Shown here in pieces: positions 1 to 64,000 of a stretch of 64,000 nucleotides of DNA (position 1 is its first letter; each line of letters opens with the position of its first letter). The position numbers and the translations under genes were made by a program. Source of the stretch: Stenotrophomonas nitritireducens (GTDB taxonomy: Bacteria; Pseudomonadota; Gammaproteobacteria; Xanthomonadales; Xanthomonadaceae); assembly GCF_001700965.1 (NCBI RefSeq), contig NZ_CP016756.1:434001-498000 (forward strand). Direction: 5' to 3'. The notes under the pieces were generated by a model, which had not been told where the DNA came from, did no database searches, and saw only the letters and a list, made by a program, of their open reading frames with translations.

Positions 1-664
1 CAGCGAGCAGCTGCAGGGTATGTGCCAGCTCCGGCTGCTTGAAGATGTCACCTTCGGCGATGGGCTTGCCGTTACGCAGGTAGACCTCGCGGGTGCCCGG
101 GTAGCGGTCCATCACCTCACGGCGTGATGCATAGCCACGCGCCATGCGCGCGTAGACCGGGAAGCCTTCGGTGGCCACGCGGATCGCCGGTGCCAGCGAA
201 TCGCTGAGCGGCAGCTTGCCGTGCTCGCGCGCCAGCTTCACCAGCGCTGCGGGCAGACCAGGGATGCCGGCCGACCACGGGCCATTGACCGAGCGGTCCC
301 GGTCCAGGTCGCCGTTCTTGTCCAGGAACTGGTCGGGCGTGGCGGATTCGGGCGAGGTCTCGCGCGCGTCCAGCATCACGTCCTTGCCGGTCTTGGCGTC
401 GTGCAGCAGGAAGAAACCGCCGCCACCCAGCCCGGAGCTGATCGGCTCAACCACCGCCAGGGTGGACGACACCGCAACGGCGGCATCGAACGCATTGCCG
501 CCCTTGCCGAGGATTTCCATGCCGGCCTGGGTCGCCAGCGAATGACCACTGGCAATTGCCGCCCCATCGGGGTGCGCGGCGCGGGCCGGTGCGGTATCGG
601 CAGCCCACGCCGCCGGCGCCAGCACCAGTGCGAACAGCAGCAATGAACGAGCAACGAGTTTCAT
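1..664 (-). CDS. ggt: Gamma-glutamyltranspeptidase, N-terminal part (cut by window edge)
   Basis: Periplasmic enzyme that cleaves or transfers the gamma-glutamyl group of glutathione and related peptides. The first 221 residues are visible. A signal peptide of about 21 residues (MKLVARSLLLFALVLAPAAWA) is followed by family hallmarks of the large subunit: HPDGAAIASGHSLATQAG, GGNAFDAAVA, EPISSGLGGGGFFL and the LDARETSP stretch. The catalytic Thr that starts the small subunit lies beyond the window. The ATG at 664 follows a GGAGA ribosome site. The gene begins 14 bases after the ferredoxin stop, so the two are probably co-transcribed. Identification is firm; only completeness is unknown. Confidence 0.93.
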   Translation of the reverse strand, partial: MKLVARSLLLFALVLAPAAWAADTAPARAAHPDGAAIASGHSLATQAGMEILGKGGNAFDAAVAVSSTLAVVEPISSGLGGGGFFLLHDAKTGKDVMLDARETSPESATPDQFLDKNGDLDRDRSVNGPWSAGIPGLPAALVKLAREHGKLPLSDSLAPAIRVATEGFPVYARMARGYASRREVMDRYPGTREVYLRNGKPIAEGDIFKQPELAHTLQLLA

Positions 665-678
665 GCCGTTGGTTTCTC

Positions 679-945
679 CTATTGGTAGAGCTCAGGGTGA
701 TCGCGTTGCAGGCCGGCCAGTTTGGCCAGCAGCTGATCTTCGGTTTCGACGATGTCCGGGTCCGGGTCGATGCATTCGACCGGGCACACCACCACGCATT
801 GCGGCTCATCGAAATGACCGACACATTCGGTGCAACGGGCCGGATCGATCACGTAGATCGTCTCGCCCATGGCAATGGCCTGGTTGGGACAGGCCGGCTC
901 GCAGACGTCACAGTTGACGCAGAGCTCATTGATTTTCAGCGACAT
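679..945 (-). CDS. yfhL: YfhL-type 2[4Fe-4S] ferredoxin
   Basis: An 88-residue dicluster ferredoxin, a small cytosolic electron carrier. The first cluster motif is CVNCDVCEPACPNQA near the N-terminus. The second is CTECVGHFDEPQCVVVCPVE, whose long C-x8-C insertion is typical of the Allochromatium/YfhL ferredoxin type. The reading frame stays open further upstream, but MSLKINELCVNC at 945 is the family's usual start. It lies in the same orientation as coaD and rsmD, and proximity of this ferredoxin to coaD is common in proteobacteria. A short acidic tail ends the protein. The physiological partner is not shown by the sequence. Confidence 0.9.
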   Translation of the reverse strand: MSLKINELCVNCDVCEPACPNQAIAMGETIYVIDPARCTECVGHFDEPQCVVVCPVECIDPDPDIVETEDQLLAKLAGLQRDHPELYQ

Positions 946-1253
946 TGTTGCGGTGTTCCCGTCAGGGCGGGGCTTGCAACCGGCGTATGCCGGTTCATCG
1001 GTCCTGCTGTTCATGGCCTGCCAGAGGCAGCGCCGACAGCAAGCTTACCGGATACGGGTTTGGCCGGGGCCGCAGCCGCGGCTGTACCTCTGCTCCACAC
1101 CGTTCCGCTCATGTAGAGCGCGACATGGGCAGCCTCCAGAAGATGCAGGATCTGCCCAGTCGGCGGCGGACCGGGCCAACGCCAGCGCAACCCCGCCTGT
1201 GCGGCAGCCGCGCCGTGAAAACAGCGGGGCCGCAAGGCAGCCCCGCCATTGAA
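946..1253. other. Intergenic stretch between ferredoxin and lipoprotein genes
   Basis: No convincing gene on either strand in these 308 bases. It holds an 18-base perfect palindrome (AACCGGC-GTAT-GCCGGTT, 978-995) just upstream of the ferredoxin start, and the terminator of the lipoprotein gene at its right end. Confidence 0.6.
1218..1247 (-). terminator. Rho-independent terminator of the lipoprotein gene
   Basis: On the minus strand GCGGGGC and GCCCCGC pair around a 9-base loop and are followed by TGTTTT. It begins a few bases after the lipoprotein stop codon. Confidence 0.7.
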
Positions 1254-1742
1254 TTACTTGGCTTCGACGAAGATGTAGTCGGCGCCGGTCGGCTTGACGA
1301 TGGTCTGCACGCGGGCGTTGTCGGCAGCTTCGCCGATGAACACCACGCGCACGCCCTTCATCGAATCAGCCTGCACGTCCTTGAAGCCGGTTTCGATCAG
1401 GTCAGCCATCTTGGCCGAGTTCGACGAACCGAAGGCCAGCATGTTGCCCGGCTGGATGCCACGGCCGATGGCGGTGGTTGCGCTCTCGACCTGACGGTCG
1501 TACTTGGCGGCGAATTCCGGATCCGATGCCGGCGGCAGGTAGTACAGGAACGGGCTGGAGGTGATGTTGCCCATGTTCTGCACGGCAACGGCCTGCAGGT
1601 ACTTCTTCCAGCCTGCGTCGTCATCCTTGGCCGGGGCGACCAGCGCCTGCTGCGCTTCGACTACCGGCGCTTCTTCTTTCTTGCAGGCGGTTACAGCCAG
1701 CACCATCGAGGCGGCAAGCAGCACGCGCATCGTGTTCTTCAT
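1254..1742 (-). CDS. Conserved hypothetical lipoprotein
   Basis: A 162-residue protein with a type II signal peptide: positive N-terminus (MKNTMRV), hydrophobic core and the lipobox VTAC with the lipidated Cys at residue 20. The next residues are KKEE, so sorting to the outer membrane is more likely than inner-membrane retention. The mature part is globular with no repeats; I recognise no domain. It follows coaD in the same direction after a 39-base gap and has its own terminator. No function can be assigned from the sequence. Confidence 0.8.
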   Translation of the reverse strand: MKNTMRVLLAASMVLAVTACKKEEAPVVEAQQALVAPAKDDDAGWKKYLQAVAVQNMGNITSSPFLYYLPPASDPEFAAKYDRQVESATTAIGRGIQPGNMLAFGSSNSAKMADLIETGFKDVQADSMKGVRVVFIGEAADNARVQTIVKPTGADYIFVEAK

Positions 1743-1781
1743 GATCGTTCTCCCGTTGAAAGTGGTGTTACTGAAAGAGGT

Positions 1782-2902
<1,121 letters not shown>

Positions 2903-3019
2903 CCGGCCCACACCGGCAAAGCCAATGACAAAACGTGGCAAATCAAATACATCGGCGGCCTACATCGGTTAACTCTGGAGTGCGCAGATGATAGACCAGC
3001 ACCCCCCGGCTGCGCCCAC

Positions 3020-3052
3020 CTTGAAATCGGCCCATTCACCCTTACCCCAGTT
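3020..3052 (+). promoter_or_regulatory. Possible heat-shock (sigma-32) promoter of htpG
   Basis: CTTGAAA at 3020-3026 matches the sigma-32 -35 element. CCCCAG at 3045-3050 resembles the -10 element (CCCCAT). The 18-base spacer is longer than usual, so this is tentative. Heat-shock control of htpG is normal in gammaproteobacteria. Confidence 0.35.
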
Positions 3053-3102
3053 GCAGCCGCCGCGCAGCTGCGCGGCCCCTCTGCAACGGAGCACCCCGAC
3101 CG

Positions 3103-5007
<1,905 letters not shown>

Positions 5008-5062
5008 CGATCTACCCCCTCCCTTTCGCGCAGCGAAGGGGAGGGTTGGGGAGGGGTGCTCT
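5008..5062. repeat. Pyrimidine-rich intergenic palindrome after htpG
   Basis: An imperfect inverted repeat (CCCCTCCCTTTCGC / GCGAAGGGGAGGG) directly after the htpG stop. It may act as a terminator or RNA-end stabiliser. Related CCCTCCCC-type runs recur at 16484-16525. Confidence 0.5.
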
Positions 5063-5087
5063 TGCCCTATGCGGAAAATCAAAAGCC

Positions 5088-5207
5088 GCCCTCACCCCAA
5101 CCCCCGCTCCGCGCCCCGGCCCTTGCGCTGGCGCAAGGGCGTTCGAGGGGAAGCGAACCGGTGGTTCGCAAACTTCCCCTCTCACCCCGTGAACGGGAGA
5201 GGGGCTT
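5088..5207 (+). repeat. 120-nt intergenic repeat, copy 1
   Basis: Begins with GCCCTCACCCCAACCCCCGC, contains the internal palindrome CCCTTGCGCTGGCGCAAGGG and the pair GCGAACCGGTGGTTCGC, and ends with ACGGGAGAGGGGCTT. An inverted copy lies at 11571-11690; by eye 116 of 120 positions agree. The copies flank the block from ftsY to sdhE. Confidence 0.9.
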
Positions 5208-5292
5208 CAAGCGCAACTCGCGCGCACCGTGCAATGCCGGCCACCCAACCGCCGGTGGTAACATAGGCATCTGATTTCAGGCCTTTTCCTTC

Positions 5293-6774
5293 ATGTTCAG
5301 CTTTTTTCGCCGCAAAAAGACCGACGACGCCCAACAGCCCGCAAAGCCGTCCACGCTGAGCGTTGAGGAACTGGCCGCCGCCTTCCCGCAGGCGCCGTCG
5401 GCGCAATCGCCGCTGCCGGCAGAACCTGAGCCGACCGAAGCCGCGCAAACACCGGTCCAGGCAAACGAGCCCCCCGCAGCAACTGTCGAACCAACGATTG
5501 AAGTGGCAACGACGCCTGCGCTGGTTGTGGAACAGGCTGTCGCAGCGGAAACCGTGCCTGCAACCGAGCCGGTCCCAGCTCACCCAGCACCGGCCATCGA
5601 AACCCCCTCGCCTGCCACCGACGAAATCGCGGCGCACGCAATAGAACCCGTTGCTGCTCCTGTGTCTGCTGCTCCTGCAGTTGCTGCTCCTGTAGCTACT
5701 GTCCCCGCAACTGCTGCTCCTGTAGTTGCGGCTCCGGTTGCAATGCCAACCGCCACTCCGGCACCGGCTCCCGTCGCAACCGAAACCAGCGCACCCACCT
5801 CCGCCGATTCCGACGCCGCACTGATCCCCGCCAATGCAGCGCCTGCCGCACAGGCCGGCAAGCTCGGTTGGCGCGACCGTCTGCGCAACAGCACGTTCGC
5901 CCGCAGCTTCGGCGGCCTGTTCTCGCGCAACCCCAAGCTCGACGACGACCTGCTCGACGAGATTGAGACGGCACTGATCACTGCCGACGTCGGCATGCCA
6001 GCAACCACCGCCCTGGTCGAAGACCTGCGCAAGCGCATGAAGTCGCGCGAGTTCGCCGATGCCAATGCCTTGCTGGCCGCCCTGCGCGCCGACCTGATCG
6101 CAATGCTGCAGCCGGTCGCCAAGCCGCTGGTGATCGACACCAATGCCAAGCCGTTCGTGATCCTCACCGTCGGCGTCAACGGCGTCGGCAAGACCACCAC
6201 CATCGGCAAGCTGGCCAAGCGCTTCAAGGACCAGGGCCATAGCCTGATGCTGGCTGCTGGCGACACCTTCCGCGCCGCCGCCGTCGCCCAGTTGCAGATC
6301 TGGGGCGAACGCAACGGCGTGGCCGTGGTTGCACAGGGCCAGAACGCTGACGCCGCTTCGGTGGCGTTCGATGCACTGCAGGCTGGCAAGGCGCGCGGCA
6401 CCAGCGTGCTGATCGCCGATACCGCTGGCCGCCTGCACACCCAGACCGGCCTGATGAACGAGCTGAGCAAGATCCGCCGCGTACTCGGCAAGATCGATGA
6501 AACCGCGCCGCACGAAGTGCTGATGGTCATCGACGGCACCACCGGCCAGAACGCGCTGTCGCAACTGCGCCAGTTCCATGCTGCCGCCGGCGTCACCGGC
6601 CTGGTCGTGACCAAACTGGACGGCACTGCAAAGGGCGGCGTGGTGTTCGCGCTGGCCCGCGAGTTCGGCATTCCGATCCGCTTTGCCGGCATCGGCGAAC
6701 GCCCGGAAGATCTGCGCGTATTTGATGCCGAAGCCTTCGTCGACGCACTGCTGCCGCAGGCGCTGGGCGCTTGA
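5293..6774 (+). CDS. ftsY: Signal recognition particle receptor FtsY
   Basis: SRP-receptor GTPase that docks ribosome-SRP complexes at the SecYEG translocon. The 493 residues start with MFSFFRRKKTDD, a basic membrane-targeting tip, then an unusually Ala/Pro/Val-rich acidic A domain of about 180 residues. The N domain (KLGWRDRLRNSTFARSFGGL) and the GTPase G domain follow: GVNGVGKTTTIGK (G1, about 294), DTFRAAA, DTAGR (about 376) and TKLDGTAKGG (about 440). The A domain contains degenerate GTTGCTGCTCCTGT repeats at DNA level (about 5645-5740). mutY follows after a repeat-bearing gap. Confidence 0.98.
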   Translation: MFSFFRRKKTDDAQQPAKPSTLSVEELAAAFPQAPSAQSPLPAEPEPTEAAQTPVQANEPPAATVEPTIEVATTPALVVEQAVAAETVPATEPVPAHPAPAIETPSPATDEIAAHAIEPVAAPVSAAPAVAAPVATVPATAAPVVAAPVAMPTATPAPAPVATETSAPTSADSDAALIPANAAPAAQAGKLGWRDRLRNSTFARSFGGLFSRNPKLDDDLLDEIETALITADVGMPATTALVEDLRKRMKSREFADANALLAALRADLIAMLQPVAKPLVIDTNAKPFVILTVGVNGVGKTTTIGKLAKRFKDQGHSLMLAAGDTFRAAAVAQLQIWGERNGVAVVAQGQNADAASVAFDALQAGKARGTSVLIADTAGRLHTQTGLMNELSKIRRVLGKIDETAPHEVLMVIDGTTGQNALSQLRQFHAAAGVTGLVVTKLDGTAKGGVVFALAREFGIPIRFAGIGERPEDLRVFDAEAFVDALLPQALGA

Positions 6775-6778
6775 TCTG

Positions 6779-6899
6779 AAGCCCCTCTCCCGTTTACGGG
6801 AGAGGGGTTGGGGTGAGGGCAAGCTCTACAAGCAGAATCAAGTGCTCCCCTCATCCGCCCCTTTCGGGGCACCTTCTCCCGCAAGCGGGAGAAGGGAAA
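6779..6899. repeat. Two tandem intergenic palindromic elements
   Basis: The first (6779-6822) pairs CCCCTCTCCCGT with ACGGGAGAGGGG and could terminate ftsY. The second (6845-6899) contains GCACCTTCTCCCGCAAGCGG followed by GAGAAGGG. Close relatives of the second element occur at 11748-11801 and 44334-44386. Confidence 0.7.
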
Positions 6900-6926
6900 C
6901 GCGCAATCGCAAGCCTTCGCGAGCCC

Positions 6927-7982
6927 ATGCCCAACTTCCCCAGCCAACTCCTTACCTGGTTCGACCAGCACGGCCGTCATGATCTGCCCTGGCAGCATCC
7001 GCGCTCGCCGTACCGCGTCTGGCTGTCGGAAATCATGTTGCAGCAGACCCAGGTCGCTACGGTCACCCCATACTTCCAGCGTTTCGTGCAGTCTTTTCCG
7101 ACGCTTGCGGATCTGGCCGCCACCGACAACGACACGCTGATGGCACATTGGGCCGGGCTGGGCTACTACGCGCGTGCCCGCAACCTGCATGCGGCAGCCA
7201 AGCAATGCGTTGAACTGCATGGTGGCGAACTACCGCGTGATTTCGATGCGCTGCTTGCCCTGCCCGGCATCGGCCGCAGCACCGCTGGCGCCATCCTTAG
7301 CCAAGCTTGGAACGACCCGTTCGCGATCCTCGATGGCAACGTCAAACGCGTGCTGACGCGTTATCACGGCATTGCCGGCTTCCCCGGCCTGCCGGTCATC
7401 GAAAAGCAGCTCTGGGCGCAGGCCGAAACCCATGTCGCGCAGGTGCCTGCCGGTCGCATGGCCGATTACACCCAGGCCCAGATGGATTTCGGCGCAACCT
7501 TGTGCACGCGCTCAAAGCCAGCCTGCATCCTGTGCCCGCTGCAGAACAGCTGTACCGCACATGCGCAGGGCCTGGTGGATGCATTGCCAACGCCGAAGCC
7601 GAGCAAGGTGCTACCCGAGCGTGAGGCCAGCGCCTTGCTGCTGGAGGACAGCGACGGCCGCATCCTGCTGCTCAAGCGCCCGCCGACCGGCATCTGGGCC
7701 TCCCTGTGGACCCTGCCGCAGGCCGACACCGACAGCGCGCTGCGTGACTGGTTTGCCGGCACCATCAAGGGCAACTACGACAACGCCGAAGAACTGCCGC
7801 TGATCGTGCATACCTTCAGTCATTACCGCCTGCATCTGCAGCCCTTGCACCTGCGCAAGGTCGCACTCAAGGCCAAGGTCGGTGACAATGCCGATCTACG
7901 TTGGGTAGCACGCAGCGAGCTGGCCGCACTTGGCCTGCCCGCGCCTATCCGCAAACTGCTGGACCAGCATCCGGCGCACTGA
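6927..7982 (+). CDS. mutY: A/G-specific adenine DNA glycosylase
   Basis: Removes adenine mispaired with 8-oxoguanine. The 351-residue protein has the catalytic Glu in [11 protein letters not shown], the helix-hairpin-helix [12 protein letters not shown], the catalytic Asp in [10 protein letters not shown] and a complete [4Fe-4S] ligand set C-x6-C-x2-C-x5-C ([17 protein letters not shown]). The C-terminal NUDIX-like 8-oxoG recognition domain follows ([19 protein letters not shown]). The ATG at 6927 gives the standard N-terminus; the frame is open upstream only through repeat sequence. yggX begins 17 bases after the stop, the classic mutY-yggX pair. Confidence 0.97.
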
Positions 7983-7999
7983 TTCGACAGGATTCCACC

Positions 8000-8275
8000 A
8001 TGCCCCGCTCCGTCTTCTGCCAGTACGAACAACGCGAAACCGATGGTCTGGATTTCGTACCCTATCCGGGTGAACTGGGCCAGCGCATTTTCGCCAATAT
8101 CGGCAAGCCGGCCTGGGCTGCATGGCTGGCGCACCAGACCATGCTGATCAACGAGAACCGCTTGTCGCCGCGCGATCCCAAGCACCGTGCCTTCCTTGAA
8201 GAAGAACTGGTGAAGTACCTGTTCTCTGGTGGCGCGGAAAAGCCGGCCGGCTACGTGGCGCCGGAAGCAAACTGA
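8000..8275 (+). CDS. yggX: Probable Fe(2+)-trafficking protein YggX
   Basis: A 91-residue member of the YggX family, which protects Fe-S proteins from oxidation and handles labile iron. It has the diagnostic start [17 protein letters not shown] with the conserved Cys at residue 7, then [19 protein letters not shown] and the [19 protein letters not shown] block. It sits directly behind mutY, itself an Fe-S enzyme, and is probably in the same transcript. Length and motifs are canonical. Confidence 0.95.
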
Positions 8276-8284
8276 CGCCAGACC

Positions 8285-8352
8285 GTAGTGCCGAGCCATG
8301 CTCGGCAGAGGCTTCACCGGTAATACCCCTGCCGAGCATGGCTCGGCACTAC
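8285..8352. repeat. SMAG-type REP pair (GTAG palindromes)
   Basis: Two inverted copies of GTAGTGCCGAGCCATGCTCG separated by about 20 bases; together they form a 68-base near-perfect hairpin starting GTAG and ending CTAC. This matches the Stenotrophomonas REP family called SMAG. It lies between convergent genes and may also serve as terminator. Confidence 0.85.
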
Positions 8353-8360
8353 AGATTGCT

Positions 8361-8822
8361 TTAATCCGTTTCCGTGCCCTGGTCTGCGGCGCGCTCGGAA
8401 ATCTTGGCCTCGCGCAGCTCTTTCTCCGATGCGCGCACTGCCTTTACATCCAGCGGCTGGATGGTGTCGATGCGGCACGGCACATGCGCCATCGGGCCAC
8501 CACCATGCACGATCACCCGGTCAAAACGGGCAGACACCTGCCCCATCATGTTGGTGATCGAAATGGCCGGCGCGAATGACAGATCCGGGCACGGCCCGCT
8601 CAGGTTCAACAGCCAGGCTTCGGCCGGCTTGGTCCATACCGCCAGCGCGCTGTCGCCCAGTTCGGTCCAGCCATTGAGCGAGCCGAAATAACGGAAGCTC
8701 TTCACCGGCTCGCCGGCATGCGCGCGGTACAGCGCCAGCCGCTCACCACTGCTCAGCTTCCCGGTCGTTGCACAGCCGCCAATTGCGGCCGCCAGCATCA
8801 TCGCAACAAGCACTGTTTTCAT
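8361..8822 (-). CDS. Lipoprotein, DUF6491-like
   Basis: A 153-residue protein with a lipoprotein signal: MKTVLVAMMLAAAIGGC, lipidated Cys at 17. The mature part (LALYRAHAGEPVKSFRYFG, ELGDSALAVWTKPAEAWLL, GPCPDL, CRID) resembles a small lipoprotein family found mostly in xanthomonads that I recall as DUF6491; it has no known function. Two Cys in the mature part could form a disulfide. I chose the ATG at 8822 because it gives a clean signal peptide. It lies 112 bases downstream of lolD. Confidence 0.75.
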   Translation of the reverse strand: MKTVLVAMMLAAAIGGCATTGKLSSGERLALYRAHAGEPVKSFRYFGSLNGWTELGDSALAVWTKPAEAWLLNLSGPCPDLSFAPAISITNMMGQVSARFDRVIVHGGGPMAHVPCRIDTIQPLDVKAVRASEKELREAKISERAADQGTETD

Positions 8823-8934
8823 GGCAGCAATCCTCATTGAAGGGAACAACCTGACTGCGTGACTGCAGCGAAACCATCCGCCTGCGCGCGTTAACCCCTT
8901 GTCTGTTTGGAGCTGACGGCTGCCGGCGGCGGGC

Positions 8935-9645
8935 TTAGACCCGGCTGCCGGCCAATTCGTGGAGCCGACCTTCGCGCAGCTCCAGCACGCGGTCCAGCTT
9001 GCGCGCCAGGCTGCGGTCATGGGTGACCAGCACCAGGCTGGTGCGATGCGCGCGGTTCAACTCGAGCATCAGTTCAAAAACGTTGGCCGCGGTCTTGTCG
9101 TCAAGATTGCCGGTAGGCTCGTCGCCAAGAATGCAGCCGGGCTTGTTGACCAGGGCACGGGCCACCGCAGTGCGCTGACGCTCGCCACCGGACAGCTCGC
9201 CAGGCTTGTGGCCCAGCCGGTGACCCAGGCCGACCGACACCAGCAGCGCCGTCGCCTGCGCGCTGGCGGCCGCCACATCGCGGCCACCGAGCATCACCGG
9301 AATCATCACGTTTTCAAGCGCGGTGAACTCGGGCAACAGGTGATGGAACTGATAGACAAAACCCAGCGAGCTGTTGCGCAGGTTGCCGCGCGCCGCATCG
9401 GACAAGGCCGACATGCGCTGGCCGGCCACATAAACCTCACCTGCAGTCGGAATATCCAGGCCGCCCAACAGATGCAACAAGGTGCTCTTGCCGGCGCCGG
9501 AAGCGCCGACGATGGCGACGGTTTCGCCAGCGGCAACGTTCAAGTCCAGGCCATCGAAAACCGGCGTGTGCATCTTGCCTTCTGCGTAGGTCTTGCCCAG
9601 GCCTTCGGCGCGGATTACCGATTCCATCAATGCGTTCTCATTCAT
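8935..9645 (-). CDS. lolD: Lipoprotein-releasing ABC transporter ATPase LolD
   Basis: ATPase of the inner-membrane LolCDE complex, which extracts outer-membrane lipoproteins and hands them to LolA. The 236 residues carry Walker [16 protein letters not shown]-loop region, signature LSGGERQR, Walker [12 protein letters not shown] and the switch His in VTHD. The LolD-typical [14 protein letters not shown] segment is present. The start at 9645 overlaps the permease stop by eight bases; an alternative ATG is at 9627. Confidence 0.95.
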
Positions 9646-10879
9646 AGCGCAGCGCCTCTGCCGGCTGGGTACGGGCGGCGCGCCACGCCGGGTAGATGGT
9701 TGCGGCAAAGCTCATCAGCAGCGCCACCACGGTGATCACCACGATGTCGGCGGTCTGCATGTCGGTCGGCAGGCCGGTGATGTAGTAGACGTCTTCCGGC
9801 AGCAATTTGATGCTGAAAACCGTCTCGATCAGGCCGAGGATACGTTCGAGATTGAGGGTCAGGGTGATGCCACCCAGCACACCCACAATGGTGCCGAACA
9901 CGCCTATCAAGGTGCCCTGCACCATGAATACCTGCATCACGCCACCAGGCGTCAGGCCAAGCGTGCGCAGGATGGCGATATCGGCCTGCTTGTCGGTGAC
10001 CAGCATCACCTGCGAGGACACCAGGTTGAATGCACCCATCGCCACGATCAGCGACAACAGGATGCCCATCACCGTCTTTTCCATGCGCAGCGAGTGATAG
10101 AGGTTGGCGTTTTCCTGCGTCCAGTCGCTGACCCGGTAATAGCCGTTTAGGTTGACTGCCAGATCGCGGGCGACGGTGTAGGCCTGGTCCATGTCGTGCA
10201 TCTTCAGGCGCACGCCAGTGACGCCGTCCATGCGCAGCACGCGCTCCATGTCCTGCATGTTGGTGAAGGCAACGCCGCGGTCCACTTCATTGGAGCCGGC
10301 TTCGAAAATGCCGCTGACCTTGAAGCGCTTGACCCGCGGCATCGCGCCCATCGGCGTGCCCTGCACTTCGGCCAGCGTCGCGACAACGCTGTCGCCGACA
10401 TCCACGCCCAACCAGATCGCCAGTTCCTTGCCGACCACCATGTTGAACTCGCCGGGCTGCAGGCTGTCCAGCTTGCCCTTGGTCATCTTTTCGGCCAGCA
10501 CCGAGACCTTGGACTCCTGCGCCGGATCAACGCCCTGGATGATCGCGCCCTGCACCCGCAGGCCGCTCAACATGCCTTGGATCTCGATATACGGCGCGGC
10601 GCCAGCCACACGCGGGTCCTTGGTCGCCACGTCCACGGCATGCTGCCAATTGGCCATCGGCTCGCCATCGGCGCTGACCGTGGCATGGGCCGACATCTGC
10701 AGCAGGCGGTCGCGGATCTCCTTCTGGAAGCCGCTCATCACCGCCAGGGTCGTGATCAGCACCATCACGCCCAGCGCGATGCCGAGGATGGAGGCCATGG
10801 AGATGAAGGAAATGAAGCCATTGCGGCGTTTGGCGCGCAGGTAGCGCAATCCGATTGCGACAGGTAAGGGTTTGAACAT
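9638..10879 (-). CDS. lolC: Lipoprotein-releasing ABC permease (LolC/LolE family)
   Basis: Inner-membrane partner of LolD. The 413 residues have one N-terminal membrane helix ([20 protein letters not shown]), a large periplasmic domain (about 50-260) and three C-terminal helices ending [20 protein letters not shown], the MacB/FtsX-like layout. Only one permease gene is present here, so the complex may be a LolF-type homodimer or have a second subunit elsewhere. The symbol lolC versus lolE cannot be decided from sequence alone. Confidence 0.92.
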
Positions 10880-10903
10880 GCGTGTCTGCCCGGGAACTGA
10901 TGG

Positions 10904-11353
10904 CTATGGTGCCACTCCCGGCGGCTGGCGGGAAACGCCATGGGTACGCACGGCCAGTCGCAGTTCACGTCGCTGGGCACGCGGCAAGGTATCCGGCCAG
11001 AACAACAGCTGCTGACGGCGCCTGCCCAGCCGCCAGCGCAGCACCAGCAAGGGGCCGCGTTCGAGCAGCTCGATCCGCTGCACAGGTGTGCCGTCCACAC
11101 ACGGTGCGCCCGGCGATTGCGGTATCAGCAGCTCACGCCCCGGCCTGCGCGATTCCGCCCGCGCCTGCAGCAGGCCCAGCGCAAACACGCAGGCAGCCAG
11201 CGGCCAGGCAAAGCCCGGTGCCAGATCACAGTTCACCACTGAAATGGCGGCAAGTGCCGCCAAGGCCGACAACGCGCAGGTCAGCCAGCGCGAGGGGCGC
11301 CACTCACACCGGAAGGGAGCGGATGTAGCTGATAAGTGCCGCCTGCGACGCAT
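10904..11353 (-). CDS. ygfX: YgfX (CptA)-like small membrane protein
   Basis: A short protein with two adjacent membrane helices (about [18 protein letters not shown] and [16 protein letters not shown]) followed by a basic C-terminal domain ([19 protein letters not shown]). Topology, size and position directly after sdhE match YgfX, whose E. coli member has been described as a toxin acting on cytoskeletal proteins and paired with YgfY/SdhE. The conserved part starts at [11 protein letters not shown], where no ATG is available; the nearest in-frame ATG is 11353 inside sdhE, which would give a 50-base overlap. The start is uncertain. Confidence 0.65.
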
Positions 11354-11558
11354 CCGGACAGGCCTCGTAGCCCATGGACCAGCGCCACAATTTATCGTCT
11401 TCGGTGTCCAGCAACTGCAGGAAAACCTCGCGCTCGGCGGCAGGTGCATCCAGCCAGCGACGGTCAAGATAGCGACCGAACAGCTGATCCAGCTCACGCA
11501 TGCCGCGCCGGCAGCGCCAGCGCAGCTTCTTCAACAGGATTTCGTCTTCGGTCTGCAT
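11304..11558 (-). CDS. sdhE: FAD assembly factor SdhE
   Basis: An 84-residue DUF339 protein (SDHAF2/Sdh5 family) that promotes covalent flavinylation of SdhA. The signature [15 protein letters not shown] is intact, including the RGxxE motif essential in E. coli SdhE. The C-terminal [13 protein letters not shown] segment matches the family. It lies 296 bases after sdhB on the same strand, separated by repeats, and overlaps the ygfX-like gene. Confidence 0.95.
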
Positions 11559-11570
11559 GGCTCTGAGCTT

Positions 11571-11690
11571 AAGCCCCTCGCCCGTTTACGGGGTGAGAGG
11601 GGGAGTTTGCGAACCAACGGTTCGCTTCCCCTCGAACGCCCTTGCGCCAGCGCAAGGGCCGGGGCGCGGAGCGGGGGTTGGGGTGAGGGC
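11571..11690 (-). repeat. 120-nt intergenic repeat, copy 2 (inverted)
   Basis: Reverse complement of the repeat at 5088-5207, differing by eye at four positions. It occupies the sdhB-sdhE gap. Confidence 0.9.
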
Positions 11691-11747
11691 CGCCTTTGGA
11701 GGAACTCCAGACCGGCACTCGGAATGGAGCAAGGGCAACTTCAAGAG

Positions 11748-11801
11748 CTGCCCTCATCCGCCCCTGCGGGGCACCTTCTCCCGCAGGCGGGAGAAGGGAA
11801 A
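11748..11801. repeat. Short intergenic palindromic element
   Basis: Same family as 6845-6899: CATCCGCCCC, GGGGCACCTTCTCCCGCAGG and CGGGAGAAGGG. The rest of the sdhB-sdhE gap (11559-11854) shows no gene. Confidence 0.7.
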
Positions 11802-11854
11802 TCAACTGCGAATCAACAGCCGTTGCCCCGGCTCGCACCGGGACAACCATCGCA

Positions 11855-12640
11855 TCAAGCGCGGCGCGCCATCATCAGCTTCTTGATCTCGGCGATTGCC
11901 AGTGCCGGGTTCAAGCCCTTCGGGCAGGTGCGTGCGCAGTTCATGATGGTGTGGCAGCGGTACAGCTTGAACGGATCTTCCAGATCGTCCAGGCGTGCGC
12001 CGGTATCTTCATCACGCGAGTCGATGATCCAGCGGTAAGCCTGCAGCAGGATCGCCGGGCCCAGGTAACGCTCGCCGTTCCACCAGTAGCTCGGGCAGCT
12101 GGTCGAGCAGCAGGCACACAGGATGCATTCGTACAGGCCGTCGAGCTTCTTGCGGTCTTCCGGCGACTGCAGACGCTCGCGGTCCGGCGGTGCCGGGGTC
12201 TGCGTGCGGATCCACGGCTTGATCGAGGCGTACTGCGCGTAGAAGTGGGTCAGATCCGGAACCAGATCCTTGACCACGTCCATATGCGGCAACGGATAGA
12301 TCGGCACTTCGGCCTTGCCGCAATCGGCAATGGCGCGGGTGCAGGCCAGGGTGTTGGTGCCGTCGATGTTCATCGCGCACGAACCACAGATACCTTCGCG
12401 GCAGGAGCGGCGGAAGGTCAGGGTCGGATCAATCTCGTTCTTGATCTTGATCAGCGCGTCCAGAACCATCGGGCCGCACGCATCGAGATCGATCTCGTAG
12501 GTGTCGGTACGCGGATTCTGGTCGTCGTCCGGGCTCCAGCGGTAGATCTTGAAGGTACGCGTGTTCTTCGCACCGCTCTTGGCGGGGAAGTGCTTGCCCT
12601 TGGTCAGCCGGGAGTTCTTCGGGAGTGCAAATTCAGCCAT
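11855..12640 (-). CDS. sdhB: Succinate dehydrogenase iron-sulfur subunit
   Basis: Carries electrons from the SdhA flavin to quinone through three clusters. The 261 residues contain the [2Fe-2S] ligands in [15 protein letters not shown] plus the downstream Cys of TLAC, the [4Fe-4S] set [12 protein letters not shown] and the [3Fe-4S] set [14 protein letters not shown]. The N-terminal extension of about 30 residues ([12 protein letters not shown]) is normal in xanthomonads and many alphaproteobacteria. It follows sdhA after an 18-base gap. Confidence 0.98.
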
Positions 12641-12658
12641 GTTCGTAAGTTCCCCGGA

Positions 12659-14449
12659 TCAGTAGACGCGCGGCTTCGGCGGCACCACGGACACGTCATC
12701 GCTGAGCGTGTACATGTGCACCGGACGGTAATCGAAGCTGCACTTGCCCTTGTCGTCGACGGTGACCAGCGTGTGCTTCTGCCAGTTGACGTCGTCGCGG
12801 TCCGGGAAGTCCTCGTGCGCGTGGGCCCCGCGGCTTTCCTTACGCTGCTCGGCCGAGTTGATGGTCGCCACTGCATTGAGCAGCAGGTTGTTCAGCTCGT
12901 AGGTCTCGATCAGGTCCGAGTTCCAGACCAGCGAACGGTCGGAAACCTTGACGTCCTGGAACGAATCGAACACCTGCGCCATCTTCTGGCAGCCTTCTTC
13001 CAGCGTCTTGCTGGTGCGGAACACGGCCGCGTCAGCCTGCATCGTGCGCTGCATGTTGTCGCGGATGACCGAGGTCGGCGTATCGCCATTGGCGTGACGC
13101 AGCTTGTCGAGCAGGCCCAGCGCCTTGTCGCAGGCATCGGACGGCAGGGTCTTGTGCGATGCACCCGGCTTGATCGTCTCGGCGCAGCGGTTGGCCACGG
13201 CACGGCCGAACACCACCAGGTCGAGCAGCGAGTTGGAGCCCAGACGGTTGGCACCGTGCACGGACACGCAGGCGGCTTCGCCGATGGCGTACAGGCCCGG
13301 CACGACTGCATCGGGGTTGTCGCCGACCTTGCGTACCACTTCACCGTGGTAGTTGGTCGGGATGCCGCCCATGTTGTAATGCACGGTCGGGATGACCGGG
13401 ATCGGCTGCTTGTGCACGTCCACGCCCGCGAAGATGCGCGCGCTTTCGGCAATACCCGGCAGCTTGTCGTCGATCACGCCCGGGCCGAGGTGGGTCAGGT
13501 CGAGCAGGATGTGATCCTTGTGCTCGCCGACGCCGCGGCCTTCGCGGATTTCGATGGTCATCGAACGCGACACCACGTCACGCGATGCCAGATCCTTGTA
13601 ATGCGGCGCGTAGCGTTCCATGAAACGCTCGCCACTGCTGTTGCGCAGGATGCCGCCCTCGCCTCGCACACCTTCGGTGATCAGGCAGCCGGCGCCATAG
13701 ATGCCGGTCGGGTGGAACTGCACGAACTCCATGTCCTGCAGCGGCAGGCCGGCACGGGCCACCAGACCACCGCCGTCACCGGTACAGGTGTGCGCCGAGG
13801 TGGCGCTGAAGTAGGCACGGCCGTAGCCGCCGGTTGCCAGCACCACGCCCTGCGAACGGAACAGGTGCAGGGTGCCTTCGGCCATGTCCAGGGCGAGCAC
13901 GCCGCGGCAGACGCCTTCGTCGTCGAAGATCAGGTCGAGTGCGAAGTACTCGATCATGAACTGCGCGTTGTGCGCCAGCGACTGCTGGTACAGGGTGTGC
14001 AGGATGGCGTGGCCGGTACGGTCGGCGGCGGCGCAGGTACGCTGCGCGGACGGGCCTTCACCGTACTTGGTGGTCATGCCACCGAACGGACGCTGGTAGA
14101 TCTTGCCTTCTTCGGTGCGCGAGAACGGAACGCCGTAGTGTTCCAGCTCGATGATGGCCGGGATGGCCTCACGGCACATGTATTCGATGGCGTCCTGGTC
14201 ACCCAGCCAATCCGAACCCTTGATGGTGTCGTAGAAGTGGTAACGCCAATCGTCTTCGCCCATGTTGGCGAGCGCGGCGGAGATGCCGCCCTGCGCTGCC
14301 ACGGTGTGCGAGCGGGTCGGGAAGACCTTGGTGATGCAGACGGTCTGCAGGCCCTTCTGGGCCAGACCAAAGGTCGCACGCAGGCCAGCGCCACCGGCGC
14401 CGACGACCACCATGTCGACCTTGTGTTCAGTGATGTTGTAAGCGGACAT
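12659..14449 (-). CDS. sdhA: Succinate dehydrogenase flavoprotein subunit
   Basis: Catalytic subunit oxidising succinate to fumarate. The 596 residues show the FAD-binding GAGGAGLRA, the covalent-FAD His in [15 protein letters not shown], the active-site region around [20 protein letters not shown] and the Arg-containing [10 protein letters not shown]. HMGAxxxMDG-type spacing and the C-terminal [18 protein letters not shown] block are intact. The gene starts four bases after sdhD ends. Confidence 0.98.
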
Positions 14450-14452
14450 GTA

Positions 14453-14836
14453 TCAGTTCCCAAACACGATGCGGGCAACCGCAAAGATGCTGACGATGGC
14501 GCCGAGCACGGCGATGAACTTGACCGTGGTCTGCAGGGCCAGGGCCATCAGCGAATTGTGGATGTAGTCCTCAAGGACCACCTGCAGGCCAAGCTGGGCG
14601 TGCCAGAACATGGCAACCAGGAAGCCCACCAGCAGGATCGCGTTCCACGGCTTGGAGACGGTTTCGACCGCGGTCACATAGTCGGCGCCGATCAGGCTCA
14701 GCACCAGGCACAGGAACCAGATGGTCAGTGCGACCAGCGCGGTGGCGGTCAGCCGCTGATGGATGAAGTGCTCGGTGCCGGACTTGGAGCTGCCCAGGCC
14801 GCGTGCATTCTTGAGCGGGGTACGGAACTTGCTCAT
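14453..14836 (-). CDS. sdhD: Succinate dehydrogenase membrane anchor SdhD
   Basis: Hydrophobic subunit of complex II. The 127 residues form three membrane helices (about LTIWFLCLVLSLIGADYV, AILLVGFLVAMFWHAQLGLQ, VKFIAVLGAIVSIFAVARIV). FWHAQLGLQVVLEDYIH carries the conserved His and the DY motif near the quinone site. The ATG at 14836 overlaps the sdhC stop as ATGA; upstream in-frame sequence is an antisense-like extension and was excluded. Confidence 0.93.
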   Translation of the reverse strand: MSKFRTPLKNARGLGSSKSGTEHFIHQRLTATALVALTIWFLCLVLSLIGADYVTAVETVSKPWNAILLVGFLVAMFWHAQLGLQVVLEDYIHNSLMALALQTTVKFIAVLGAIVSIFAVARIVFGN

Positions 14837-15225
14837 GCGGTCGCTCCCATGCAGACGTAAGCCCAGATCAGCGCGGTCAGCACCAGCGAGGCGATCACCG
14901 ACATCCAGCTGCTGCGGATGAACGTGGCCTTGGCGTAGCCGATGGCGAAATCCTGCACGATGTGGCGGATGCCGTTGCACAGGTGGTAGGCGAAGCACCA
15001 GGTCCAACCGAACAGGATCACCTTGCCGTACCAGGCGCCGGCGTGGGTGGTGAAGCAGTTCCAGGACTCAGGGCCCATCATCAGGGCGAGCAAACCGCCC
15101 GCGATGATCAGGGAACCGACAGTCAGAATGATGCCGGTTACTCGATGCAGGATCGAGGTGGCCATCTGGATCTGCCAGCGATACACCTGCAGGTGCGGAG
15201 AAAGGGGGCGGGGTCTGTTCGCCAT
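14833..15225 (-). CDS. sdhC: Succinate dehydrogenase cytochrome b556 subunit
   Basis: Haem-binding anchor of complex II. The 130 residues start with the family motif RPRPLSPHLQVYRWQIQM, followed by SILHRVTGI and the haem His region CFAYHLCNGIRHIVQDF. Three membrane helices are visible. I chose ATG 15225 since the conserved SPHL block lies close to the N-terminus in the family. It opens the sdhCDAB run. Confidence 0.95.
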   Translation of the reverse strand: MANRPRPLSPHLQVYRWQIQMATSILHRVTGIILTVGSLIIAGGLLALMMGPESWNCFTTHAGAWYGKVILFGWTWCFAYHLCNGIRHIVQDFAIGYAKATFIRSSWMSVIASLVLTALIWAYVCMGATA

Positions 15226-15279
15226 TCGCTGACTCGTATCTCGGCTGGGCGGCTCAATGCCGCGTTGGCTCAACGCTGC

Positions 15280-15453
15280 TCAGAAATCGATGCAGCGCCC
15301 GTTTTTCTCCCAATCGCCATACCGCACCGGATCAAGTCCGCCGCGGCCACCTATTTCCTGCGGCACCGGTGCTGCCTCGGGAAGCGGCTGCTTCTCGGGG
15401 ACCAACGGGGCTTCAGCTTCGGGCTCGGGAGTGGGGGTTGTTTGGCCTATCAT
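15280..15453 (-). CDS. DUF1674 protein, SdhAF4-type complex II assembly factor
   Basis: A 57-residue protein with a Pro/Glu-rich N-terminus and the DUF1674 C-terminal signature GGRGGLDPVRYGDWEKNGRC ending IDF. This family includes eukaryotic SDHAF4, which binds flavinated SdhA and limits oxidant formation before assembly. It lies 54 bases upstream of sdhC in the same direction and is probably the first gene of the operon. The ATG at 15453 is preferred; an in-frame TTG lies at 15474. Such small genes are often missed in annotation. Confidence 0.85.
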   Translation of the reverse strand: MIGQTTPTPEPEAEAPLVPEKQPLPEAAPVPQEIGGRGGLDPVRYGDWEKNGRCIDF

Positions 15454-15492
15454 TAGTGGTCTCGCAACGCACAAATTTTAGTCCTCAGTCAC
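15454..15492. promoter_or_regulatory. Compact divergent promoter region, sdhAF4-sdhCDAB versus ygfZ
   Basis: Only 39 bases separate the divergent starts. Core promoters must overlap each other or the coding ends. I see no clear -10/-35 or operator in it. Confidence 0.4.
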
Positions 15493-16350
15493 GTGTCTGA
15501 CAACCTCGCCCCTGCTTTCACCGGTTTCCGCACACTTCCCAAGGCTGAAATACTGAGCCTTGCCGGAGCCGATGCGGTCGCTTTCGCCCAAGCCCAGTTC
15601 GCCAACGATGTGCCCTCGCTGGCCGATGGTCACTGGCAATGGAATGCCTGGCTGACCGCCAAGGGCCGTGTGCTGTCTATCTTTCAGCTGTTGCGGGTGG
15701 ATCCGCAGACGCTGCTGCTGGTCTGCCACGACGGCGGCGCCGAGGCCATGGCCGAGCAGCTGCGGCGCTTCGTATTCCGTCGCAAGGTGGTGATCACGCA
15801 TGCCAGCGAGCTGGCGGTGAATGCCGCGCTGGAAGCGCCCAACGCCGCACATTGCGCGGAATTGGCGCAACTGGACGACGCGGTGATCGAACTGGATGTG
15901 GGCGGCCCTGCCCTGCCACGCACCCTTCGGATCGGCAAAAGGGCCAGCGCCACCGACAGCGCTGCTGAATTGGCATGGCGCCAAACCGACCTGCGCTACG
16001 GCCTGCCCCGCCTGGATGAGGCACAGCGCGAGCAATGGACGCCACAACAGTTGGGGCTGGACCGGCTGAACGCCTACAGCGTCAAGAAAGGCTGCTACCC
16101 CGGCCAGGAAATCGTGGCCCGCACACATTTCCTGGGCAAGGCCAAGCGCTCGCTGGCGCTGTTGGAATGTGCCTCATTCGCCAACCCGGGCGATCCCGTG
16201 CAGCAGGCCGAGGCCAGCATAGGCACTGTCGCCTGCGCCGCAGGCACGCTGGCTCTTGCGGTACTGCCACTGGAGCTGCCGGAAGGTCTACTGCAGGTAA
16301 ATGGCGGCATCGCCAACATCCAGCCACTGCTGGACGGCCTGGCCCGCTGA
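15493..16350 (+). CDS. ygfZ: Folate-binding protein YgfZ
   Basis: GcvT-fold, tetrahydrofolate-dependent protein that supports repair or synthesis of certain Fe-S enzymes. The 285 residues contain the diagnostic KGCYPGQEIVART motif (about residues 197-209), whose Cys is essential in E. coli YgfZ. The start is a GTG at 15493, fitting the family N-terminus (MSDNLAPAFTGFRTLP). It is divergent from the complex II operon, whose SdhB and SdhA assembly may benefit from its activity. Confidence 0.93.
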   Translation: MSDNLAPAFTGFRTLPKAEILSLAGADAVAFAQAQFANDVPSLADGHWQWNAWLTAKGRVLSIFQLLRVDPQTLLLVCHDGGAEAMAEQLRRFVFRRKVVITHASELAVNAALEAPNAAHCAELAQLDDAVIELDVGGPALPRTLRIGKRASATDSAAELAWRQTDLRYGLPRLDEAQREQWTPQQLGLDRLNAYSVKKGCYPGQEIVARTHFLGKAKRSLALLECASFANPGDPVQQAEASIGTVACAAGTLALAVLPLELPEGLLQVNGGIANIQPLLDGLAR

Positions 16351-16362
16351 CCTGGCTCCCCT

Positions 16363-16430
16363 GTAGTGCCGAGCCATGCTCGGCGGGGGCTTTACCGGTA
16401 AGGCCACTGCCGAGCATGGCTCGGCACTAC
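16363..16430. repeat. SMAG-type REP pair
   Basis: Second 68-base GTAG...CTAC paired palindrome of the TGCCGAGCCATGCTCGGC type, between convergent ygfZ and the ABC ATPase gene. Confidence 0.85.
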
Positions 16431-16483
16431 GACGGCGCGGCGTCGGTGACGAAGCCAGGACTGCAGCAATCAGCGAAGAACTT

Positions 16484-16525
16484 ACCCCTCCCCAACCCTC
16501 CCCTTGCCTGCGGCAACGGGAGGGG
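16484..16525. repeat. Pyrimidine-rich palindromic element
   Basis: CCCCTCCCC... paired with CGGGAGGGGC around TTGCCTGCGGCAA. It lies between two SMAG pairs; no gene in 16431-16561. Confidence 0.5.
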
Positions 16526-16561
16526 CAGAAACATCTTGCCTGCGGCAAAGAGAAGCGTCAT

Positions 16562-16629
16562 GTAGTGCCGAGCCATGCTCGGCAGGGACTTCACCGGTAA
16601 GGCCTCTGCCGAGCATGGCTCGGCACTAC
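16562..16629. repeat. SMAG-type REP pair
   Basis: Third copy, 132 bases after the second and just past the stop of the ABC ATPase gene. Confidence 0.85.
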
Positions 16630-16635
16630 AGCAGC

Positions 16636-17751
16636 TCAGCCTTCAGCTCCGTCCTCGATACGCTCACCACTGCCTGCATCAAAGAAATGCAACGCAGCCG
16701 GCGTGACTTCCACCGATATCTCCTGCCCTACCGACGGTAGCTGCCGTGGCGCGACCCGCATGATCAGCGCCTGCTGGCCATAACGCAGGTTGACGAATAT
16801 TTCGTTGCCTACCGGCTCCAGGCCTTCGATACGCGCTTTGAACGATGCCTCGCCATCGCCAGGCTGCAGATGCTCAGGGCGCACACCAACCACCAGCGGC
16901 TTGCCAAACCACTCTGCAGCCAGCGATACAGCGCCCAGCACTACTTCGGCAGCCCCGCCCTGACCTGGCTCATCCAGCTGCAACACGGCCATACCGTCCG
17001 CATCACGGCGCAATTGGCCGCGCAGCATGTTCATCGCCGGGCTGCCAAGGAAGCCTGCGACAAACAGATTGACCGGCTTGTCGTACAGCGCCATCGGCGT
17101 GTCTATCTGCTGGATCACGCCTTCGTTGAGCACCACGATGCGCTGGCCAAGCGTCATCGCCTCGACCTGATCATGGGTGACATAGATCATCGTCGTACCT
17201 AGCTTGCGATGCAGCTGGGCGATCTCGGTGCGCACCGAATGACGCAGCTTCGCGTCCAGGTTGGACAGCGGCTCATCCAGCAGGAACACCTCCGGCTCTC
17301 GCACCAGCGCCCTGCCCAGTGCCACGCGCTGGCGCTGCCCGCCCGACATCGCACGCGGCAACTTGTCCAGCATCGTCGTCAACCCCAAGGCCTCGGCCGC
17401 GTCCTGCACGCGGCGCTGCACTTCTGCCTTGTCGTGGCCACGCAGCTTCAGACCAAAGCCCAGGTTCTCGGCCACGGTCATGTGCGGGTAAAGCGCGTAG
17501 TTCTGGAACACCATGGCAATGTCGCGGTCCTTGGGCGCCACGTCATTGACCACGCGCTCGCCGATCCACAGCTTGCCGGCGCTGATCTCTTCCAGCCCCG
17601 CCACCATTCGCAGCAGTGTGGACTTGCCGCAACCCGAAGGCCCCACCAACACCATCAGCTCGCCATCGGCGATATCGAAACTGGCCCCGGCAACGGCGAC
17701 CTGCCCGTTGTCATACACCTTGCGCACACTGTCGAATTGAACCTTGGCCAT
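16636..17751 (-). CDS. ugpC: Sugar ABC transporter ATPase (UgpC/MalK/MsiK type)
   Basis: Cytosolic ATPase of a carbohydrate-uptake ABC importer. The 371 residues hold Walker A GPSGCGKSTLLRM, Q-loop VFQNYALYPHMT, signature MSGGQRQRVALGRALV, Walker B VFLLDEPLSNLDAKLR and HDQVEAMTL, then the C-terminal OB-fold regulatory domain (VGVRPEHL). No permease or binding protein adjoins it. The MalF/MalG-type permeases at 27650-29379 lack an ATPase of their own, so this protein is the likely partner or a shared MsiK-like ATPase. ATG 17751 starts the conserved MAKVQFDSVRKVY; the open frame extends 38 codons upstream without similarity. Confidence 0.92.
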   Translation of the reverse strand: MAKVQFDSVRKVYDNGQVAVAGASFDIADGELMVLVGPSGCGKSTLLRMVAGLEEISAGKLWIGERVVNDVAPKDRDIAMVFQNYALYPHMTVAENLGFGLKLRGHDKAEVQRRVQDAAEALGLTTMLDKLPRAMSGGQRQRVALGRALVREPEVFLLDEPLSNLDAKLRHSVRTEIAQLHRKLGTTMIYVTHDQVEAMTLGQRIVVLNEGVIQQIDTPMALYDKPVNLFVAGFLGSPAMNMLRGQLRRDADGMAVLQLDEPGQGGAAEVVLGAVSLAAEWFGKPLVVGVRPEHLQPGDGEASFKARIEGLEPVGNEIFVNLRYGQQALIMRVAPRQLPSVGQEISVEVTPAALHFFDAGSGERIEDGAEG

Positions 17752-18041
17752 CACCACCTCGTTGCGAGTCGAAACCTGGAGCAGCGGAACACTTGCGCCA
17801 CAACAAGAGAACAGTTTCCTGCAATCGTATACATCCGAAACATTGTGCACGGTAAGCATATTCATATGGCACCATCGCTACTGCCCTTACATGGCACCTG
17901 CGCTGCGCTGCACGGACCTGCTTCCGCCCTCGCGACATGCTGCAATGCACAAGCCCAGGTTGCTCACGCCCGCCCCCTCGCGCCGATGGACGCGGGCGTC
18001 CCCATCGCGGCGCAGGCCTTGAAGACGAACAATTGACAACG
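17752..18041. promoter_or_regulatory. Divergent control region between ABC ATPase and zwf operon
   Basis: A 290-base spacer from which both the ATPase gene and the zwf operon must be transcribed. It is more AT-rich around 17810-17880 (TGCAATCGTATACATCCG, ACATTGTGCACGGTAAGC), the likeliest promoter zone. No perfect operator palindrome could be assigned. Confidence 0.4.
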
Positions 18042-19508
18042 ATGTCATCAGCACCCGAAACTCGCGCAATGCACGACACCCTTTTCCTGTTCGGTGCCAC
18101 AGGCGACCTGGCCCAGCGTTATCTGTTCCCCTCCCTGTTACGCCTGCTCGGTGACGGCCTGCTTCCGGAGGATTTCCGGGTGCGTGCGCTGGCCCTGTCG
18201 CCGCATGACACCGAGAAATTCCGTGACATCCTGCGCCCGCGCCTGGAAGCAGCAATGCCCCACGCCAGCCAGGAGGACATCGGCAACCTGCTCAGCCGCA
18301 TCGACTACCGTTCAGTGGACCTGCGCAATGCCGAGTCGGTGGCCGAATCGGTCAAGGATCTGGTGCACCGCACCTGTGTCAGCTACCTGGCCATTCCGCC
18401 GGGCCTGTACATCTCCACCTGCGAAGGCCTGGCCCTGGGCGGCGCATTGGCCGCACCGCACCGGCTGATGCTGGAAAAGCCGATCGGCTCGGACAGCGAC
18501 AGCGCCGAGGAAATCCTGCAGTCGATCGGCAAATTGATCGACGAAGACCGCGTGTTCCGCCTGGATCACTACCTAGGCAAGGCCGCCGTCCAGAACCTGA
18601 TGGCACTGCGCTTCGGCAACACCCTGCTCGAGGCGGTCTGGAACCGTAACTACATCGCATCAGTACACATCCTGGTCGCTGAAAGCGATGGCGTGGATGG
18701 CCGCGACTCCTATTACTCGCGTTCCGGCGCACTGCGCGACATGGTCCAGAGCCATATCCTGCAGCTGCTGTGCCTGGTGGCGATGGAACCACCGGCATCG
18801 CTGGAAGCGGACCGCATCCGCGACGAGAAGGTCAAGGTGCTGCGCGCCCTGCGCCCGCTCGATGCCAAGCATGCAGCCAAGGACAGCGTGCGCGGCCGTT
18901 ACACCGCCGGCACCATCAATGGCCAGCCGGCGCAGGCCTACCAGCCGCCGGAAGGCAGCGAAGCGGAAACCTTTGTCGGCGTCACCGCGCATATCGACAA
19001 CTGGCGTTGGGCCGGCGTGCCGTTCCACCTGGTCACCGGCAAGCGTCTGCCTGAGCGCACCACCCGCATCGAGGTCAACCTCAAGCCGGTGACGCACTGG
19101 TTGTTCGAACGCCCGGACCGCAAGAGCGCCACGCCCAATCGCCTGACCTTCCAGTTGCAGCCGCAGGAGAACATCCAGCTCGGCCTGATGAGCTCCCTGG
19201 CCGGTCCGGAATGGGGCGCACTGGAACTGCAGCCGCTGGAACTGGAACTGTCGGTACCCACCGGCCTGCATCGCCGCATCGCCTACGAACGCCTGTTCCT
19301 GGATGCCTTCAACGGCAACCACGCGCTGTTCGTGCGCGATGACGAAGTGCGCGCCGCCTGGGCCTGGATCGACAGCATCAGCGATGCCTGGAAGGCTGCC
19401 GATCTGCCGATGGAGCCCTACCCGGCCGGTGGCTGGGGCCCGCAGCTGGCGCGTGATTTCCTGCCCGAATCCATTGCCGCCGACGCAGGCCCGGAGCAGG
19501 GGCTGTGA
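18042..19508 (+). CDS. zwf: Glucose-6-phosphate 1-dehydrogenase
   Basis: Oxidises glucose 6-phosphate to 6-phosphogluconolactone with NAD(P)+. The 488 residues show the nucleotide motif FGATGDLAQRYLFPSL, substrate-binding EKPIGSD and the active-site signature RLDHYLGKAAVQNL. I chose ATG 18042; a second ATG at 18069 lies closer to the Rossmann strand. The stop overlaps the glk start as GTGA. The protein opens a complete route from glucose to the Entner-Doudoroff products. Confidence 0.97.
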   Translation: MSSAPETRAMHDTLFLFGATGDLAQRYLFPSLLRLLGDGLLPEDFRVRALALSPHDTEKFRDILRPRLEAAMPHASQEDIGNLLSRIDYRSVDLRNAESVAESVKDLVHRTCVSYLAIPPGLYISTCEGLALGGALAAPHRLMLEKPIGSDSDSAEEILQSIGKLIDEDRVFRLDHYLGKAAVQNLMALRFGNTLLEAVWNRNYIASVHILVAESDGVDGRDSYYSRSGALRDMVQSHILQLLCLVAMEPPASLEADRIRDEKVKVLRALRPLDAKHAAKDSVRGRYTAGTINGQPAQAYQPPEGSEAETFVGVTAHIDNWRWAGVPFHLVTGKRLPERTTRIEVNLKPVTHWLFERPDRKSATPNRLTFQLQPQENIQLGLMSSLAGPEWGALELQPLELELSVPTGLHRRIAYERLFLDAFNGNHALFVRDDEVRAAWAWIDSISDAWKAADLPMEPYPAGGWGPQLARDFLPESIAADAGPEQGL

Positions 19509-20512
19509 GCCCCAGCGCGGACCTGGTACTGGTAGCGGACATCGGTGGCACCAACGCACGCTTCGCGCTGGCCGACTGTTCCACCAGCAGCCCGTTGGAT
19601 CAAACCAGCATCGACGAATATCCGGTGGCGCAGTTCGCGTCACTGGCCGATGCCGCCGCGCATTACCTGCAGCAGCGCGGTGCCAGTGCCGGCAGTGGCG
19701 TATTTGCGGTAGCCGGCCGGGTCGACGGCGACGAGGCACGCATCACCAATCATCCGTGGGTGATCTCACGCTCGCGCACCGCCGAACAACTCGGCTTCGC
19801 GCAGCTCTACCTGATCAACGATTTCGTCGCCCAGGCCATGTCAATTGCCCTGCTCGGCGTTGATGACGTGGTGCAGGTCGGCGGTGCCGGCTGGCAACCC
19901 GCTCCCGCAGGCGAGCCGCGCAACTACTGCGTGCTCGGCCCCGGCACTGGCTTGGGCGTAGGTGGGCTGGTGGTCCGTGATGGCCGCAACTACCCGCTGG
20001 CCACCGAAGGCGGCCACGCCGGTTTTGCCCCGAATTCGCCCGAGCAGATCCGCATCCTGGAGATCCTCTCGGCGCAGTTCGGCCGCGTTTCCAACGAACG
20101 TCTGGTCTGCGGACCCGGCCTGGTCAACATCCACCGCGCCGTGTGCGAAATCGCCGGCACCGATCCGGGCCTGCTGCAGCCGGCCGATGTCAGTGCCCGC
20201 GCCGCCGAAGGCGATGTGCTGGCAAGCCGTGCGGTCGAAGTCTTTCTCGAGATCTTCGGCGCTGTCGCCGGCGACGCGGTGCTGGTGCAGGGCGCGTGGG
20301 ACGGCGTATTCCTCACCGGCGGGCTGGTCCCGCGCCTACTGCAACAGTTGCAGCACTCCGGCTTCCGCCAGCGTTTTGAAAGCAAGGGCCGCTTCGCCGC
20401 GACCATGTCGCAGATCCCTTCGATGGCCATTACCCATCCCTGCCCCGGCCTGCTCGGTGCCGCCGCCTATGCGGTGGACATGCAGCGCGCCAACTCTGGA
20501 GTCACCGCATGA
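19505..20512 (+). CDS. glk: Glucokinase
   Basis: Phosphorylates free glucose with ATP. The 335-residue protein has the ATP-binding ADIGGTNARFAL near the N-terminus, LINDFVAQAM and GPGTGLGVGGLV, then ATEGGHAGFAP, placing it in the bacterial Glk family rather than ROK. The start is GTG at 19505 inside the zwf stop, and the stop overlaps pgl as ATGA. Tight coupling ensures co-production with Zwf and Pgl. Confidence 0.96.
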   Translation: MSPSADLVLVADIGGTNARFALADCSTSSPLDQTSIDEYPVAQFASLADAAAHYLQQRGASAGSGVFAVAGRVDGDEARITNHPWVISRSRTAEQLGFAQLYLINDFVAQAMSIALLGVDDVVQVGGAGWQPAPAGEPRNYCVLGPGTGLGVGGLVVRDGRNYPLATEGGHAGFAPNSPEQIRILEILSAQFGRVSNERLVCGPGLVNIHRAVCEIAGTDPGLLQPADVSARAAEGDVLASRAVEVFLEIFGAVAGDAVLVQGAWDGVFLTGGLVPRLLQQLQHSGFRQRFESKGRFAATMSQIPSMAITHPCPGLLGAAAYAVDMQRANSGVTA

Positions 20513-21228
20513 ACGCCGCTGTTTCCGACCGCATCACCCTTGTCCGGCATGCCGACGAAGAGGCATGGACCGAAGGTGTCGCCAAGGAAATGGCAGCGCT
20601 GTTGAGTGCGGAAATCGCCCAGCGCGGGCGCGCCCGCATGTTGCTGTCCGGCGGCACCACGCCGGCACCGGTCTACGAACTATTGTCCGACCAGGGCCTG
20701 GAATGGGCACGGGTTGAAGTCGGCCTGGCCGACGAGCGCTGGCTGTCGCCGCAGGACAAGGACAGCAATGCCTGGCTGGTGCGCGACAGTTTCCTGCGCC
20801 ATGCCGAAGGTGCGCACTTTGATCCGCTGGTGCGGGTTGGCCTGCCGATCGCCGAGTGCGTGCATACCGCAAATCTGCTCGCTACCCATACGCAGCCGGC
20901 CTGCCTGGTGGTGCTGGGCATGGGCAATGACGGCCATACCGCCTCGCTGTTCCCGGGCTCGGCCGATCTGCCGCAGGCACTGCAGAGCAAACACCCGTAC
21001 GCCGCGCTGGACGCCACCGGCTGCCCGGTCGCCAAGAACTGGCCGCTGCGCATCACCCTGACCCCACATGGTCTGGCTCTGGCTGGCCAGCGCCTGTTGC
21101 TGCTGCGCGGGCCGCAGAAACTGGACGTGCTCAACGCCGCGCTGGCTTCCGGCGACGTGCATGCCTATCCGGTCCTGGCTGCGATCAATGCACCCGGCAA
21201 CCCGCTGCGGGTGCATTGGTGCCCGTGA
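20509..21228 (+). CDS. pgl: 6-phosphogluconolactonase
   Basis: Hydrolyses 6-phosphogluconolactone to 6-phosphogluconate. The 239 residues contain LLSGGTTPAPVYELL, VGLADERWLSPQDKDSN and VLGMGNDGHTASLFPGS, the standard SOL/DevB-type motifs, and ITLTPHGLALA. It starts four bases inside glk and is followed by 146 bases with no gene before edd. Confidence 0.96.
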   Translation: MNAAVSDRITLVRHADEEAWTEGVAKEMAALLSAEIAQRGRARMLLSGGTTPAPVYELLSDQGLEWARVEVGLADERWLSPQDKDSNAWLVRDSFLRHAEGAHFDPLVRVGLPIAECVHTANLLATHTQPACLVVLGMGNDGHTASLFPGSADLPQALQSKHPYAALDATGCPVAKNWPLRITLTPHGLALAGQRLLLLRGPQKLDVLNAALASGDVHAYPVLAAINAPGNPLRVHWCP

Positions 21229-21374
21229 CCAGGCCCGCGTAAACAGGGAACAGAATACCCCGCGCAACTGCCAAGGGTCTGCAGGCCGAACCACCCGCAA
21301 CAGCAGAACCTGCCGCACGCACGCACGCACTCAATCAGTCTTGCCGCTTCCCACCCTCTTCCAGCCATAAAGCC

Positions 21375-23285
21375 ATGCATCCGAAAATCCACGCCATCAC
21401 CGAACGCATCCGCCAGCGCAGCGCCCCGTCGCGCGCGGCCTACCTGGCGGGTATCGATGCCGCATTGCGCGAAGGCCCGTTCCGCTCGCGCCTGAGCTGC
21501 GGCAACCTGGCCCATGCTTTTGCCGCGTGTGGCCCGACCGACAAGGGCCGCCTGCGCAGCGACGTGACGCCCAACCTGGGTATCGTCACCTCGTACAACG
21601 ACATGCTCTCGGCCCACCAGCCGTTCGAGCACTACCCGGAACTGATCCGCAACGCCGCGCGCGAGCTGGGCGCCACCGCCCAGGTTGCCGGTGCGGTGCC
21701 GGCCATGTGCGATGGCGTCACCCAGGGCCGTGGCGGCATGGAACTGTCGCTGTTCTCGCGCGACATCATTGCCCAGGCCACCGCGATCGGCCTGAGCCAT
21801 GACATGTTCGATGCCACCATCTACCTGGGTGTGTGCGACAAGATCGTGCCGGGTCTGCTGATCGGTGCGTTGGCCTTTGGCCATCTGCCGGCGGTATTCG
21901 TGCCGGCCGGGCCGATGACGCCGGGTATTCCGAACAAGAAGAAGGCCGAGGTCCGCGAGCGCTACGCCGCCGGCGAAGCCACCCGCGAAGAACTGCTGGA
22001 AGCCGAATCCGCGTCCTATCACGGGCCTGGCACCTGCACGTTCTATGGCACCGCCAATTCCAACCAGGTATTGCTGGAAGCGATGGGCGTGCAGCTGCCA
22101 GGCGCCTCATTCGTCAACCCGGAGCTGCCGCTGCGTGACGCATTGACCCGCGCCGCCACCGCGCGGGCGCTGGAAATCACCGCCCTGGGCAACGACTTCC
22201 GCCCACTCGGCCGACTGATCGACGAACGCGCCATCGTCAATGCCGTGGTCGCCTTGATGGCTACCGGCGGCTCCACCAACCACACCATCCACTGGATCGC
22301 GGTGGCGCGTGCGGCCGGCGTCGTATTGACCTGGGATGACATGGACGAGCTGTCGCAGATCGTGCCGCTGCTGGCGCGCGTCTATCCCAATGGCGAGGCC
22401 GACGTGAACCGGTTTGCCGCCGCCGGCGGCCCCGGCTTCGTGTTCCGCGAACTGATGGATGCCGGACTGATGCACGCCGATGCCACCACCATTGCCGAGG
22501 GCGGCATGCGCGCCTTTGCGCAGGAGCCGCGCCTCACCGACGGCAACGTCAGCTATGTGCCGGCCGCTGCGGTCAGCGGCGATGAGGAAGTGGTACGCCC
22601 GGCCTCCAACCCGTTCGAGGCGCAAGGTGGCCTGCGCCTGCTGCGCGGCAATATCGGCCGCTCGCTGATCAAGCTGTCGGCAGTCAAGCCGCAGTACCGC
22701 AGCATCGAAGCGCCAGCGGTGGTGGTCGATGCACCGCAGATCCTGAACAAGCTGCATGCCGCCGGTGCGTTGCCGCAGGATTTCGTCGCGGTGGTCCGCT
22801 ACCAGGGCCCCCGCTCCAATGGCATGCCGGAACTGCACTCGCTGGCGCCGCTGCTGGGCCTGCTGCAGAACCAGGGCCGACGCGTTGCACTGGTGACCGA
22901 CGGCCGCCTGTCCGGCGCTTCCGGCAAGATCCCGGCCGCCATCCACGTCACCCCGGAAGCGGCGCGTGGCGGCCCCATCGCGCGCATCCGCGAAGGCGAC
23001 ATCATCCGTCTGGACGGCGAAGCCGGCACACTGGAAGTGTTGGTTGACGCCGCCGAATGGGCAGCCCGTGGCATTGCCGCCAACACCGCACCGGCCGGCT
23101 CGGACATGGGCCGCAACCTGTTCGCGATGAACCGCCGCATTGTTGGGCCGGCCGATCAGGGTGCCATCTCGATCTCCTGTGGCCCGGCACGACCGGACGG
23201 TAGCCTGTGGGAATACGACGCCGAGTACGAACTTGGCCATGACCATGCCGCAGCCGCCGCACCGCACGAAGCCAAGGACGCCTGA
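21375..23285 (+). CDS. edd: 6-phosphogluconate dehydratase
   Basis: First enzyme specific to the Entner-Doudoroff pathway, making KDPG. At 636 residues it has normal length for the IlvD/Edd family. Visible motifs: [16 protein letters not shown], the Fe-S Cys-bearing [49 protein letters not shown] and [18 protein letters not shown]. The gene may be read from the zwf promoter or from its own within the preceding gap. eda follows 38 bases downstream. Confidence 0.97.
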
Positions 23286-23323
23286 GGCGCCTGCACCCGC
23301 AACAGATCATTGATGAGGACACC

Positions 23324-23983
23324 ATGAGCATTAGCCAATATCAGGACCGCGCCGAGCAGCTGTTGACTGCCGCCGGCATCCTGCCGGTAGTTACCGTGCA
23401 CACTCTGGAACAGGCGCGCGCCGTCAGCGCAGCGCTGCTCGAAGGCGGCTTGCCGGCGATAGAGCTGACCCTGCGCACGCCGGTGGCGATGGAAGCGCTG
23501 GCCATGCTCAAGCGCGAACTGCCGGATGTGGTGGTGGGTGCCGGCACCGTGCTGACTGTCGAGCAGATGCAGCGCTCGATCGATGCCGGTGCCGACTTCA
23601 TTGTTACCCCGGGCACGCCGGCGCATATGGCCGATGCCCTGGCTGCCGCACCGTTGCCGGTGGTTCCGGGCGCCGCTTCACCGACCGAACTGCTGGAACT
23701 GGTTGCCCGCGGCTTCCGCATCTGCAAGTTGTTCCCAGCCACCGCCGTTGGCGGCTTGGCGATGATCAAGGGCGTTGCCGGCCCCATCCCGGAGCTCAAG
23801 CTCTGCCCCACCGGCGGCATCACCGAGGCCACCGCAGGCGACTACCTGGCGCAGAAGAACGTGGTCTGCATTGGTGGCTCGTGGATGGTGCAGGACAGCT
23901 GGATCCGCAACGGCCAGTGGGACGAAGTGAAGAAGTCCGCTGCGGCCGCCGCGGCCATCGTCAAGCAGGCCCGCGCCGGCTGA
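23324..23983 (+). CDS. eda: KDPG aldolase (2-dehydro-3-deoxy-phosphogluconate aldolase)
   Basis: Cleaves KDPG to pyruvate and glyceraldehyde 3-phosphate. The 219-residue class I aldolase shows the catalytic Glu in LPAIELTLRTP, the GAGTVLTVEQM loop, the Schiff-base Lys in FRICKLFPATAVGG and PTGGITEATAGDYL. It closes the zwf-glk-pgl-edd-eda operon, with a strong terminator about 350 bases downstream beyond REP elements. Confidence 0.97.
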   Translation: MSISQYQDRAEQLLTAAGILPVVTVHTLEQARAVSAALLEGGLPAIELTLRTPVAMEALAMLKRELPDVVVGAGTVLTVEQMQRSIDAGADFIVTPGTPAHMADALAAAPLPVVPGAASPTELLELVARGFRICKLFPATAVGGLAMIKGVAGPIPELKLCPTGGITEATAGDYLAQKNVVCIGGSWMVQDSWIRNGQWDEVKKSAAAAAAIVKQARAG

Positions 23984-24000
23984 CCTATCGCGCTTTTTTT

Positions 24001-24274
24001 GTGGGAGCGGCGTAAGCCGCGAAGCCGGCAACAACCAAACCACCTCCATCCGCTTGCCAAGGCAGCGATGTGGAAGTTGGTGCTGGTGATGCGTAGCCCG
24101 CGCCCACCATCAGCTTCGCGGCTAACGCTGCTCCTACAACTGCGTTCTGCACGCTAGTACGAGCGGCGTCAGCTGCGAAGCCGACAGCGACAAAACCACC
24201 TGTCTCTGTCGAGCACGGCCTTGCCTTGCCGCGGCTGCAGCATCATCAGCTTCGCGGCTTACGCCGCTCCCACA
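24001..24274. repeat. Cluster of GTGGGAGCGGCGTAAGCCGCGAAGC-type REP elements (four half-elements)
   Basis: Four copies alternate in orientation: forward at 24001, inverted ending about 24138, forward at about 24160, inverted ending 24274. The core pairs GAGCGGCGTAAGCCGCGAAG with its complement. Middle copies have diverged (CGGCTAACGCTGCTCC). The same family recurs at 60071, 60276 and 62556. No gene lies in 23984-24371. Confidence 0.8.
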
Positions 24275-24336
24275 ACCTGGTATCCCGTTTTTTTCAGATC
24301 CGACGGAAGCTCTTCCTCTCCCTCTCGTCGACTGGC

Positions 24337-24366
24337 CTGCGCCTCGGTATTCGAGGCGCAGTTTTT
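24337..24366 (+). terminator. Rho-independent terminator of the zwf-eda operon
   Basis: CTGCGCCTC and GAGGCGCAG pair around a 7-base loop and are followed by TTTTTA on the plus strand. It sits directly before the convergent stop of the discoidin-protein gene. Confidence 0.85.
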
Positions 24367-24371
24367 ATCAC

Positions 24372-27300
24372 TCAGCGCTTGCCGCGCTCGCTGCGGCGCA
24401 GCTCGGCTGGAATCTCGATCTCCACTTTCGCCGGCAAGCTGCTGATGTGCAGCTCATTGCCCAGCCATTGCGCAGGCTCGCCATTGATGGTCGCCTCACC
24501 CGGCGTGCCCTCGTAAGGCCAGGGCAACAGCAGCCCGGCCGCTGGCAGTTGCAGCCCCTCCGACACCTGCAGGGTGAGCTGCTTGTCACTGCGTTGCAGC
24601 GAGTAACTCAGCTTGCCATGCGAGGTGTTCAAGTCCTCGATGGCAATGCCCTTGCCGGTCAGCCAGGCACTGGGCACACCCGCGGCCAGCACGAGCGGCC
24701 CATCCACGTCGCGCTCGTAGGCAAACATGTCCAGCGCCGAGCGGACGAAATCCGACGCCACCCACGCATGCGGCAGGTCACCGACAAAGAACGGCTGCCG
24801 CGGTGTCGATGAGACAACCTCGGCCCATTGGTTCCAGGCCGGCGGCGCCCGGTCCTTGAAGAAGAACCCGGTGGCCTCCCAGGCCCGCGCGCGCCAGCCC
24901 AGGCGCACGAATGCGCTGACGTTGCGCCACTCGTACGGCGTGTAATCCTTCCATTGGCGCTTGCCGTCGCGCCGCTCCACGAAGTTCTGCCAGTAGCGCT
25001 CGAAGGTGTTGTCCAACGCCGGCTGCGGCAACCGGGCCTGCTCGCCACCGGGCGCCAGCGCGATGGTGGTGGAGGTGGCGTCGAAGTCACCCAGCTCCAC
25101 CGAGCCAGGCAGGTAATCGATACCGTGCGCAGCCATCGCTGCGCGTAGCGAATCATCCAGGTCCTGGCGGAACTGATCGCGCGATGCCGCCATGCTCGCC
25201 GCTTCGGCCTCCAGCCCCAGGGCGGCGGCCATGTCGGCGGCATCCTTGTAGCCACGCAGCGCCCAGAAGTTGTCCCAGTACGAATGCACCGGCTTGGCCG
25301 AATAGCCTTCGTGGCTGATCGAGGCCGGCATCATGCCGTAGAAGCCGGCATGGCGCGCCCGGTTTTCCTCGGTGCGTTCGCTCAGCCGCAGTTGTTCCAT
25401 ATAGCTCCAGGCCTTCTGCACATGCGGCCACATCTGCTGCAGGAACGCGCTGTCACCGGTGTGCCGCCAGTATTCGGCGATGGTGTAGATCAGCTCGCCG
25501 TGGCTGTCGTTCTCCGGCACCGGATCGCTGCCACGCGCATCCACGCAGCACGGCACCATGCCGCTTTCGAACTGGTACGGCGCATACCAATCCACGTACT
25601 GGCGCACCGCATCGGCCCGGCCCATCCGCAGCAGGCCTTCGGAGATCATCGCGCCATCGCGGATCCAGCTGCGCGCATAGGAACGCGTGCCCGGTTGCAG
25701 ACTCGGCCCCACCCGCGAAATCAACATATGCGCCAATGCGGTACGCAGCGTATTGGCCAGGGGCTGGCCCGCTTCCGGCACCCGCAGCTTGAGCTGGTCC
25801 AGCTTCTGCCGCCACATCGCGGCGACCTGCTGCTGCGCCTTGTCGGCGTCGAACTTGGCCGGCATCTGCCAGTTGCCGGTCTGCGGCAAAACCAGCACCA
25901 CCTCGCGGCGCTGGCCCGGTTCCAGCTTCCAGGTGTAGACCAGCGCACCGGAGGCCAGACCGGTGACGTCGCGGACTTCCTGCATGCCCGGCAAGGTCTT
26001 GTCGGCCAAGTGGGTGACGTCCAGCTTGCTGTCGAAGCTGCTGGCGAAAACCGCATCGGCCGGCGCCGTTGCATACACGCGTGGCTGGCCGTTGACGCTG
26101 ACCTGCGCCGGCTGCACGGCCAGGTTGTCGATGCGGCTGACACCGCCGACAGTATTGAGGAACTGGCTGGGCGGGTTGACCTGGAACGGCCGCACCGCCA
26201 GCGCCAAGCGGTACTCATGCGCAACCTTGTCGGTATTGCGCAGCTCGTAGCGCGCCACCAGCTGCGCCTGCTCCGGCCGGCCCTGCACGAAGCCGCCGAC
26301 ATTCAAGCCGAAGCGCTCGTGTTGCCAGCCCACCGTCGGCATCGGCAGATAGCCGTCGAGCAGGGTCTGGGTGGTTTTCACCTCGGCCCAGCCGATCACC
26401 TTGCCGTCGAGCACCACGAACGGCTCGATGCTGAAACCGCCCTTCGCCGCTTCCAGTGCGCCGTCCTCGCTGATCAGGCCCTGCTCGCGGCCACCATCCA
26501 GGCCCAGGATCGTCCAGTACGGCTGCTCGCCGCTGAAGCCACGCGGCAAGCTGCCGCGCGGCAGGTCTGCGGCAACCGAGCGGATGAAATCATTCGGCGT
26601 GGTCGCGAATGACAGCGGCTTGAGGCTGATGTCGCGGATGCCATAACGCCAGTTGGGTCCGTCGACCAGGTCAAAGCGCAGATAGCGCGCCTCGGTCTCC
26701 GGCAACGCCAGCCAGTCCTTGCCGCCAGCGCCGCTGCTGACTTCGCGCAGGGTCTTCCAGTCACGGCCATCGATGGACGAACGCACCACGTAGCGGCTGG
26801 CTTCCAGGCCTGGCGCCCACTGCACCACGGCGCCGCCAAATTCACGCACCTTGCCCAGATCCAGGCTCACGGTCTGCTGCTTCACCCCGCCGCTGATCCA
26901 CAAGGTATCCGGCTTGCCATCGGCAATACGCTGCTGCAGCGCGGGCGCGGTATCGGCGATCACCGTGGTGGTCAGCGCCGAGTTGTCCTCCTTGGGCAGG
27001 GGCTGCAGGGTCAGCTGGTCGAAGCACACCGTGCCGCGGCCGCCCACCTTGCTGTAGATGGTAAATTCCACCGCCGCGCTGCGACGCAGGGTCTTGTCCT
27101 GGTCCGGCCCCCAGGCCTTTTCGATATGCCGCTTGCGGTAGCTGATGCGGGTCCAGTTCTTGGGGAAATTGAAACCCGGGCGGTTGACCCACCAGACATT
27201 GTCGCCGCTGGCATCAACCAGCTTGAACTGCAGATCATTGGCCGGCGAATCACCGCGCAGGTCGAAGGACAGCTGGTAGTTCTCGGGCCAGGTCACGTCC

Positions 27301-27527
27301 AGCGGGCGGCGGATACCGACATAGCCGGACACTTCGTGGAAGTCGTAGTCCAGACACAGCGCGCGGCCAGTGTTGCCGGCAACCGGACGCAGGGAACCAC
27401 TGACCTGCGGCGAGGTGATCAGCTGCCAGGCGGCGATATCGTCAAACTTGGCCAGCACGGCTGCGCTGGCCGGCTGCATCCACGCCAGAAGCAAGAACAA
27501 CAGGCCGATCACAGTACGCATTTTCAT
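24372..27527 (-). CDS. Large secreted discoidin-domain protein with six-hairpin glycosidase-like domain
   Basis: A 1051-residue exported protein. It has a signal peptide (MKMRTVIGLLFLLLAWMQPASA), a carbohydrate-binding-like beta domain (about 25-180: CLDYDFHEVSGYVGI, WTRISYRKRHI), an F5/8-type discoidin module (about 190-305: GAVVQWAPGLEASRYVVRSS, YLRFDLVDGPNWRYGIRDIS), a beta-sandwich linker, and an alpha/alpha six-hairpin domain (about 600-950) with YARSWIRDGAMISEGLLRMG, CCVDARGSDPVPENDSHGEL and VGDLPHAWVASDFVRSALDM. Asp and Glu in these motifs are plausible catalytic residues. It ends the glycan-use gene run, so it probably acts on the same substrate. The family has no assigned activity that I know. 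ATG 27527 follows AGGA; a GTG lies one codon upstream. Confidence 0.85.
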   Translation of the reverse strand: MKMRTVIGLLFLLLAWMQPASAAVLAKFDDIAAWQLITSPQVSGSLRPVAGNTGRALCLDYDFHEVSGYVGIRRPLDVTWPENYQLSFDLRGDSPANDLQFKLVDASGDNVWWVNRPGFNFPKNWTRISYRKRHIEKAWGPDQDKTLRRSAAVEFTIYSKVGGRGTVCFDQLTLQPLPKEDNSALTTTVIADTAPALQQRIADGKPDTLWISGGVKQQTVSLDLGKVREFGGAVVQWAPGLEASRYVVRSSIDGRDWKTLREVSSGAGGKDWLALPETEARYLRFDLVDGPNWRYGIRDISLKPLSFATTPNDFIRSVAADLPRGSLPRGFSGEQPYWTILGLDGGREQGLISEDGALEAAKGGFSIEPFVVLDGKVIGWAEVKTTQTLLDGYLPMPTVGWQHERFGLNVGGFVQGRPEQAQLVARYELRNTDKVAHEYRLALAVRPFQVNPPSQFLNTVGGVSRIDNLAVQPAQVSVNGQPRVYATAPADAVFASSFDSKLDVTHLADKTLPGMQEVRDVTGLASGALVYTWKLEPGQRREVVLVLPQTGNWQMPAKFDADKAQQQVAAMWRQKLDQLKLRVPEAGQPLANTLRTALAHMLISRVGPSLQPGTRSYARSWIRDGAMISEGLLRMGRADAVRQYVDWYAPYQFESGMVPCCVDARGSDPVPENDSHGELIYTIAEYWRHTGDSAFLQQMWPHVQKAWSYMEQLRLSERTEENRARHAGFYGMMPASISHEGYSAKPVHSYWDNFWALRGYKDAADMAAALGLEAEAASMAASRDQFRQDLDDSLRAAMAAHGIDYLPGSVELGDFDATSTTIALAPGGEQARLPQPALDNTFERYWQNFVERRDGKRQWKDYTPYEWRNVSAFVRLGWRARAWEATGFFFKDRAPPAWNQWAEVVSSTPRQPFFVGDLPHAWVASDFVRSALDMFAYERDVDGPLVLAAGVPSAWLTGKGIAIEDLNTSHGKLSYSLQRSDKQLTLQVSEGLQLPAAGLLLPWPYEGTPGEATINGEPAQWLGNELHISSLPAKVEIEIPAELRRSERGKR

Positions 27528-27649
27528 CACCAGAATCCTGATTCATCACCGGCAGCAGCTGCCGGATTTTCGCAAAGATCACCGCCATGCGCGGCGGTAT
27601 GTTACGCATGGAAAGCCAGCATCATCGCCACCTTTCGTTTGCTCTGGCC

Positions 27650-28501
27650 TCAGCCCTTGACGCTGCCCAGCAGCAGCCCCTGGATGTAGTAGCGCTGCAG
27701 CACCAGAAACAACAGCAGTACCGGCAACACCGTGACCACCGCGCCAGCCATCATCATTTCCACGTCCATGATGTGCTCTCGCGACAGGCTGGCCAGCGCC
27801 ACCGGCAAGGTGTAGTGCTCCTGGTCGGTCAGCACGATCAAGGGCCACATGAAATCGTTCCATGCGCCCATGAAGGTGAAGATCGCCAAGGTCACCAGCA
27901 CCGGCTTGAGCATCGGCAGCACGATCTGGAAGAAGATGCGCGCCTCGCTGGCGCCGTCGATACGCGCCGCTTCCAGCAGTTCATCCGGAATCGAGCGCGC
28001 GTACTGGCGCACCAGGAAGATGCCGAACACGCTGGCCAAGGCGGGGATCACCACGCCGCCGAAGGTGTTCACCAGCCCCATCTGTTTCATCAACAGGAAC
28101 AACGGCAGCATCGCCACCTGCGCCGGGATCACCAGCGCCGCCAGCAGCATCTGGAACAGGCGCTCACGGCCGGCAAAACGCAGCTTGGCAAAGGCATAGC
28201 CGGCCAGCGTATTGAACAGCAACGAGCCCAAGGTGATCGCAACCGATACCAGCAGGCTGTTGACGAAGTTGTTGCCCATGCCGGTACGCGCGAACAAGGC
28301 CTGGTAGTTGGCCAGCGTGGTATGCGCCGGCAACAGCGGCGGCGGAAACTGCGACGCCTGCCCACTGGGCATGAACGACACCGACAGCATCCATGCCAAC
28401 GGTGCTAGGCTGATCAGCGCCAGCAGCAACAGCCCGCCGTTCACCCACCACGCATGCCAACGCGATTGGCCGATTTCCCGGCTGCCCGCAACGCCACTCA
28501 T
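27650..28501 (-). CDS. Carbohydrate ABC permease, MalG/UgpE type
   Basis: Inner-membrane subunit of a sugar importer with six predicted helices in 283 residues. The EAA loop that docks the ATPase reads LEAARIDGASEARIFFQIVL. The C-terminus QRYYIQGLLLGSVKG is typical for MalG-type permeases. ATG 28501 overlaps the preceding permease stop as ATGA; the open frame upstream overlaps that gene and is not used. Substrate is inferred only from the neighbouring enzymes. Confidence 0.92.
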   Translation of the reverse strand: MSGVAGSREIGQSRWHAWWVNGGLLLLALISLAPLAWMLSVSFMPSGQASQFPPPLLPAHTTLANYQALFARTGMGNNFVNSLLVSVAITLGSLLFNTLAGYAFAKLRFAGRERLFQMLLAALVIPAQVAMLPLFLLMKQMGLVNTFGGVVIPALASVFGIFLVRQYARSIPDELLEAARIDGASEARIFFQIVLPMLKPVLVTLAIFTFMGAWNDFMWPLIVLTDQEHYTLPVALASLSREHIMDVEMMMAGAVVTVLPVLLLFLVLQRYYIQGLLLGSVKG

Positions 28502-29379
28502 ACCAGCTCCCTGCGTTTGCCGAAGCGCAACATCAACGTGGTCACCGCCAGGATGATCAGGAACAGCAGGAAGGCCACGGCCGAGGCACGCCCCAGGTTC
28601 CACCACTTGAAGCCTTCCTCGAACATGAAATACAGCACGCTCACCGTGCTCTGCAGCGGATCGCCACGGGTCATCACATAGGGCTCGGCGAACAGCTGGA
28701 AATAACCGGACACGGTAATCACGCCGACCACCAGCAGCACCGGCCCCAGCATCGGCAAGGTGATATGCAGGAACTGCTGCCAACGCGAGGCGCCGTCAAT
28801 ACGTGCCGCCTCGTAAAGGTCTTTGGGAATGGCCTGCAGCCCGGCCAGGAAGATCACCATGTTGTAGCCGAAGTTCTTCCACACCGCGAAACCAATGATG
28901 GTTGGCATCGCCCAGTTCGTATCACCCAGCCAATCAATGGGATTGATGCCGATCTGGCCCAGCCCCCAGTTCACCATGCCGTAGCGGGTATGGAACAGAT
29001 AGCGCCAGATCACCGCCACCGCCACCAGCGTGGTCACCACCGGCGCAAACAGCGCGGTGCGGAACAGCGCCTTGAAGCGCGCCGCCGGGGCGTTGAGCAA
29101 CAATGCAGCACCCAGCGAAACCGCGATCGACAAGGGCACACCAGCCACCACGAAGTAGGCGGTATTGCCGAGCGATTTCCAGAACATCGGCGTCTGCAGC
29201 AGGTCGATGTAATTGCCCAGGCCGTTGAAACGCAGGTTGTGCGGGTCGGCCAGCGCGTAGAGATCGAAGTCGGTCAGGCTCAAGGCCAGCGCCGACAAAA
29301 CCGGCAGGCCAAAGAACACGCCAATCACGATCAGCGCCGGCGCGGCGAAGACCCAGCCAGCCAGTGAGCCGCGCTTCAT
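28498..29379 (-). CDS. Carbohydrate ABC permease, MalF/UgpA type
   Basis: Partner permease of 293 residues with six helices. It has the MalF-type N-terminus (WVFAAPALIVIGVFFGLPVL) and an EAA loop YEAARIDGASRWQQFLHITL. It is coupled to the binding-protein gene (four-base overlap at 29376-29379) and to the MalG-type gene. No ATPase gene adjoins; the one at 16636 is the best candidate. Confidence 0.93.
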   Translation of the reverse strand: MKRGSLAGWVFAAPALIVIGVFFGLPVLSALALSLTDFDLYALADPHNLRFNGLGNYIDLLQTPMFWKSLGNTAYFVVAGVPLSIAVSLGAALLLNAPAARFKALFRTALFAPVVTTLVAVAVIWRYLFHTRYGMVNWGLGQIGINPIDWLGDTNWAMPTIIGFAVWKNFGYNMVIFLAGLQAIPKDLYEAARIDGASRWQQFLHITLPMLGPVLLVVGVITVSGYFQLFAEPYVMTRGDPLQSTVSVLYFMFEEGFKWWNLGRASAVAFLLFLIILAVTTLMLRFGKRRELV

Positions 29380-30653
29380 GGCGCCGCCTTCGCAGCTGCG
29401 TCAGCCTGCTGTTCGACGATCCAACGGCGCTTGGCGAGGATGTCATCCACCTGCTGGTCCAACTGCTCGACCGCCTTGTCCTGCGGCAAGCCGCCGCGTA
29501 CCACCTGCTCGGTCACCACCCGCATCTGCTGGGCAATACGTTCCCATTCCAGCACCTTGGGCGTGGGTTTGACGCGCTCAAGCTGGTCGGCGAAGGCGGC
29601 GGTCAGGGGATCATTCTGCAATTCCGGCGAGCGCCACGCGCTGCGACGCGGCGGCAGGTCACCAATGATGGTGTAGAAGCGCTGCTGGATCTCGGGCCGC
29701 GACAGGAACTCGATCAGCTTCCAGGCCGCTTCCTTCTTCTGCGAGGAACGGAACACCACCAGGCTGGTGCCGCCGGCAATGCCTGCGCCGGGACCATCGG
29801 GACCGGGCAGCGGGGTCGTGCCCCACTCGCCTTCCAGACCGGGCGGTTGGCGCTGGCGGAACTCACGGATATTCCACGGCCCGGACAAATAGAAGGCGGT
29901 GAAGCCGCGGAAGAACTCGTCCCAGACGTTGGAGATCTGGGTCTCGGACATCTTCGGCGCCCAGCCCTGCTCGAACATGTTGTCGTAGAAGGCCAGCGTG
30001 CGCTGGAAACCGGGGCTGCGGAAGTTGCCACGGGTATTGGCATCGCGCAGCAAAGTATCTTCCTGCTGCAGGGCGAACGAGAGCTGTGGCTCGAACTCGT
30101 TCAAGGGCATCAGCACCGGATAGCCTCGCGCGCCCATGATCTTCTTCAGCGCCGCGTTCATCTGCTCCCATTCGGCCCAGGTGCGCGGCGGCTGCGTGTA
30201 GCCGGCCTTGCGCAGCAGATCCTTGCGGTAGAACAGCAGCCGCGTATCCACGTACCAGGGAATGCCGACCAGCTCGCCGTCGACGACATTGGTATCCCAG
30301 ATGCCGGCAAAGTAATCCTGTTGATCGATGCCGGTGGACGCATCCACCAGCGGCTGCAGCGGGGTCAGCGCCTGCAGGGTGGCGAATTCGGCAATCCAGG
30401 TATTGCCGAGCTGGCAGACATCCGGCAAGCCATCGGCAGCATAGGCGGTCAGCAGTTTTTCATGCGCGGCCGTCCATGGAATGTTCTGCACATCCACATG
30501 GATGCCGGGGTTTTCGGCCTCGAACTCGCGCACCAGCTCGCCGACCACTTCGGCCTCGCGGCCCATCGCCCAGAACCGCAGGGTGGTGCCCTGCTCCGGC
30601 TTGCTGCAGCCGGCAAGCAGCAACACCATCAGCACCGCCAGCGCGCGGATCAT
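29376..30653 (-). CDS. Sugar-binding lipoprotein of ABC importer
   Basis: Extracytoplasmic solute-binding protein, family 1 (MalE/UgpB-like), 425 residues. The lipoprotein signal MIRALAVLMVLLLAGC places lipidated Cys at 16. LRFWAMGREAEVVGELVREF and NPGIHVDVQNIPWTAAHEKL are the usual N-lobe elements; GIAGGTSLVVFRSS and AWKLIEFLSRPEIQQRFY are typical of the C-lobe. I chose ATG 30653 for the clean lipoprotein signal; the longer frame reads antisense-like sequence. It starts 10 bases after the GH144-like gene. Confidence 0.93.
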   Translation of the reverse strand: MIRALAVLMVLLLAGCSKPEQGTTLRFWAMGREAEVVGELVREFEAENPGIHVDVQNIPWTAAHEKLLTAYAADGLPDVCQLGNTWIAEFATLQALTPLQPLVDASTGIDQQDYFAGIWDTNVVDGELVGIPWYVDTRLLFYRKDLLRKAGYTQPPRTWAEWEQMNAALKKIMGARGYPVLMPLNEFEPQLSFALQQEDTLLRDANTRGNFRSPGFQRTLAFYDNMFEQGWAPKMSETQISNVWDEFFRGFTAFYLSGPWNIREFRQRQPPGLEGEWGTTPLPGPDGPGAGIAGGTSLVVFRSSQKKEAAWKLIEFLSRPEIQQRFYTIIGDLPPRRSAWRSPELQNDPLTAAFADQLERVKPTPKVLEWERIAQQMRVVTEQVVRGGLPQDKAVEQLDQQVDDILAKRRWIVEQQADAAAKAAP

Positions 30654-30663
30654 TGGCCGCGCT

Positions 30664-32304
30664 TCACTGTTTCTTCGCCGCTGGCGGGGCGGGCTGCTGG
30701 CTGGCCGCTTTCTGCTCGGCCGCCGCTGCAGCGCGCGATTCGGCAATGCCCGAGGCACGTGCCGATGCGGCCTGCTCGTCCTTCTGCAGCGGTTGGAAGC
30801 TGTCTTCCGGCGCCAACCAGCCACCAGTGAACCCTGCCCGCTCCAGGCCCTTGCGGATGTAGGGGTTCTTTTTCATCACCTCCCACACGAATTCGTCGCG
30901 GTAGTTGGCGATGCCGGCCAGGATCGGGCCCTGGTCGATGGCGATGTAATCGCTGGCAACCCAGCCGCGCTCGGGGATCAACCGCCCGGTCTTGAGCGGG
31001 ATGTCGTAGCTGAAACTGGGGTTGAACGAATCCAGGAAGCCGTAGCTGGAATACAGGTAATCGCCGTAGCGCTTGTGCATCTCCACCGTGGCCGGGATCA
31101 CCACCTCGGGTGCGTATGGCAGTGAGGAAATCGCCGCCGAGGGCACGATGGTGCCGTCGTCGAAGTTCTCGCGCAGGCCGGCACCGCGTGCCGAATAGTG
31201 ACGGAACTGGCGTTGCTCACCCTTGTATTCCTGGGTGGTGTTCTGCGGCCCGTCACCGGCGGTGAGCCCCCACACATTGGCGCTGTAATCCTTCCACTGC
31301 ATCGGGTTTTCAATCGCGTATTCGCGTTGCGCAAGCGTGGCGCGGCGGCTGTTGAGGAAATAGTCGATGCCGCGCTCGCGCATGTACGCGTCCTGGATAT
31401 CGCGGAAGTCGATCCAGACATGGCTGTACTGGTGGCCAAACAACGGCCCGAACGACAGATATTCCTGGCCCTGGTAAACACCCCAGTCGTTGTCGTAGGT
31501 ACGCGACCATACCGTCCACGTGTCAGGCTCGACCGGATGCGTCGGCGAGCCCAGCGCCAGCACGTACAACATCATTGCTTCGTTGTAGCCCATCCAGTCG
31601 TGCTGGATGAAGCCGCTTTCCGGGAACCATCCCATCGAGACCAACGGCTTGTTGCGTTGCAGCCACTGCCAGTCCACACGCTTGTACAGCGTGTCGGCAA
31701 TCTGCCGGATCTCCTTCTCGCGCGGATCGTCCTGGTCGTAGTAGCTCTGCGCGAACAGCACGCCCATCAACAACAGCGCTGTATCCACGCTGGACAGTTC
31801 CACCCAGCTGTCATAGCGGCGGCCCTGCTGCATGTCCAGGAAGTGGTAGTAGAAACCCTTGTAACCGGCCTTGCCGGTACGCTGCGGCCCGCTGGGCAGG
31901 TCGCGGAAGAACCGCAACGTCAGCAGCGTGCGTTCCACCGCCTGGTTGCGGCTGACCCAGCCGTTCTCGATACCGATTGGATAGGAAGTCAGCGCGAAGC
32001 CCACCGAAGCGATGCTGGCGAACGGACGCGACGGGTAGCGGTCGGGAGTGAGCCCGTTCTGCTCGTTGGTGGTGTCCCAGAAGAACTGGAAGGTTCGCCG
32101 CTCGATGTCGTCGAACAACGGCGGCAGGTCCGGCTTCATCGGCCGTGGCGGCAGGTCCGCCTCGATCAGGATCACCTGCGGCAATACCTTCGGCATTGGC
32201 GGTTCCGGCGCCTTGCCACAGCCCCCCAACAACGCCAACCCGATACCGGCGAGAACACAGGCCAACAACTGCGGGGTACGTGACTTGCTCAAGGCGACAT
32301 CCAT
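30664..32304 (-). CDS. GH144-like (glycoamylase-domain) lipoprotein
   Basis: A 546-residue exported protein with lipobox LLGGC (Cys 29). The body matches the glycoamylase-like alpha/alpha six-barrel fold: FDDIERRTFQFFWDTTNEQN, SVGFALTSYPIGIE, GKAGYKGFYYHFLDMQQGRR, VELSSVDTALLLMGVLFAQ, GWFPESGFIQHDWMGYNEAM, FGHQYSHVWIDFRD. In the family GH144 this fold carries endo-beta-1,2-glucanase activity. A C-terminal Ala/Gln/Pro tail of about 40 residues is low complexity. It lies between the TonB receptor and the ABC genes, so it probably cuts the incoming glycan in the periplasm or at the membrane. Exact specificity is inferred. Confidence 0.85.
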   Translation of the reverse strand: MDVALSKSRTPQLLACVLAGIGLALLGGCGKAPEPPMPKVLPQVILIEADLPPRPMKPDLPPLFDDIERRTFQFFWDTTNEQNGLTPDRYPSRPFASIASVGFALTSYPIGIENGWVSRNQAVERTLLTLRFFRDLPSGPQRTGKAGYKGFYYHFLDMQQGRRYDSWVELSSVDTALLLMGVLFAQSYYDQDDPREKEIRQIADTLYKRVDWQWLQRNKPLVSMGWFPESGFIQHDWMGYNEAMMLYVLALGSPTHPVEPDTWTVWSRTYDNDWGVYQGQEYLSFGPLFGHQYSHVWIDFRDIQDAYMRERGIDYFLNSRRATLAQREYAIENPMQWKDYSANVWGLTAGDGPQNTTQEYKGEQRQFRHYSARGAGLRENFDDGTIVPSAAISSLPYAPEVVIPATVEMHKRYGDYLYSSYGFLDSFNPSFSYDIPLKTGRLIPERGWVASDYIAIDQGPILAGIANYRDEFVWEVMKKNPYIRKGLERAGFTGGWLAPEDSFQPLQKDEQAASARASGIAESRAAAAAEQKAASQQPAPPAAKKQ

Positions 32305-32360
32305 CTTGAAAACATAGCACCACATTCAGGTGGCGAACGCGCAACGCCTATAGGAAACGT

Positions 32361-32388
32361 CCCGGCCGCCTAGCATACGGCGGCCGGG
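32361..32388 (-). terminator. Strong intercistronic hairpin after the TonB receptor gene
   Basis: CCCGGCCGCC and GGCGGCCGGG form a perfect 10-bp stem with an 8-base loop, 11 bases past the receptor stop. Only a weak T stretch (ACGTTTCC) follows on the minus strand, so it may attenuate or stabilise mRNA rather than stop transcription fully. Confidence 0.6.
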
Positions 32389-32398
32389 AGCTTGGTAC

Positions 32399-35359
32399 TT
32401 ACCAATCCAGACCAAATGACAGCTTGAAAGTACGGGTAGCGTACTGATCCCAGCTGCTGACCACGCCGGTGTTCCAATTGATGCCGTAACCGCCCCAGTT
32501 GGTCCAGTTGAAGGCATTGAGCAGGTCGGCGCGGACCTTGAGCTTGAGATCGGTGCCGGTGTCCCAGGTCTTGGTCAACGACATGTCGAACTGCTTGAAG
32601 CCAAGGCTGCCACTCGGCTCCCAGCTGTGCGGACGCTCATAGCCACCGTAGGCGTCGGTGCCGTCGATATCCCAGCGCTTGATCTTGCTGGCCAGGGTCA
32701 GCTTGCCGGACGCGCTCATGCCCCACGGCAGGTCCGTGAAGCCACTGACAACCAGGCGATGCTTCGGCGCCCAGGCGCCATCGAACCAGCCGCCCTGCTG
32801 GAAATACCAGCCGAATACCGGGTCCTTTTCATGGATGTTCTGCTTGGCGTCGGTCAGCGTATAAGCCACGTTGAGGTTCCACGGGCTTTCGGCGGAATAC
32901 GGCTTGTCCAGGCTCAGCAGCAAGGCGGTGTTCCTGGATTCGAAGCCATTGGTGGCAACGATCAGCGCGCCCAGATCTGGCAGGCCTGGCGCACTCCACG
33001 GGCTGCCGTCGGGGCCAAAAACGCCGCCATCGGCATAGCGGTTGCCACGTGAGATCAGCAGACCGTCCTTGTAACGGGTGTGCTGCACGGTGGCCGAACT
33101 GTTCCAGTCCTGCCCGCCCATGTTGAAGCTGCTGCGGATGCCAAGGCTGAACTGGTCGGAATACGGTGTCTTCAGCTTGTTGTCGAACATCCACACTTCG
33201 CGGCCGGCCTCGCTGGAATCGACCAGCGACATCAGGAAGTCGCGGTCAAGCAGCTGCGGGGTCCAGTCCAGGCAGTCGCCGCCCACCGCACAGGCATGGC
33301 CCGGCGAGTTGATCTTGAAACGGCGGGTCGGGAAGGACGCCTTGCTGCGCTCAAGCTGCAGGTAGTCGAACAGGTTGCGGTCGTAGGAACGGCCGACACC
33401 GCCGAACACCACCAGCCGCTCATCGCCACTCAGGTCATAGGAGAAGCCCAGCCGCGGCTGGATCGCGTCCTTGAACGGCTTGCGGTTGTTGCCGGTGCTG
33501 ATATAGCGGTTGATGTCGATGCCGCCCAGCGCCAGCGTCTGCGCATAGGTCTGGCCAGCGCCGGCTTTCGGATCCTGGCTGGCCAGCGAGGCCAGTACGT
33601 CCGGTGCGGTAGCGTAATCCAGATAGGACGGCGTCTTTTCGTAATCCCAGCGCAGGCCCAGGTTCAAGGTCAGGCGGTCGGTGACTTCCCAGTCGTCCTG
33701 GATGTAGATGCCGAACTGCTTGTTCTTGGACGTCACCGCGCCGCCACCGGTGCCCACTGCCGGGCTGCCGAAGCGCACGAAGTACGGCGCGTCGCCGCCC
33801 TGGTTGATGTCGTAATAGAACTGCGGGTTGTAGGGCTGCTGTTCGATCGTGTCCAGGTCCACCTGCTTGTACTTGATGCCGAACTTGAGCGTGTGCCCTT
33901 CCCAGCCGAAGAACGTGGTGTCGTTCTGGAACGACCAGCCCTTCTGGCCCTTGTCCTGCAGGCCACCGTCGCCGGCACCGATGCGGTAGATCTGCTTGCC
34001 GTCGTCGCCACTGCCATCGGTCAGCACACTGCCGTTGCCGTAGTTGACCGGCGCCTTGGTCCAGAACGCCTTCTCGTAGGTGAGGTGCGAATCGCTTAGC
34101 CAGTTGGTGTTGGAGTACTGCCAGCGCAGGTCGTAACGGTCCTCGGTCACGCCGGTATCAGTGCCGTAGCTGCGCGCGCTCTGCCCGCCGACGTTGCCGA
34201 TCTCACTCTCTTCGCGGCGCTTGTAGGTGAACTCAAGCAGGTTGGCATCGTTCACCGACCAATCCAGCTTGCCGAAATACAGGTCTTCCTTGAACGGCGT
34301 TGCAGTGGCGCCGAGCTGGTCGCGCCAGGCCTGCGGCAGGTCGTCGGGGAAGCGCCCTTCGCCCGGTTTCAGGTCCTGCGGCGCGTTGTATTCCTTGCCC
34401 TCGTAGGTGACGAAGAAGTGCGCGCGGTCCTGCACGATCGGGCCGCCAAAACTGCCACCGTATTGCTTCTCACCGGAACGGGTCTTGCCCACGCCGTTCT
34501 TCTCGCTCTCGCGCAGCTCGCGCCAATCCTGGTTGGTGTAATCCCAGAAGAACGAGCCCTTGAACTCATTGGTGCCGGACTTGGTCACCGCGGTCACCGC
34601 GGCCGAGCTGATCTGGTCGTACTCGGCCTTGTAGTTGGAGGTGATGACCTTGTATTCGCCGATGGCCAACTGCGGGAACGGGTTGCCGCGACTGGCATCC
34701 TGGCCGGTGATGCCACCCTGGGTGACGTAGTTTTTCTGGCCCACGCCATCGATGTAGACGTTGACGTTGTTGGCGCTCTGCACGCCACCACGCAGTTTGG
34801 TGGAACCGTTGGACGGGTTCTGCTCGAACACCATGCCGGGCACGGTGTCGGCGAATGCCAGGAAGTTCCGCGTGCCCTGCGGCAGGGCCTGGATCTGCTG
34901 TGGGGTGATGTAGGTGGCAATTTCCGAGGTTTTGGTCTCGATCGGCGCCTGTGCCGTTACCTGCACCGCATCCAGCGTGGTCGCCGAGCCGCCGCCGGTT
35001 TCAGCCACGCCGCCGACGCCCAGGTTGACCGTGGCGGTCTGCCCGACCTGCACGGTGATGTTCTGGCTGCTGCTCTTGCCACCGGCGGTGACGTCCACCT
35101 TGTAGGTGCCCGGCGGCAGACCCGCGAGTGAATAGTTGCCGTTGCCGGTGCTCTGCACGCTGCGGGCCAGGCCGGTGGCGATGTTGGTGGCGGTGATCTG
35201 GGCCTGCGCGGCGGGGGCCGAGTCAGCCATCACCTGGCCACGGATGGTGGCACCGGTGCTCTGTGCGAAAGCGGGCGCGGCGCCCAGCAACAGGCACGCG
35301 GCAAGTGCACCGCTGAGCAGCTTGCGTGGGGGCATCGCGTTGTTCGATTTTTTATTCAT
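32399..35359 (-). CDS. TonB-dependent receptor, Oar-like
   Basis: Outer-membrane active transporter, 986 residues. A signal peptide (GALAACLLLGAAPAFA) precedes a carboxypeptidase-regulatory-like beta domain (ATIRGQVMADSAPAAQAQIT, about 35-120), then the plug (LDAVQVTAQAPIETKTSEIA; YIDGVGQKNY) and a long beta-barrel ending in FKLSFGLDW with the C-terminal aromatic typical of barrel proteins. It lies downstream of the LacI gene and upstream of hydrolase and ABC genes, consistent with a carbohydrate receptor. A strong hairpin follows it. Confidence 0.94.
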   Translation of the reverse strand: MNKKSNNAMPPRKLLSGALAACLLLGAAPAFAQSTGATIRGQVMADSAPAAQAQITATNIATGLARSVQSTGNGNYSLAGLPPGTYKVDVTAGGKSSSQNITVQVGQTATVNLGVGGVAETGGGSATTLDAVQVTAQAPIETKTSEIATYITPQQIQALPQGTRNFLAFADTVPGMVFEQNPSNGSTKLRGGVQSANNVNVYIDGVGQKNYVTQGGITGQDASRGNPFPQLAIGEYKVITSNYKAEYDQISSAAVTAVTKSGTNEFKGSFFWDYTNQDWRELRESEKNGVGKTRSGEKQYGGSFGGPIVQDRAHFFVTYEGKEYNAPQDLKPGEGRFPDDLPQAWRDQLGATATPFKEDLYFGKLDWSVNDANLLEFTYKRREESEIGNVGGQSARSYGTDTGVTEDRYDLRWQYSNTNWLSDSHLTYEKAFWTKAPVNYGNGSVLTDGSGDDGKQIYRIGAGDGGLQDKGQKGWSFQNDTTFFGWEGHTLKFGIKYKQVDLDTIEQQPYNPQFYYDINQGGDAPYFVRFGSPAVGTGGGAVTSKNKQFGIYIQDDWEVTDRLTLNLGLRWDYEKTPSYLDYATAPDVLASLASQDPKAGAGQTYAQTLALGGIDINRYISTGNNRKPFKDAIQPRLGFSYDLSGDERLVVFGGVGRSYDRNLFDYLQLERSKASFPTRRFKINSPGHACAVGGDCLDWTPQLLDRDFLMSLVDSSEAGREVWMFDNKLKTPYSDQFSLGIRSSFNMGGQDWNSSATVQHTRYKDGLLISRGNRYADGGVFGPDGSPWSAPGLPDLGALIVATNGFESRNTALLLSLDKPYSAESPWNLNVAYTLTDAKQNIHEKDPVFGWYFQQGGWFDGAWAPKHRLVVSGFTDLPWGMSASGKLTLASKIKRWDIDGTDAYGGYERPHSWEPSGSLGFKQFDMSLTKTWDTGTDLKLKVRADLLNAFNWTNWGGYGINWNTGVVSSWDQYATRTFKLSFGLDW

Positions 35360-35413
35360 GTTTTACCTCTCCCAAGGCAGCGACAGGGAAGCCGCAAGGG
35401 TTGTGTGTGTGAG

Positions 35414-36454
35414 CTACCCCGGTCTAACGCCGGGTGCAGGAACGACGCCCGCGAGGGTGGAATCGCGGACGACCAAGGTTGGAACCAGCGTTACGGCGGG
35501 CGTCGCCTGTGCCTGATCGCTATCGATCATCTGCACAAGCTGCTGCATCGCCCGCTCGCCCAACTCGGCGATGCTGACCTGCATTGTTGTCAACGCGGGG
35601 TGAACAAAGCGTGCCAAGGGGATGTCGTCGTAGCCGGCAAGTGCCACCTGCGCAGGCACGTTCACCCCGGCCTGCGAGAACGCATACAGGCACCCCAGGG
35701 CCATCATGTCGTTGGCGGCGAACACCGCATCGGGCAATGACGGGTGCGCCAGCAAGGCCAACCCGGCCTGGTGACCAGAGGCTTCGTCGAAGTTGCCGGG
35801 CAGTTCAATGGCTTCCACGCTGCCGTCGAACGCCGCCATCGCCGCACGGAAGCCCTGCAGGCGCAGCTGCGCATCGTGGTTGTGCGCAGGCCCGGCAATG
35901 AAAGCGATGCGTCGGTATCCGGTATCGAGCAGATATTGGGTCATGGCGAGTGCGCCGGCACGGTCATCGATACTGAAAACCGGATAGTGCTCTTCAGCCA
36001 CCGGCGTGTTTATCAGCACCGTAGGTAATGCAGGCGGCAGGTTATCGATCAGAAAATCCGGGTCGCCAGCGTAGGGCGACAGCACGAGCAAGCCATCCAC
36101 GCGACCACGCATGGCCTGAAGCACCGCCCCTTGCTGCGCCTGGTCACCGTGGTAGCTGGACACCAGCAGGTGCCGGCGGTGGGCACTGGCCACCCCATCG
36201 ATGCCGCGCATCAGCTCGGAAAAGAATTCGCCGTACAGATCGGGAAGCACTACGCCGACTGTCTGGGTCGTCCGGCTGCTGAGGCTGCGCGCCGCCGCGT
36301 GCGGGCTGTAGCGCAGCCGCTTGGCGACCTCCAGCACCAGCTTGCGCACCGGCGCGGCGACATTGTCGTGGCCGTTGAGGGCGCGGGACACCGTGGCGAC
36401 GGAGACGTTCGCCTCGCGGGCGACATCCTTGATCGTGATTGCCGATTTCGCCAC
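35414..36454 (-). CDS. LacI-family transcriptional regulator
   Basis: A 346-residue DNA-binding repressor. The N-terminal HTH is TIKDVAREANVSVATVSRAL, followed by the hinge LRYSPHAAARSLSSRTTQ and a periplasmic-binding-protein-like effector domain (VGVVLPDLYGEFFSELMRGI; GYDDIPLARFVHPALTTMQ). It is the first gene of the glycan-use run and 54 bases ahead of the TonB receptor, so it most likely controls that locus in response to a sugar. A LacI-type operator candidate lies 35 bases upstream of its start. Confidence 0.95.
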   Translation of the reverse strand: MAKSAITIKDVAREANVSVATVSRALNGHDNVAAPVRKLVLEVAKRLRYSPHAAARSLSSRTTQTVGVVLPDLYGEFFSELMRGIDGVASAHRRHLLVSSYHGDQAQQGAVLQAMRGRVDGLLVLSPYAGDPDFLIDNLPPALPTVLINTPVAEEHYPVFSIDDRAGALAMTQYLLDTGYRRIAFIAGPAHNHDAQLRLQGFRAAMAAFDGSVEAIELPGNFDEASGHQAGLALLAHPSLPDAVFAANDMMALGCLYAFSQAGVNVPAQVALAGYDDIPLARFVHPALTTMQVSIAELGERAMQQLVQMIDSDQAQATPAVTLVPTLVVRDSTLAGVVPAPGVRPG

Positions 36455-36488
36455 CGCCCTACCCTCCGCAATACAGGGTGAGGCGGAC

Positions 36489-36502
36489 TGTAAGCGTTTC
36501 CA
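36489..36502. promoter_or_regulatory. Candidate LacI-family operator upstream of lacI
   Basis: TGTAAGCGTTTCCA fits the general LacI/CcpA-type operator pattern TGWAARCGYTWNCW at every position. A second related half, TTGTAAACAG, follows about 10 bases later. Its position before the regulator gene suggests autoregulation. Confidence 0.5.
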
Positions 36503-36585
36503 ATCGCAATTGTAAACAGTTCGTTAGGTATCCATGTCCCATCAGGACAACGCCTGTCCTGCCAGCGCTGACGGGAGCGCCGCAG

Positions 36586-36876
36586 TTAGCCTGCCCGTTC
36601 AGCCGGTGCCGCCTTCTCCTGCGGGGTCAACGCTTTGATCGACAGCGCATGGATGTCCGTTTCCATCATCTGGCCCAGCGCGGCATAGACCGCACGGTGC
36701 CGGGCCAGCGGCAACTTGCCGGCAAACACCTCGCTGACCACCACCACCTTGAAATGGCCGCGCCCGTCGCTGGCGCCCACGTGGCCCGCATGGCGGTGGC
36801 TGTCGTCACGCACCTCCAGCACCTGCGGCGCGAATGCCGCCTGCAGTGCGGTCCGGATCCGCTCGACCCGGTTCAT
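36586..36876 (-). CDS. bolA: BolA family protein
   Basis: A 96-residue BolA-like protein, the family that partners with monothiol glutaredoxins in Fe-S and stress physiology. It shows [20 protein letters not shown], the conserved HAGH ([20 protein letters not shown]) and the recognition-helix region [14 protein letters not shown] with DIHALSIKA. It overlaps yciI by four bases and reads in the same direction. Confidence 0.94.
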
Positions 36877-37172
36877 GGCAGCACCTTGCGGAACGGGCGC
36901 ACTTCCACGCGCGTGTACACACCCGCCGCCACATACGGGTCGGCCTCGGCCCAGGCCCGTGCGGCCGCCAGGTCGTCAAAGCTGGCGATCACCACGCTGC
37001 CGCTGAAGCCGGCCGGGCCGGGGTCCTGCGCGTCAATAGCAGGACAAGGACCGGCCAAAAGCAGCCTCCCCTGGCCAAGCAATGTCTGCAGCCGCTCCAG
37101 ATGAGCCGCCCGGGCCTCCAGCCGCGCCGCCAGCACATCCTCACCGTCATAGCCCTCGATTACGTACCACAC
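36873..37172 (-). CDS. yciI: YciI family protein
   Basis: A 99-residue single-domain YciI-like protein (ferredoxin-like fold). Visible features: N-terminal [13 protein letters not shown], the conserved Arg-His pair in [33 protein letters not shown] and [22 protein letters not shown]. Its molecular role is not established in most bacteria. The stop overlaps bolA as ATGA, a pairing seen in several gammaproteobacteria. Confidence 0.92.
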
Positions 37173-37524
37173 TGGCCTTTCTCCGCTTGTCTGCTGAATG
37201 GAAGGGTGCCAAGTCTAGCGTCACAATGCTGGACACCAGCCTGCTCTGGCGATTACTCTTTAGTCCATTGCACGCAGCCGGCCAGTAGCCGCTCGGTGCG
37301 GTGACAGGCCAGACCTGCCACCCAACCACCGAAGCACATCACTTCCCGGACCGCGTAGACGACCTCCTCGTAATGACGTTGCCGCTGATCCTGCGGCGCG
37401 CCTTGTTGTTTATGTGTGGAAACGCGCCGAACAAGCGCGAGTAGCTCGTAATACAGGGGCTGACACCCTCCCGGGCGGGAACCTGGGGTGTGTACGGCCC
37501 GCAATACCCCCGAATGTCGACCTG
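37173..37524. other. Intergenic stretch between yciI and scpA
   Basis: A 352-base gap between divergent genes. On the minus strand a frame ending at 37253 (HYEEVVYAVREVMCFGGWVA, then ...LLAGCVQWTKE) reads plausibly over about 65 codons but has no good start codon or ribosome site outside scpA. I leave it as a possible tiny gene or remnant. Confidence 0.35.
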
Positions 37525-38421
37525 ATGACTTCCGAACTCGCGCACGACGCGAACCCGCCAGCGCAGCAATCCTTACCTCAGCAGCAGGAAATGCCGCTGG
37601 CGATGGTGCATGGCCAGCCGGTTCTGCAGATCCCACAGGATCTGTACATCCCGCCGGACGCATTGGAAGTTATCCTCGACGCCTTCGAGGGCCCGCTGGA
37701 TCTGCTGCTTTACCTGATCCGCCGGCAGAACCTGGACATCCTGGATATCCCGGTCGCCGAGATCACCAAGCAGTACGTGGAATACATCAACGTCATGCAG
37801 GAGCTGCGCTTTGAACTGGCAGCCGAATACCTGGTGATGGCGGCCATTCTTGCTGAAGTGAAGTCGCGCATGCTGTTGCCGCGCCCGCCCAGCATCGAAG
37901 GCGAAGAAGCAGATCCGCGTGCCGAACTGGTACGCCGGCTGCAGGAATACGAACGTTTCAAGCAGGCCGCCGAGGACATCGACAGCCTGCCCCGGCAGGA
38001 CCGCGACACCAGCATGGCGCACGCCTTCGTGCCCGAGCGGGTGCTGGTCAAGACGCCACCGCCGGTGGAACTGAAGGAAATGCTGCTGGCGCTGCACGAT
38101 GTACTCAAGCGCGCCGAGCTTTTCAGCGGCCACGCGATCAAACGCGAGGCACTGAGCGTGCGGCAGCGCATGGGCGATGTGCTCAGCCTGCTGGAAGGCG
38201 ACAAGTTCTACCGTTTTGAAAGTCTGTTCACCGCCGAAGAAGGCAAGCTCGGCGTCCTGGTCACCTTCCTTGCGGTACTGGAACTGGCCAAGGAGCAATT
38301 GCTCGATATCGTGCAGGAAGCTCCGCTCGCCCCGATTTATGTGAAGTCCCTGGCCACCGGCAACACCAACGCACCGCTGCAGTTTTCCAGCGAGTTCGAT
38401 GATGCCGACACCCCTGCCTGA
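37525..38421 (+). CDS. scpA: Segregation and condensation protein A
   Basis: Kleisin subunit that bridges SMC heads in chromosome condensation. The 298 residues contain the ScpA hallmark LDAFEGPLDLLLYLIRRQNL, IPVAEITKQYVEYI, AAEYLVMAAILAEVKSRMLL and the C-terminal winged-helix region (VLVTFLAVLELAKEQLLDIV). The ATG at 37525 begins MTSELAHDANPP; the frame is open upstream without similarity. scpB follows at once. Confidence 0.96.
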   Translation: MTSELAHDANPPAQQSLPQQQEMPLAMVHGQPVLQIPQDLYIPPDALEVILDAFEGPLDLLLYLIRRQNLDILDIPVAEITKQYVEYINVMQELRFELAAEYLVMAAILAEVKSRMLLPRPPSIEGEEADPRAELVRRLQEYERFKQAAEDIDSLPRQDRDTSMAHAFVPERVLVKTPPPVELKEMLLALHDVLKRAELFSGHAIKREALSVRQRMGDVLSLLEGDKFYRFESLFTAEEGKLGVLVTFLAVLELAKEQLLDIVQEAPLAPIYVKSLATGNTNAPLQFSSEFDDADTPA

Positions 38422-38437
38422 GCAACCGACCCAACGC

Positions 38438-39289
38438 ATGGATCAACCGCTGATCAACCGTATCGTCGAAGGTGCCCTGCTCGCTTCCAGCCAGCCGGTT
38501 ACCTTGGCGCAGCTGCAAGGCCTGTTTCCGGAAGATGCACCGGCTCCGCCGGGCAGCATCGAACGGGCACTGGAACTGCTGCGCGAAGGCTGTGCTGGAC
38601 GCGGCGTCGAACTGGTCGAAGTAGCCTCCGGTTACCGCTACCAGATCACCAGCGAAGTGCATGGCTGGGTCTCCCGGCTGTGGACCGAACGCAAGACCCG
38701 CTACACCCGCGCCACCCTGGAAACGCTGGCGCTGATTGCCTACCGGCAGCCCATCACCCGTGGCGAGATCGAACAGGTACGCGGCGTGGCGGTGAGCAGC
38801 AACATCATCCAGGCACTGGAAGAACGCGAATGGATCCGGGTCATCGGGCACCGCGACGTCCCCGGCAAGCCGGCTCTGTTCGGCACCACCAAGGGCTTCC
38901 TGGACTACTTCGGGCTCAAGCGCCTGGACGAACTGCCGCCGCTGTCGGAACTGCGTGACATCGGCGACCTGGAACCGCAACTACCGCTGGATGGCGACGG
39001 CCAGCCAGCTGCCCCGCTCGCCGCCGGCGCCGCCTCGCCGCAGGGCCTGGACGCCGCCAACGACAGCGATTCGACACCCGCAGCCACGCCAGAATCCCCC
39101 GATTCGAACGCGGCCGCATCCGACACCGCCCTCACCGGCGAACCCGACGCCGCGCCGGGAGAGCGCGCGGCGGAAGTGGAACAAACTGAAAACAACGCCG
39201 TCGCGACGACGACCGTGGCTGTTGACGTAGCCGATTCCGAACCAGAGGCCGACGCGGAAAACGCCGGCCGGAGCCAAACAGATGAGTGA
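38438..39289 (+). CDS. scpB: Segregation and condensation protein B
   Basis: Winged-helix partner of ScpA. The conserved core spans about residues 1-170: INRIVEGALLASSQPVTLAQ, YRYQITSEVHGWVSRLW, RATLETLALIAYRQPITRGE and VSSNIIQALEEREWI, then GTTKGFLDYFGLKRLDELPP. A tail of about 110 residues is acidic and rich in Ala, Asp and Pro, probably disordered. I start at MDQPLI (38438); an ATG at 38399 overlapping scpA would add 13 residues. The end overlaps rluB by eight bases. Confidence 0.94.
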   Translation: MDQPLINRIVEGALLASSQPVTLAQLQGLFPEDAPAPPGSIERALELLREGCAGRGVELVEVASGYRYQITSEVHGWVSRLWTERKTRYTRATLETLALIAYRQPITRGEIEQVRGVAVSSNIIQALEEREWIRVIGHRDVPGKPALFGTTKGFLDYFGLKRLDELPPLSELRDIGDLEPQLPLDGDGQPAAPLAAGAASPQGLDAANDSDSTPAATPESPDSNAAASDTALTGEPDAAPGERAAEVEQTENNAVATTTVAVDVADSEPEADAENAGRSQTDE

Positions 39290-40931
39290 CACCCCCCGTA
39301 AACCTTCGTTGAACAAGCTCTCGCTCAAGCGCGAAGCCGACACCGAACAGCAGCCCAAGCTCGAAGAGCGCCTGCACAAGGTCCTGGCACAAGCCGGCCT
39401 GGGCTCGCGCCGCGCGCTGGAGCAGCGCATCGCCGACGGCCTGGTCAAGGTCAATGGCGAAGTCGCGCAGACCGGCATGTCGGTCAAGAGCGGCGACAAG
39501 ATCGACCTTGATGGTCGCAGCTTTGTCGCCAGCGCCCTGACCGACCCGTCGCGCGTCCTGATCTACAACAAGCCCGAAGGCGAAGTCACCACGCGTGACG
39601 ATCCCGAAGGCCGGCCGACCGTATTCGAAGCGCTGCCGCCGTTGAAAGGCGCACGCTGGATCGCCATCGGCCGCCTGGACATCAACACCACCGGCCTGCT
39701 GCTGGCTACTACCGACGGTGAGCTCGCCAACGCGATGATGCACCCGTCGTTCGAAGTCGAGCGCGAGTACGTGGTACGTGTCCGCGCACCGGAAGGCGAA
39801 GAGAAGGTCTCCGACGAAATCATCGAGCGCCTCGGCCGCGGTGTGCTGCTGGAAGACGGCGGCGCCAAGTTCGACGAAGTCGAGCGCATCGGCGGCACCG
39901 ACTCGCACGACTGGTTCCGCGTGGTCGTCAAGGAAGGCCGCAACCGCGAAGTGCGCCGCCTATGGGAATCGCAGGGCTGCCAGGTCAGCCGCCTGAAGCG
40001 CACCCGCTACGGCAAGATCGAGTTGCCGCGTGAACTGATGCGCGGCAAGTCGGTGGAACTGACCACCCAGCAGGTCGACGCGCTGCGCGCCCAGCTCAAG
40101 CTGGAAGAAGGCACCCCGTCGGCACTGACCCTGCAGCCGGTGATCGGCCAGCGCAAGGCGGTCAAGACCACCCTGCGCGTGTCGCGCGAAGGCGGCCGTG
40201 GCAATGCTTACGTCAACGGCCACAACAGCGCCGACGAAGGCCGCGAACTGCGCCGCTTCGACAACCTGCGCGAAGACCGCGGCGGCCGTGGCCGTGGCGG
40301 CAAGAGCGGCGGCGGTTTCAAGGGCGGCCTGACGGTCAGCGGCGAAGCCGCGGCCAAGCAGTCGCAGAAGCCGTTCAAGCAGCGCAAGCCCGCCGGCGAC
40401 CGCAGCTTGCCGGATGGCAACCCGGCCGCATTCCGCACCTGGTACGTGCCGGACGGTGTCAGCACCGGCCCGAGCGGCCACCGCAATGCAGGTCCGGGCG
40501 CAGCACGCGGCCCGGGCGGCAATCGTGGTCCGGGCCGTGGCCCGGCCGCTGATGGCCAGGCCCGTCCCTACGGCAAGCCGCGTCCGGGCGGCGCCCCGGG
40601 TGCTGGCCGTGGCGGTCCCGGCCAGGGGCGTCCGGGTGCTGGTGGCCAGGGTGCAAGCCAGGGTCAAGGCCAGGGCCAGCGCAAGCACCCCTACGGTCAC
40701 CCGGGCAATGCCCCGAGCTTCCCGTCCGACCACGCCAACCCGGGCTTCAGCCCGTACGGCGCACGTCCGGCCGGCAATCGCCCGAGCGGCGGCAACCGTG
40801 GCCCGGGTGGCCCCGGCGGTCGTCCCTCCGGTGGCCCGCGCCCGGGTGGCAACCGCCCCGGCGGCGCAGGCCGTCCGGGTGGCGGTGGTCGTCCCGGCGG
40901 TGGTGGCAACCGCGGTCCGCGCGGCGCCTGA
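39282..40931 (+). CDS. rluB: 23S rRNA pseudouridine synthase RluB with long Gly/Pro/Arg tail
   Basis: Makes pseudouridine 2605 in 23S rRNA. It has an S4 RNA-binding domain (RLHKVLAQAGLGSRRALEQR) and the catalytic RsuA/RluB signature GRLDINTTGLLLATTDGEL with the nucleophilic Asp, then GRNREVRRLWESQGCQVSRL. At 549 residues it is about twice the size of the catalytic core. The last 250 residues are a low-complexity tail of GGRGRGG, RPGG and GAGRPGG repeats, probably an RNA-binding disordered region. Co-localisation with scpAB is common. Confidence 0.95.
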   Translation: MSDTPRKPSLNKLSLKREADTEQQPKLEERLHKVLAQAGLGSRRALEQRIADGLVKVNGEVAQTGMSVKSGDKIDLDGRSFVASALTDPSRVLIYNKPEGEVTTRDDPEGRPTVFEALPPLKGARWIAIGRLDINTTGLLLATTDGELANAMMHPSFEVEREYVVRVRAPEGEEKVSDEIIERLGRGVLLEDGGAKFDEVERIGGTDSHDWFRVVVKEGRNREVRRLWESQGCQVSRLKRTRYGKIELPRELMRGKSVELTTQQVDALRAQLKLEEGTPSALTLQPVIGQRKAVKTTLRVSREGGRGNAYVNGHNSADEGRELRRFDNLREDRGGRGRGGKSGGGFKGGLTVSGEAAAKQSQKPFKQRKPAGDRSLPDGNPAAFRTWYVPDGVSTGPSGHRNAGPGAARGPGGNRGPGRGPAADGQARPYGKPRPGGAPGAGRGGPGQGRPGAGGQGASQGQGQGQRKHPYGHPGNAPSFPSDHANPGFSPYGARPAGNRPSGGNRGPGGPGGRPSGGPRPGGNRPGGAGRPGGGGRPGGGGNRGPRGA

Positions 40932-40978
40932 TTCGCCAACGACCAGGCCTCGCGCCTGGTCGTTTTAGCGAAATGAAA

Positions 40979-41012
40979 CAAAAAAGCCCGGCGCCATGCG
41001 CCGGGCTTTTTC
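40979..41012. terminator. Bidirectional rho-independent terminator
   Basis: AAAAAGCCCGGCGC and GCGCCGGGCTTTTT form a perfect hairpin with a CAT loop, flanked by A and T runs. It ends rluB on the plus strand and the Ig-repeat gene on the minus strand. Confidence 0.92.
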
Positions 41013-41052
41013 ATTGTCGCGGCAAATGGCGCACCGCGACTTTCAATCAGGA

Positions 41053-42933
41053 TCAGTAAGCCTCAAGAACGACTTCGTACTGGCCCAACAGATCCGAACC
41101 GGAATACGGCACATGGTTCTGAGGCGCAGTAGCAGAGGCCTGCGGAGCAGAGGGAAACAACTCCTCACCCGTCTCCACCAACACCTGCGACAACTCGAAA
41201 CCAACATCAGCGGATGCTTTCTCGATACCGCGCATACCCGATTCCACCGTCAACTTGAACACTGCGCTGAGCGCACTTTCGCCGGTGAACTCCCGGGTAA
41301 CCGTCGCCTGGAACTGGTGTACACCCAGACTCAGTGCGACATCAGGTGTGAACTCCCAATCACCGAATTCGTCGGCAACCACCTGACCCAGCAGCTTGCC
41401 GCCCTCGTAGATCCGGACGATGCCATCCGCATTGGCTGTCCCAGACAATGTCGGCGTTCTGTCGTCGGTGATATCTCCCGACAGCAAGGTACCGACGTCA
41501 GCACCGACATTGTCGTCAGCACTGTAGATGCGGATGCGATCTGCGCTTGCATCAACCTCGAACTCAAATGGCGGAGATAGGAACTCACTCTGGTTGCCTG
41601 CGCGATCCATTACCCAGCAAGTGAAGATATGCGTACCATTCTTCAATGCTGCAGCCGGCGTGAAACTCCAGTTCCCCTGGTCATCGACTGCCGTACGGCC
41701 GATCTCCTTGCCCTTGTCGTGAACGATGACGGTGGCATTAGCTTCGGCGGTACCAACAACGGTCGGCCGGTTATCATCGGTAGTACCCTCGCTTCCGATC
41801 AAGCCGGTGATGCGACCTGCGTCATCAACGATGCCATCAACCACGGGCGCAGCAGGAAGGACCCTGTCAACGATGATCACGTAAGGCTCAGAAAGCTGAC
41901 TGATATCGCCATCAGGATACTCATGGATGATGGTCAATTCGTGCGTGCCATTCGCCAACGGCAGTTTTGGAACGAAGCTCCAATCCCCGTTGCTGTCGAC
42001 CTGGGCATTACCAATCAACTGGCGGTGATTGTAGACATGAACCACTACGTCCGGGTGCGCTCTGCCCGTAAGCGTTGGTCGGCCATCGTCGGTGAAACCT
42101 CCATTTGCAACGGCACCCTGGATCGACCCTTGATCATCCAGTACCGCACCTATGACCGGCGCCCCGGAAGTCGACGTGTCGACAATGATCACATAGGGCT
42201 GGGACAGATCACTGACGTCGCCATTGGCATATTCATGTGCAATGGCCAGTTGATGCGTTCCATCAGCCAACGGCAAGCGGGGAACGAATGACCAGTTGCC
42301 ATTCCCATCCGCCTCGGTGTTGCCGATCAATTCACCGCGATTGTAGATGTGCACCACAACACCAGGCAGCGTCTTGCCCGTTATGGTTGGCTTGCCGTCA
42401 TCGGTGACTCCGCCATTTGCAATGGCACCCTGGATCGGGCCCTTGTCATCCAGAACCGCGCCAATGGCGGGCAGCTCCGGCGTAATCGTGTCGACGATGA
42501 TCACGTACGGCGGTGAAGCCTCACTGATGTCGCCGCCCGGATATTCCACGATGATGGACAACGGGTGCCGGCCGTCGGCCAGCGGAAGGCGCGGAGTAAA
42601 GGACCAGTCACCGCTGGCCGCTGCTACGGTGCTGCCAATCAGCTGATTGTTGTTGTAGAAGTGCACGATGGAGCCAGCTTCGGTAGTACCGGTAAGCGTC
42701 GGCCGGCCGTCATCGGTCCTGCCGCCATTTTCGACCAGACCTTGGTTGAATCCCTTGTCATCCGTCACCGCTGCGATTACCGGCGTGCCGCTTGAATAGG
42801 CCATGGCGGAGACATCAATACTTGCAGCATCGATTCCAGCCGCAGCGTGAGCTGCCTGAGATGCGCTTTCTGCGAGCCAGCCCGTTTTCATGACGCTGGC
42901 TCGACCACCATCTGCTGAGATATTCGTATCCAT
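41053..42933 (-). CDS. Ig-like repeat protein without visible signal peptide
   Basis: A 626-residue protein made of five bacterial Ig-like repeats of about 97 residues (about 50-148, 153-248, 253-347, 352-455 and 458-560). Each has the pattern DDxGxxxGxxxNGGxTDDGxPTLTGxA, then VHxYNxxQLIGN, GDWSFxPxLPLADGTHxL and PPYVIIVDT. Repeats 1-3 are nearly alike; 4 and 5 have diverged. No Sec signal, no LPXTG, no RTX nonapeptides and no clear C-terminal type I signal are visible, and no secretion genes lie nearby. The ATG at 42933 has an AGAGGT ribosome site. Base composition is less GC-rich than the flanks. It may be a surface adhesin fragment or cytosolic repeat protein. Confidence 0.8.
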   Translation of the reverse strand: MDTNISADGGRASVMKTGWLAESASQAAHAAAGIDAASIDVSAMAYSSGTPVIAAVTDDKGFNQGLVENGGRTDDGRPTLTGTTEAGSIVHFYNNNQLIGSTVAAASGDWSFTPRLPLADGRHPLSIIVEYPGGDISEASPPYVIIVDTITPELPAIGAVLDDKGPIQGAIANGGVTDDGKPTITGKTLPGVVVHIYNRGELIGNTEADGNGNWSFVPRLPLADGTHQLAIAHEYANGDVSDLSQPYVIIVDTSTSGAPVIGAVLDDQGSIQGAVANGGFTDDGRPTLTGRAHPDVVVHVYNHRQLIGNAQVDSNGDWSFVPKLPLANGTHELTIIHEYPDGDISQLSEPYVIIVDRVLPAAPVVDGIVDDAGRITGLIGSEGTTDDNRPTVVGTAEANATVIVHDKGKEIGRTAVDDQGNWSFTPAAALKNGTHIFTCWVMDRAGNQSEFLSPPFEFEVDASADRIRIYSADDNVGADVGTLLSGDITDDRTPTLSGTANADGIVRIYEGGKLLGQVVADEFGDWEFTPDVALSLGVHQFQATVTREFTGESALSAVFKLTVESGMRGIEKASADVGFELSQVLVETGEELFPSAPQASATAPQNHVPYSGSDLLGQYEVVLEAY

Positions 42934-43339
42934 ACTCGTTGACCTCTTTGATCAATTTCAACTTCAAGGCCGAATACTTCGACCTCATGGCAGCAGAGGT
43001 CCGCCACATACGTGCCGCCCATGCTGTCGAACGAGTATGTTTTTCTCCACCTCACCGGTGATACAAGAAAAGCCCCAAAAGCCGAGAGTTTTCTGAAGAC
43101 AGATAATATTTTTAACGATTGCAACAATTAAGGGTCCGCGCAGATGCTCGACCACCTGCAGTTGACCCAACCCACGTCATTCATCTGGGCAGCAAATGCC
43201 GTTAAACGCTCAGCGCTGCATCGCCTTGGTCAAGGCGCGCGCCCATCAGCAGACCATCACGGCCAAGCGTTCGGCCCCATTAATTTCCCAAATTGGGAAA
43301 TTTGGTATATTTTCCCAACATCCAGACACGGACAGCGCC
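42934..43339. other. AT-richer intergenic region
   Basis: These 406 bases carry no convincing gene. Composition falls sharply around 43040-43130, unlike the rest of the window. The right end holds the control region of the toxin-antitoxin pair. Confidence 0.55.
43282..43318. promoter_or_regulatory. Operator-promoter of the Phd/zeta-type pair
   Basis: A perfect 21-base palindrome (TTCCCAA-A-TTGGGAA core, 43282-43302) is followed by a third TTCCCAA half-site at 43312-43318. A TATATT -10 box (43306-43311) lies between them. Antitoxin binding here would occlude the promoter, the usual autoregulation of such pairs. Confidence 0.6.
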
Positions 43340-43684
43340 ATGGACCTCTCTCTGAACCTGCTGGACCTTGAAAAGACGCCCGCCAGCGACGTCAAGGCCA
43401 AGGGCTGGCCTGAGCTGATGCGCAAGGTCGCCAGGCTCGGCGCAGTGGTGGTCACCAACCACAACCACCCGCAGGCAGTAGTGGTGTCTGCAGAGGAATA
43501 CCAGCGCCTGGTCGCGCAGGCCTCAGGCGCCTCGGTCGCAGCGCAGCGCGCGCAGTCGCTCAAGCAACTGCAGGCCGAATTCGACACCCACCTCGCGGGG
43601 CTCGATGACGGCAAGGCCCTGGCCAAGGCATTGGATCGCCCTGCCCGGCGGGGGTTGAAGATCGTCCCGGGCAAATCGCTCTGA
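43340..43684 (+). CDS. Phd/YefM-family antitoxin
   Basis: A 114-residue protein with a Phd-like N-terminal DNA-binding fold: the segment ELMRKVARLGAVVVTNHNHP with QAVVVSAEEYQRLVAQ matches the family's usual NRxxxGPVxITxxGxPxAVLxSxxEYxxL pattern in altered form. The C-terminal half (LKQLQAEFDTHLAGLDDGKA) is helical and probably neutralises the toxin. It precedes the zeta-like gene by three bases. ATG 43340 lies just behind the palindromic operator; the frame is open upstream through non-coding sequence. Confidence 0.82.
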   Translation: MDLSLNLLDLEKTPASDVKAKGWPELMRKVARLGAVVVTNHNHPQAVVVSAEEYQRLVAQASGASVAAQRAQSLKQLQAEFDTHLAGLDDGKALAKALDRPARRGLKIVPGKSL

Positions 43685-43687
43685 CCG

Positions 43688-44323
43688 GTGGCACGGATCC
43701 TGGTATTGGCCGGCGTCAATGGCGCCGGCAAGAGTTCTTTGCTGGGCATGATGCTGCAGCACGACGGCGCGACCTGGTTCAATCCTGACGCCTTTACCCG
43801 GCAACTGGTGGAACAGGGCTGGCCGCTGGCCGAGGCCAATGCCACCGCCTGGCAGGAAGGTACCCGCCGCCTGCGTGAAGCAATGCAATCCAACCGCGAC
43901 TACGCGTTCGAAACCACGCTCGGTGCCAACACCATTCCCAAGCTGTTGCATGAGGCCTGCGCGCAGCACGAAGTCACAATATGGTTCTGCGGCCTGGACA
44001 GCATCGAGCTGCACCTGCAGCGCGTTGCCGAGCGGGTGGCGGCCGGCGGCCACGATATTCCGGAAGACAAGATCCGCCAGCGCTACGACAGCTCACGCCT
44101 GAATCTGATCGAGCTGCTGCCGCATCTGACCAGGCTGCACGTTTACGACAACAGCCGGCCGCCGGACGCCGACGGCGCGGTTGAGCCCCTGCTGGTACTG
44201 GAAGTGGACCGTGGCCGGATCCTGTGCCCGGTGAGCCAGGAAGAGTTCGGACAGGTGCCCGAATGGGCTAAACCACTGGTGTGGGCTGCGCTCAAGGCGT
44301 TCCCGGTGGCGGCTGACGAGTAA
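43688..44323 (+). CDS. Zeta-toxin-like P-loop kinase
   Basis: A 211-residue P-loop protein of the zeta/PezT-like group, which in studied members phosphorylates UDP-N-acetylglucosamine and blocks cell-wall synthesis. Walker A is GVNGAGKSS near the N-terminus. FNPDAFTRQL supplies the Asp expected as catalytic base; FETTLGANTIPKLLHEA and HDIPEDKIRQRYDSSRLNL match the group's later motifs, with Arg residues for phosphate binding. The start is GTG at 43688. Pairing with a Phd-type rather than epsilon-type antitoxin is notable. Substrate is not proven. Confidence 0.82.
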   Translation: MARILVLAGVNGAGKSSLLGMMLQHDGATWFNPDAFTRQLVEQGWPLAEANATAWQEGTRRLREAMQSNRDYAFETTLGANTIPKLLHEACAQHEVTIWFCGLDSIELHLQRVAERVAAGGHDIPEDKIRQRYDSSRLNLIELLPHLTRLHVYDNSRPPDADGAVEPLLVLEVDRGRILCPVSQEEFGQVPEWAKPLVWAALKAFPVAADE

Positions 44324-44333
44324 AGGCGAAAGC

Positions 44334-44386
44334 TCCCCTCACCCGCCATTTGGGCCACCTTCTCCCGCACGCGGGAGAAGGCAGCG
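44334..44386. repeat. Short intergenic palindromic element
   Basis: Third copy of the CACCTTCTCCCGCACGCGGG-type element (relatives at 6845 and 11748), between convergent genes; possibly also a terminator. Confidence 0.65.
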
Positions 44387-44420
44387 GCGCGCCTTTGCGC
44401 CCGACCTTGTCGCCCGAAAA

Positions 44421-44852
44421 TCAGCGGCGCTCGATCACGAATTTGCCGAAGCCAATCCCCAGGCTCCAGCCCTGCCCGGTTCCCGCCAGCGCCAGGGAAA
44501 CATCACCCTTGGTCATCGCCTGCGCATCGGTGGCGCGCGAGGCACTGGCATGGACTTCTGCCGCGGCATACGTGCCCAGCAGGTCGTTGAGCGTGTAGGC
44601 ACCGGTAAAGCGGCCACGGCCGTCGGTGATGGTGGTGCGGCCCACGGTCAGGCCGCCGCCTTTGGCGGTGATCTTGACCGGAATACTGGCGCCGTTGTCA
44701 CAGGTGATCGTGCCAGTGCCACTGGCGGTTTTGTAGAACGCCGACCAGCCCGACAGGTTGTAGTGCAATTCGCAATCGATATTGCCGGCTGCCTGCGCCG
44801 CCGGAGCGATACCCAGTACCAGCACGGCAGCTGCTGCCATCATCTTTTTCAT
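44421..44852 (-). CDS. Conserved periplasmic protein of unknown function
   Basis: A 143-residue protein with a Sec signal peptide (MKKMMAAAAVLVLGIAPAAQA) and a beta-rich mature domain: IDCELHYNLSGWSAFYKTAS, GTGTITCDNGASIPVKITAK, then a Gly/Ala-rich stretch ending IGFGKFVIERR. Two Cys may form a disulfide. The pattern recalls small secreted beta proteins such as DUF992, but the match is too loose to name. I chose ATG 44852 because it gives the signal peptide; the frame extends 18 codons upstream. Confidence 0.75.
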   Translation of the reverse strand: MKKMMAAAAVLVLGIAPAAQAAGNIDCELHYNLSGWSAFYKTASGTGTITCDNGASIPVKITAKGGGLTVGRTTITDGRGRFTGAYTLNDLLGTYAAAEVHASASRATDAQAMTKGDVSLALAGTGQGWSLGIGFGKFVIERR

Positions 44853-44944
44853 CGCGCATCCTCTGCTTGATTGGAGCCGGCACCGAGACTGACAGCCCTC
44901 CTGCACATTGCAAAGAGCTGTCAGGCATGGCGCGCGGCCAGCGT

Positions 44945-45769
44945 TCAGCGAAGCACTACCGGGCCGCCCAGGGTGAACGCATCGGCATCGAGCATTGCCG
45001 GGAAACGTTCGCGATGCGCAGCCAGCGCTTGTGCCGAGACCGTCGTGGTGACTACCTGTTCACGCTCGCGGATTTCCAGCTGGGGTTGGCCAAGGAAATC
45101 GATCACCGCGCTGTCGCCGGAGTAATGCAGACCGTTGCCGTCCACGCCAATCCGGTTCACCACCGCCACGTAGCACAGGTTTTCAATCGCCCGTGCCCGC
45201 GCCAGCGTCTGCCAGGCATAGGCGCGGGCCGACGGCCAGTTGGCGACGAAGATCTGCAGGTCGAAATCCAGCTGCCCTGCCCGTTCGAAATCGAAGCGGT
45301 TGCGGCAGAACACCGGGAAACGCAGGTCGTAGCAGACCTGCGGATTGATCCGCCAGCCCTTCCACTCCACGCACAGACGCGCGTTGCCGGCCGCATAGCG
45401 CTTGTGCTCGCCGCCATAACGGAACAGATGGCGCTTGTCGTAATAGTGCAGCTCGCCCTCGGGTGTTGCCCACAGCAGGCGGTTGTAGACCTTGCCGTCC
45501 ACCCGCAGCTGCACGCTACCGGTCACCACTGCATCCAGCGCGCGCGCCTGTTCAAGGATCCACGCAACGGTGGGGCCTTCCATGTCTTCGGCCTGGTCGA
45601 TGGCCTCGTTGGAGAACCCGCTGGTAAACGTCTCCGGCAGGATCACCAGATCGGTGCTGCCGGCGAGCGGCGCCAACAAGGCGCCGTAATAGGCGCGGTT
45701 GCCGGCCGGGTCGTGCCAGCGGGTGTCGCCCTGCACCAGGGAAATTCGCAGGTCCTGCATTGTCGTCAT
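44945..45769 (-). CDS. Omega-amidase / carbon-nitrogen hydrolase (YafV type)
   Basis: Nitrilase-superfamily amidase of 274 residues. The catalytic triad is visible as Glu in VILPETFTSGF, Lys in YYDKRHLFRYGGE and Cys in NPQVCYDLRFPVFCRN. The LFRYGGEHKRY motif is typical of YafV-like omega-amidases, which convert alpha-ketoglutaramate or 2-oxosuccinamate in methionine salvage. Two genes away lies a YbdL-type aminotransferase, whose glutamine-dependent reaction produces that substrate. The start at 45769 overlaps the preceding gene as ATGA. Confidence 0.92.
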   Translation of the reverse strand: MTTMQDLRISLVQGDTRWHDPAGNRAYYGALLAPLAGSTDLVILPETFTSGFSNEAIDQAEDMEGPTVAWILEQARALDAVVTGSVQLRVDGKVYNRLLWATPEGELHYYDKRHLFRYGGEHKRYAAGNARLCVEWKGWRINPQVCYDLRFPVFCRNRFDFERAGQLDFDLQIFVANWPSARAYAWQTLARARAIENLCYVAVVNRIGVDGNGLHYSGDSAVIDFLGQPQLEIREREQVVTTTVSAQALAAHRERFPAMLDADAFTLGGPVVLR

Positions 45770-46077
45770 CGTCCTGTAAGCCATGAAGAGAAAAACGCGG
45801 CGGCCGCCATGGCCGCGCCCAGCACCGGCAGCCCCCATTGCAGCCGCGCAATCCATCGATTGAGCGGTTGGCGCTGCTCGACCTCATCAAGCAGCGCCAG
45901 ATAGTCGCGGGTGTAGCGGCCGACGCTGCCGCGAAACGCCAACCGACCCTCGTCCACCGGCACCCCGCGCGTCTGCAGGCCCGGCTGGACCACGGCAAGG
46001 AACAAGTAGCCTTTGACCACAGCCGCAAGCACAAACGCGGCAAACGCCAAACCGAAAACGAGCAGACCAGTGTCCAT
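45766..46077 (-). CDS. Small membrane protein between aminotransferase and omega-amidase
   Basis: A 103-residue protein with an N-terminal helix (GLLVFGLAFAAFVLAAVV) and a C-terminal helix (WGLPVLGAAMAAAAFFSSWL). Between them lies a charged stretch (VDEGRLAFRGSVGRYTRDYL). It is translationally coupled to the amidase gene. I recognise no domain; a role with its neighbours is only suggested by the coupling. ATG 46077 begins at the first helix; the longer frame runs into the aminotransferase gene. Confidence 0.75.
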   Translation of the reverse strand: MDTGLLVFGLAFAAFVLAAVVKGYLFLAVVQPGLQTRGVPVDEGRLAFRGSVGRYTRDYLALLDEVEQRQPLNRWIARLQWGLPVLGAAMAAAAFFSSWLTGR

Positions 46078-46091
46078 CGGCGCGCCTGCTG

Positions 46092-47240
46092 TCAAAGCGC
46101 CCGCAGGCGCTCGATAGCCGCATCCAGCGTCGCATCGTTCTTGGCAAAGCACAGCCGCACCAGGCGCTGCCCGGCCGGCGGAGTTTCATAGAACGGCGAC
46201 AACGGAATGGCGGTGACGCCCTTCTCGATGGTCAGCCAACGCACGAATTCATGGTCCGGAAGATCGCTGATGGCCGAATAGTCAACCAGTTGGAAGTAGC
46301 CGCCCGGCACCGGCAGCGGCTTCAAGCGTGTGGTCAGCAACTGTTCGCGGAAGCGGTCACGCTTGCTCTGGTAGAACGCACCCAGTTCCAGGTGGTGCTC
46401 GGGCTCATCGCGGATCATCGCGGCAAAGCCGTACTGTGCCGGGCTGTAGGTGGTGAAGGTGTTGTACTGGTGCACCTTGCGGAACTCGGCCGTCATTGCC
46501 GGCGGCGCGATCGCGTAGCCGATCTTCCAGCCGGTGCAGTGATAGGTCTTGCCAAAGCTCGAGATCACGAACGCCCGCTCGCGCAGCTCTGGGTAACGCA
46601 GGGCCGACTCATGCCGCGCGCCGTCATAGATGATGTGTTCGTACACTTCATCGGAGATCAGGTAGATGTCGGTGCCACGCAGCACATCGGCCAGGGCCTG
46701 CATGTCATCGGCATTCAACATTGCCCCCGACGGGTTGTGCGGCGTATTGACCATCAGCATGCGGGTCTTCGGCGTGATCGCCGCTCGCACGCGGTCCCAA
46801 TCCACCGCGAAAGTCTGCGGGTCCAGCGGCACATGCACAGCGCGCGCGCCGGCCAGATCAATTGCCGGCTCATAGCAGTCATAGGCCGGGTCCAGCACGA
46901 TGACTTCCTCGCCGGCACGCACCACCGCGTGGATCGCATTGAAGATCGCCTCGGTGCCGCCGGAAGTGACGGTGATCTCGGTGTCCGCATCAACCTGCGC
47001 GCCATAGCAATCCAGCGCCTTCTGCGCGATGGCCTGGCGCAGCGGCGCCACCCCGGTCATCGGGGCGTACTGGTTCAAACCATCGCGCATCGCCTTGGCG
47101 GTTTCATCGATCAAGCGCTGCGGCGCTGAAAAATCAGGGAAGCCCTGGCCAAGATTGACCGCGCCGTGCTCGGCGGCCAGCTGCGACATCACGGTGAAAA
47201 TGGTGGTGCCCACCTTGGGCAACTTGGTCTGCGGATGCAT
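46092..47240 (-). CDS. ybdL: Methionine aminotransferase (YbdL/KAT type)
   Basis: PLP-dependent class I aminotransferase of 382 residues acting in methionine salvage, usually with glutamine as amino donor. Motifs: [63 protein letters not shown] and the PLP Lys in [17 protein letters not shown], then the Arg in VRLCFAKND. The gene, a small membrane protein and the omega-amidase form a tight run. A strong hairpin lies six bases before the ATG at 47240. Confidence 0.94.
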
Positions 47241-47245
47241 GGGTA

Positions 47246-47279
47246 CGTACACACCGGGGGAGAAAACCCCGAGTGTACG
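47246..47279 (-). promoter_or_regulatory. Hairpin in the ybdL leader
   Basis: CGTACACACCGGGG and CCCCGAGTGTACG pair nearly perfectly around AGAAAA. On the minus strand the structure ends just before the ybdL ATG and no ribosome site is visible outside it. It may control translation or be an operator; it also lies in the divergent ybdL-ccmA gap. Confidence 0.4.
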
Positions 47280-47410
47280 CAAAGCCGGCATCGCCGGCCC
47301 GCCCTGGCGTGCCCCGGCAGCGCGGGACAGCGTCGGCCCGGCGCTATACTGCGCGCCCCGATGCGCTGCCCAGCCTGCGCCACCTGCCAAGGACGGAAGC
47401 GCCCGATCCG

Positions 47411-48070
47411 ATGATTGAAACTGCAAACATCCCGCCGCTGCTCAGTGCACGTGGCCTGCGCTTCAGCCGCAATGACGATCCGGTATTCGGGCCACTGGAC
47501 CTGCACGTGGACGCAGGCGAGGCCTTGCTGGTGCAAGGGAGCAACGGCGCCGGCAAGACCACCTTGCTGCGCGTGCTGGCCGGCCTGCTGCGCGCGGACG
47601 AAGGCCAGATCGAGATCGACTCGCGCCCGGCAGGCAACACCGACCGCTCGCGCTATATCGCTTACCTGAGCCATCTCACCGCGCTCAAGCAGGACCTGGG
47701 CACACTGGAGAACCTGCACTTTCTGTGCGGGCTGCAGGGCCGGCGGGCGCGGCAGATGCCGGGCAACGCCCTGGCCATCGTCGGCCTGGCCGGTTACGAG
47801 GACACGCTGGTGCGGCAGCTCTCGGCCGGCCAGAAGAAGCGTCTTTCGCTGGCCCGCATCTGGCTGTCGCCGGCGCCGATCTGGCTGCTGGACGAACCCT
47901 ACGCCAACCTCGACCTGGAGGGGATCAACCTGGTCAACCGGATGATTTCAGCGCACCTGCGCAGCGGCGGCGCCGCGGTGGTGACCACGCATGGCGCCTA
48001 TGCCGCACCGCCGGTGCGCAACCGCACGCTCACCTTGCACGCTGCCGGCAGCGAGGAGGACGCCGCATGA
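47411..48070 (+). CDS. ccmA: Haem exporter ATPase CcmA
   Basis: ATPase of the CcmABCD complex that releases holo-CcmE during cytochrome c maturation. The 219 residues show Walker [15 protein letters not shown], signature [14 protein letters not shown], Walker [17 protein letters not shown] and the CcmA-typical THGAYA end. I start at ATG 47411 ([18 protein letters not shown]); the open frame begins earlier without similarity. The stop overlaps ccmB as ATGA. Confidence 0.96.
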
Positions 48071-48762
48071 GCCTGTCCGGTCCGCAGCCCACCCTGCTCT
48101 CGGCCGCACGTGCCTTGCTGGCGCGCGACCTGAAACTGCTGTGGCGCCGCCGTGGCGACGCCGCGCAGCCAATCCTGTTCGCGGTGCTGGTGGTGGCGCT
48201 GTTCGCACTGGCGCTGGGCGGTGAGCCCAGGTTGCTGCAGAGCGTGGCCTCGGCCGTGCTTTGGCTGGCGATCCTGCTGGCCGGCCTGCTGTCGCTGGAC
48301 ACCCTGTTCCGCAGCGATGCCGAGGATGGTTCGCTGGAACAATGGCTGCTGTCACCGGTGCCGCTGGCCTGGCTGGTGGCGGTGCGGGTGTTCTCGCACT
48401 GGCTGACCACCGCCTTCCCGCTGGTGCTGGTCAGCCCGTTGCTGGCCGAACTGATGCATCTGCCGCGTGCACAGCTGCCGGTCCTGGTCACCGCATTGGC
48501 ATTGGGCACGCCCCTGCTGAGCCTGCTCGGCGCGGTGGTTGCCGCCTTGACCGTGGGCATGCGCCGGGCCGGCATCCTGCTGGCATTGCTGGTGCTGCCG
48601 CTGTACGTGCCGGTGCTGGTATTCGGCGCCGGCGCGGTGGCGGCGGCGGCGCAGGGCTTCGATGCCAGCGGCGCCCTGTTGATGCTGGCAGCCGGGCTGC
48701 TGGTCAGCGCGGTGCTTGCGCCTTTGACGGCGGCGGCGGCAATCCGCATCGCCAACTCCTGA
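48067..48762 (+). CDS. ccmB: Haem exporter permease CcmB
   Basis: Inner-membrane subunit of the CcmABCD complex, 231 residues with six helices. The family start [20 protein letters not shown] and the [20 protein letters not shown] motif are clear, as is the P-rich [11 protein letters not shown] segment. In most gammaproteobacteria ccmC follows directly. Here a regulator and four electron-transfer genes intervene and ccmC starts 5.9 kb further on. Confidence 0.96.
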
Positions 48763-48814
48763 GGGCCAAAACAGCGCTATTCTTAAGATTGACTTCACAA
48801 AGCAAACCTAGCCC

Positions 48815-49495
48815 ATGGCTGAGCGGCCCCACACCGAAGTCCCGAGCGTAGCCAAGCCCACCTTGCCGCCCCGCCCCGTGGTCGAACTGCAGCGGCGCGG
48901 CGAACTGCGGGTTGAGAAATTCCTCGCCGCTGCCACTGACGTCTTCAACGAAAAGGGCTACCAGGCTGCGCGCCTGGCCGACATCGTCAAGCGTGCCGGC
49001 GGCTCGATGGCCACGCTGTACCGTGCCTTCGGCGACAAGGAAGGGCTGATCCACGCCTTGATGGAGCAGAGCATCAATGACTTCGGGCGCAGCTTGGATA
49101 CCCTGCTGCAATCGCCGTTGCCGCCCGCCCAAGCACTGGAAGAAGCCGCCGTGCAGATGGCAGAGGAAATCCTCTCGCCGACTCGACTTGCGTGTCACCG
49201 GGTGGTCATTGCCGAGGGCATGAACCAGCCCGGCCTGCGCGACTGGTTCCAGGCGCACGGTGTAGCGCCAATGGAAATCCTGCTCAGCCACTACTTCACC
49301 CGCGAAACCGCTGCCGGCCGCATGCACATCGAAGACCCCGACCAAGCCGCGCATTTTTTCTACATGGTGGTGATCGGCGGCTTGATCCTGCGCTCGGTCA
49401 ACGGCCGCATCGACAGCAGCGATCTGCCGCGCGCGCAGCAACAGGCACGCGCAGCCGTGCGCCTGTTCATGGCCGGCGCCCTGCCGCGAAGCTGA
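48815..49495 (+). CDS. TetR-family transcriptional regulator
   Basis: A 226-residue regulator whose HTH reads ARLADIVKRAGGSMATLYRAF, followed by GDKEGLIHALMEQS. The C-terminal ligand domain resembles AefR-like TetR proteins (LACHRVVIAEGMNQPGLRDW). A basic, Pro-rich extension of about 28 residues precedes the fold. It lies 52 bases after ccmB and 130 bases before the decaheme gene in the same direction, so it is the obvious candidate to control the electron-conduit genes. A palindrome upstream of that gene could be its operator. Confidence 0.92.
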   Translation: MAERPHTEVPSVAKPTLPPRPVVELQRRGELRVEKFLAAATDVFNEKGYQAARLADIVKRAGGSMATLYRAFGDKEGLIHALMEQSINDFGRSLDTLLQSPLPPAQALEEAAVQMAEEILSPTRLACHRVVIAEGMNQPGLRDWFQAHGVAPMEILLSHYFTRETAAGRMHIEDPDQAAHFFYMVVIGGLILRSVNGRIDSSDLPRAQQQARAAVRLFMAGALPRS

Positions 49496-49551
49496 ACGGC
49501 AGCTTGCTGCAGCGCAGCTTGAACTGTACCCGGGCTCCTCACAGAATCGTG

Positions 49552-49569
49552 ACGTAATCGACATTACGT
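49552..49569. promoter_or_regulatory. Palindromic operator candidate upstream of the decaheme gene
   Basis: ACGTAAT-CGAC-ATTACGT, a perfect 18-base inverted repeat, 57 bases before the decaheme start. Size and symmetry suit a TetR dimer. Confidence 0.5.
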
Positions 49570-49625
49570 TCTGATTGCCCAGTTGTCTCCCACCCATCGG
49601 CAGGGACAACACAAAGGAGGGGATC

Positions 49626-50669
49626 GTGCGGTTCTATCTCGCAGTGCTGGCACTGGTCGCAACCGCTGTTCTGGTCTCCGTCGCCTGGCTGGCCCCGGTA
49701 AAAGCCGATGCCAGCGGGCAGGCGGTCAAACTTCCCGAAACCCACTTCGCTTCCACCCAGTCCGGGCACGGATTCGACGCCCCGCCTGGCTTCGCCGATG
49801 CCGTCCCCGCGCGCAACAAGGCCCACCCGCAGGCCAAGGCCGTCGGCCAGCAGGTCTGCACGGCCTGCCACAGCAAGGAAAACGACAACTTCGCACATAC
49901 CGCACACGCCGCCGGCATGCAGGTTGCGTTGGCGGCCAATCCCAATACCGCCACCTGCGAGGCCTGCCACGGGCCGGGTTCCGTACACGCCGCCAACCCG
50001 ACCCAGAAGGGTTCGATCATTGCCTATACCCACGATGGCGGCACGCCGGTGGCAAACCAGACCGAGAGCTGCCTGGGCTGCCATTCCGGCGGCCCACGCG
50101 ATGCCTGGCTGGGCTCGGTGCACCAGCGCAATGATCTGTCGTGCAGCGACTGCCACAACCCGATGGTCAAGTTTTCCGCCGAAGGCCTGACCGCCAAACA
50201 GTCGGTCAGCGAAACCTGCGCCACCTGCCACAAGGACATCCGCCAGCAGTTCAACCGGCGTTCGCACATGCCGCTGCCAGAGGGCGCCATCAGCTGTGTG
50301 GATTGCCACAACCCGCATGGCACGCTCAACCCCACCCTGCTCAAGACCGATACGGTCAACGAGACCTGCTACCAGTGCCACGCCGAAAAACGCGGCCCAT
50401 TCCTGTTCGAGCATGCGCCGGTGCGCGAGAGCTGCCTGAACTGCCATCAGGTACACGGCTCCAACCAGCATGCCCTGCTGGTGGCGCCGATCCCGATGCT
50501 GTGCCAGCAATGCCACTCTCATACCCGCCACCCCAACGACCTGCAGACCGAGTCCTCGCTCGGCAACGGACTGACCGCTGATGAACGCCTGATGGGACGC
50601 GGCTGCATCACCTGCCACGCCCAGGTACACGGCTCCAACCATCCTTCCGGCCCACGTCTGCACAAGTAA
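49626..50669 (+). CDS. Decaheme c-type cytochrome (MtrA/PioA/DmsE family)
   Basis: Periplasmic electron wire expected to sit inside an outer-membrane porin. The 347 residues have an N-terminal signal (MRFYLAVLALVATAVLVSVA) and exactly ten CXXCH haem sites between about residues 78 and 331: CTACH, CEACH, CLGCH, CSDCH, CATCH, CVDCH, CYQCH, CLNCH, CQQCH, CITCH. Spacing and the HGTLNP/HQVHGSN segments match the DmsE/MtrA family. The start is a GTG at 49626 behind a very strong AAAGGAGGGG site. The MtrB/PioB-type gene follows 12 bases later. Maturation needs the surrounding Ccm system. Confidence 0.94.
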   Translation: MRFYLAVLALVATAVLVSVAWLAPVKADASGQAVKLPETHFASTQSGHGFDAPPGFADAVPARNKAHPQAKAVGQQVCTACHSKENDNFAHTAHAAGMQVALAANPNTATCEACHGPGSVHAANPTQKGSIIAYTHDGGTPVANQTESCLGCHSGGPRDAWLGSVHQRNDLSCSDCHNPMVKFSAEGLTAKQSVSETCATCHKDIRQQFNRRSHMPLPEGAISCVDCHNPHGTLNPTLLKTDTVNETCYQCHAEKRGPFLFEHAPVRESCLNCHQVHGSNQHALLVAPIPMLCQQCHSHTRHPNDLQTESSLGNGLTADERLMGRGCITCHAQVHGSNHPSGPRLHK

Positions 50670-50681
50670 AGGGAGAACGGC

Positions 50682-53213
50682 ATGTGCACACGGAATCGTT
50701 CTAGTAACTGCCGCTGCTCATTGTTGTCCCTGACTTTGATTGCCGGCCTTGCACAGGCCCAGGACAGCGGTGGCGGCGTCGACCTGCAGTTCGGCAACTG
50801 GCTGGACCCCAGCGGCCGCATCGGTTGGGATGGCTGTGATCCGGAGGGCAACAGCTGGCTGAGTGCCGAACCCAAGCGCACGCCCACCGGCTTTCTGTAT
50901 GGATGTGCGCCACAGCTGGCCGCTGCCAAACCCGTTGGCGACAACGGCTGGACCTGGTCGGGCAATGTCGCGCTTGGCTACCTGCACCTCAGTGGCGATG
51001 AGCGCAATACCAACTGGCGCCGCTTCCGCGATGCCGACGACGGCGTCGTCCTGCAGGCGAACTTCAGCCTGGCACGCGCCGAGGATGGGCGCTACGTGGA
51101 CGTGCGCATGAGCCACCTGGACCGCGACAACCAGTACCTGCGCGCGGTGTTCGGGCAGGCGGGCCGCTACAAGGTGCAGGCGTTCGCACGCAGCACGCCG
51201 AATGTGCTCAGCGGCAACGCACGTTCAATCTGGGATGGCGTGGGCAGCGCGCACCTGACCCTCAAACCCGGGCTCAGCGCAGCCGGAAGCAGCGCCGCGC
51301 AGGTGGCGGCAATTTCCGCAGTGCAGCCGCTCAGCACTTTGAGCGTGGTGCGCGACAAGGTGGGTGTGAGCATCAACTACCTGCTCAACCCGCGCTGGAC
51401 CGGCTATGCCAGCCTCAGCCACGAAGAACGCAGCGGCGCGCGTCCCTTCGGCGGGCCGTTCTTCTTCAACTATCCGTTCCCGGCCAACGGCGGCGTCTAT
51501 GAGATCCCCCGCCCCATCGATGACAGCACGCTCAACTTCATGGGCGGCATGCGCTTCGTCGGCAATGTCTGGCGTAGCGATTTCAACTACACCGGCTCGT
51601 TCTTCCGCAACGCGCACAGTTCCTATGACTACCAGGTGCCGTACGGTCTGTATTCGGTGGCCGGCGCCTATACGCCGCCGCTGACCCAGGGCTCGTTCGC
51701 CTATGAACCGGAGAACGACTACCACCGCCTCGGTGCCACCTTTGGCCGCAGGCTTCCGGCCTGGAATGGCGATTTCTCGGTGAACCTGGCACTGACCACC
51801 ATGCGCCAGAACGACAAGCTGCTGGCACCAATGGACTGCCAAGGCCAGTTCGGGCAGGCGCTGGCACCGCCCTTCATGTACGACTGTGCCAACTGGAACA
51901 CCACCGATGCACTGTCGCGCAAGCGCGCCGGCCTGGCCATCAACAACCAGAAGGTGGATGCACGGCTGGTGCTGATGCCCAATGACGATGTCACCTGGCG
52001 CAATACCGCACGCTATCTGCGCGAGGACTACAGCGGCAGCTACTGGGCCTACAACCCGCTCACCGACCAGTACGGCTACATCGCCGAGAACGGCGCGCAG
52101 GGCAGCGTGGTGCCTGGCGAAATGGGGGTCTGGGATCGCGGCCCGAACGCCTCGGTGCTCACCCGCATCCGCAACCTGCCGCTGGACAAGGAAACGCGCG
52201 AGGTCTCGACCGGCGCCGACTTCCGCAGCAGCAACAAGAACACCTTGTCGGCCAGCTATACCTATACTGCGATCGAACGCGCCCACCGCGAGGTCGCCAC
52301 CACCCACGACAACCTGCTCAAGTTCGGCTGGAACAACCGCGCCCTGGAGTGGCTGACCTTCCGAGCCAATTATTCCTACCTCGACCGCAGCGGCAGCAGG
52401 TATTACTACGACCCCTACGAGTTCACCTTCTCCAGTTCCCTGCCCGGATTTGTCGAGCCCGCGGGTGGGCTGAGCCCGCATACGGTATCCAACCTGCGCA
52501 AATACGACATCGCCTCGCGCACGCAGCAGAAGCTGGACCTGATGGCCACCTTCATCCTGCCGCATGACATGACCGTCTACACCTCGGTGCGTGGCGACCG
52601 CAACCGCTATGACGCGCAGATTGGCCGGCAACGTTTTGACACCTATGCCGGCAGCGTGCAGTGGGAGTGGCAGCCCAACCCCAACACCACTGCCAGCGCC
52701 TGGTATGGGCTGGACCGCTCCACCCTGGTATTTGCCAACGTCAACGACGCCACCGGCTCGGACCCGGCACTGGGCGGCCCGACCTATCCGGACGCCAATC
52801 GCTGGTGGATGGACGATGCACAGCGCAACCACTACGCCGGTTTGAACTTCACCCGCCGGCTGGGCCGCGCCACCCTGGACCTTGCCTGGAACTGGACCTA
52901 TTCGCGCGGCACGACCAGCTACCGGATGAACTCGCCCGGCGCCCTGACCACGCCGGCCAATGCAGCACTGGCCAGCGGCAGCTATCCGGTGATGGTGTAC
53001 CGGGTCAACTCGGTGACTGCCGGCCTGTCGCTGCCGCTGAACAAGCGCATGCGCCTGCGGCTGTTTGATACCTATGAGCGCGGCAATCTGTCGGACTGGC
53101 ATTACTTCGGCTTCGAGGACACCCTGGTCTATGACCATCGGGTGTATACCGATGGCGGCCCGTCCAGCTACAACGTCAATCTGGTCGGCATGCTGTTCGA
53201 GGTGGCCCTATGA
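50682..53213 (+). CDS. MtrB/PioB-family decaheme-associated outer-membrane porin
   Basis: An 843-residue beta-barrel predicted to sheath the decaheme cytochrome. The signal region MCTRNRSSNCRCSLLSLTLI precedes VDLQFGNWLDPSGRIGWDGC. Long alternating amphipathic strands follow, with family segments such as NYLLNPRWTGYASLSHEERS, RFVGNVWRSDFNYTGSFF and AWNWTYSRGTTSYRMN, and a C-terminal strand SYNVNLVGMLFEVAL. The length is close to PioB (longer than Shewanella MtrB). The N-terminal CXXC found in MtrB of metal reducers is absent from the mature part. ATG 50682 has AAGGGAGAA upstream. It overlaps the c4-like gene by four bases. Confidence 0.92.
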   Translation: MCTRNRSSNCRCSLLSLTLIAGLAQAQDSGGGVDLQFGNWLDPSGRIGWDGCDPEGNSWLSAEPKRTPTGFLYGCAPQLAAAKPVGDNGWTWSGNVALGYLHLSGDERNTNWRRFRDADDGVVLQANFSLARAEDGRYVDVRMSHLDRDNQYLRAVFGQAGRYKVQAFARSTPNVLSGNARSIWDGVGSAHLTLKPGLSAAGSSAAQVAAISAVQPLSTLSVVRDKVGVSINYLLNPRWTGYASLSHEERSGARPFGGPFFFNYPFPANGGVYEIPRPIDDSTLNFMGGMRFVGNVWRSDFNYTGSFFRNAHSSYDYQVPYGLYSVAGAYTPPLTQGSFAYEPENDYHRLGATFGRRLPAWNGDFSVNLALTTMRQNDKLLAPMDCQGQFGQALAPPFMYDCANWNTTDALSRKRAGLAINNQKVDARLVLMPNDDVTWRNTARYLREDYSGSYWAYNPLTDQYGYIAENGAQGSVVPGEMGVWDRGPNASVLTRIRNLPLDKETREVSTGADFRSSNKNTLSASYTYTAIERAHREVATTHDNLLKFGWNNRALEWLTFRANYSYLDRSGSRYYYDPYEFTFSSSLPGFVEPAGGLSPHTVSNLRKYDIASRTQQKLDLMATFILPHDMTVYTSVRGDRNRYDAQIGRQRFDTYAGSVQWEWQPNPNTTASAWYGLDRSTLVFANVNDATGSDPALGGPTYPDANRWWMDDAQRNHYAGLNFTRRLGRATLDLAWNWTYSRGTTSYRMNSPGALTTPANAALASGSYPVMVYRVNSVTAGLSLPLNKRMRLRLFDTYERGNLSDWHYFGFEDTLVYDHRVYTDGGPSSYNVNLVGMLFEVAL

Positions 53214-53968
53214 AGGCGCTCTGGTTGATCGCCGCGCTCGCGGCCAGCCCACAAGCCGATCCGCCGGCAAGTACCGACGCGCCTGCGGCCACGCTTTCCG
53301 CCGAAAGCGCCACAACGCCACAGCCTCCGCCTCGCTACGACCTGCGCAGCGCATACGCCGCAAACGGTGACGCGGCGGCCGGCAAGGGCAAATCCGAGGT
53401 CTGCGCGGCCTGCCATGGCGGCGACGGCATCGCCATCACCCCGGCCTTTCCGAATCTTGCCGGGCAGAAAGCCGCCTATCTGTACTGGGCGCTGCATGCC
53501 TACAAGAGCGGGCGCATGCCCGAGTCACCGATGACCGCGATGGCCGCGCCGCTGGAAGAACAGGACATCCGCGACCTGTCGGCCTACTACGCCGGGCTGC
53601 CGGTGCCGGCACCTGCCGCCGATGCGCCACCCATCGACCTCGACCCGGCCCTGCTCAGCCAGGGCCAGGCCATCTACATGGGCGGTGACACCCCCAAGGG
53701 CATTCCGCCCTGCCAGGGCTGTCACGGCGTCGACGGCCGCGGCAACCCGCAGGCCGGTTTTGTCGACCGTAGCGGGCGCATGCCGTATGCCGCCTACCCG
53801 GCCCTGCGAGGGCAACAGAACGACTACCTGCAGACCCGCCTGCAGCAGTTCCATGATGATGCGGTCGACGCCTCCAGCAACAGCCGGGTCATGCACGGCA
53901 TCGGCCAGCGGCTGGACGCGGACAGCATCAAGGCGGTATCCACCTGGCTTTCATCGCTCAAGCAATAG
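53210..53968 (+). CDS. Diheme cytochrome c4-like protein
   Basis: Periplasmic two-domain class I cytochrome c of 252 residues. A short signal (MKALWLIAALAASPQA) and a Pro/Thr-rich linker of about 35 residues lead to two haem domains with CAACH (about residue 65) and CQGCH (about 168). Met ligands are likely in ESPMTAMAAPL and SNSRVMHGIG. In other systems cytochrome c4 shuttles electrons to cbb3-type oxidase. It is translationally coupled to the porin gene, implying that it receives or supplies electrons of the conduit. Confidence 0.9.
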   Translation: MKALWLIAALAASPQADPPASTDAPAATLSAESATTPQPPPRYDLRSAYAANGDAAAGKGKSEVCAACHGGDGIAITPAFPNLAGQKAAYLYWALHAYKSGRMPESPMTAMAAPLEEQDIRDLSAYYAGLPVPAPAADAPPIDLDPALLSQGQAIYMGGDTPKGIPPCQGCHGVDGRGNPQAGFVDRSGRMPYAAYPALRGQQNDYLQTRLQQFHDDAVDASSNSRVMHGIGQRLDADSIKAVSTWLSSLKQ

Positions 53969-54041
53969 AACCAACCCCACCCGCCACCGCGCGGCGTGTT
54001 CCCGCTGCCCTGTTCAAGAAGTCACCGATAAGGAGTTACCC

Positions 54042-54494
54042 ATGAAGTCCCGTATTTTCCTTGCCCTGCTGCTGATCGGCGGCGCATCTGCCGCGCACGC
54101 CTCCGATACCTGTTCGGTCAGCCTGGAAGGCAACGATGCGATGAAGTTCAATGCCACCAACATCGACGTGCCCAAGAGCTGCACGAACTTCACCATCAAT
54201 CTGAAGCACGCCGGCAAGATGGCCAAGAACGTCATGGGCCACAACGTGGTGGTGGCCAAAACCACGGACATGGCAGGCATCGATAGCGACGGCATGAAGG
54301 CCGGGCTGGCGGCGGACTACATCAAGGCCGGCGACACCCGCGTCATCGCCCACAGCAAGGTGGTCGGTGGCGGCGAATCCACCTCCGTCTCGATCCCGGT
54401 CGCCCGCCTCACCGCTGCAGCCGCCCCGCTGTCGTTCTTCTGCAGCTTCCCCGGCCACGCGACGATGATGAAGGGCACGGTGACCCTCAAGTAA
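54042..54494 (+). CDS. azu: Azurin
   Basis: Periplasmic type I copper protein of 150 residues including signal MKSRIFLALLLIGGASAAHA. All azurin features are present: the disulfide Cys pair (SDTCSV, PKSCTNF), GHNVVV with the first Cu His, and the Cu loop FFCSFPGHATMMKG giving Cys, His and axial Met, ending GTVTLK. ATG 54042 follows AAGGAG. It is the last gene of the electron-transfer block and a likely soluble partner of the c4-like protein; ccmC follows after 139 bases. Confidence 0.97.
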   Translation: MKSRIFLALLLIGGASAAHASDTCSVSLEGNDAMKFNATNIDVPKSCTNFTINLKHAGKMAKNVMGHNVVVAKTTDMAGIDSDGMKAGLAADYIKAGDTRVIAHSKVVGGGESTSVSIPVARLTAAAAPLSFFCSFPGHATMMKGTVTLK

Positions 54495-54633
54495 GCCAAC
54501 CCGCCCCGCCGATATCCGGAATTGGGGTATCTTGCGCTAGTCTGAAAACAGCAACGGTGGTGCAGCCCGCACCGCCCAGCCGGTCGGGCCGCAGATCGCG
54601 GCCCGGCCATCGTCTTCCTCAGCGAGCGAGCGG

Positions 54634-55386
54634 ATGTTCAAAGGTTTAGCAGGTTGGTTTCACAAGCTGGGCTCCCCGCCTTACTTCGATACCTTCGCCG
54701 CCCGTTGGTCCACCTGGTGTTACATCGCCTCCCTGCCCCTGTTCGGCTTCGGCCTGTGGCAGGCATTGGCGGTGGTGCCGGCCGACTACCAGCAGGGCGA
54801 TAGCTTCCGCATTCTTTATATCCACGTGCCGTCGGCATGGATGAGCCTGTTCGTATTCGGGCTGATGGCCTTGTACAGCGCCATCGCGCTGATCTGGCGG
54901 ATCAAGCTGTGCGAAATCCTGGCCATGGCCTGCGCGCCCATCGGCGCCGCATTCACCCTGATCACCCTGCTCACCGGCAGCATCTGGGGCAAGCCCATGT
55001 GGGGCACCTGGTGGGACTGGGACCCGCGCCTGACCACCGAACTGATCCTGCTGTTCATGTACCTGGGGGTGATGGGCCTGTACGCCGCCATCGATGACCG
55101 CCGCGCCGCCGCGCGCGCGGCCGGCCTGTTGGCCCTCGTCGGTGTGGTGATGCTGCCCATCATCCGTTACTCGGTGGTGTGGTGGAACTCGCTGCACCAG
55201 GGCCAGACCATCCGCGTGTTCGGCGAATCCAGCATGGACAGCAGCATGATCCTGCCGCTGTGGATCATGGTGCTGGCCACCAAGTTCTGGTTCGCCGGCT
55301 CGCTGCTGGCGCGTGCGCGCGCCGACAACCTGCGCCGCGAGGTTGGCAAGGCCTGGCTGCGCGAACGGCTGGAGAAATCGGCATGA
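54634..55386 (+). CDS. ccmC: Haem exporter protein CcmC
   Basis: Inner-membrane haem-handling protein that delivers haem to CcmE. The 250 residues have six helices and the tryptophan-rich WGKPMWGTWWDWDPRLTTEL (WWD) motif, plus conserved His in YIHVPSAWMSL and WWNSLHQGQTI. It starts the second ccm run and probably has its own promoter in the 54495-54633 gap. The stop overlaps ccmD as ATGA. Confidence 0.97.
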   Translation: MFKGLAGWFHKLGSPPYFDTFAARWSTWCYIASLPLFGFGLWQALAVVPADYQQGDSFRILYIHVPSAWMSLFVFGLMALYSAIALIWRIKLCEILAMACAPIGAAFTLITLLTGSIWGKPMWGTWWDWDPRLTTELILLFMYLGVMGLYAAIDDRRAAARAAGLLALVGVVMLPIIRYSVVWWNSLHQGQTIRVFGESSMDSSMILPLWIMVLATKFWFAGSLLARARADNLRREVGKAWLRERLEKSA

Positions 55387-55556
55387 GCTATTTCAAATAT
55401 GTGGCGCTGGCCTACGCGGTGTTCTTCATTGTGCTGGCCTGGGATTTCATCGTGCCGCGCCTGCAGATCCGCCAGCAACTGCGCGAGGCCCGTGCGCGTC
55501 TCAGCCGCGCCAAGCGTGCCAGCGCTGCGGCCGTTGACGAGGAACTGAGCCGATGA
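55383..55556 (+). CDS. ccmD: Haem exporter protein CcmD
   Basis: A 57-residue single-span membrane protein: [20 protein letters not shown] followed by a positively charged helix ([17 protein letters not shown]). This is the standard CcmD layout, which stabilises the CcmABC-CcmE complex. It overlaps both ccmC and ccmE by four bases. Confidence 0.93.
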
Positions 55557-56020
55557 GCCCGACCCAACGCCGCCGCCTGCTATGGGTATTGCTGGTGGTG
55601 CTGGTGGCCGGTGCCGCCGTCGCTCTTGTCAGCACTGCCCTGCAACGCAATATCGCCTATCTGTACACCCCGGCCGAGGTCAAAGCCGGCAAGGTTACGC
55701 CCGACGCCCGTTTCCGGCTCGGCGGCATGGTGGCCAAAGGCTCGTTCAAGCGCGAACCCGGCGCCCTGCTGGCACGTTTCGAAGTCACCGATGGCGATGC
55801 GTTGCTGCCGGTAACCTACGACCGCATCCTGCCGGACCTTTTCCGCGAAGGCCAGGCCGTGGTCGCCACCGGGCGCATGGCCAACGGCGTGTTCGTTGCC
55901 GAGGATGTGCTGGCCAAGCACGACGAGACCTATATGCCCAAGGAGCTGGCCGACAAGATGGGCGTGGCGCACGACAAGCATCAGGTCCCGACCGCCACCC
56001 CAACCACGGGAACGCCCTGA
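55553..56020 (+). CDS. ccmE: Periplasmic haem chaperone CcmE
   Basis: Binds haem covalently through His and passes it to CcmF/H. The 155 residues include an N-terminal anchor ([20 protein letters not shown]), an OB-fold ([36 protein letters not shown]) and the haem-binding His in [11 protein letters not shown], with the conserved Tyr four residues later. ccmF starts directly after the stop. Confidence 0.97.
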
Positions 56021-57955
56021 GTGCTTGGTGAAATCGGACAGGTATTACTGATACTCGCGCTGCTGGCGGCCCTGCTGCAAAGCGTCCTGCCTCTGATCGG
56101 CGCCCAACGCGGCATTCCCGCACTCACCGCGATAGCACGGCCGGCAGCGATGCTGCAACTGACCATGGTGCTGGCCGCCTTCGTGGTGTTGACCATCGCT
56201 TTCGTGCGCCAGGATTTCTCGCTGCGCTACGTGGCCGACAATTCCAACTCGCTGCTGCCGATGATTTACCGCTACTCGGCGGTATGGGGCGCGCACGAAG
56301 GCTCGCTGCTGATGTGGTCGCTGGTGCTGGCGCTGTGGACCGCCGCCGTTGCCGAGTTCTCACGGCAGCTGCCGTCGGAAGTGGTGGCGCGGGTACTGGC
56401 GGTAATGGGCATGATCAGTGTGGGCTTCCTCGCCTTCCTGCTGTTCACCTCCAACCCGTTTGCACGCCTGCTGCCGGCGCCGTCTGAAGGCCACGACCTC
56501 AACCCGCTGCTGCAGGACCCGGGGCTGATCATCCATCCACCGCTGCTGTATCTGGGCTACGTCGGCTTCGCGGTGCCGTTCGCCTTCGCCATTGCCGCGT
56601 TGATCGATGGCCGCATCGACGTGCGCTGGCTGCGCTGGACCCGGCCATGGACCAACGCGGCATGGGGCTTTTTGACCATCGGCATCGCCCTGGGCAGCTG
56701 GTGGGCCTATTACGAGCTGGGCTGGGGTGGCTGGTGGTTCTGGGACCCGGTGGAGAACGCCAGCTTCATGCCATGGCTGGTAGGCGCAGCCCTGCTTCAT
56801 TCGCAGGCGGCCACTGAAAAACGCGGCGTGTTTGTCGGCTGGACCTTGTTGCTGGCCATCGCCGCGTTCGCGTTGTCGCTGCTGGGCACCTTTCTGGTGC
56901 GCTCGGGCGTGCTGACCAGCGTGCATTCGTTTGCCGCCGATCCGTCGCGCGGCCTGTTCATCCTGATTTTCCTGGGCGTCGTCGTCGGCGGCTCGCTGCT
57001 GCTGTATGCGCTGCGCGCGCCCGGCATTGGCGGCAACAGTGCCGATCCGCGCCGCGCCTTCGCCCTCAACTCGCGCGAAAGCCTGCTGCTGGTCAACAAC
57101 CTGCTGCTCAGCTGCGCCTGTGCCATGGTGCTGCTGGGCACCTTGTATCCGCTGCTGGCCGACGCGCTCGACCTGGGCAAGGTATCGGTGGGGCCGCCGT
57201 ATTTCGGCACGCTGTTCCTGGTGTTGATGGCGCCGATGATCGTCTTGCTGCCATTCGGCCCGCTGAGCCGTTGGCAGCGCGAACAAGGCCTGCGCACGCT
57301 GGCATTGCTCGCCCCCTGGGCCGGGCTGGCGGTGCTGCTGGGCATCATCGGCTGGTGGATGGCGCCGCAGGGCAAGTTCAAGACCGCCGTCGGCATCGCC
57401 GGTGCGGCATGGGTGGCCGGTGGTACCGGCTATTACCTGTGGACCCGGCTGCGCAAGGGCGGCCGCCTCAATGCCGAGACCTGGGGCATGCTGATCGCGC
57501 ACTTCGGCGTTGCCGTGTTCCTGGTCGGCGCGTTGCTGGTGGAAGCGCTGCATGTGCAGCACGAAGTCGCCCTGGCGCCCGGCAAGACCGTCGATGCCGG
57601 CGGCTATACGCTGCTGTTCGAGGGCGTGGACGCGACCGACGGGCCCAATTACCACTCCGACCGTGGCCACCTGCAGGTGCTGCGCGGCGATACCTTGATC
57701 ACCCGCCTGCACCCGGAAAAACGCATGTACGCCAGTGGCGGCCAGCCGATGACCGAAGCCGGCATCCACCCCGCCCTGGGTGGCGATATCTACGTAGCAC
57801 TGGGAGAATCACTGGGCGACGGCTCGTGGGCCGTGCGCGTACAGATCAAACCTTTTGTCCGCTGGATCTGGCTGGGCGCGGCGCTGATGGCGCTGGGCGG
57901 TTTCATCACCGCCGTCGACCGCCGTTTCCGTCGGCTGCCTGAGAAATCGAAATGA
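56021..57955 (+). CDS. ccmF: Haem lyase subunit CcmF
   Basis: Large membrane protein of 644 residues that attaches haem to apocytochromes together with CcmH/I. Motifs: WGAHEGSLLMWSLVLALWTA, DLNPLLQDPGLIIHPPLLYL, the WWD segment GWGGWWFWDPVENASFMPWL and HSFAADPSRG. About 14 helices are visible. The start is a GTG immediately after the ccmE stop. It is coupled to ccmG by a four-base overlap. Confidence 0.97.
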   Translation: MLGEIGQVLLILALLAALLQSVLPLIGAQRGIPALTAIARPAAMLQLTMVLAAFVVLTIAFVRQDFSLRYVADNSNSLLPMIYRYSAVWGAHEGSLLMWSLVLALWTAAVAEFSRQLPSEVVARVLAVMGMISVGFLAFLLFTSNPFARLLPAPSEGHDLNPLLQDPGLIIHPPLLYLGYVGFAVPFAFAIAALIDGRIDVRWLRWTRPWTNAAWGFLTIGIALGSWWAYYELGWGGWWFWDPVENASFMPWLVGAALLHSQAATEKRGVFVGWTLLLAIAAFALSLLGTFLVRSGVLTSVHSFAADPSRGLFILIFLGVVVGGSLLLYALRAPGIGGNSADPRRAFALNSRESLLLVNNLLLSCACAMVLLGTLYPLLADALDLGKVSVGPPYFGTLFLVLMAPMIVLLPFGPLSRWQREQGLRTLALLAPWAGLAVLLGIIGWWMAPQGKFKTAVGIAGAAWVAGGTGYYLWTRLRKGGRLNAETWGMLIAHFGVAVFLVGALLVEALHVQHEVALAPGKTVDAGGYTLLFEGVDATDGPNYHSDRGHLQVLRGDTLITRLHPEKRMYASGGQPMTEAGIHPALGGDIYVALGESLGDGSWAVRVQIKPFVRWIWLGAALMALGGFITAVDRRFRRLPEKSK

Positions 57956-58572
57956 ATAGTCCCTCACCCAACTCCTCCCATCGGTTGCCGCCGGTCGCCA
58001 TCGTCCTTGGCGTGCTGTTCTTCCTCGGCCTGATGGGCTTGATGCTGTACGGCGTCAGCCGCTCCGGCCAACCGGACCGCGACAGCCTGCCCTCGGCCCT
58101 GCTCAACAAGCCGGCACCGGCGTTTTCATTGCCGGTGCTGCACGACCCCAGCGTGCACGTCACCGACAAACAACTGCGCGGCGCGCCCTATCTGCTCAAT
58201 GTCTGGGGCAGCTGGTGCCCGACCTGCCGCGATGAACACCCCATCCTGACCCGCTTTGCCGAAACCAAGCGCGTGCGCGTGATCGGCTACAACTGGAAGG
58301 ACGAGCCCAGCGAAGCGCTGCGCTGGCTTGAGCAGCTGGGCAACCCGTACATGGTGGTACTGGCCGACCAGGATGGCCGCACCGCACTGGACTGGGGCAT
58401 CGCCGCCGCGCCGGAAACCTTCCTGGTCGACGGCAGCGGCATCGTGCGCTGGAAGTACAGCGGCGCCATCACCCAGGAAGTCATGGACCAGCAGCTGATT
58501 CCGGCATTGGAAAAAGTCGAAGCGGCAGCGGGCGGGTCGCGCGGCGCACCCGACTTTGGAGCCACCCGATGA
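57952..58572 (+). CDS. dsbE: Thiol:disulfide interchange protein DsbE (CcmG)
   Basis: Membrane-anchored thioredoxin-like protein that reduces the CXXCH Cys of apocytochromes. The 206 residues have an N-terminal anchor (VAIVLGVLFFLGLMGLMLYG) and the active site WGSWCPTCRDEHP, followed by GVAAAPETF-type cis-Pro region (GIAAAPETFLVDGSG). Its C-terminal tail of about 20 residues is longer than usual. It overlaps ccmF and ccmH. Confidence 0.96.
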   Translation: MNSPSPNSSHRLPPVAIVLGVLFFLGLMGLMLYGVSRSGQPDRDSLPSALLNKPAPAFSLPVLHDPSVHVTDKQLRGAPYLLNVWGSWCPTCRDEHPILTRFAETKRVRVIGYNWKDEPSEALRWLEQLGNPYMVVLADQDGRTALDWGIAAAPETFLVDGSGIVRWKYSGAITQEVMDQQLIPALEKVEAAAGGSRGAPDFGATR

Positions 58573-59021
58573 AAGCCTGGGCTGGCATGTTGCTGTGGCT
58601 GTGCTTGGCGTTCACCGCCAGCGCACAACCGGCCGGCGACCCCAGCCCGCTGCATTACCGCGACCGCGCCGAGGAAGTGCGTTTCCACGCACTGACCGCG
58701 GAGCTGCGTTGCGTGCAATGCCAGAACCAGTCGTTGGCCGATTCCAACGCGCAGATCGCCCACGACCTGCGCCGCGAAGTACTCAAACTGATGCAGGAAG
58801 GCCGCACAGACGCACAGATCAAACAGTTCCTCGTCGAGCGTTACGGCGAGTTCGTGTTGTACCGCCCGCAGCTGGAAGCCAGCACAGCGCTGCTCTGGTT
58901 CGGGCCTGGCCTGCTGTTGCTGGCCGGCGCGGTGTTGCTGGTCCTGCATGTACGCCGCCGGGGCCGCGCGGTGCCTGTTGCCACCAATGACGACACCAGC
59001 CAGGAAGAACGCGAATGGTGA
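58569..59021 (+). CDS. ccmH: Cytochrome c maturation protein CcmH
   Basis: Thioreductive subunit of the haem lyase, 150 residues. It has a signal peptide (AGMLLWLCLAFTASA), the redox motif LRCVQCQNQSLADSNAQIA and DLRREVLKLMQEGRTDAQIK, and a C-terminal membrane helix (ALLWFGPGLLLLAGAVLLVL). Only the N-terminal half of the E. coli CcmH is encoded; the TPR half is the separate CcmI. Confidence 0.96.
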   Translation: MKAWAGMLLWLCLAFTASAQPAGDPSPLHYRDRAEEVRFHALTAELRCVQCQNQSLADSNAQIAHDLRREVLKLMQEGRTDAQIKQFLVERYGEFVLYRPQLEASTALLWFGPGLLLLAGAVLLVLHVRRRGRAVPVATNDDTSQEEREW

Positions 59022-60037
59022 ATGCTGGATTCCTGGCAGGTGCAGGACTGCTGGCCGTGCTTGCAACCGGCATCACCCTGTGGCCGCTGTGGCGCGCCGG
59101 CAAGCGGCGCGTCTGGGGAAGTCTGGTCGCCATGGCGCTGGTCGCCACGCTGGGCCTGTACCAGTGGCTGGGCACACCGGCGGCGCTGCAGGCACATGCC
59201 GAGGCCGCTGCTGCACCGCAGACCATCGAAGAAGGCATCGCCCAACTGCAGGCCGCATTGGAACAGAACCCCGAGCGTGTGGATGGCTGGGTGTTGCTGG
59301 CCCGCTCGCAGCTGGAGATCGGCAAGGTTGCCGATGCCGCCGCGTCCTACCAACGCGCCGCGCAGCTGGCCCCGGATGAACCGATGCTGCTGATCGAGGC
59401 CGCACAGACCCGCGCGCAGGCCAATCCCGCCTTCCTGTTCGACGTCACCGCACAGCAGTGGCTGGTCCACGCGCGACAGATAGCGCCGGATAACGAGCGC
59501 GCCATCTGGCTGACCGGCATCGTGCAACGCCAGCAAGGCCAGAACGAACTGGCCGCGCAGACCTGGGAAAGCCTGCTGTCACGGCTGGAACCCGCTGCCG
59601 CCAGCGCACTGCAGGAACAGATCGACATCGCCCGAGGCAAGACCCCGAGCACCGCCCATGCCACCGCCGCGGCAAGCACGCCTGCCAGTGGCGGCGGCAA
59701 TAGCATCACCGTAACCGTAAGCCTGGCGCCGGCATTGGCCGCGCGCGCGGCCTCCGGTAAGGAAACCCTGTTCGTCATCGCCCGCATCCCCGGCGGTCCG
59801 CCGATGCCGGTGGCGGTCGAACGCCACCCGGCGCAAAGCGCGCCGCTGACGGTTACCTTGGATGATGCCGACAGCCCGATGCCGACGCAGAAGCTGTCGG
59901 CCCTGCAGGAGGTGGAAGTATTCGCCCGCCTGTCCGCCAGCGGCACCGCGATGCGCGGCGAAGGCGACGTCGAGTCGGCACCGGTCAAGGTCAAGCTGCC
60001 TGCCGATAAGCCCATGACGATCACGCTGGGTCAATAA
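59015..60037 (+). CDS. ccmI: Cytochrome c maturation TPR protein CcmI
   Basis: Apocytochrome-binding subunit of the haem lyase. The 340 residues show two N-terminal helices (about 5-22 and 33-50), a tetratricopeptide region (TIEEGIAQLQAALEQNPERV, DGWVLLARSQLEIGKVADAA) and a C-terminal beta domain (SITVTVSLAPALAARAASGK through MTITLGQ). It overlaps ccmH by seven bases and ends the ccm operon. REP elements follow. Confidence 0.94.
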   Translation: MVNAGFLAGAGLLAVLATGITLWPLWRAGKRRVWGSLVAMALVATLGLYQWLGTPAALQAHAEAAAAPQTIEEGIAQLQAALEQNPERVDGWVLLARSQLEIGKVADAAASYQRAAQLAPDEPMLLIEAAQTRAQANPAFLFDVTAQQWLVHARQIAPDNERAIWLTGIVQRQQGQNELAAQTWESLLSRLEPAAASALQEQIDIARGKTPSTAHATAAASTPASGGGNSITVTVSLAPALAARAASGKETLFVIARIPGGPPMPVAVERHPAQSAPLTVTLDDADSPMPTQKLSALQEVEVFARLSASGTAMRGEGDVESAPVKVKLPADKPMTITLGQ

Positions 60038-60070
60038 CGCCCAGCGGGCAGCTTTGCGGGAACAGCGTTT

Positions 60071-60168
60071 GTAGGAGCGGCGTAAGCCGCGAAGCTGGCC
60101 GTGCCGAAGCACACGGCACCAGTGCCACCTGACTGGCGCGCTAGCTTCGCGGCTTACGCCGCTCCTAC
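60071..60168. repeat. REP pair (GTAGGAGCGGCGTAAGCCGCGAAGC type)
   Basis: Forward and inverted copies of a 25-base unit enclose about 48 bases, forming a large hairpin behind ccmI. Confidence 0.8.
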
Positions 60169-60275
60169 AAAAGCGGGGCCTCGCCCTGCCCGATATCGCC
60201 ACAGCCCCGTAGCCCGGGTAAGCACAGCGCACCCGGGGAACTCGGCACAACAGGCAACGCCCTGCAAGCAGCGTT

Positions 60276-60323
60276 GTGGGAGCGGCATAAGCCGCGAAGC
60301 TTCGCGGCTTACGCCGCTCCCAC
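60276..60323. repeat. Near-perfect 48-base REP palindrome
   Basis: GTGGGAGCGGCATAAGCCGC joins its inverted copy through GAAGCTTC with no spacer; a single arm mismatch (CATAAG versus CGTAAG). The remainder of 60038-60441 has no gene. Confidence 0.85.
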
Positions 60324-60381
60324 AAAAGCTGGGCCCCGCCCTAGGCGATATGGCCACAGCATCGCCGCGAGGAAATACCCA

Positions 60382-60398
60382 GATAACCAGCGGTTATC
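60382..60398. promoter_or_regulatory. Inverted repeat upstream of metX
   Basis: GATAACC-AGC-GGTTATC, perfect 7-base arms, ending 43 bases before the metX start. Possible operator; the regulator is unknown. Confidence 0.45.
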
Positions 60399-60441
60399 AT
60401 CCGTGCGACGATGCGTCCGGCATCCCCGCTAAAATTGGCAG

Positions 60442-61566
60442 ATGACTGAATTCATTCCCGAGGGCAGCCGCTTCCACGCGCTGTCGTCCCCGTTCCCGAT
60501 GAAGCGCGGTGGCAGCCTGGTCGGCGCCCGCGTCGCTTACGAAACCTGGGGCAGCCTGGCCGCCGATGCCAGCAATGCAATCCTGATCGTCACCGGCCTG
60601 TCGCCCGATGCGCACGCCGCCAGCAACGCCGCCAATCCCGCCTCTGGCTGGTGGGAACCCATGCTCGGCCCGGGCAAACCCATCGATACCGATCGCTGGT
60701 TCGTCATCTGTGTCAACTCGCTGGGCAGCTGCAAGGGCTCCACTGGCCCGGCCTCGATCAATCCCGCCACCGGCCAGACCTACCGCCTGGGTTTCCCCGA
60801 GTTGTCCATCGAGGACGTGGCCAATGCCGCCGCCGAAGTCGTGCACGCACTGGGCATCAAACAGCTGGCCTGCCTGATCGGCAACTCGATGGGCGGCATG
60901 ACCGCCCTGGCGGTGCTGCTGCAGCACCCGGGCATTGCCCGCACCCACATCAATATTTCCGGCAGCGCCCGTGCCCTGCCGTTCTCCATCGCCATCCGAT
61001 CGCTGCAGCGCGAAGCCATCCGCCTTGATCCGGCATGGAACAACGGCGACTACGATGAGTTGCATTACCCGGAATCGGGCATGCGCATGGCACGCAAGCT
61101 CGGCGTCATCACCTATCGCTCGGCGCTGGAATGGGATGGCCGCTTCGGCCGCGTACGGCTGGATTCGGACCAGACCGATGAAGATCCGTTCGGCCTGGAA
61201 TTCCAGGTGGAAAGTTATCTGGAAGGCCATGCACGCCGGTTCGTGCGCCACTTCGATCCCAACAGCTATCTCTACCTCGGCCGCTCCATGGATTGGTTCG
61301 ACCTGGCCGAATACGCAAACGGCGATGTACTCGCCGGGTTGGCGAAAATCCGTATTGAACGCGCACTCGCCATCGGCGCCAATACCGACATCCTGTTCCC
61401 GGTGGAACAACAACAGCAGATCGCCGACGGCCTGCGTGCCGGCGGTGCCGATGCACAGTTCCTTGGCATGGATTCACCGCAGGGCCATGACGCGTTCCTG
61501 GTCGATTACACGCGCTTCGGCCCGGCTGTGTCGCAGTTCCTGCAGACACTACCGACAGCCGGGTAG
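60442..61566 (+). CDS. metX: MetX-family O-acyltransferase (homoserine or serine substrate)
   Basis: Alpha/beta-hydrolase-fold acyltransferase of 374 residues. The nucleophile elbow is LIGNSMGGMTAL; acid and base residues of the triad lie in NTDILFPVEQQQQIAD and DSPQGHDAFLVDY. MetX proteins acylate homoserine for methionine synthesis. Xanthomonad members have been reported to act as serine O-succinyltransferases in cysteine synthesis, so the substrate should not be taken from the gene name. It stands alone with an upstream palindrome. Confidence 0.9.
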   Translation: MTEFIPEGSRFHALSSPFPMKRGGSLVGARVAYETWGSLAADASNAILIVTGLSPDAHAASNAANPASGWWEPMLGPGKPIDTDRWFVICVNSLGSCKGSTGPASINPATGQTYRLGFPELSIEDVANAAAEVVHALGIKQLACLIGNSMGGMTALAVLLQHPGIARTHINISGSARALPFSIAIRSLQREAIRLDPAWNNGDYDELHYPESGMRMARKLGVITYRSALEWDGRFGRVRLDSDQTDEDPFGLEFQVESYLEGHARRFVRHFDPNSYLYLGRSMDWFDLAEYANGDVLAGLAKIRIERALAIGANTDILFPVEQQQQIADGLRAGGADAQFLGMDSPQGHDAFLVDYTRFGPAVSQFLQTLPTAG

Positions 61567-61658
61567 CACCCGCGCCGACCTCCACGGCAGGCGCCCGCCA
61601 ATAGATGCCTGCCGTGGCGGTGCTGCACGCTGCAACCTCCCACAACAGGAGGCCGGCC

Positions 61659-62492
61659 ATGCCACGCTTGCTGCTTCTGCTGCTTTGCCTGAGCGGGTTG
61701 TTCCATACCGCGGCTGCTGAGCCACCACCGCTGATGCTGGCCGGGGTGTGGCAGGACGGGCCGGATGTATCGCTTTATCTTGTCAGCGAAAAACTCGATG
61801 GCGTCCGCGCCCGCTGGGATGGGCAAGTGCTGTGGACGCGTGCGGGCCACCGGGTTACGGCCCCACCGTGGTTCACCCAGGGCTGGCCCAGCCAGGTCCT
61901 GGATGGCGAACTCTGGATGGCGCGCGGCCAGTTCGAAGCGACCAGCGCGCTCATCCGCAGTAGTCCGGGCGACGCCGCGCAATGGCGCAGGCTGCGCTTC
62001 ATGGCCTTCGACCTGCCCAACGCCACGGGTGGTTTCGCCGAGCGCCAAGCACAGCTGCTGCGGATGATCGCCGCACACTCCAATCCCTACCTGTCCGCCA
62101 TCGCACAGCGACGCGTGCCGGATACTGAAAGTCTGTACCGCCAGCTGCGCGCGGTGGTAAGCGCCGATGGCGAAGGACTGATGCTTCACCATCAGGACAA
62201 TCCCTACAGCAATGGTCGCAGCACTGGCCTGCTCAAACTCAAACTGTACGAAGACGCCGAAGCGCACGTGATCGGCTATGCCCCCGGCAAGGGCAAGTAC
62301 ACCGGCCTGGTCGGCGCGTTGTTGATGCGCAGCGACAGCGGCAAACAGTTCCGCATCGGCAGTGGCCTGAGCGATGCCCAGCGCGCGCACCCACCGCCCA
62401 TCGGCAGCCGCGTGACCTATCGATACAACGGCCTGACCGTGCACGGCCTACCCCGCTTTCCACGCTTTCTGCGGGTGCGCGACGAACCTTGA
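61659..62492 (+). CDS. Periplasmic-type ATP-dependent DNA ligase (Lig E-like)
   Basis: Minimal ATP-dependent DNA ligase of 277 residues with a signal peptide (MPRLLLLLLCLSGLFHTAAA). Ligase motifs: EKLDGVRARWDG (motif I, adenylated Lys), LDGELW (Ia/II), FMAFDLPN (III), EGLMLHH (IV) and LLKLKLYEDAEAHVIGY (V). The OB-fold follows without extra domains, ending FPRFLRVRDEP. ATG 61659 follows AGGAGG and gives the export signal. This is in addition to the NAD-dependent LigA expected elsewhere. In related bacteria Lig E has been linked to periplasmic DNA and uptake or biofilm DNA. Confidence 0.9.
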   Translation: MPRLLLLLLCLSGLFHTAAAEPPPLMLAGVWQDGPDVSLYLVSEKLDGVRARWDGQVLWTRAGHRVTAPPWFTQGWPSQVLDGELWMARGQFEATSALIRSSPGDAAQWRRLRFMAFDLPNATGGFAERQAQLLRMIAAHSNPYLSAIAQRRVPDTESLYRQLRAVVSADGEGLMLHHQDNPYSNGRSTGLLKLKLYEDAEAHVIGYAPGKGKYTGLVGALLMRSDSGKQFRIGSGLSDAQRAHPPPIGSRVTYRYNGLTVHGLPRFPRFLRVRDEP

Positions 62493-62555
62493 ACCGCCTC
62501 CTCCTATCCATCGAACCAATCCCCAAAAACCCGGTGGCGCCGCAAACCCGCTTTT

Positions 62556-62651
62556 GTAGGGGCGGCGTAAGCCGCGAAGCAAATACTCCGTCAGATCCAC
62601 ACATGCCAGAACCCGCAACACCATAAGCTTCGCGGCTGACGCCACGCCTAC
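62556..62651. repeat. Degenerate REP pair (GTAGGGGCGGCGTAAGCCGC type)
   Basis: A forward unit at 62556 and an inverted, diverged unit (CTTCGCGGCTGACGCCACGC) ending CTAC at 62651. The remaining 62652-62814 shows no gene or clear promoter. Confidence 0.75.
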
Positions 62652-62814
62652 AAGTGCCTCTCGCCCAGCCTGGAAGTCTTTACAGCCTCGCGAAATTGAT
62701 GCCTCTCCCGCTACACAGGCTGCGCAATACCGGCGCGAGCAACGATGCGCGCTGGGCACTTCACAGTCACACGCATTTGCGTTGCAATGGCGGCAACGAA
62801 CAGGGTGGAACCCG

Positions 62815-63420
62815 ATGCGCTACCAAGGCCGGCTGCAGGAATGGAACGACGACAAGGGCTACGGATTCGTCCTGCCCAATGGCGGTGGCGAGCGGGCCTT
62901 TGTCCATATCAAAGCCTTCGAGCAACGCTCGCAGCGGCCCAGCAATGGCATGCTGATCAATTACCAATTGCGCACCGATGAGCGCGGCCGCCTCAACGCC
63001 ATCGCAGTACGTTCGGCCGCCGGCAGCAAGGCCGCCGTTGCACCGAAACGCGCTACAGCCACTGCCCGCCTGCCGCATGTCAGTCTGGGCGTGGGTGCCC
63101 TTCTTGGCCTGTCAGGGCTATGGATCGCAAAGCTTCTTCCGGACTGGATGCTGTTTGCCGTGCTCGGCATGAGTGTCATTGCGCTGGGCTTCTACCTGCA
63201 TGACAAAGGCGCTGCAGCGCGCGGCGAGCGGCGGGTGCCGGAAAACACCTTGCACCTGCTTTCCCTGCTCGGCGGCTGGCCCGGTGCGCTGATCGGCCAA
63301 GGGCTGTTCCGGCACAAGACCAGCAAGCAGAGCTTCCAGTTCATGTTCTGGCTGACGGTAGCAATCAACATCGGCGCCATTGTGTTGATCGCAAGTGGAA
63401 AGATAGCGCTGCCGCAATAG
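62815..63420 (+). CDS. Cold-shock domain - DUF1294 membrane protein
   Basis: A 201-residue fusion. The N-terminal cold-shock-like domain (about 1-65) has GRLQEWNDDKGYGFVLPNG and ERAFVHIKAFEQRSQRP, the RNA/DNA-binding RNP-like strands. A basic Ala-rich linker follows, then a DUF1294 region with about four helices (VSLGVGALLGLSGLWIA; LFAVLGMSVIALGFYLHD; VPENTLHLLSLLGGWPGALI; LTVAINIGAIVLIASG) and the conserved GGWPGALIGQGLFRHKTSKQ. The role is unknown; it may link nucleic acid to the membrane. ATG 62815 has GGGTGGA upstream. Confidence 0.9.
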   Translation: MRYQGRLQEWNDDKGYGFVLPNGGGERAFVHIKAFEQRSQRPSNGMLINYQLRTDERGRLNAIAVRSAAGSKAAVAPKRATATARLPHVSLGVGALLGLSGLWIAKLLPDWMLFAVLGMSVIALGFYLHDKGAAARGERRVPENTLHLLSLLGGWPGALIGQGLFRHKTSKQSFQFMFWLTVAINIGAIVLIASGKIALPQ

Positions 63421-63545
63421 TGCGAACCTCATTGCTCGCACCCGAACAAGGCCAAGCGAAACGCGGAACAGTCAGCGCCTGCCTTACCCGCCGGCAAACT
63501 GCAGGCATCGCACCACACCGCTGGAACAAGCGGAGATATTGCAAC

Positions 63546-63827
63546 GTGTCGAATTCCATACATGCGGTAACACTCTGCACCAAACCGTATCTTCCCATCG
63601 GCCTGGCCGTACTGGCCTGCGTCTCGCCCGGCAGGTTCGCAGGCCTCTCCGGTTGGCTTGGCTTCGCCGGCTTCATGCTGTTGGCCGCAACGCTATGGGC
63701 GTCACCAACGCTGTACGCCTCCAAGCCCCGTTTCCCGCCCGGCAGACAGATGCTTCCCGCCATCTCGTTCACCGCTGCGCTGCTATTGATCATTGCCAGC
63801 GTAGTCGTCTGGGCCAGTGCCTCCTGA
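63546..63827 (+). CDS. Small membrane protein of unknown function
   Basis: About 93 residues with three hydrophobic segments (YLPIGLAVLACVS; GWLGFAGFMLLAATLWAS; LPAISFTAALLLIIASVVVW). The start is unsure: a GTG at 63546 gives a compact protein, while the frame is open back to a GTG at 63420 overlapping the previous stop. No family recognised. Confidence 0.55.
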   Translation: MSNSIHAVTLCTKPYLPIGLAVLACVSPGRFAGLSGWLGFAGFMLLAATLWASPTLYASKPRFPPGRQMLPAISFTAALLLIIASVVVWASAS

Positions 63828-64000
63828 AGATGTGCTCTGTCGGCGACCGGAAAACGGAAGCCGGCCAGCTACCGACACCCCGCTTGGCGTGTTGCAAAAT
63901 GCGAAGCGGGGCTGCAGCAACTGTACGCTCTGATTAGCTTGGTCTTGCAGCGACAGGTCAGTCGCAATCATGTCATCCGTAGCAGCGGTCTACCGCTATA
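63828..64000. other. Right edge, no gene seen
   Basis: Contains an 8-bp-arm hairpin (CCCCGCTT 63878-63885 with AAGCGGGG 63904-63911) without a T run. No convincing gene within the window. Confidence 0.5.

Follow-up and report, generated by a model that had tools for sequence, protein, structure and literature searches.

An MtrAB/PioAB-type conduit locus with cytochrome c4 and azurin as gene neighbours in Stenotrophomonas nitritireducens

What might a heterotrophic Stenotrophomonas do with genes that resemble an outer-membrane electron conduit, and in which direction would electrons pass through it? This question is raised by a 64,000-nucleotide stretch of contig NZ_CP016756.1 of Stenotrophomonas nitritireducens (hereafter the window). 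An earlier note, made from the sequence alone, had proposed that the window encodes a trans-outer-membrane conduit of the MtrAB/PioAB type with cytochrome c4 and azurin as partners. Profile searches, a structural model and gene order support a conduit of this type with c4 and azurin as its gene neighbours.

Gene content of the locus

Profile and motif searches place a conduit unit of four genes, mtrA, mtrB, c4 and azurin, at window positions 49626-54494. Their locations are those given in the earlier note, and motifs and profiles agree on them. The upstream TetR gene and a probable operator also belong to the unit, judging from the sequence. As summarized in Table 1, the stretch from tetR to azurin interrupts a ccm operon, with ccmA and ccmB on its 5' side and ccmC and ccmE-I on its 3' side, a setting of which the earlier note says nothing.

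Table 1. Features of the conduit locus and the surrounding ccm operon, in window coordinates.
Feature	Position	Strand	Basis and remarks
ccmA	47273..48070	+	PF00005; named from its position beside ccmB; open frame, true start further in
ccmB	47725..48762	+	TIGR01190, PF03379; open frame, CcmB domain from residue 129
TetR-family regulator, AefR-like C-terminal domain	48815..49495	+	PF00440, PF14246
Perfect palindrome ACGTAAT-CGAC-ATTACGT	49552..49569	.	Between tetR and mtrA; probable TetR operator
mtrA, periplasmic decaheme cytochrome, DmsE/MtrA family	49626..50669	+	Ten CXXCH, TIGR03508, 6r2q_A; GTG start at 49626, stop at 50669
mtrB, MtrB/PioB-family outer-membrane barrel	50682..53213	+	PF11854, AlphaFold2 model, Foldseek match 6r2q_B
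Dihaem cytochrome c4	53210..53968	+	Two CXXCH; PDB c4 structures 6q2u, 1etp, 1h1o
Azurin, conduit clade	54042..54494	+	TIGR02695, conserved ligand residues, tree; reading frame opens at 53622, gene start at 54042
ccmC, ccmE, ccmF, ccmG, ccmH, ccmI	54634..60037	+	Profile matches; c-type cytochrome maturation

Against TIGR03508 (cut-off 192), the 347-residue mtrA product reaches 256 bits; among PDB entries, a chain belonging to the Mtr complex matches it best (6r2q_A, E 6.7e-57). The motif count and both matches agree with the MtrA-type cytochrome of ten CXXCH motifs that had been proposed. An alignment of 16 MtrA sequences shows no variation in the ten motifs or in 11 additional histidines; because these histidines suffice in number, bis-histidine ligation of every haem would be feasible. 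The first CXXCH lies at residue 78, and the protein has no long N-terminal extension of the PioA type. Structure prediction of the apo protein reached a mean pLDDT of only 37.6. The sequence library gives the molecule name of 6r2q_A as 'Cystathionine beta-synthase', which is evidently a label error.

The 843-residue mtrB product scores 295 bits against PF11854 (cut-off 23) and 234 bits against TIGR03509, just below the cut-off of 240.05. Its AlphaFold2 model, derived from a 62-row alignment with a mean pLDDT of 84, contains 26 strands of at least ten residues, as counted from the listing. The top Foldseek match to this model is Shewanella MtrB (6r2q_B), with an E-value of 5e-41 and a TM score of 0.88 by target, compared with TM scores of 0.48 or below for the other 49 barrels listed. 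On account of the long strands and this TM score, the barrel is predicted to have the size of MtrB. The earlier note had raised the prospect of a barrel too small for the cytochrome, which the model speaks against, and its reading of an MtrB/PioB-type barrel is confirmed by PF11854 and the modelled fold.

The c4 gene overlaps mtrB by 4 bp and is for this reason considered coupled to it. Both domains of its product are covered by the solved c4 structures listed in Table 1, including 1h1o, which we take to be the Cyc1 protein of Acidithiobacillus. Met108 and Met228 are invariant in 15 sequences and are placed suitably for axial ligands. The overlap, the two haem motifs and the structure matches uphold the proposal of a coupled, c4-like dihaem protein. 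In a related S. nitritireducens (L004:10529-11284), the c4 is about 50% identical to the window c4 while MtrA is 93% identical, and the c4 dN/dS is 0.56; the c4 of this relative has possibly been replaced.

The fourth gene encodes a 150-residue protein that reaches 177 bits with TIGR02695, whose cut-off is 105, and also matches azurin structures. Five residues are invariant in seven azurin sequences (Gly66, His67, Cys134, His139, Met143); these are the type-1 copper ligands of azurin. The profile, the structures and the ligand residues leave the original identification of this gene in place.

Comparison with three Stenotrophomonas relatives indicates purifying selection on all four genes, with dN/dS of 0.07-0.14 for mtrA, 0.18-0.26 for mtrB, 0.26-0.56 for c4 and 0.28-0.33 for azurin. 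Chance is excluded as an explanation of the four-gene unit by this selection, by the profile scores and by the conserved order of mtrA, mtrB and c4 among relatives.

The sequence also suggests how the unit is regulated. The core of the palindrome before mtrA has a single match in the 64 kb, where 0.01 would be expected. The form CGTAA(T/C)-N4-ATTACG precedes mtrA in seven loci, four from Stenotrophomonas and three from Luteimonas (L002, L003, L004, L012, L009, L010, L013), and weaker versions are found in four others (L060, L061, L063, L066). With up to three mismatches, no palindrome was found in L005, L008 or L065, and the copy in L064 does not stand before mtrA. The TetR protein is a probable repressor of the conduit unit and the palindrome its probable operator, through which expression of the conduit would be controlled.

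Elsewhere in the window, Pfam matches identify an Entner-Doudoroff operon at 17937-23983, with genes for glucose-6-phosphate dehydrogenase, glucokinase, a 6-phosphogluconolactonase-type protein, an Edd-type protein and KDPG aldolase. The minus strand at 24372-35359 encodes a TonB-type receptor, a glucoamylase-family protein, a solute-binding protein, two permeases and an F5/8C-domain protein, and is likely a glycan-uptake locus.

Distribution and gene order among relatives

The porin profile PF11854 was matched above its cut-off in 34 of 297 genomes of the family. These comprise 17 genomes of the clade to which the window locus belongs, 11 of a distant lineage and six with weak or partial matches, which were excluded from the counts (G084, G110, G135, G174, G267, G284). 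In the genus, the only full-length match among 17 sampled genomes is that of the host genome itself, and a survey of the order found the locus in two of at least 22. At the level of the order, the profile finds a match in 71 of 398 genomes, and 45 of these belong to a single other family. The locus had been called unexpected in this genus; its rarity there holds, while the number of matches in the order shows that it is no one-off. Named strains with the locus include S. terrae DSM 18941, whose MtrB shares 96% identity with that of the window, and S. nitritireducens DSM 12575.

The distant MtrAB lineage has full-length matches in 11 of the 297 family genomes (L017-L027, L070). No c4 match was found in its short flanks (11/11) or in four longer stretches. 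One genome, G004, was excluded from the clade; its nearest MtrA is only 36% identical and is followed by no c4 match. In this genome, one distant-lineage copy is followed by open frames with one and nine CXXCH motifs.

The order mtrA-mtrB-c4 is constant in the three sets of related loci (15/15, 17/17 and 24/24), among which some records overlap (L116 is apparently L014, and L112 apparently L012). The gene in fourth position varies, and may be an azurin, a HiPIP of the PioC kind or neither. In the 15-locus set, a TetR gene precedes mtrA in 11 loci and azurin is present in eight; a HiPIP follows c4 in place of azurin in L014 and L016 (PF01355, 86 and 77 bits). Among the 24 new loci, which come from the best-scoring matches in the order, six have a HiPIP, two an azurin and 16 neither within the 1.5 kb or less examined; these HiPIPs were called by tblastn with two Pfam-confirmed HiPIPs as queries. 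The earlier note had contrasted the locus with PioC systems. No HiPIP is present at the locus, which has azurin instead, but the contrast is softer than claimed because several relatives carry a HiPIP in that very position.

Placement within the ccm region is common, not universal, among related loci. Nine of the 15 loci lie inside the ccm operon and two adjoin part of it (L015, L009), while L010, L011, L013 and L016 have no ccm gene in the stretches examined. In addition, ccm genes are touched by four of 11 further clade stretches and five of the 24 short-flank loci of the order. Such a position would tie the conduit to the apparatus for attaching its twelve c-type haems.

These surroundings raise the possibility that azurin is a neighbour from the ccm region and that the working unit is mtrA-mtrB-c4. 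Azurin is set off from c4 by a 73-bp gap with its own Shine-Dalgarno sequence (by eye), and it is not found, as c4 is, after mtrB in every clade locus examined. In two Stenotrophomonas genomes without a PF11854 match, a conduit-type azurin stands alone between ccmB and ccmC, without mtrAB-c4 (L099 of G221, 7200-9788; L100 of G233, 8642-11222). Such sites would be explained by loss of tetR-mtrA-mtrB-c4 or by an azurin site that is older than the conduit, and the persistence of azurin without the conduit counts against tight coupling of the two. The azurin tree (40 rows) argues the other way. One branch with support of 97/97 unites 20 rows, namely 17 of the 19 conduit-adjacent azurins, those of G144 and G070, and one from G221, the only copy from the two ccm sites in the tree. 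Azurin of this type adjoins the conduit in 12 of 17 clade genomes, and two more (G144, G070) hold it about 400 kb away; of the exceptions, a different azurin type lies nearby in G088, only other types occur in G151, and G184 has no azurin. Four of the 12 adjacent cases (G185, G133, G289, G057) have no ccm gene in the 12-18 kb examined. Likewise, the host genome keeps a separate azurin (C1:1264723), which falls far off in the tree among azurins of conduit-less genomes. Overall, we consider it rather unlikely that azurin is a bystander.

The MtrA tree (38 rows) clusters the azurin label, with two changes and none of 500 shuffles as low, a result to which near-copies contribute. The root of this tree lies on a long branch and its deep forks are weak; it does not fix the number of exchanges between azurin and HiPIP. 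Two loci have further genes close by. In L060 (G249), at 4810-10952, two azurins of different clades flank the conduit, before tetR and after c4. In L061 (G185), frames resembling the Rieske protein and cytochrome b of bc1 (by eye) lie on the opposite strand at 14979-16949, about 3 kb from the conduit azurin.

Electron sources, sinks and direction of flow

The host genome, a single contig of 4.54 Mb, was searched for components that could act at either end of the conduit. The MtrC profile (TIGR03507) had no match in this genome, and none of 80 genomes had one over the cut-off, which agrees with the claim that a surface MtrC is missing. Six weak matches, all below the cut-off, were rejected as surface partners; they are read as MtrA itself because the richest frame there is a protein with ten CXXCH motifs. 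The host genome has no quinol dehydrogenase of the NapC/CymA type, no NirS and no cytochrome c peroxidase, so the last was rejected as a partner of azurin or c4. No NirK exceeds the cut-off of 296, the two weak matches scoring 45 and 37 bits. Three haem-copper oxidases were found, one CtaD with CtaC (aa3, oxidizing cytochrome c) and two CyoB (quinol). Because NirS and an above-threshold NirK are missing, the aa3 oxidase, whose genes lie away from the conduit locus, is the only sink for cytochrome c found. The suggestion that the carriers feed an oxidase or denitrification enzymes is compatible with the aa3 oxidase found here and fails for denitrification, which was rejected as a sink in this genome.

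While direction is not readable from sequence, we infer that electron uptake is the better supported. MtrB, modelled as a 26-strand barrel, would by homology sheathe the decaheme MtrA across the outer membrane. Because no surface cytochrome of the MtrC type was found, electrons from an outside donor would enter MtrA directly at the mouth of the barrel, and donors that are soluble or act by contact, for example Fe(II), reduced humics or an electrode, may be favoured. In the periplasm, cytochrome c4 would accept electrons from MtrA. Gene order suggests azurin as a second or branch carrier, at the position held by a PioC-type HiPIP in some relatives. Both carriers would deliver to the aa3 oxidase, where O2 would be reduced. 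We regard the complete route, by which electrons imported from an outside donor pass through MtrAB, c4/azurin and aa3 to O2, as evenly poised between right and wrong.

The same proteins could instead export electrons, with quinol as the source, bc1 and c4 as the path to MtrA, and an outside oxidant of high potential (H2O2, Mn(III/IV), chromate or iodate) as the acceptor. Shewanella MtrAB does export electrons. Against this reading, c4 and azurin are carriers of high-potential kinds, at about +0.2 to +0.35 V, and at neutral pH such potentials are too high for the reduction of Fe(III) oxides. Since both carriers are of these kinds and the usual quinol dehydrogenase and surface cytochrome are missing, export is less favoured and we consider it distinctly unlikely. 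The available sections of PMC10734462 describe MtrAB as working in both directions. According to the part of PMC8805035 that was available, MtrA is fed in Shewanella export by a quinol dehydrogenase of the CymA/NapC type, and in several groups the dihaem protein PdsA acts alongside mtrCAB as a carrier in the periplasm; the window c4 matches the PdsA profile weakly (43 bits, cut-off 330).

Two other readings concern the partner enzyme. Some holders of the conduit (S. nitritireducens, Luteimonas mephitis) are presumably N2O producers, and in this lineage the conduit might feed denitrification through NirK or NirS, as in nitrite-dependent Fe(II) oxidation. NirK over the cut-off occurs in 11 of 17 conduit-clade genomes, 17 of 52 conduit-less genomes and one of 11 with the distant conduit; the first two fractions differ with a Fisher p of 0.025, a weak association that is uncorrected for relatedness and draws on a hand-picked comparison set. 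However, six of the 17 clade genomes have no NirK over the cut-off, nor does the host genome have a denitrification sink, and this reading is improbable. The NCBIfam name of the cytochrome family, DmsE, would fit a DmsEF-like module serving an extracellular enzyme of the DMSO-reductase type, which the earlier note had held out as a competing explanation if encoded elsewhere. The sole molybdopterin enzyme matched by PF00384 in the genome is NuoG; the module is contradicted by genome content and was rejected, its probability being close to nil.

Comparison with known conduits

MtrAB itself, uptake conduits and dihaem carriers with MtrAB are already known, the last from PdsA (available part of PMC8805035). 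Among the matches listed from a search of the open-access literature, we did not meet MtrAB in Stenotrophomonas, MtrAB with azurin, alternation of azurin and HiPIP after a fixed c4, or placement in the ccm region. The main texts of PMC4245776, PMC6295460, PMC8805035 and PMC5566968 contain neither Stenotrophomonas nor azurin. If uptake is confirmed, soil and water heterotrophs for which this search found no described conduit would be able to draw on outside electrons with O2 as the sink. The periplasmic end of MtrAB conduits would then be swappable, with a c4 core followed by azurin or HiPIP, and the loci would form a natural series for testing what determines the direction and speed of electron flow. 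Near relatives without the conduit provide natural controls for strains that carry the locus.

The MtrCAB systems with PdsA and CymA (Vibrio, Aeromonas and Shewanella groups), like the window locus, combine MtrA and MtrB with a dihaem carrier in the periplasm, but neither MtrC nor CymA was found here and azurin is present. The MtoAB-CymA/ImoA-MtoD system of Sideroxydans is similar in having MtrAB homologues without MtrC and in its proposed role in electron uptake. It differs in that the host genome studied here has no NapC/CymA and that dihaem c4 and azurin replace the monohaem MtoD/PmcA. In the accessible portion of PMC13390432, a terminal oxidase is proposed as the recipient of electrons from MtoD. 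This protein, encoded in the mto cluster, nevertheless showed no interaction with MtoA, so inferring partners from gene order calls for caution.

PioABC of Rhodopseudomonas palustris TIE-1 likewise combines a decaheme cytochrome with an MtrB/PioB barrel, has no surface cytochrome and ends in a gene for a small carrier, which in some relatives of the window locus is a HiPIP as well. The window unit differs in adding a dihaem c4 and in having azurin replace the HiPIP. Photosynthesis, unlike in the PioABC host, is not expected in this organism. PioA carries an extended N-terminus (available parts of PMC6831781 and PMC10654088), which the window MtrA does not share. In R. palustris, according to the extracts available of PMC10304953, a second HiPIP was unable to replace PioC, and loss of PioC was only partly harmful, so another carrier at its position is conceivable.

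The relay itself is closest in outline to the rus pathway of Acidithiobacillus ferrooxidans, which also joins an outer-membrane cytochrome-porin, a c4, a blue copper protein and an aa3 oxidase. Here, in contrast, MtrAB takes the place of the fused Cyc2, the copper protein is azurin and not rusticyanin, and the oxidase is encoded elsewhere in the genome. Acidophily, a trait of the rus-pathway host, is not expected either. In the section of PMC10654088 available, Cyc1 (a c4) and rusticyanin link outer-membrane Cyc2 to aa3. We tentatively suggest, as something short of an even prospect, that the locus represents a third, modular class of aerobic uptake system. Such a class would join MtrAB to aa3 through a rus-like relay, in which c4 is accompanied by azurin and HiPIP as interchangeable carriers, would lie in or near ccm in heterotrophic Xanthomonadaceae, would be common in a neighbouring family, and would provide supplementary energy from outside donors at neutral pH. 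The best reading of the locus, by analogy, is that of a Pio-like outer part joined to a relay resembling the rus pathway of acidophiles.
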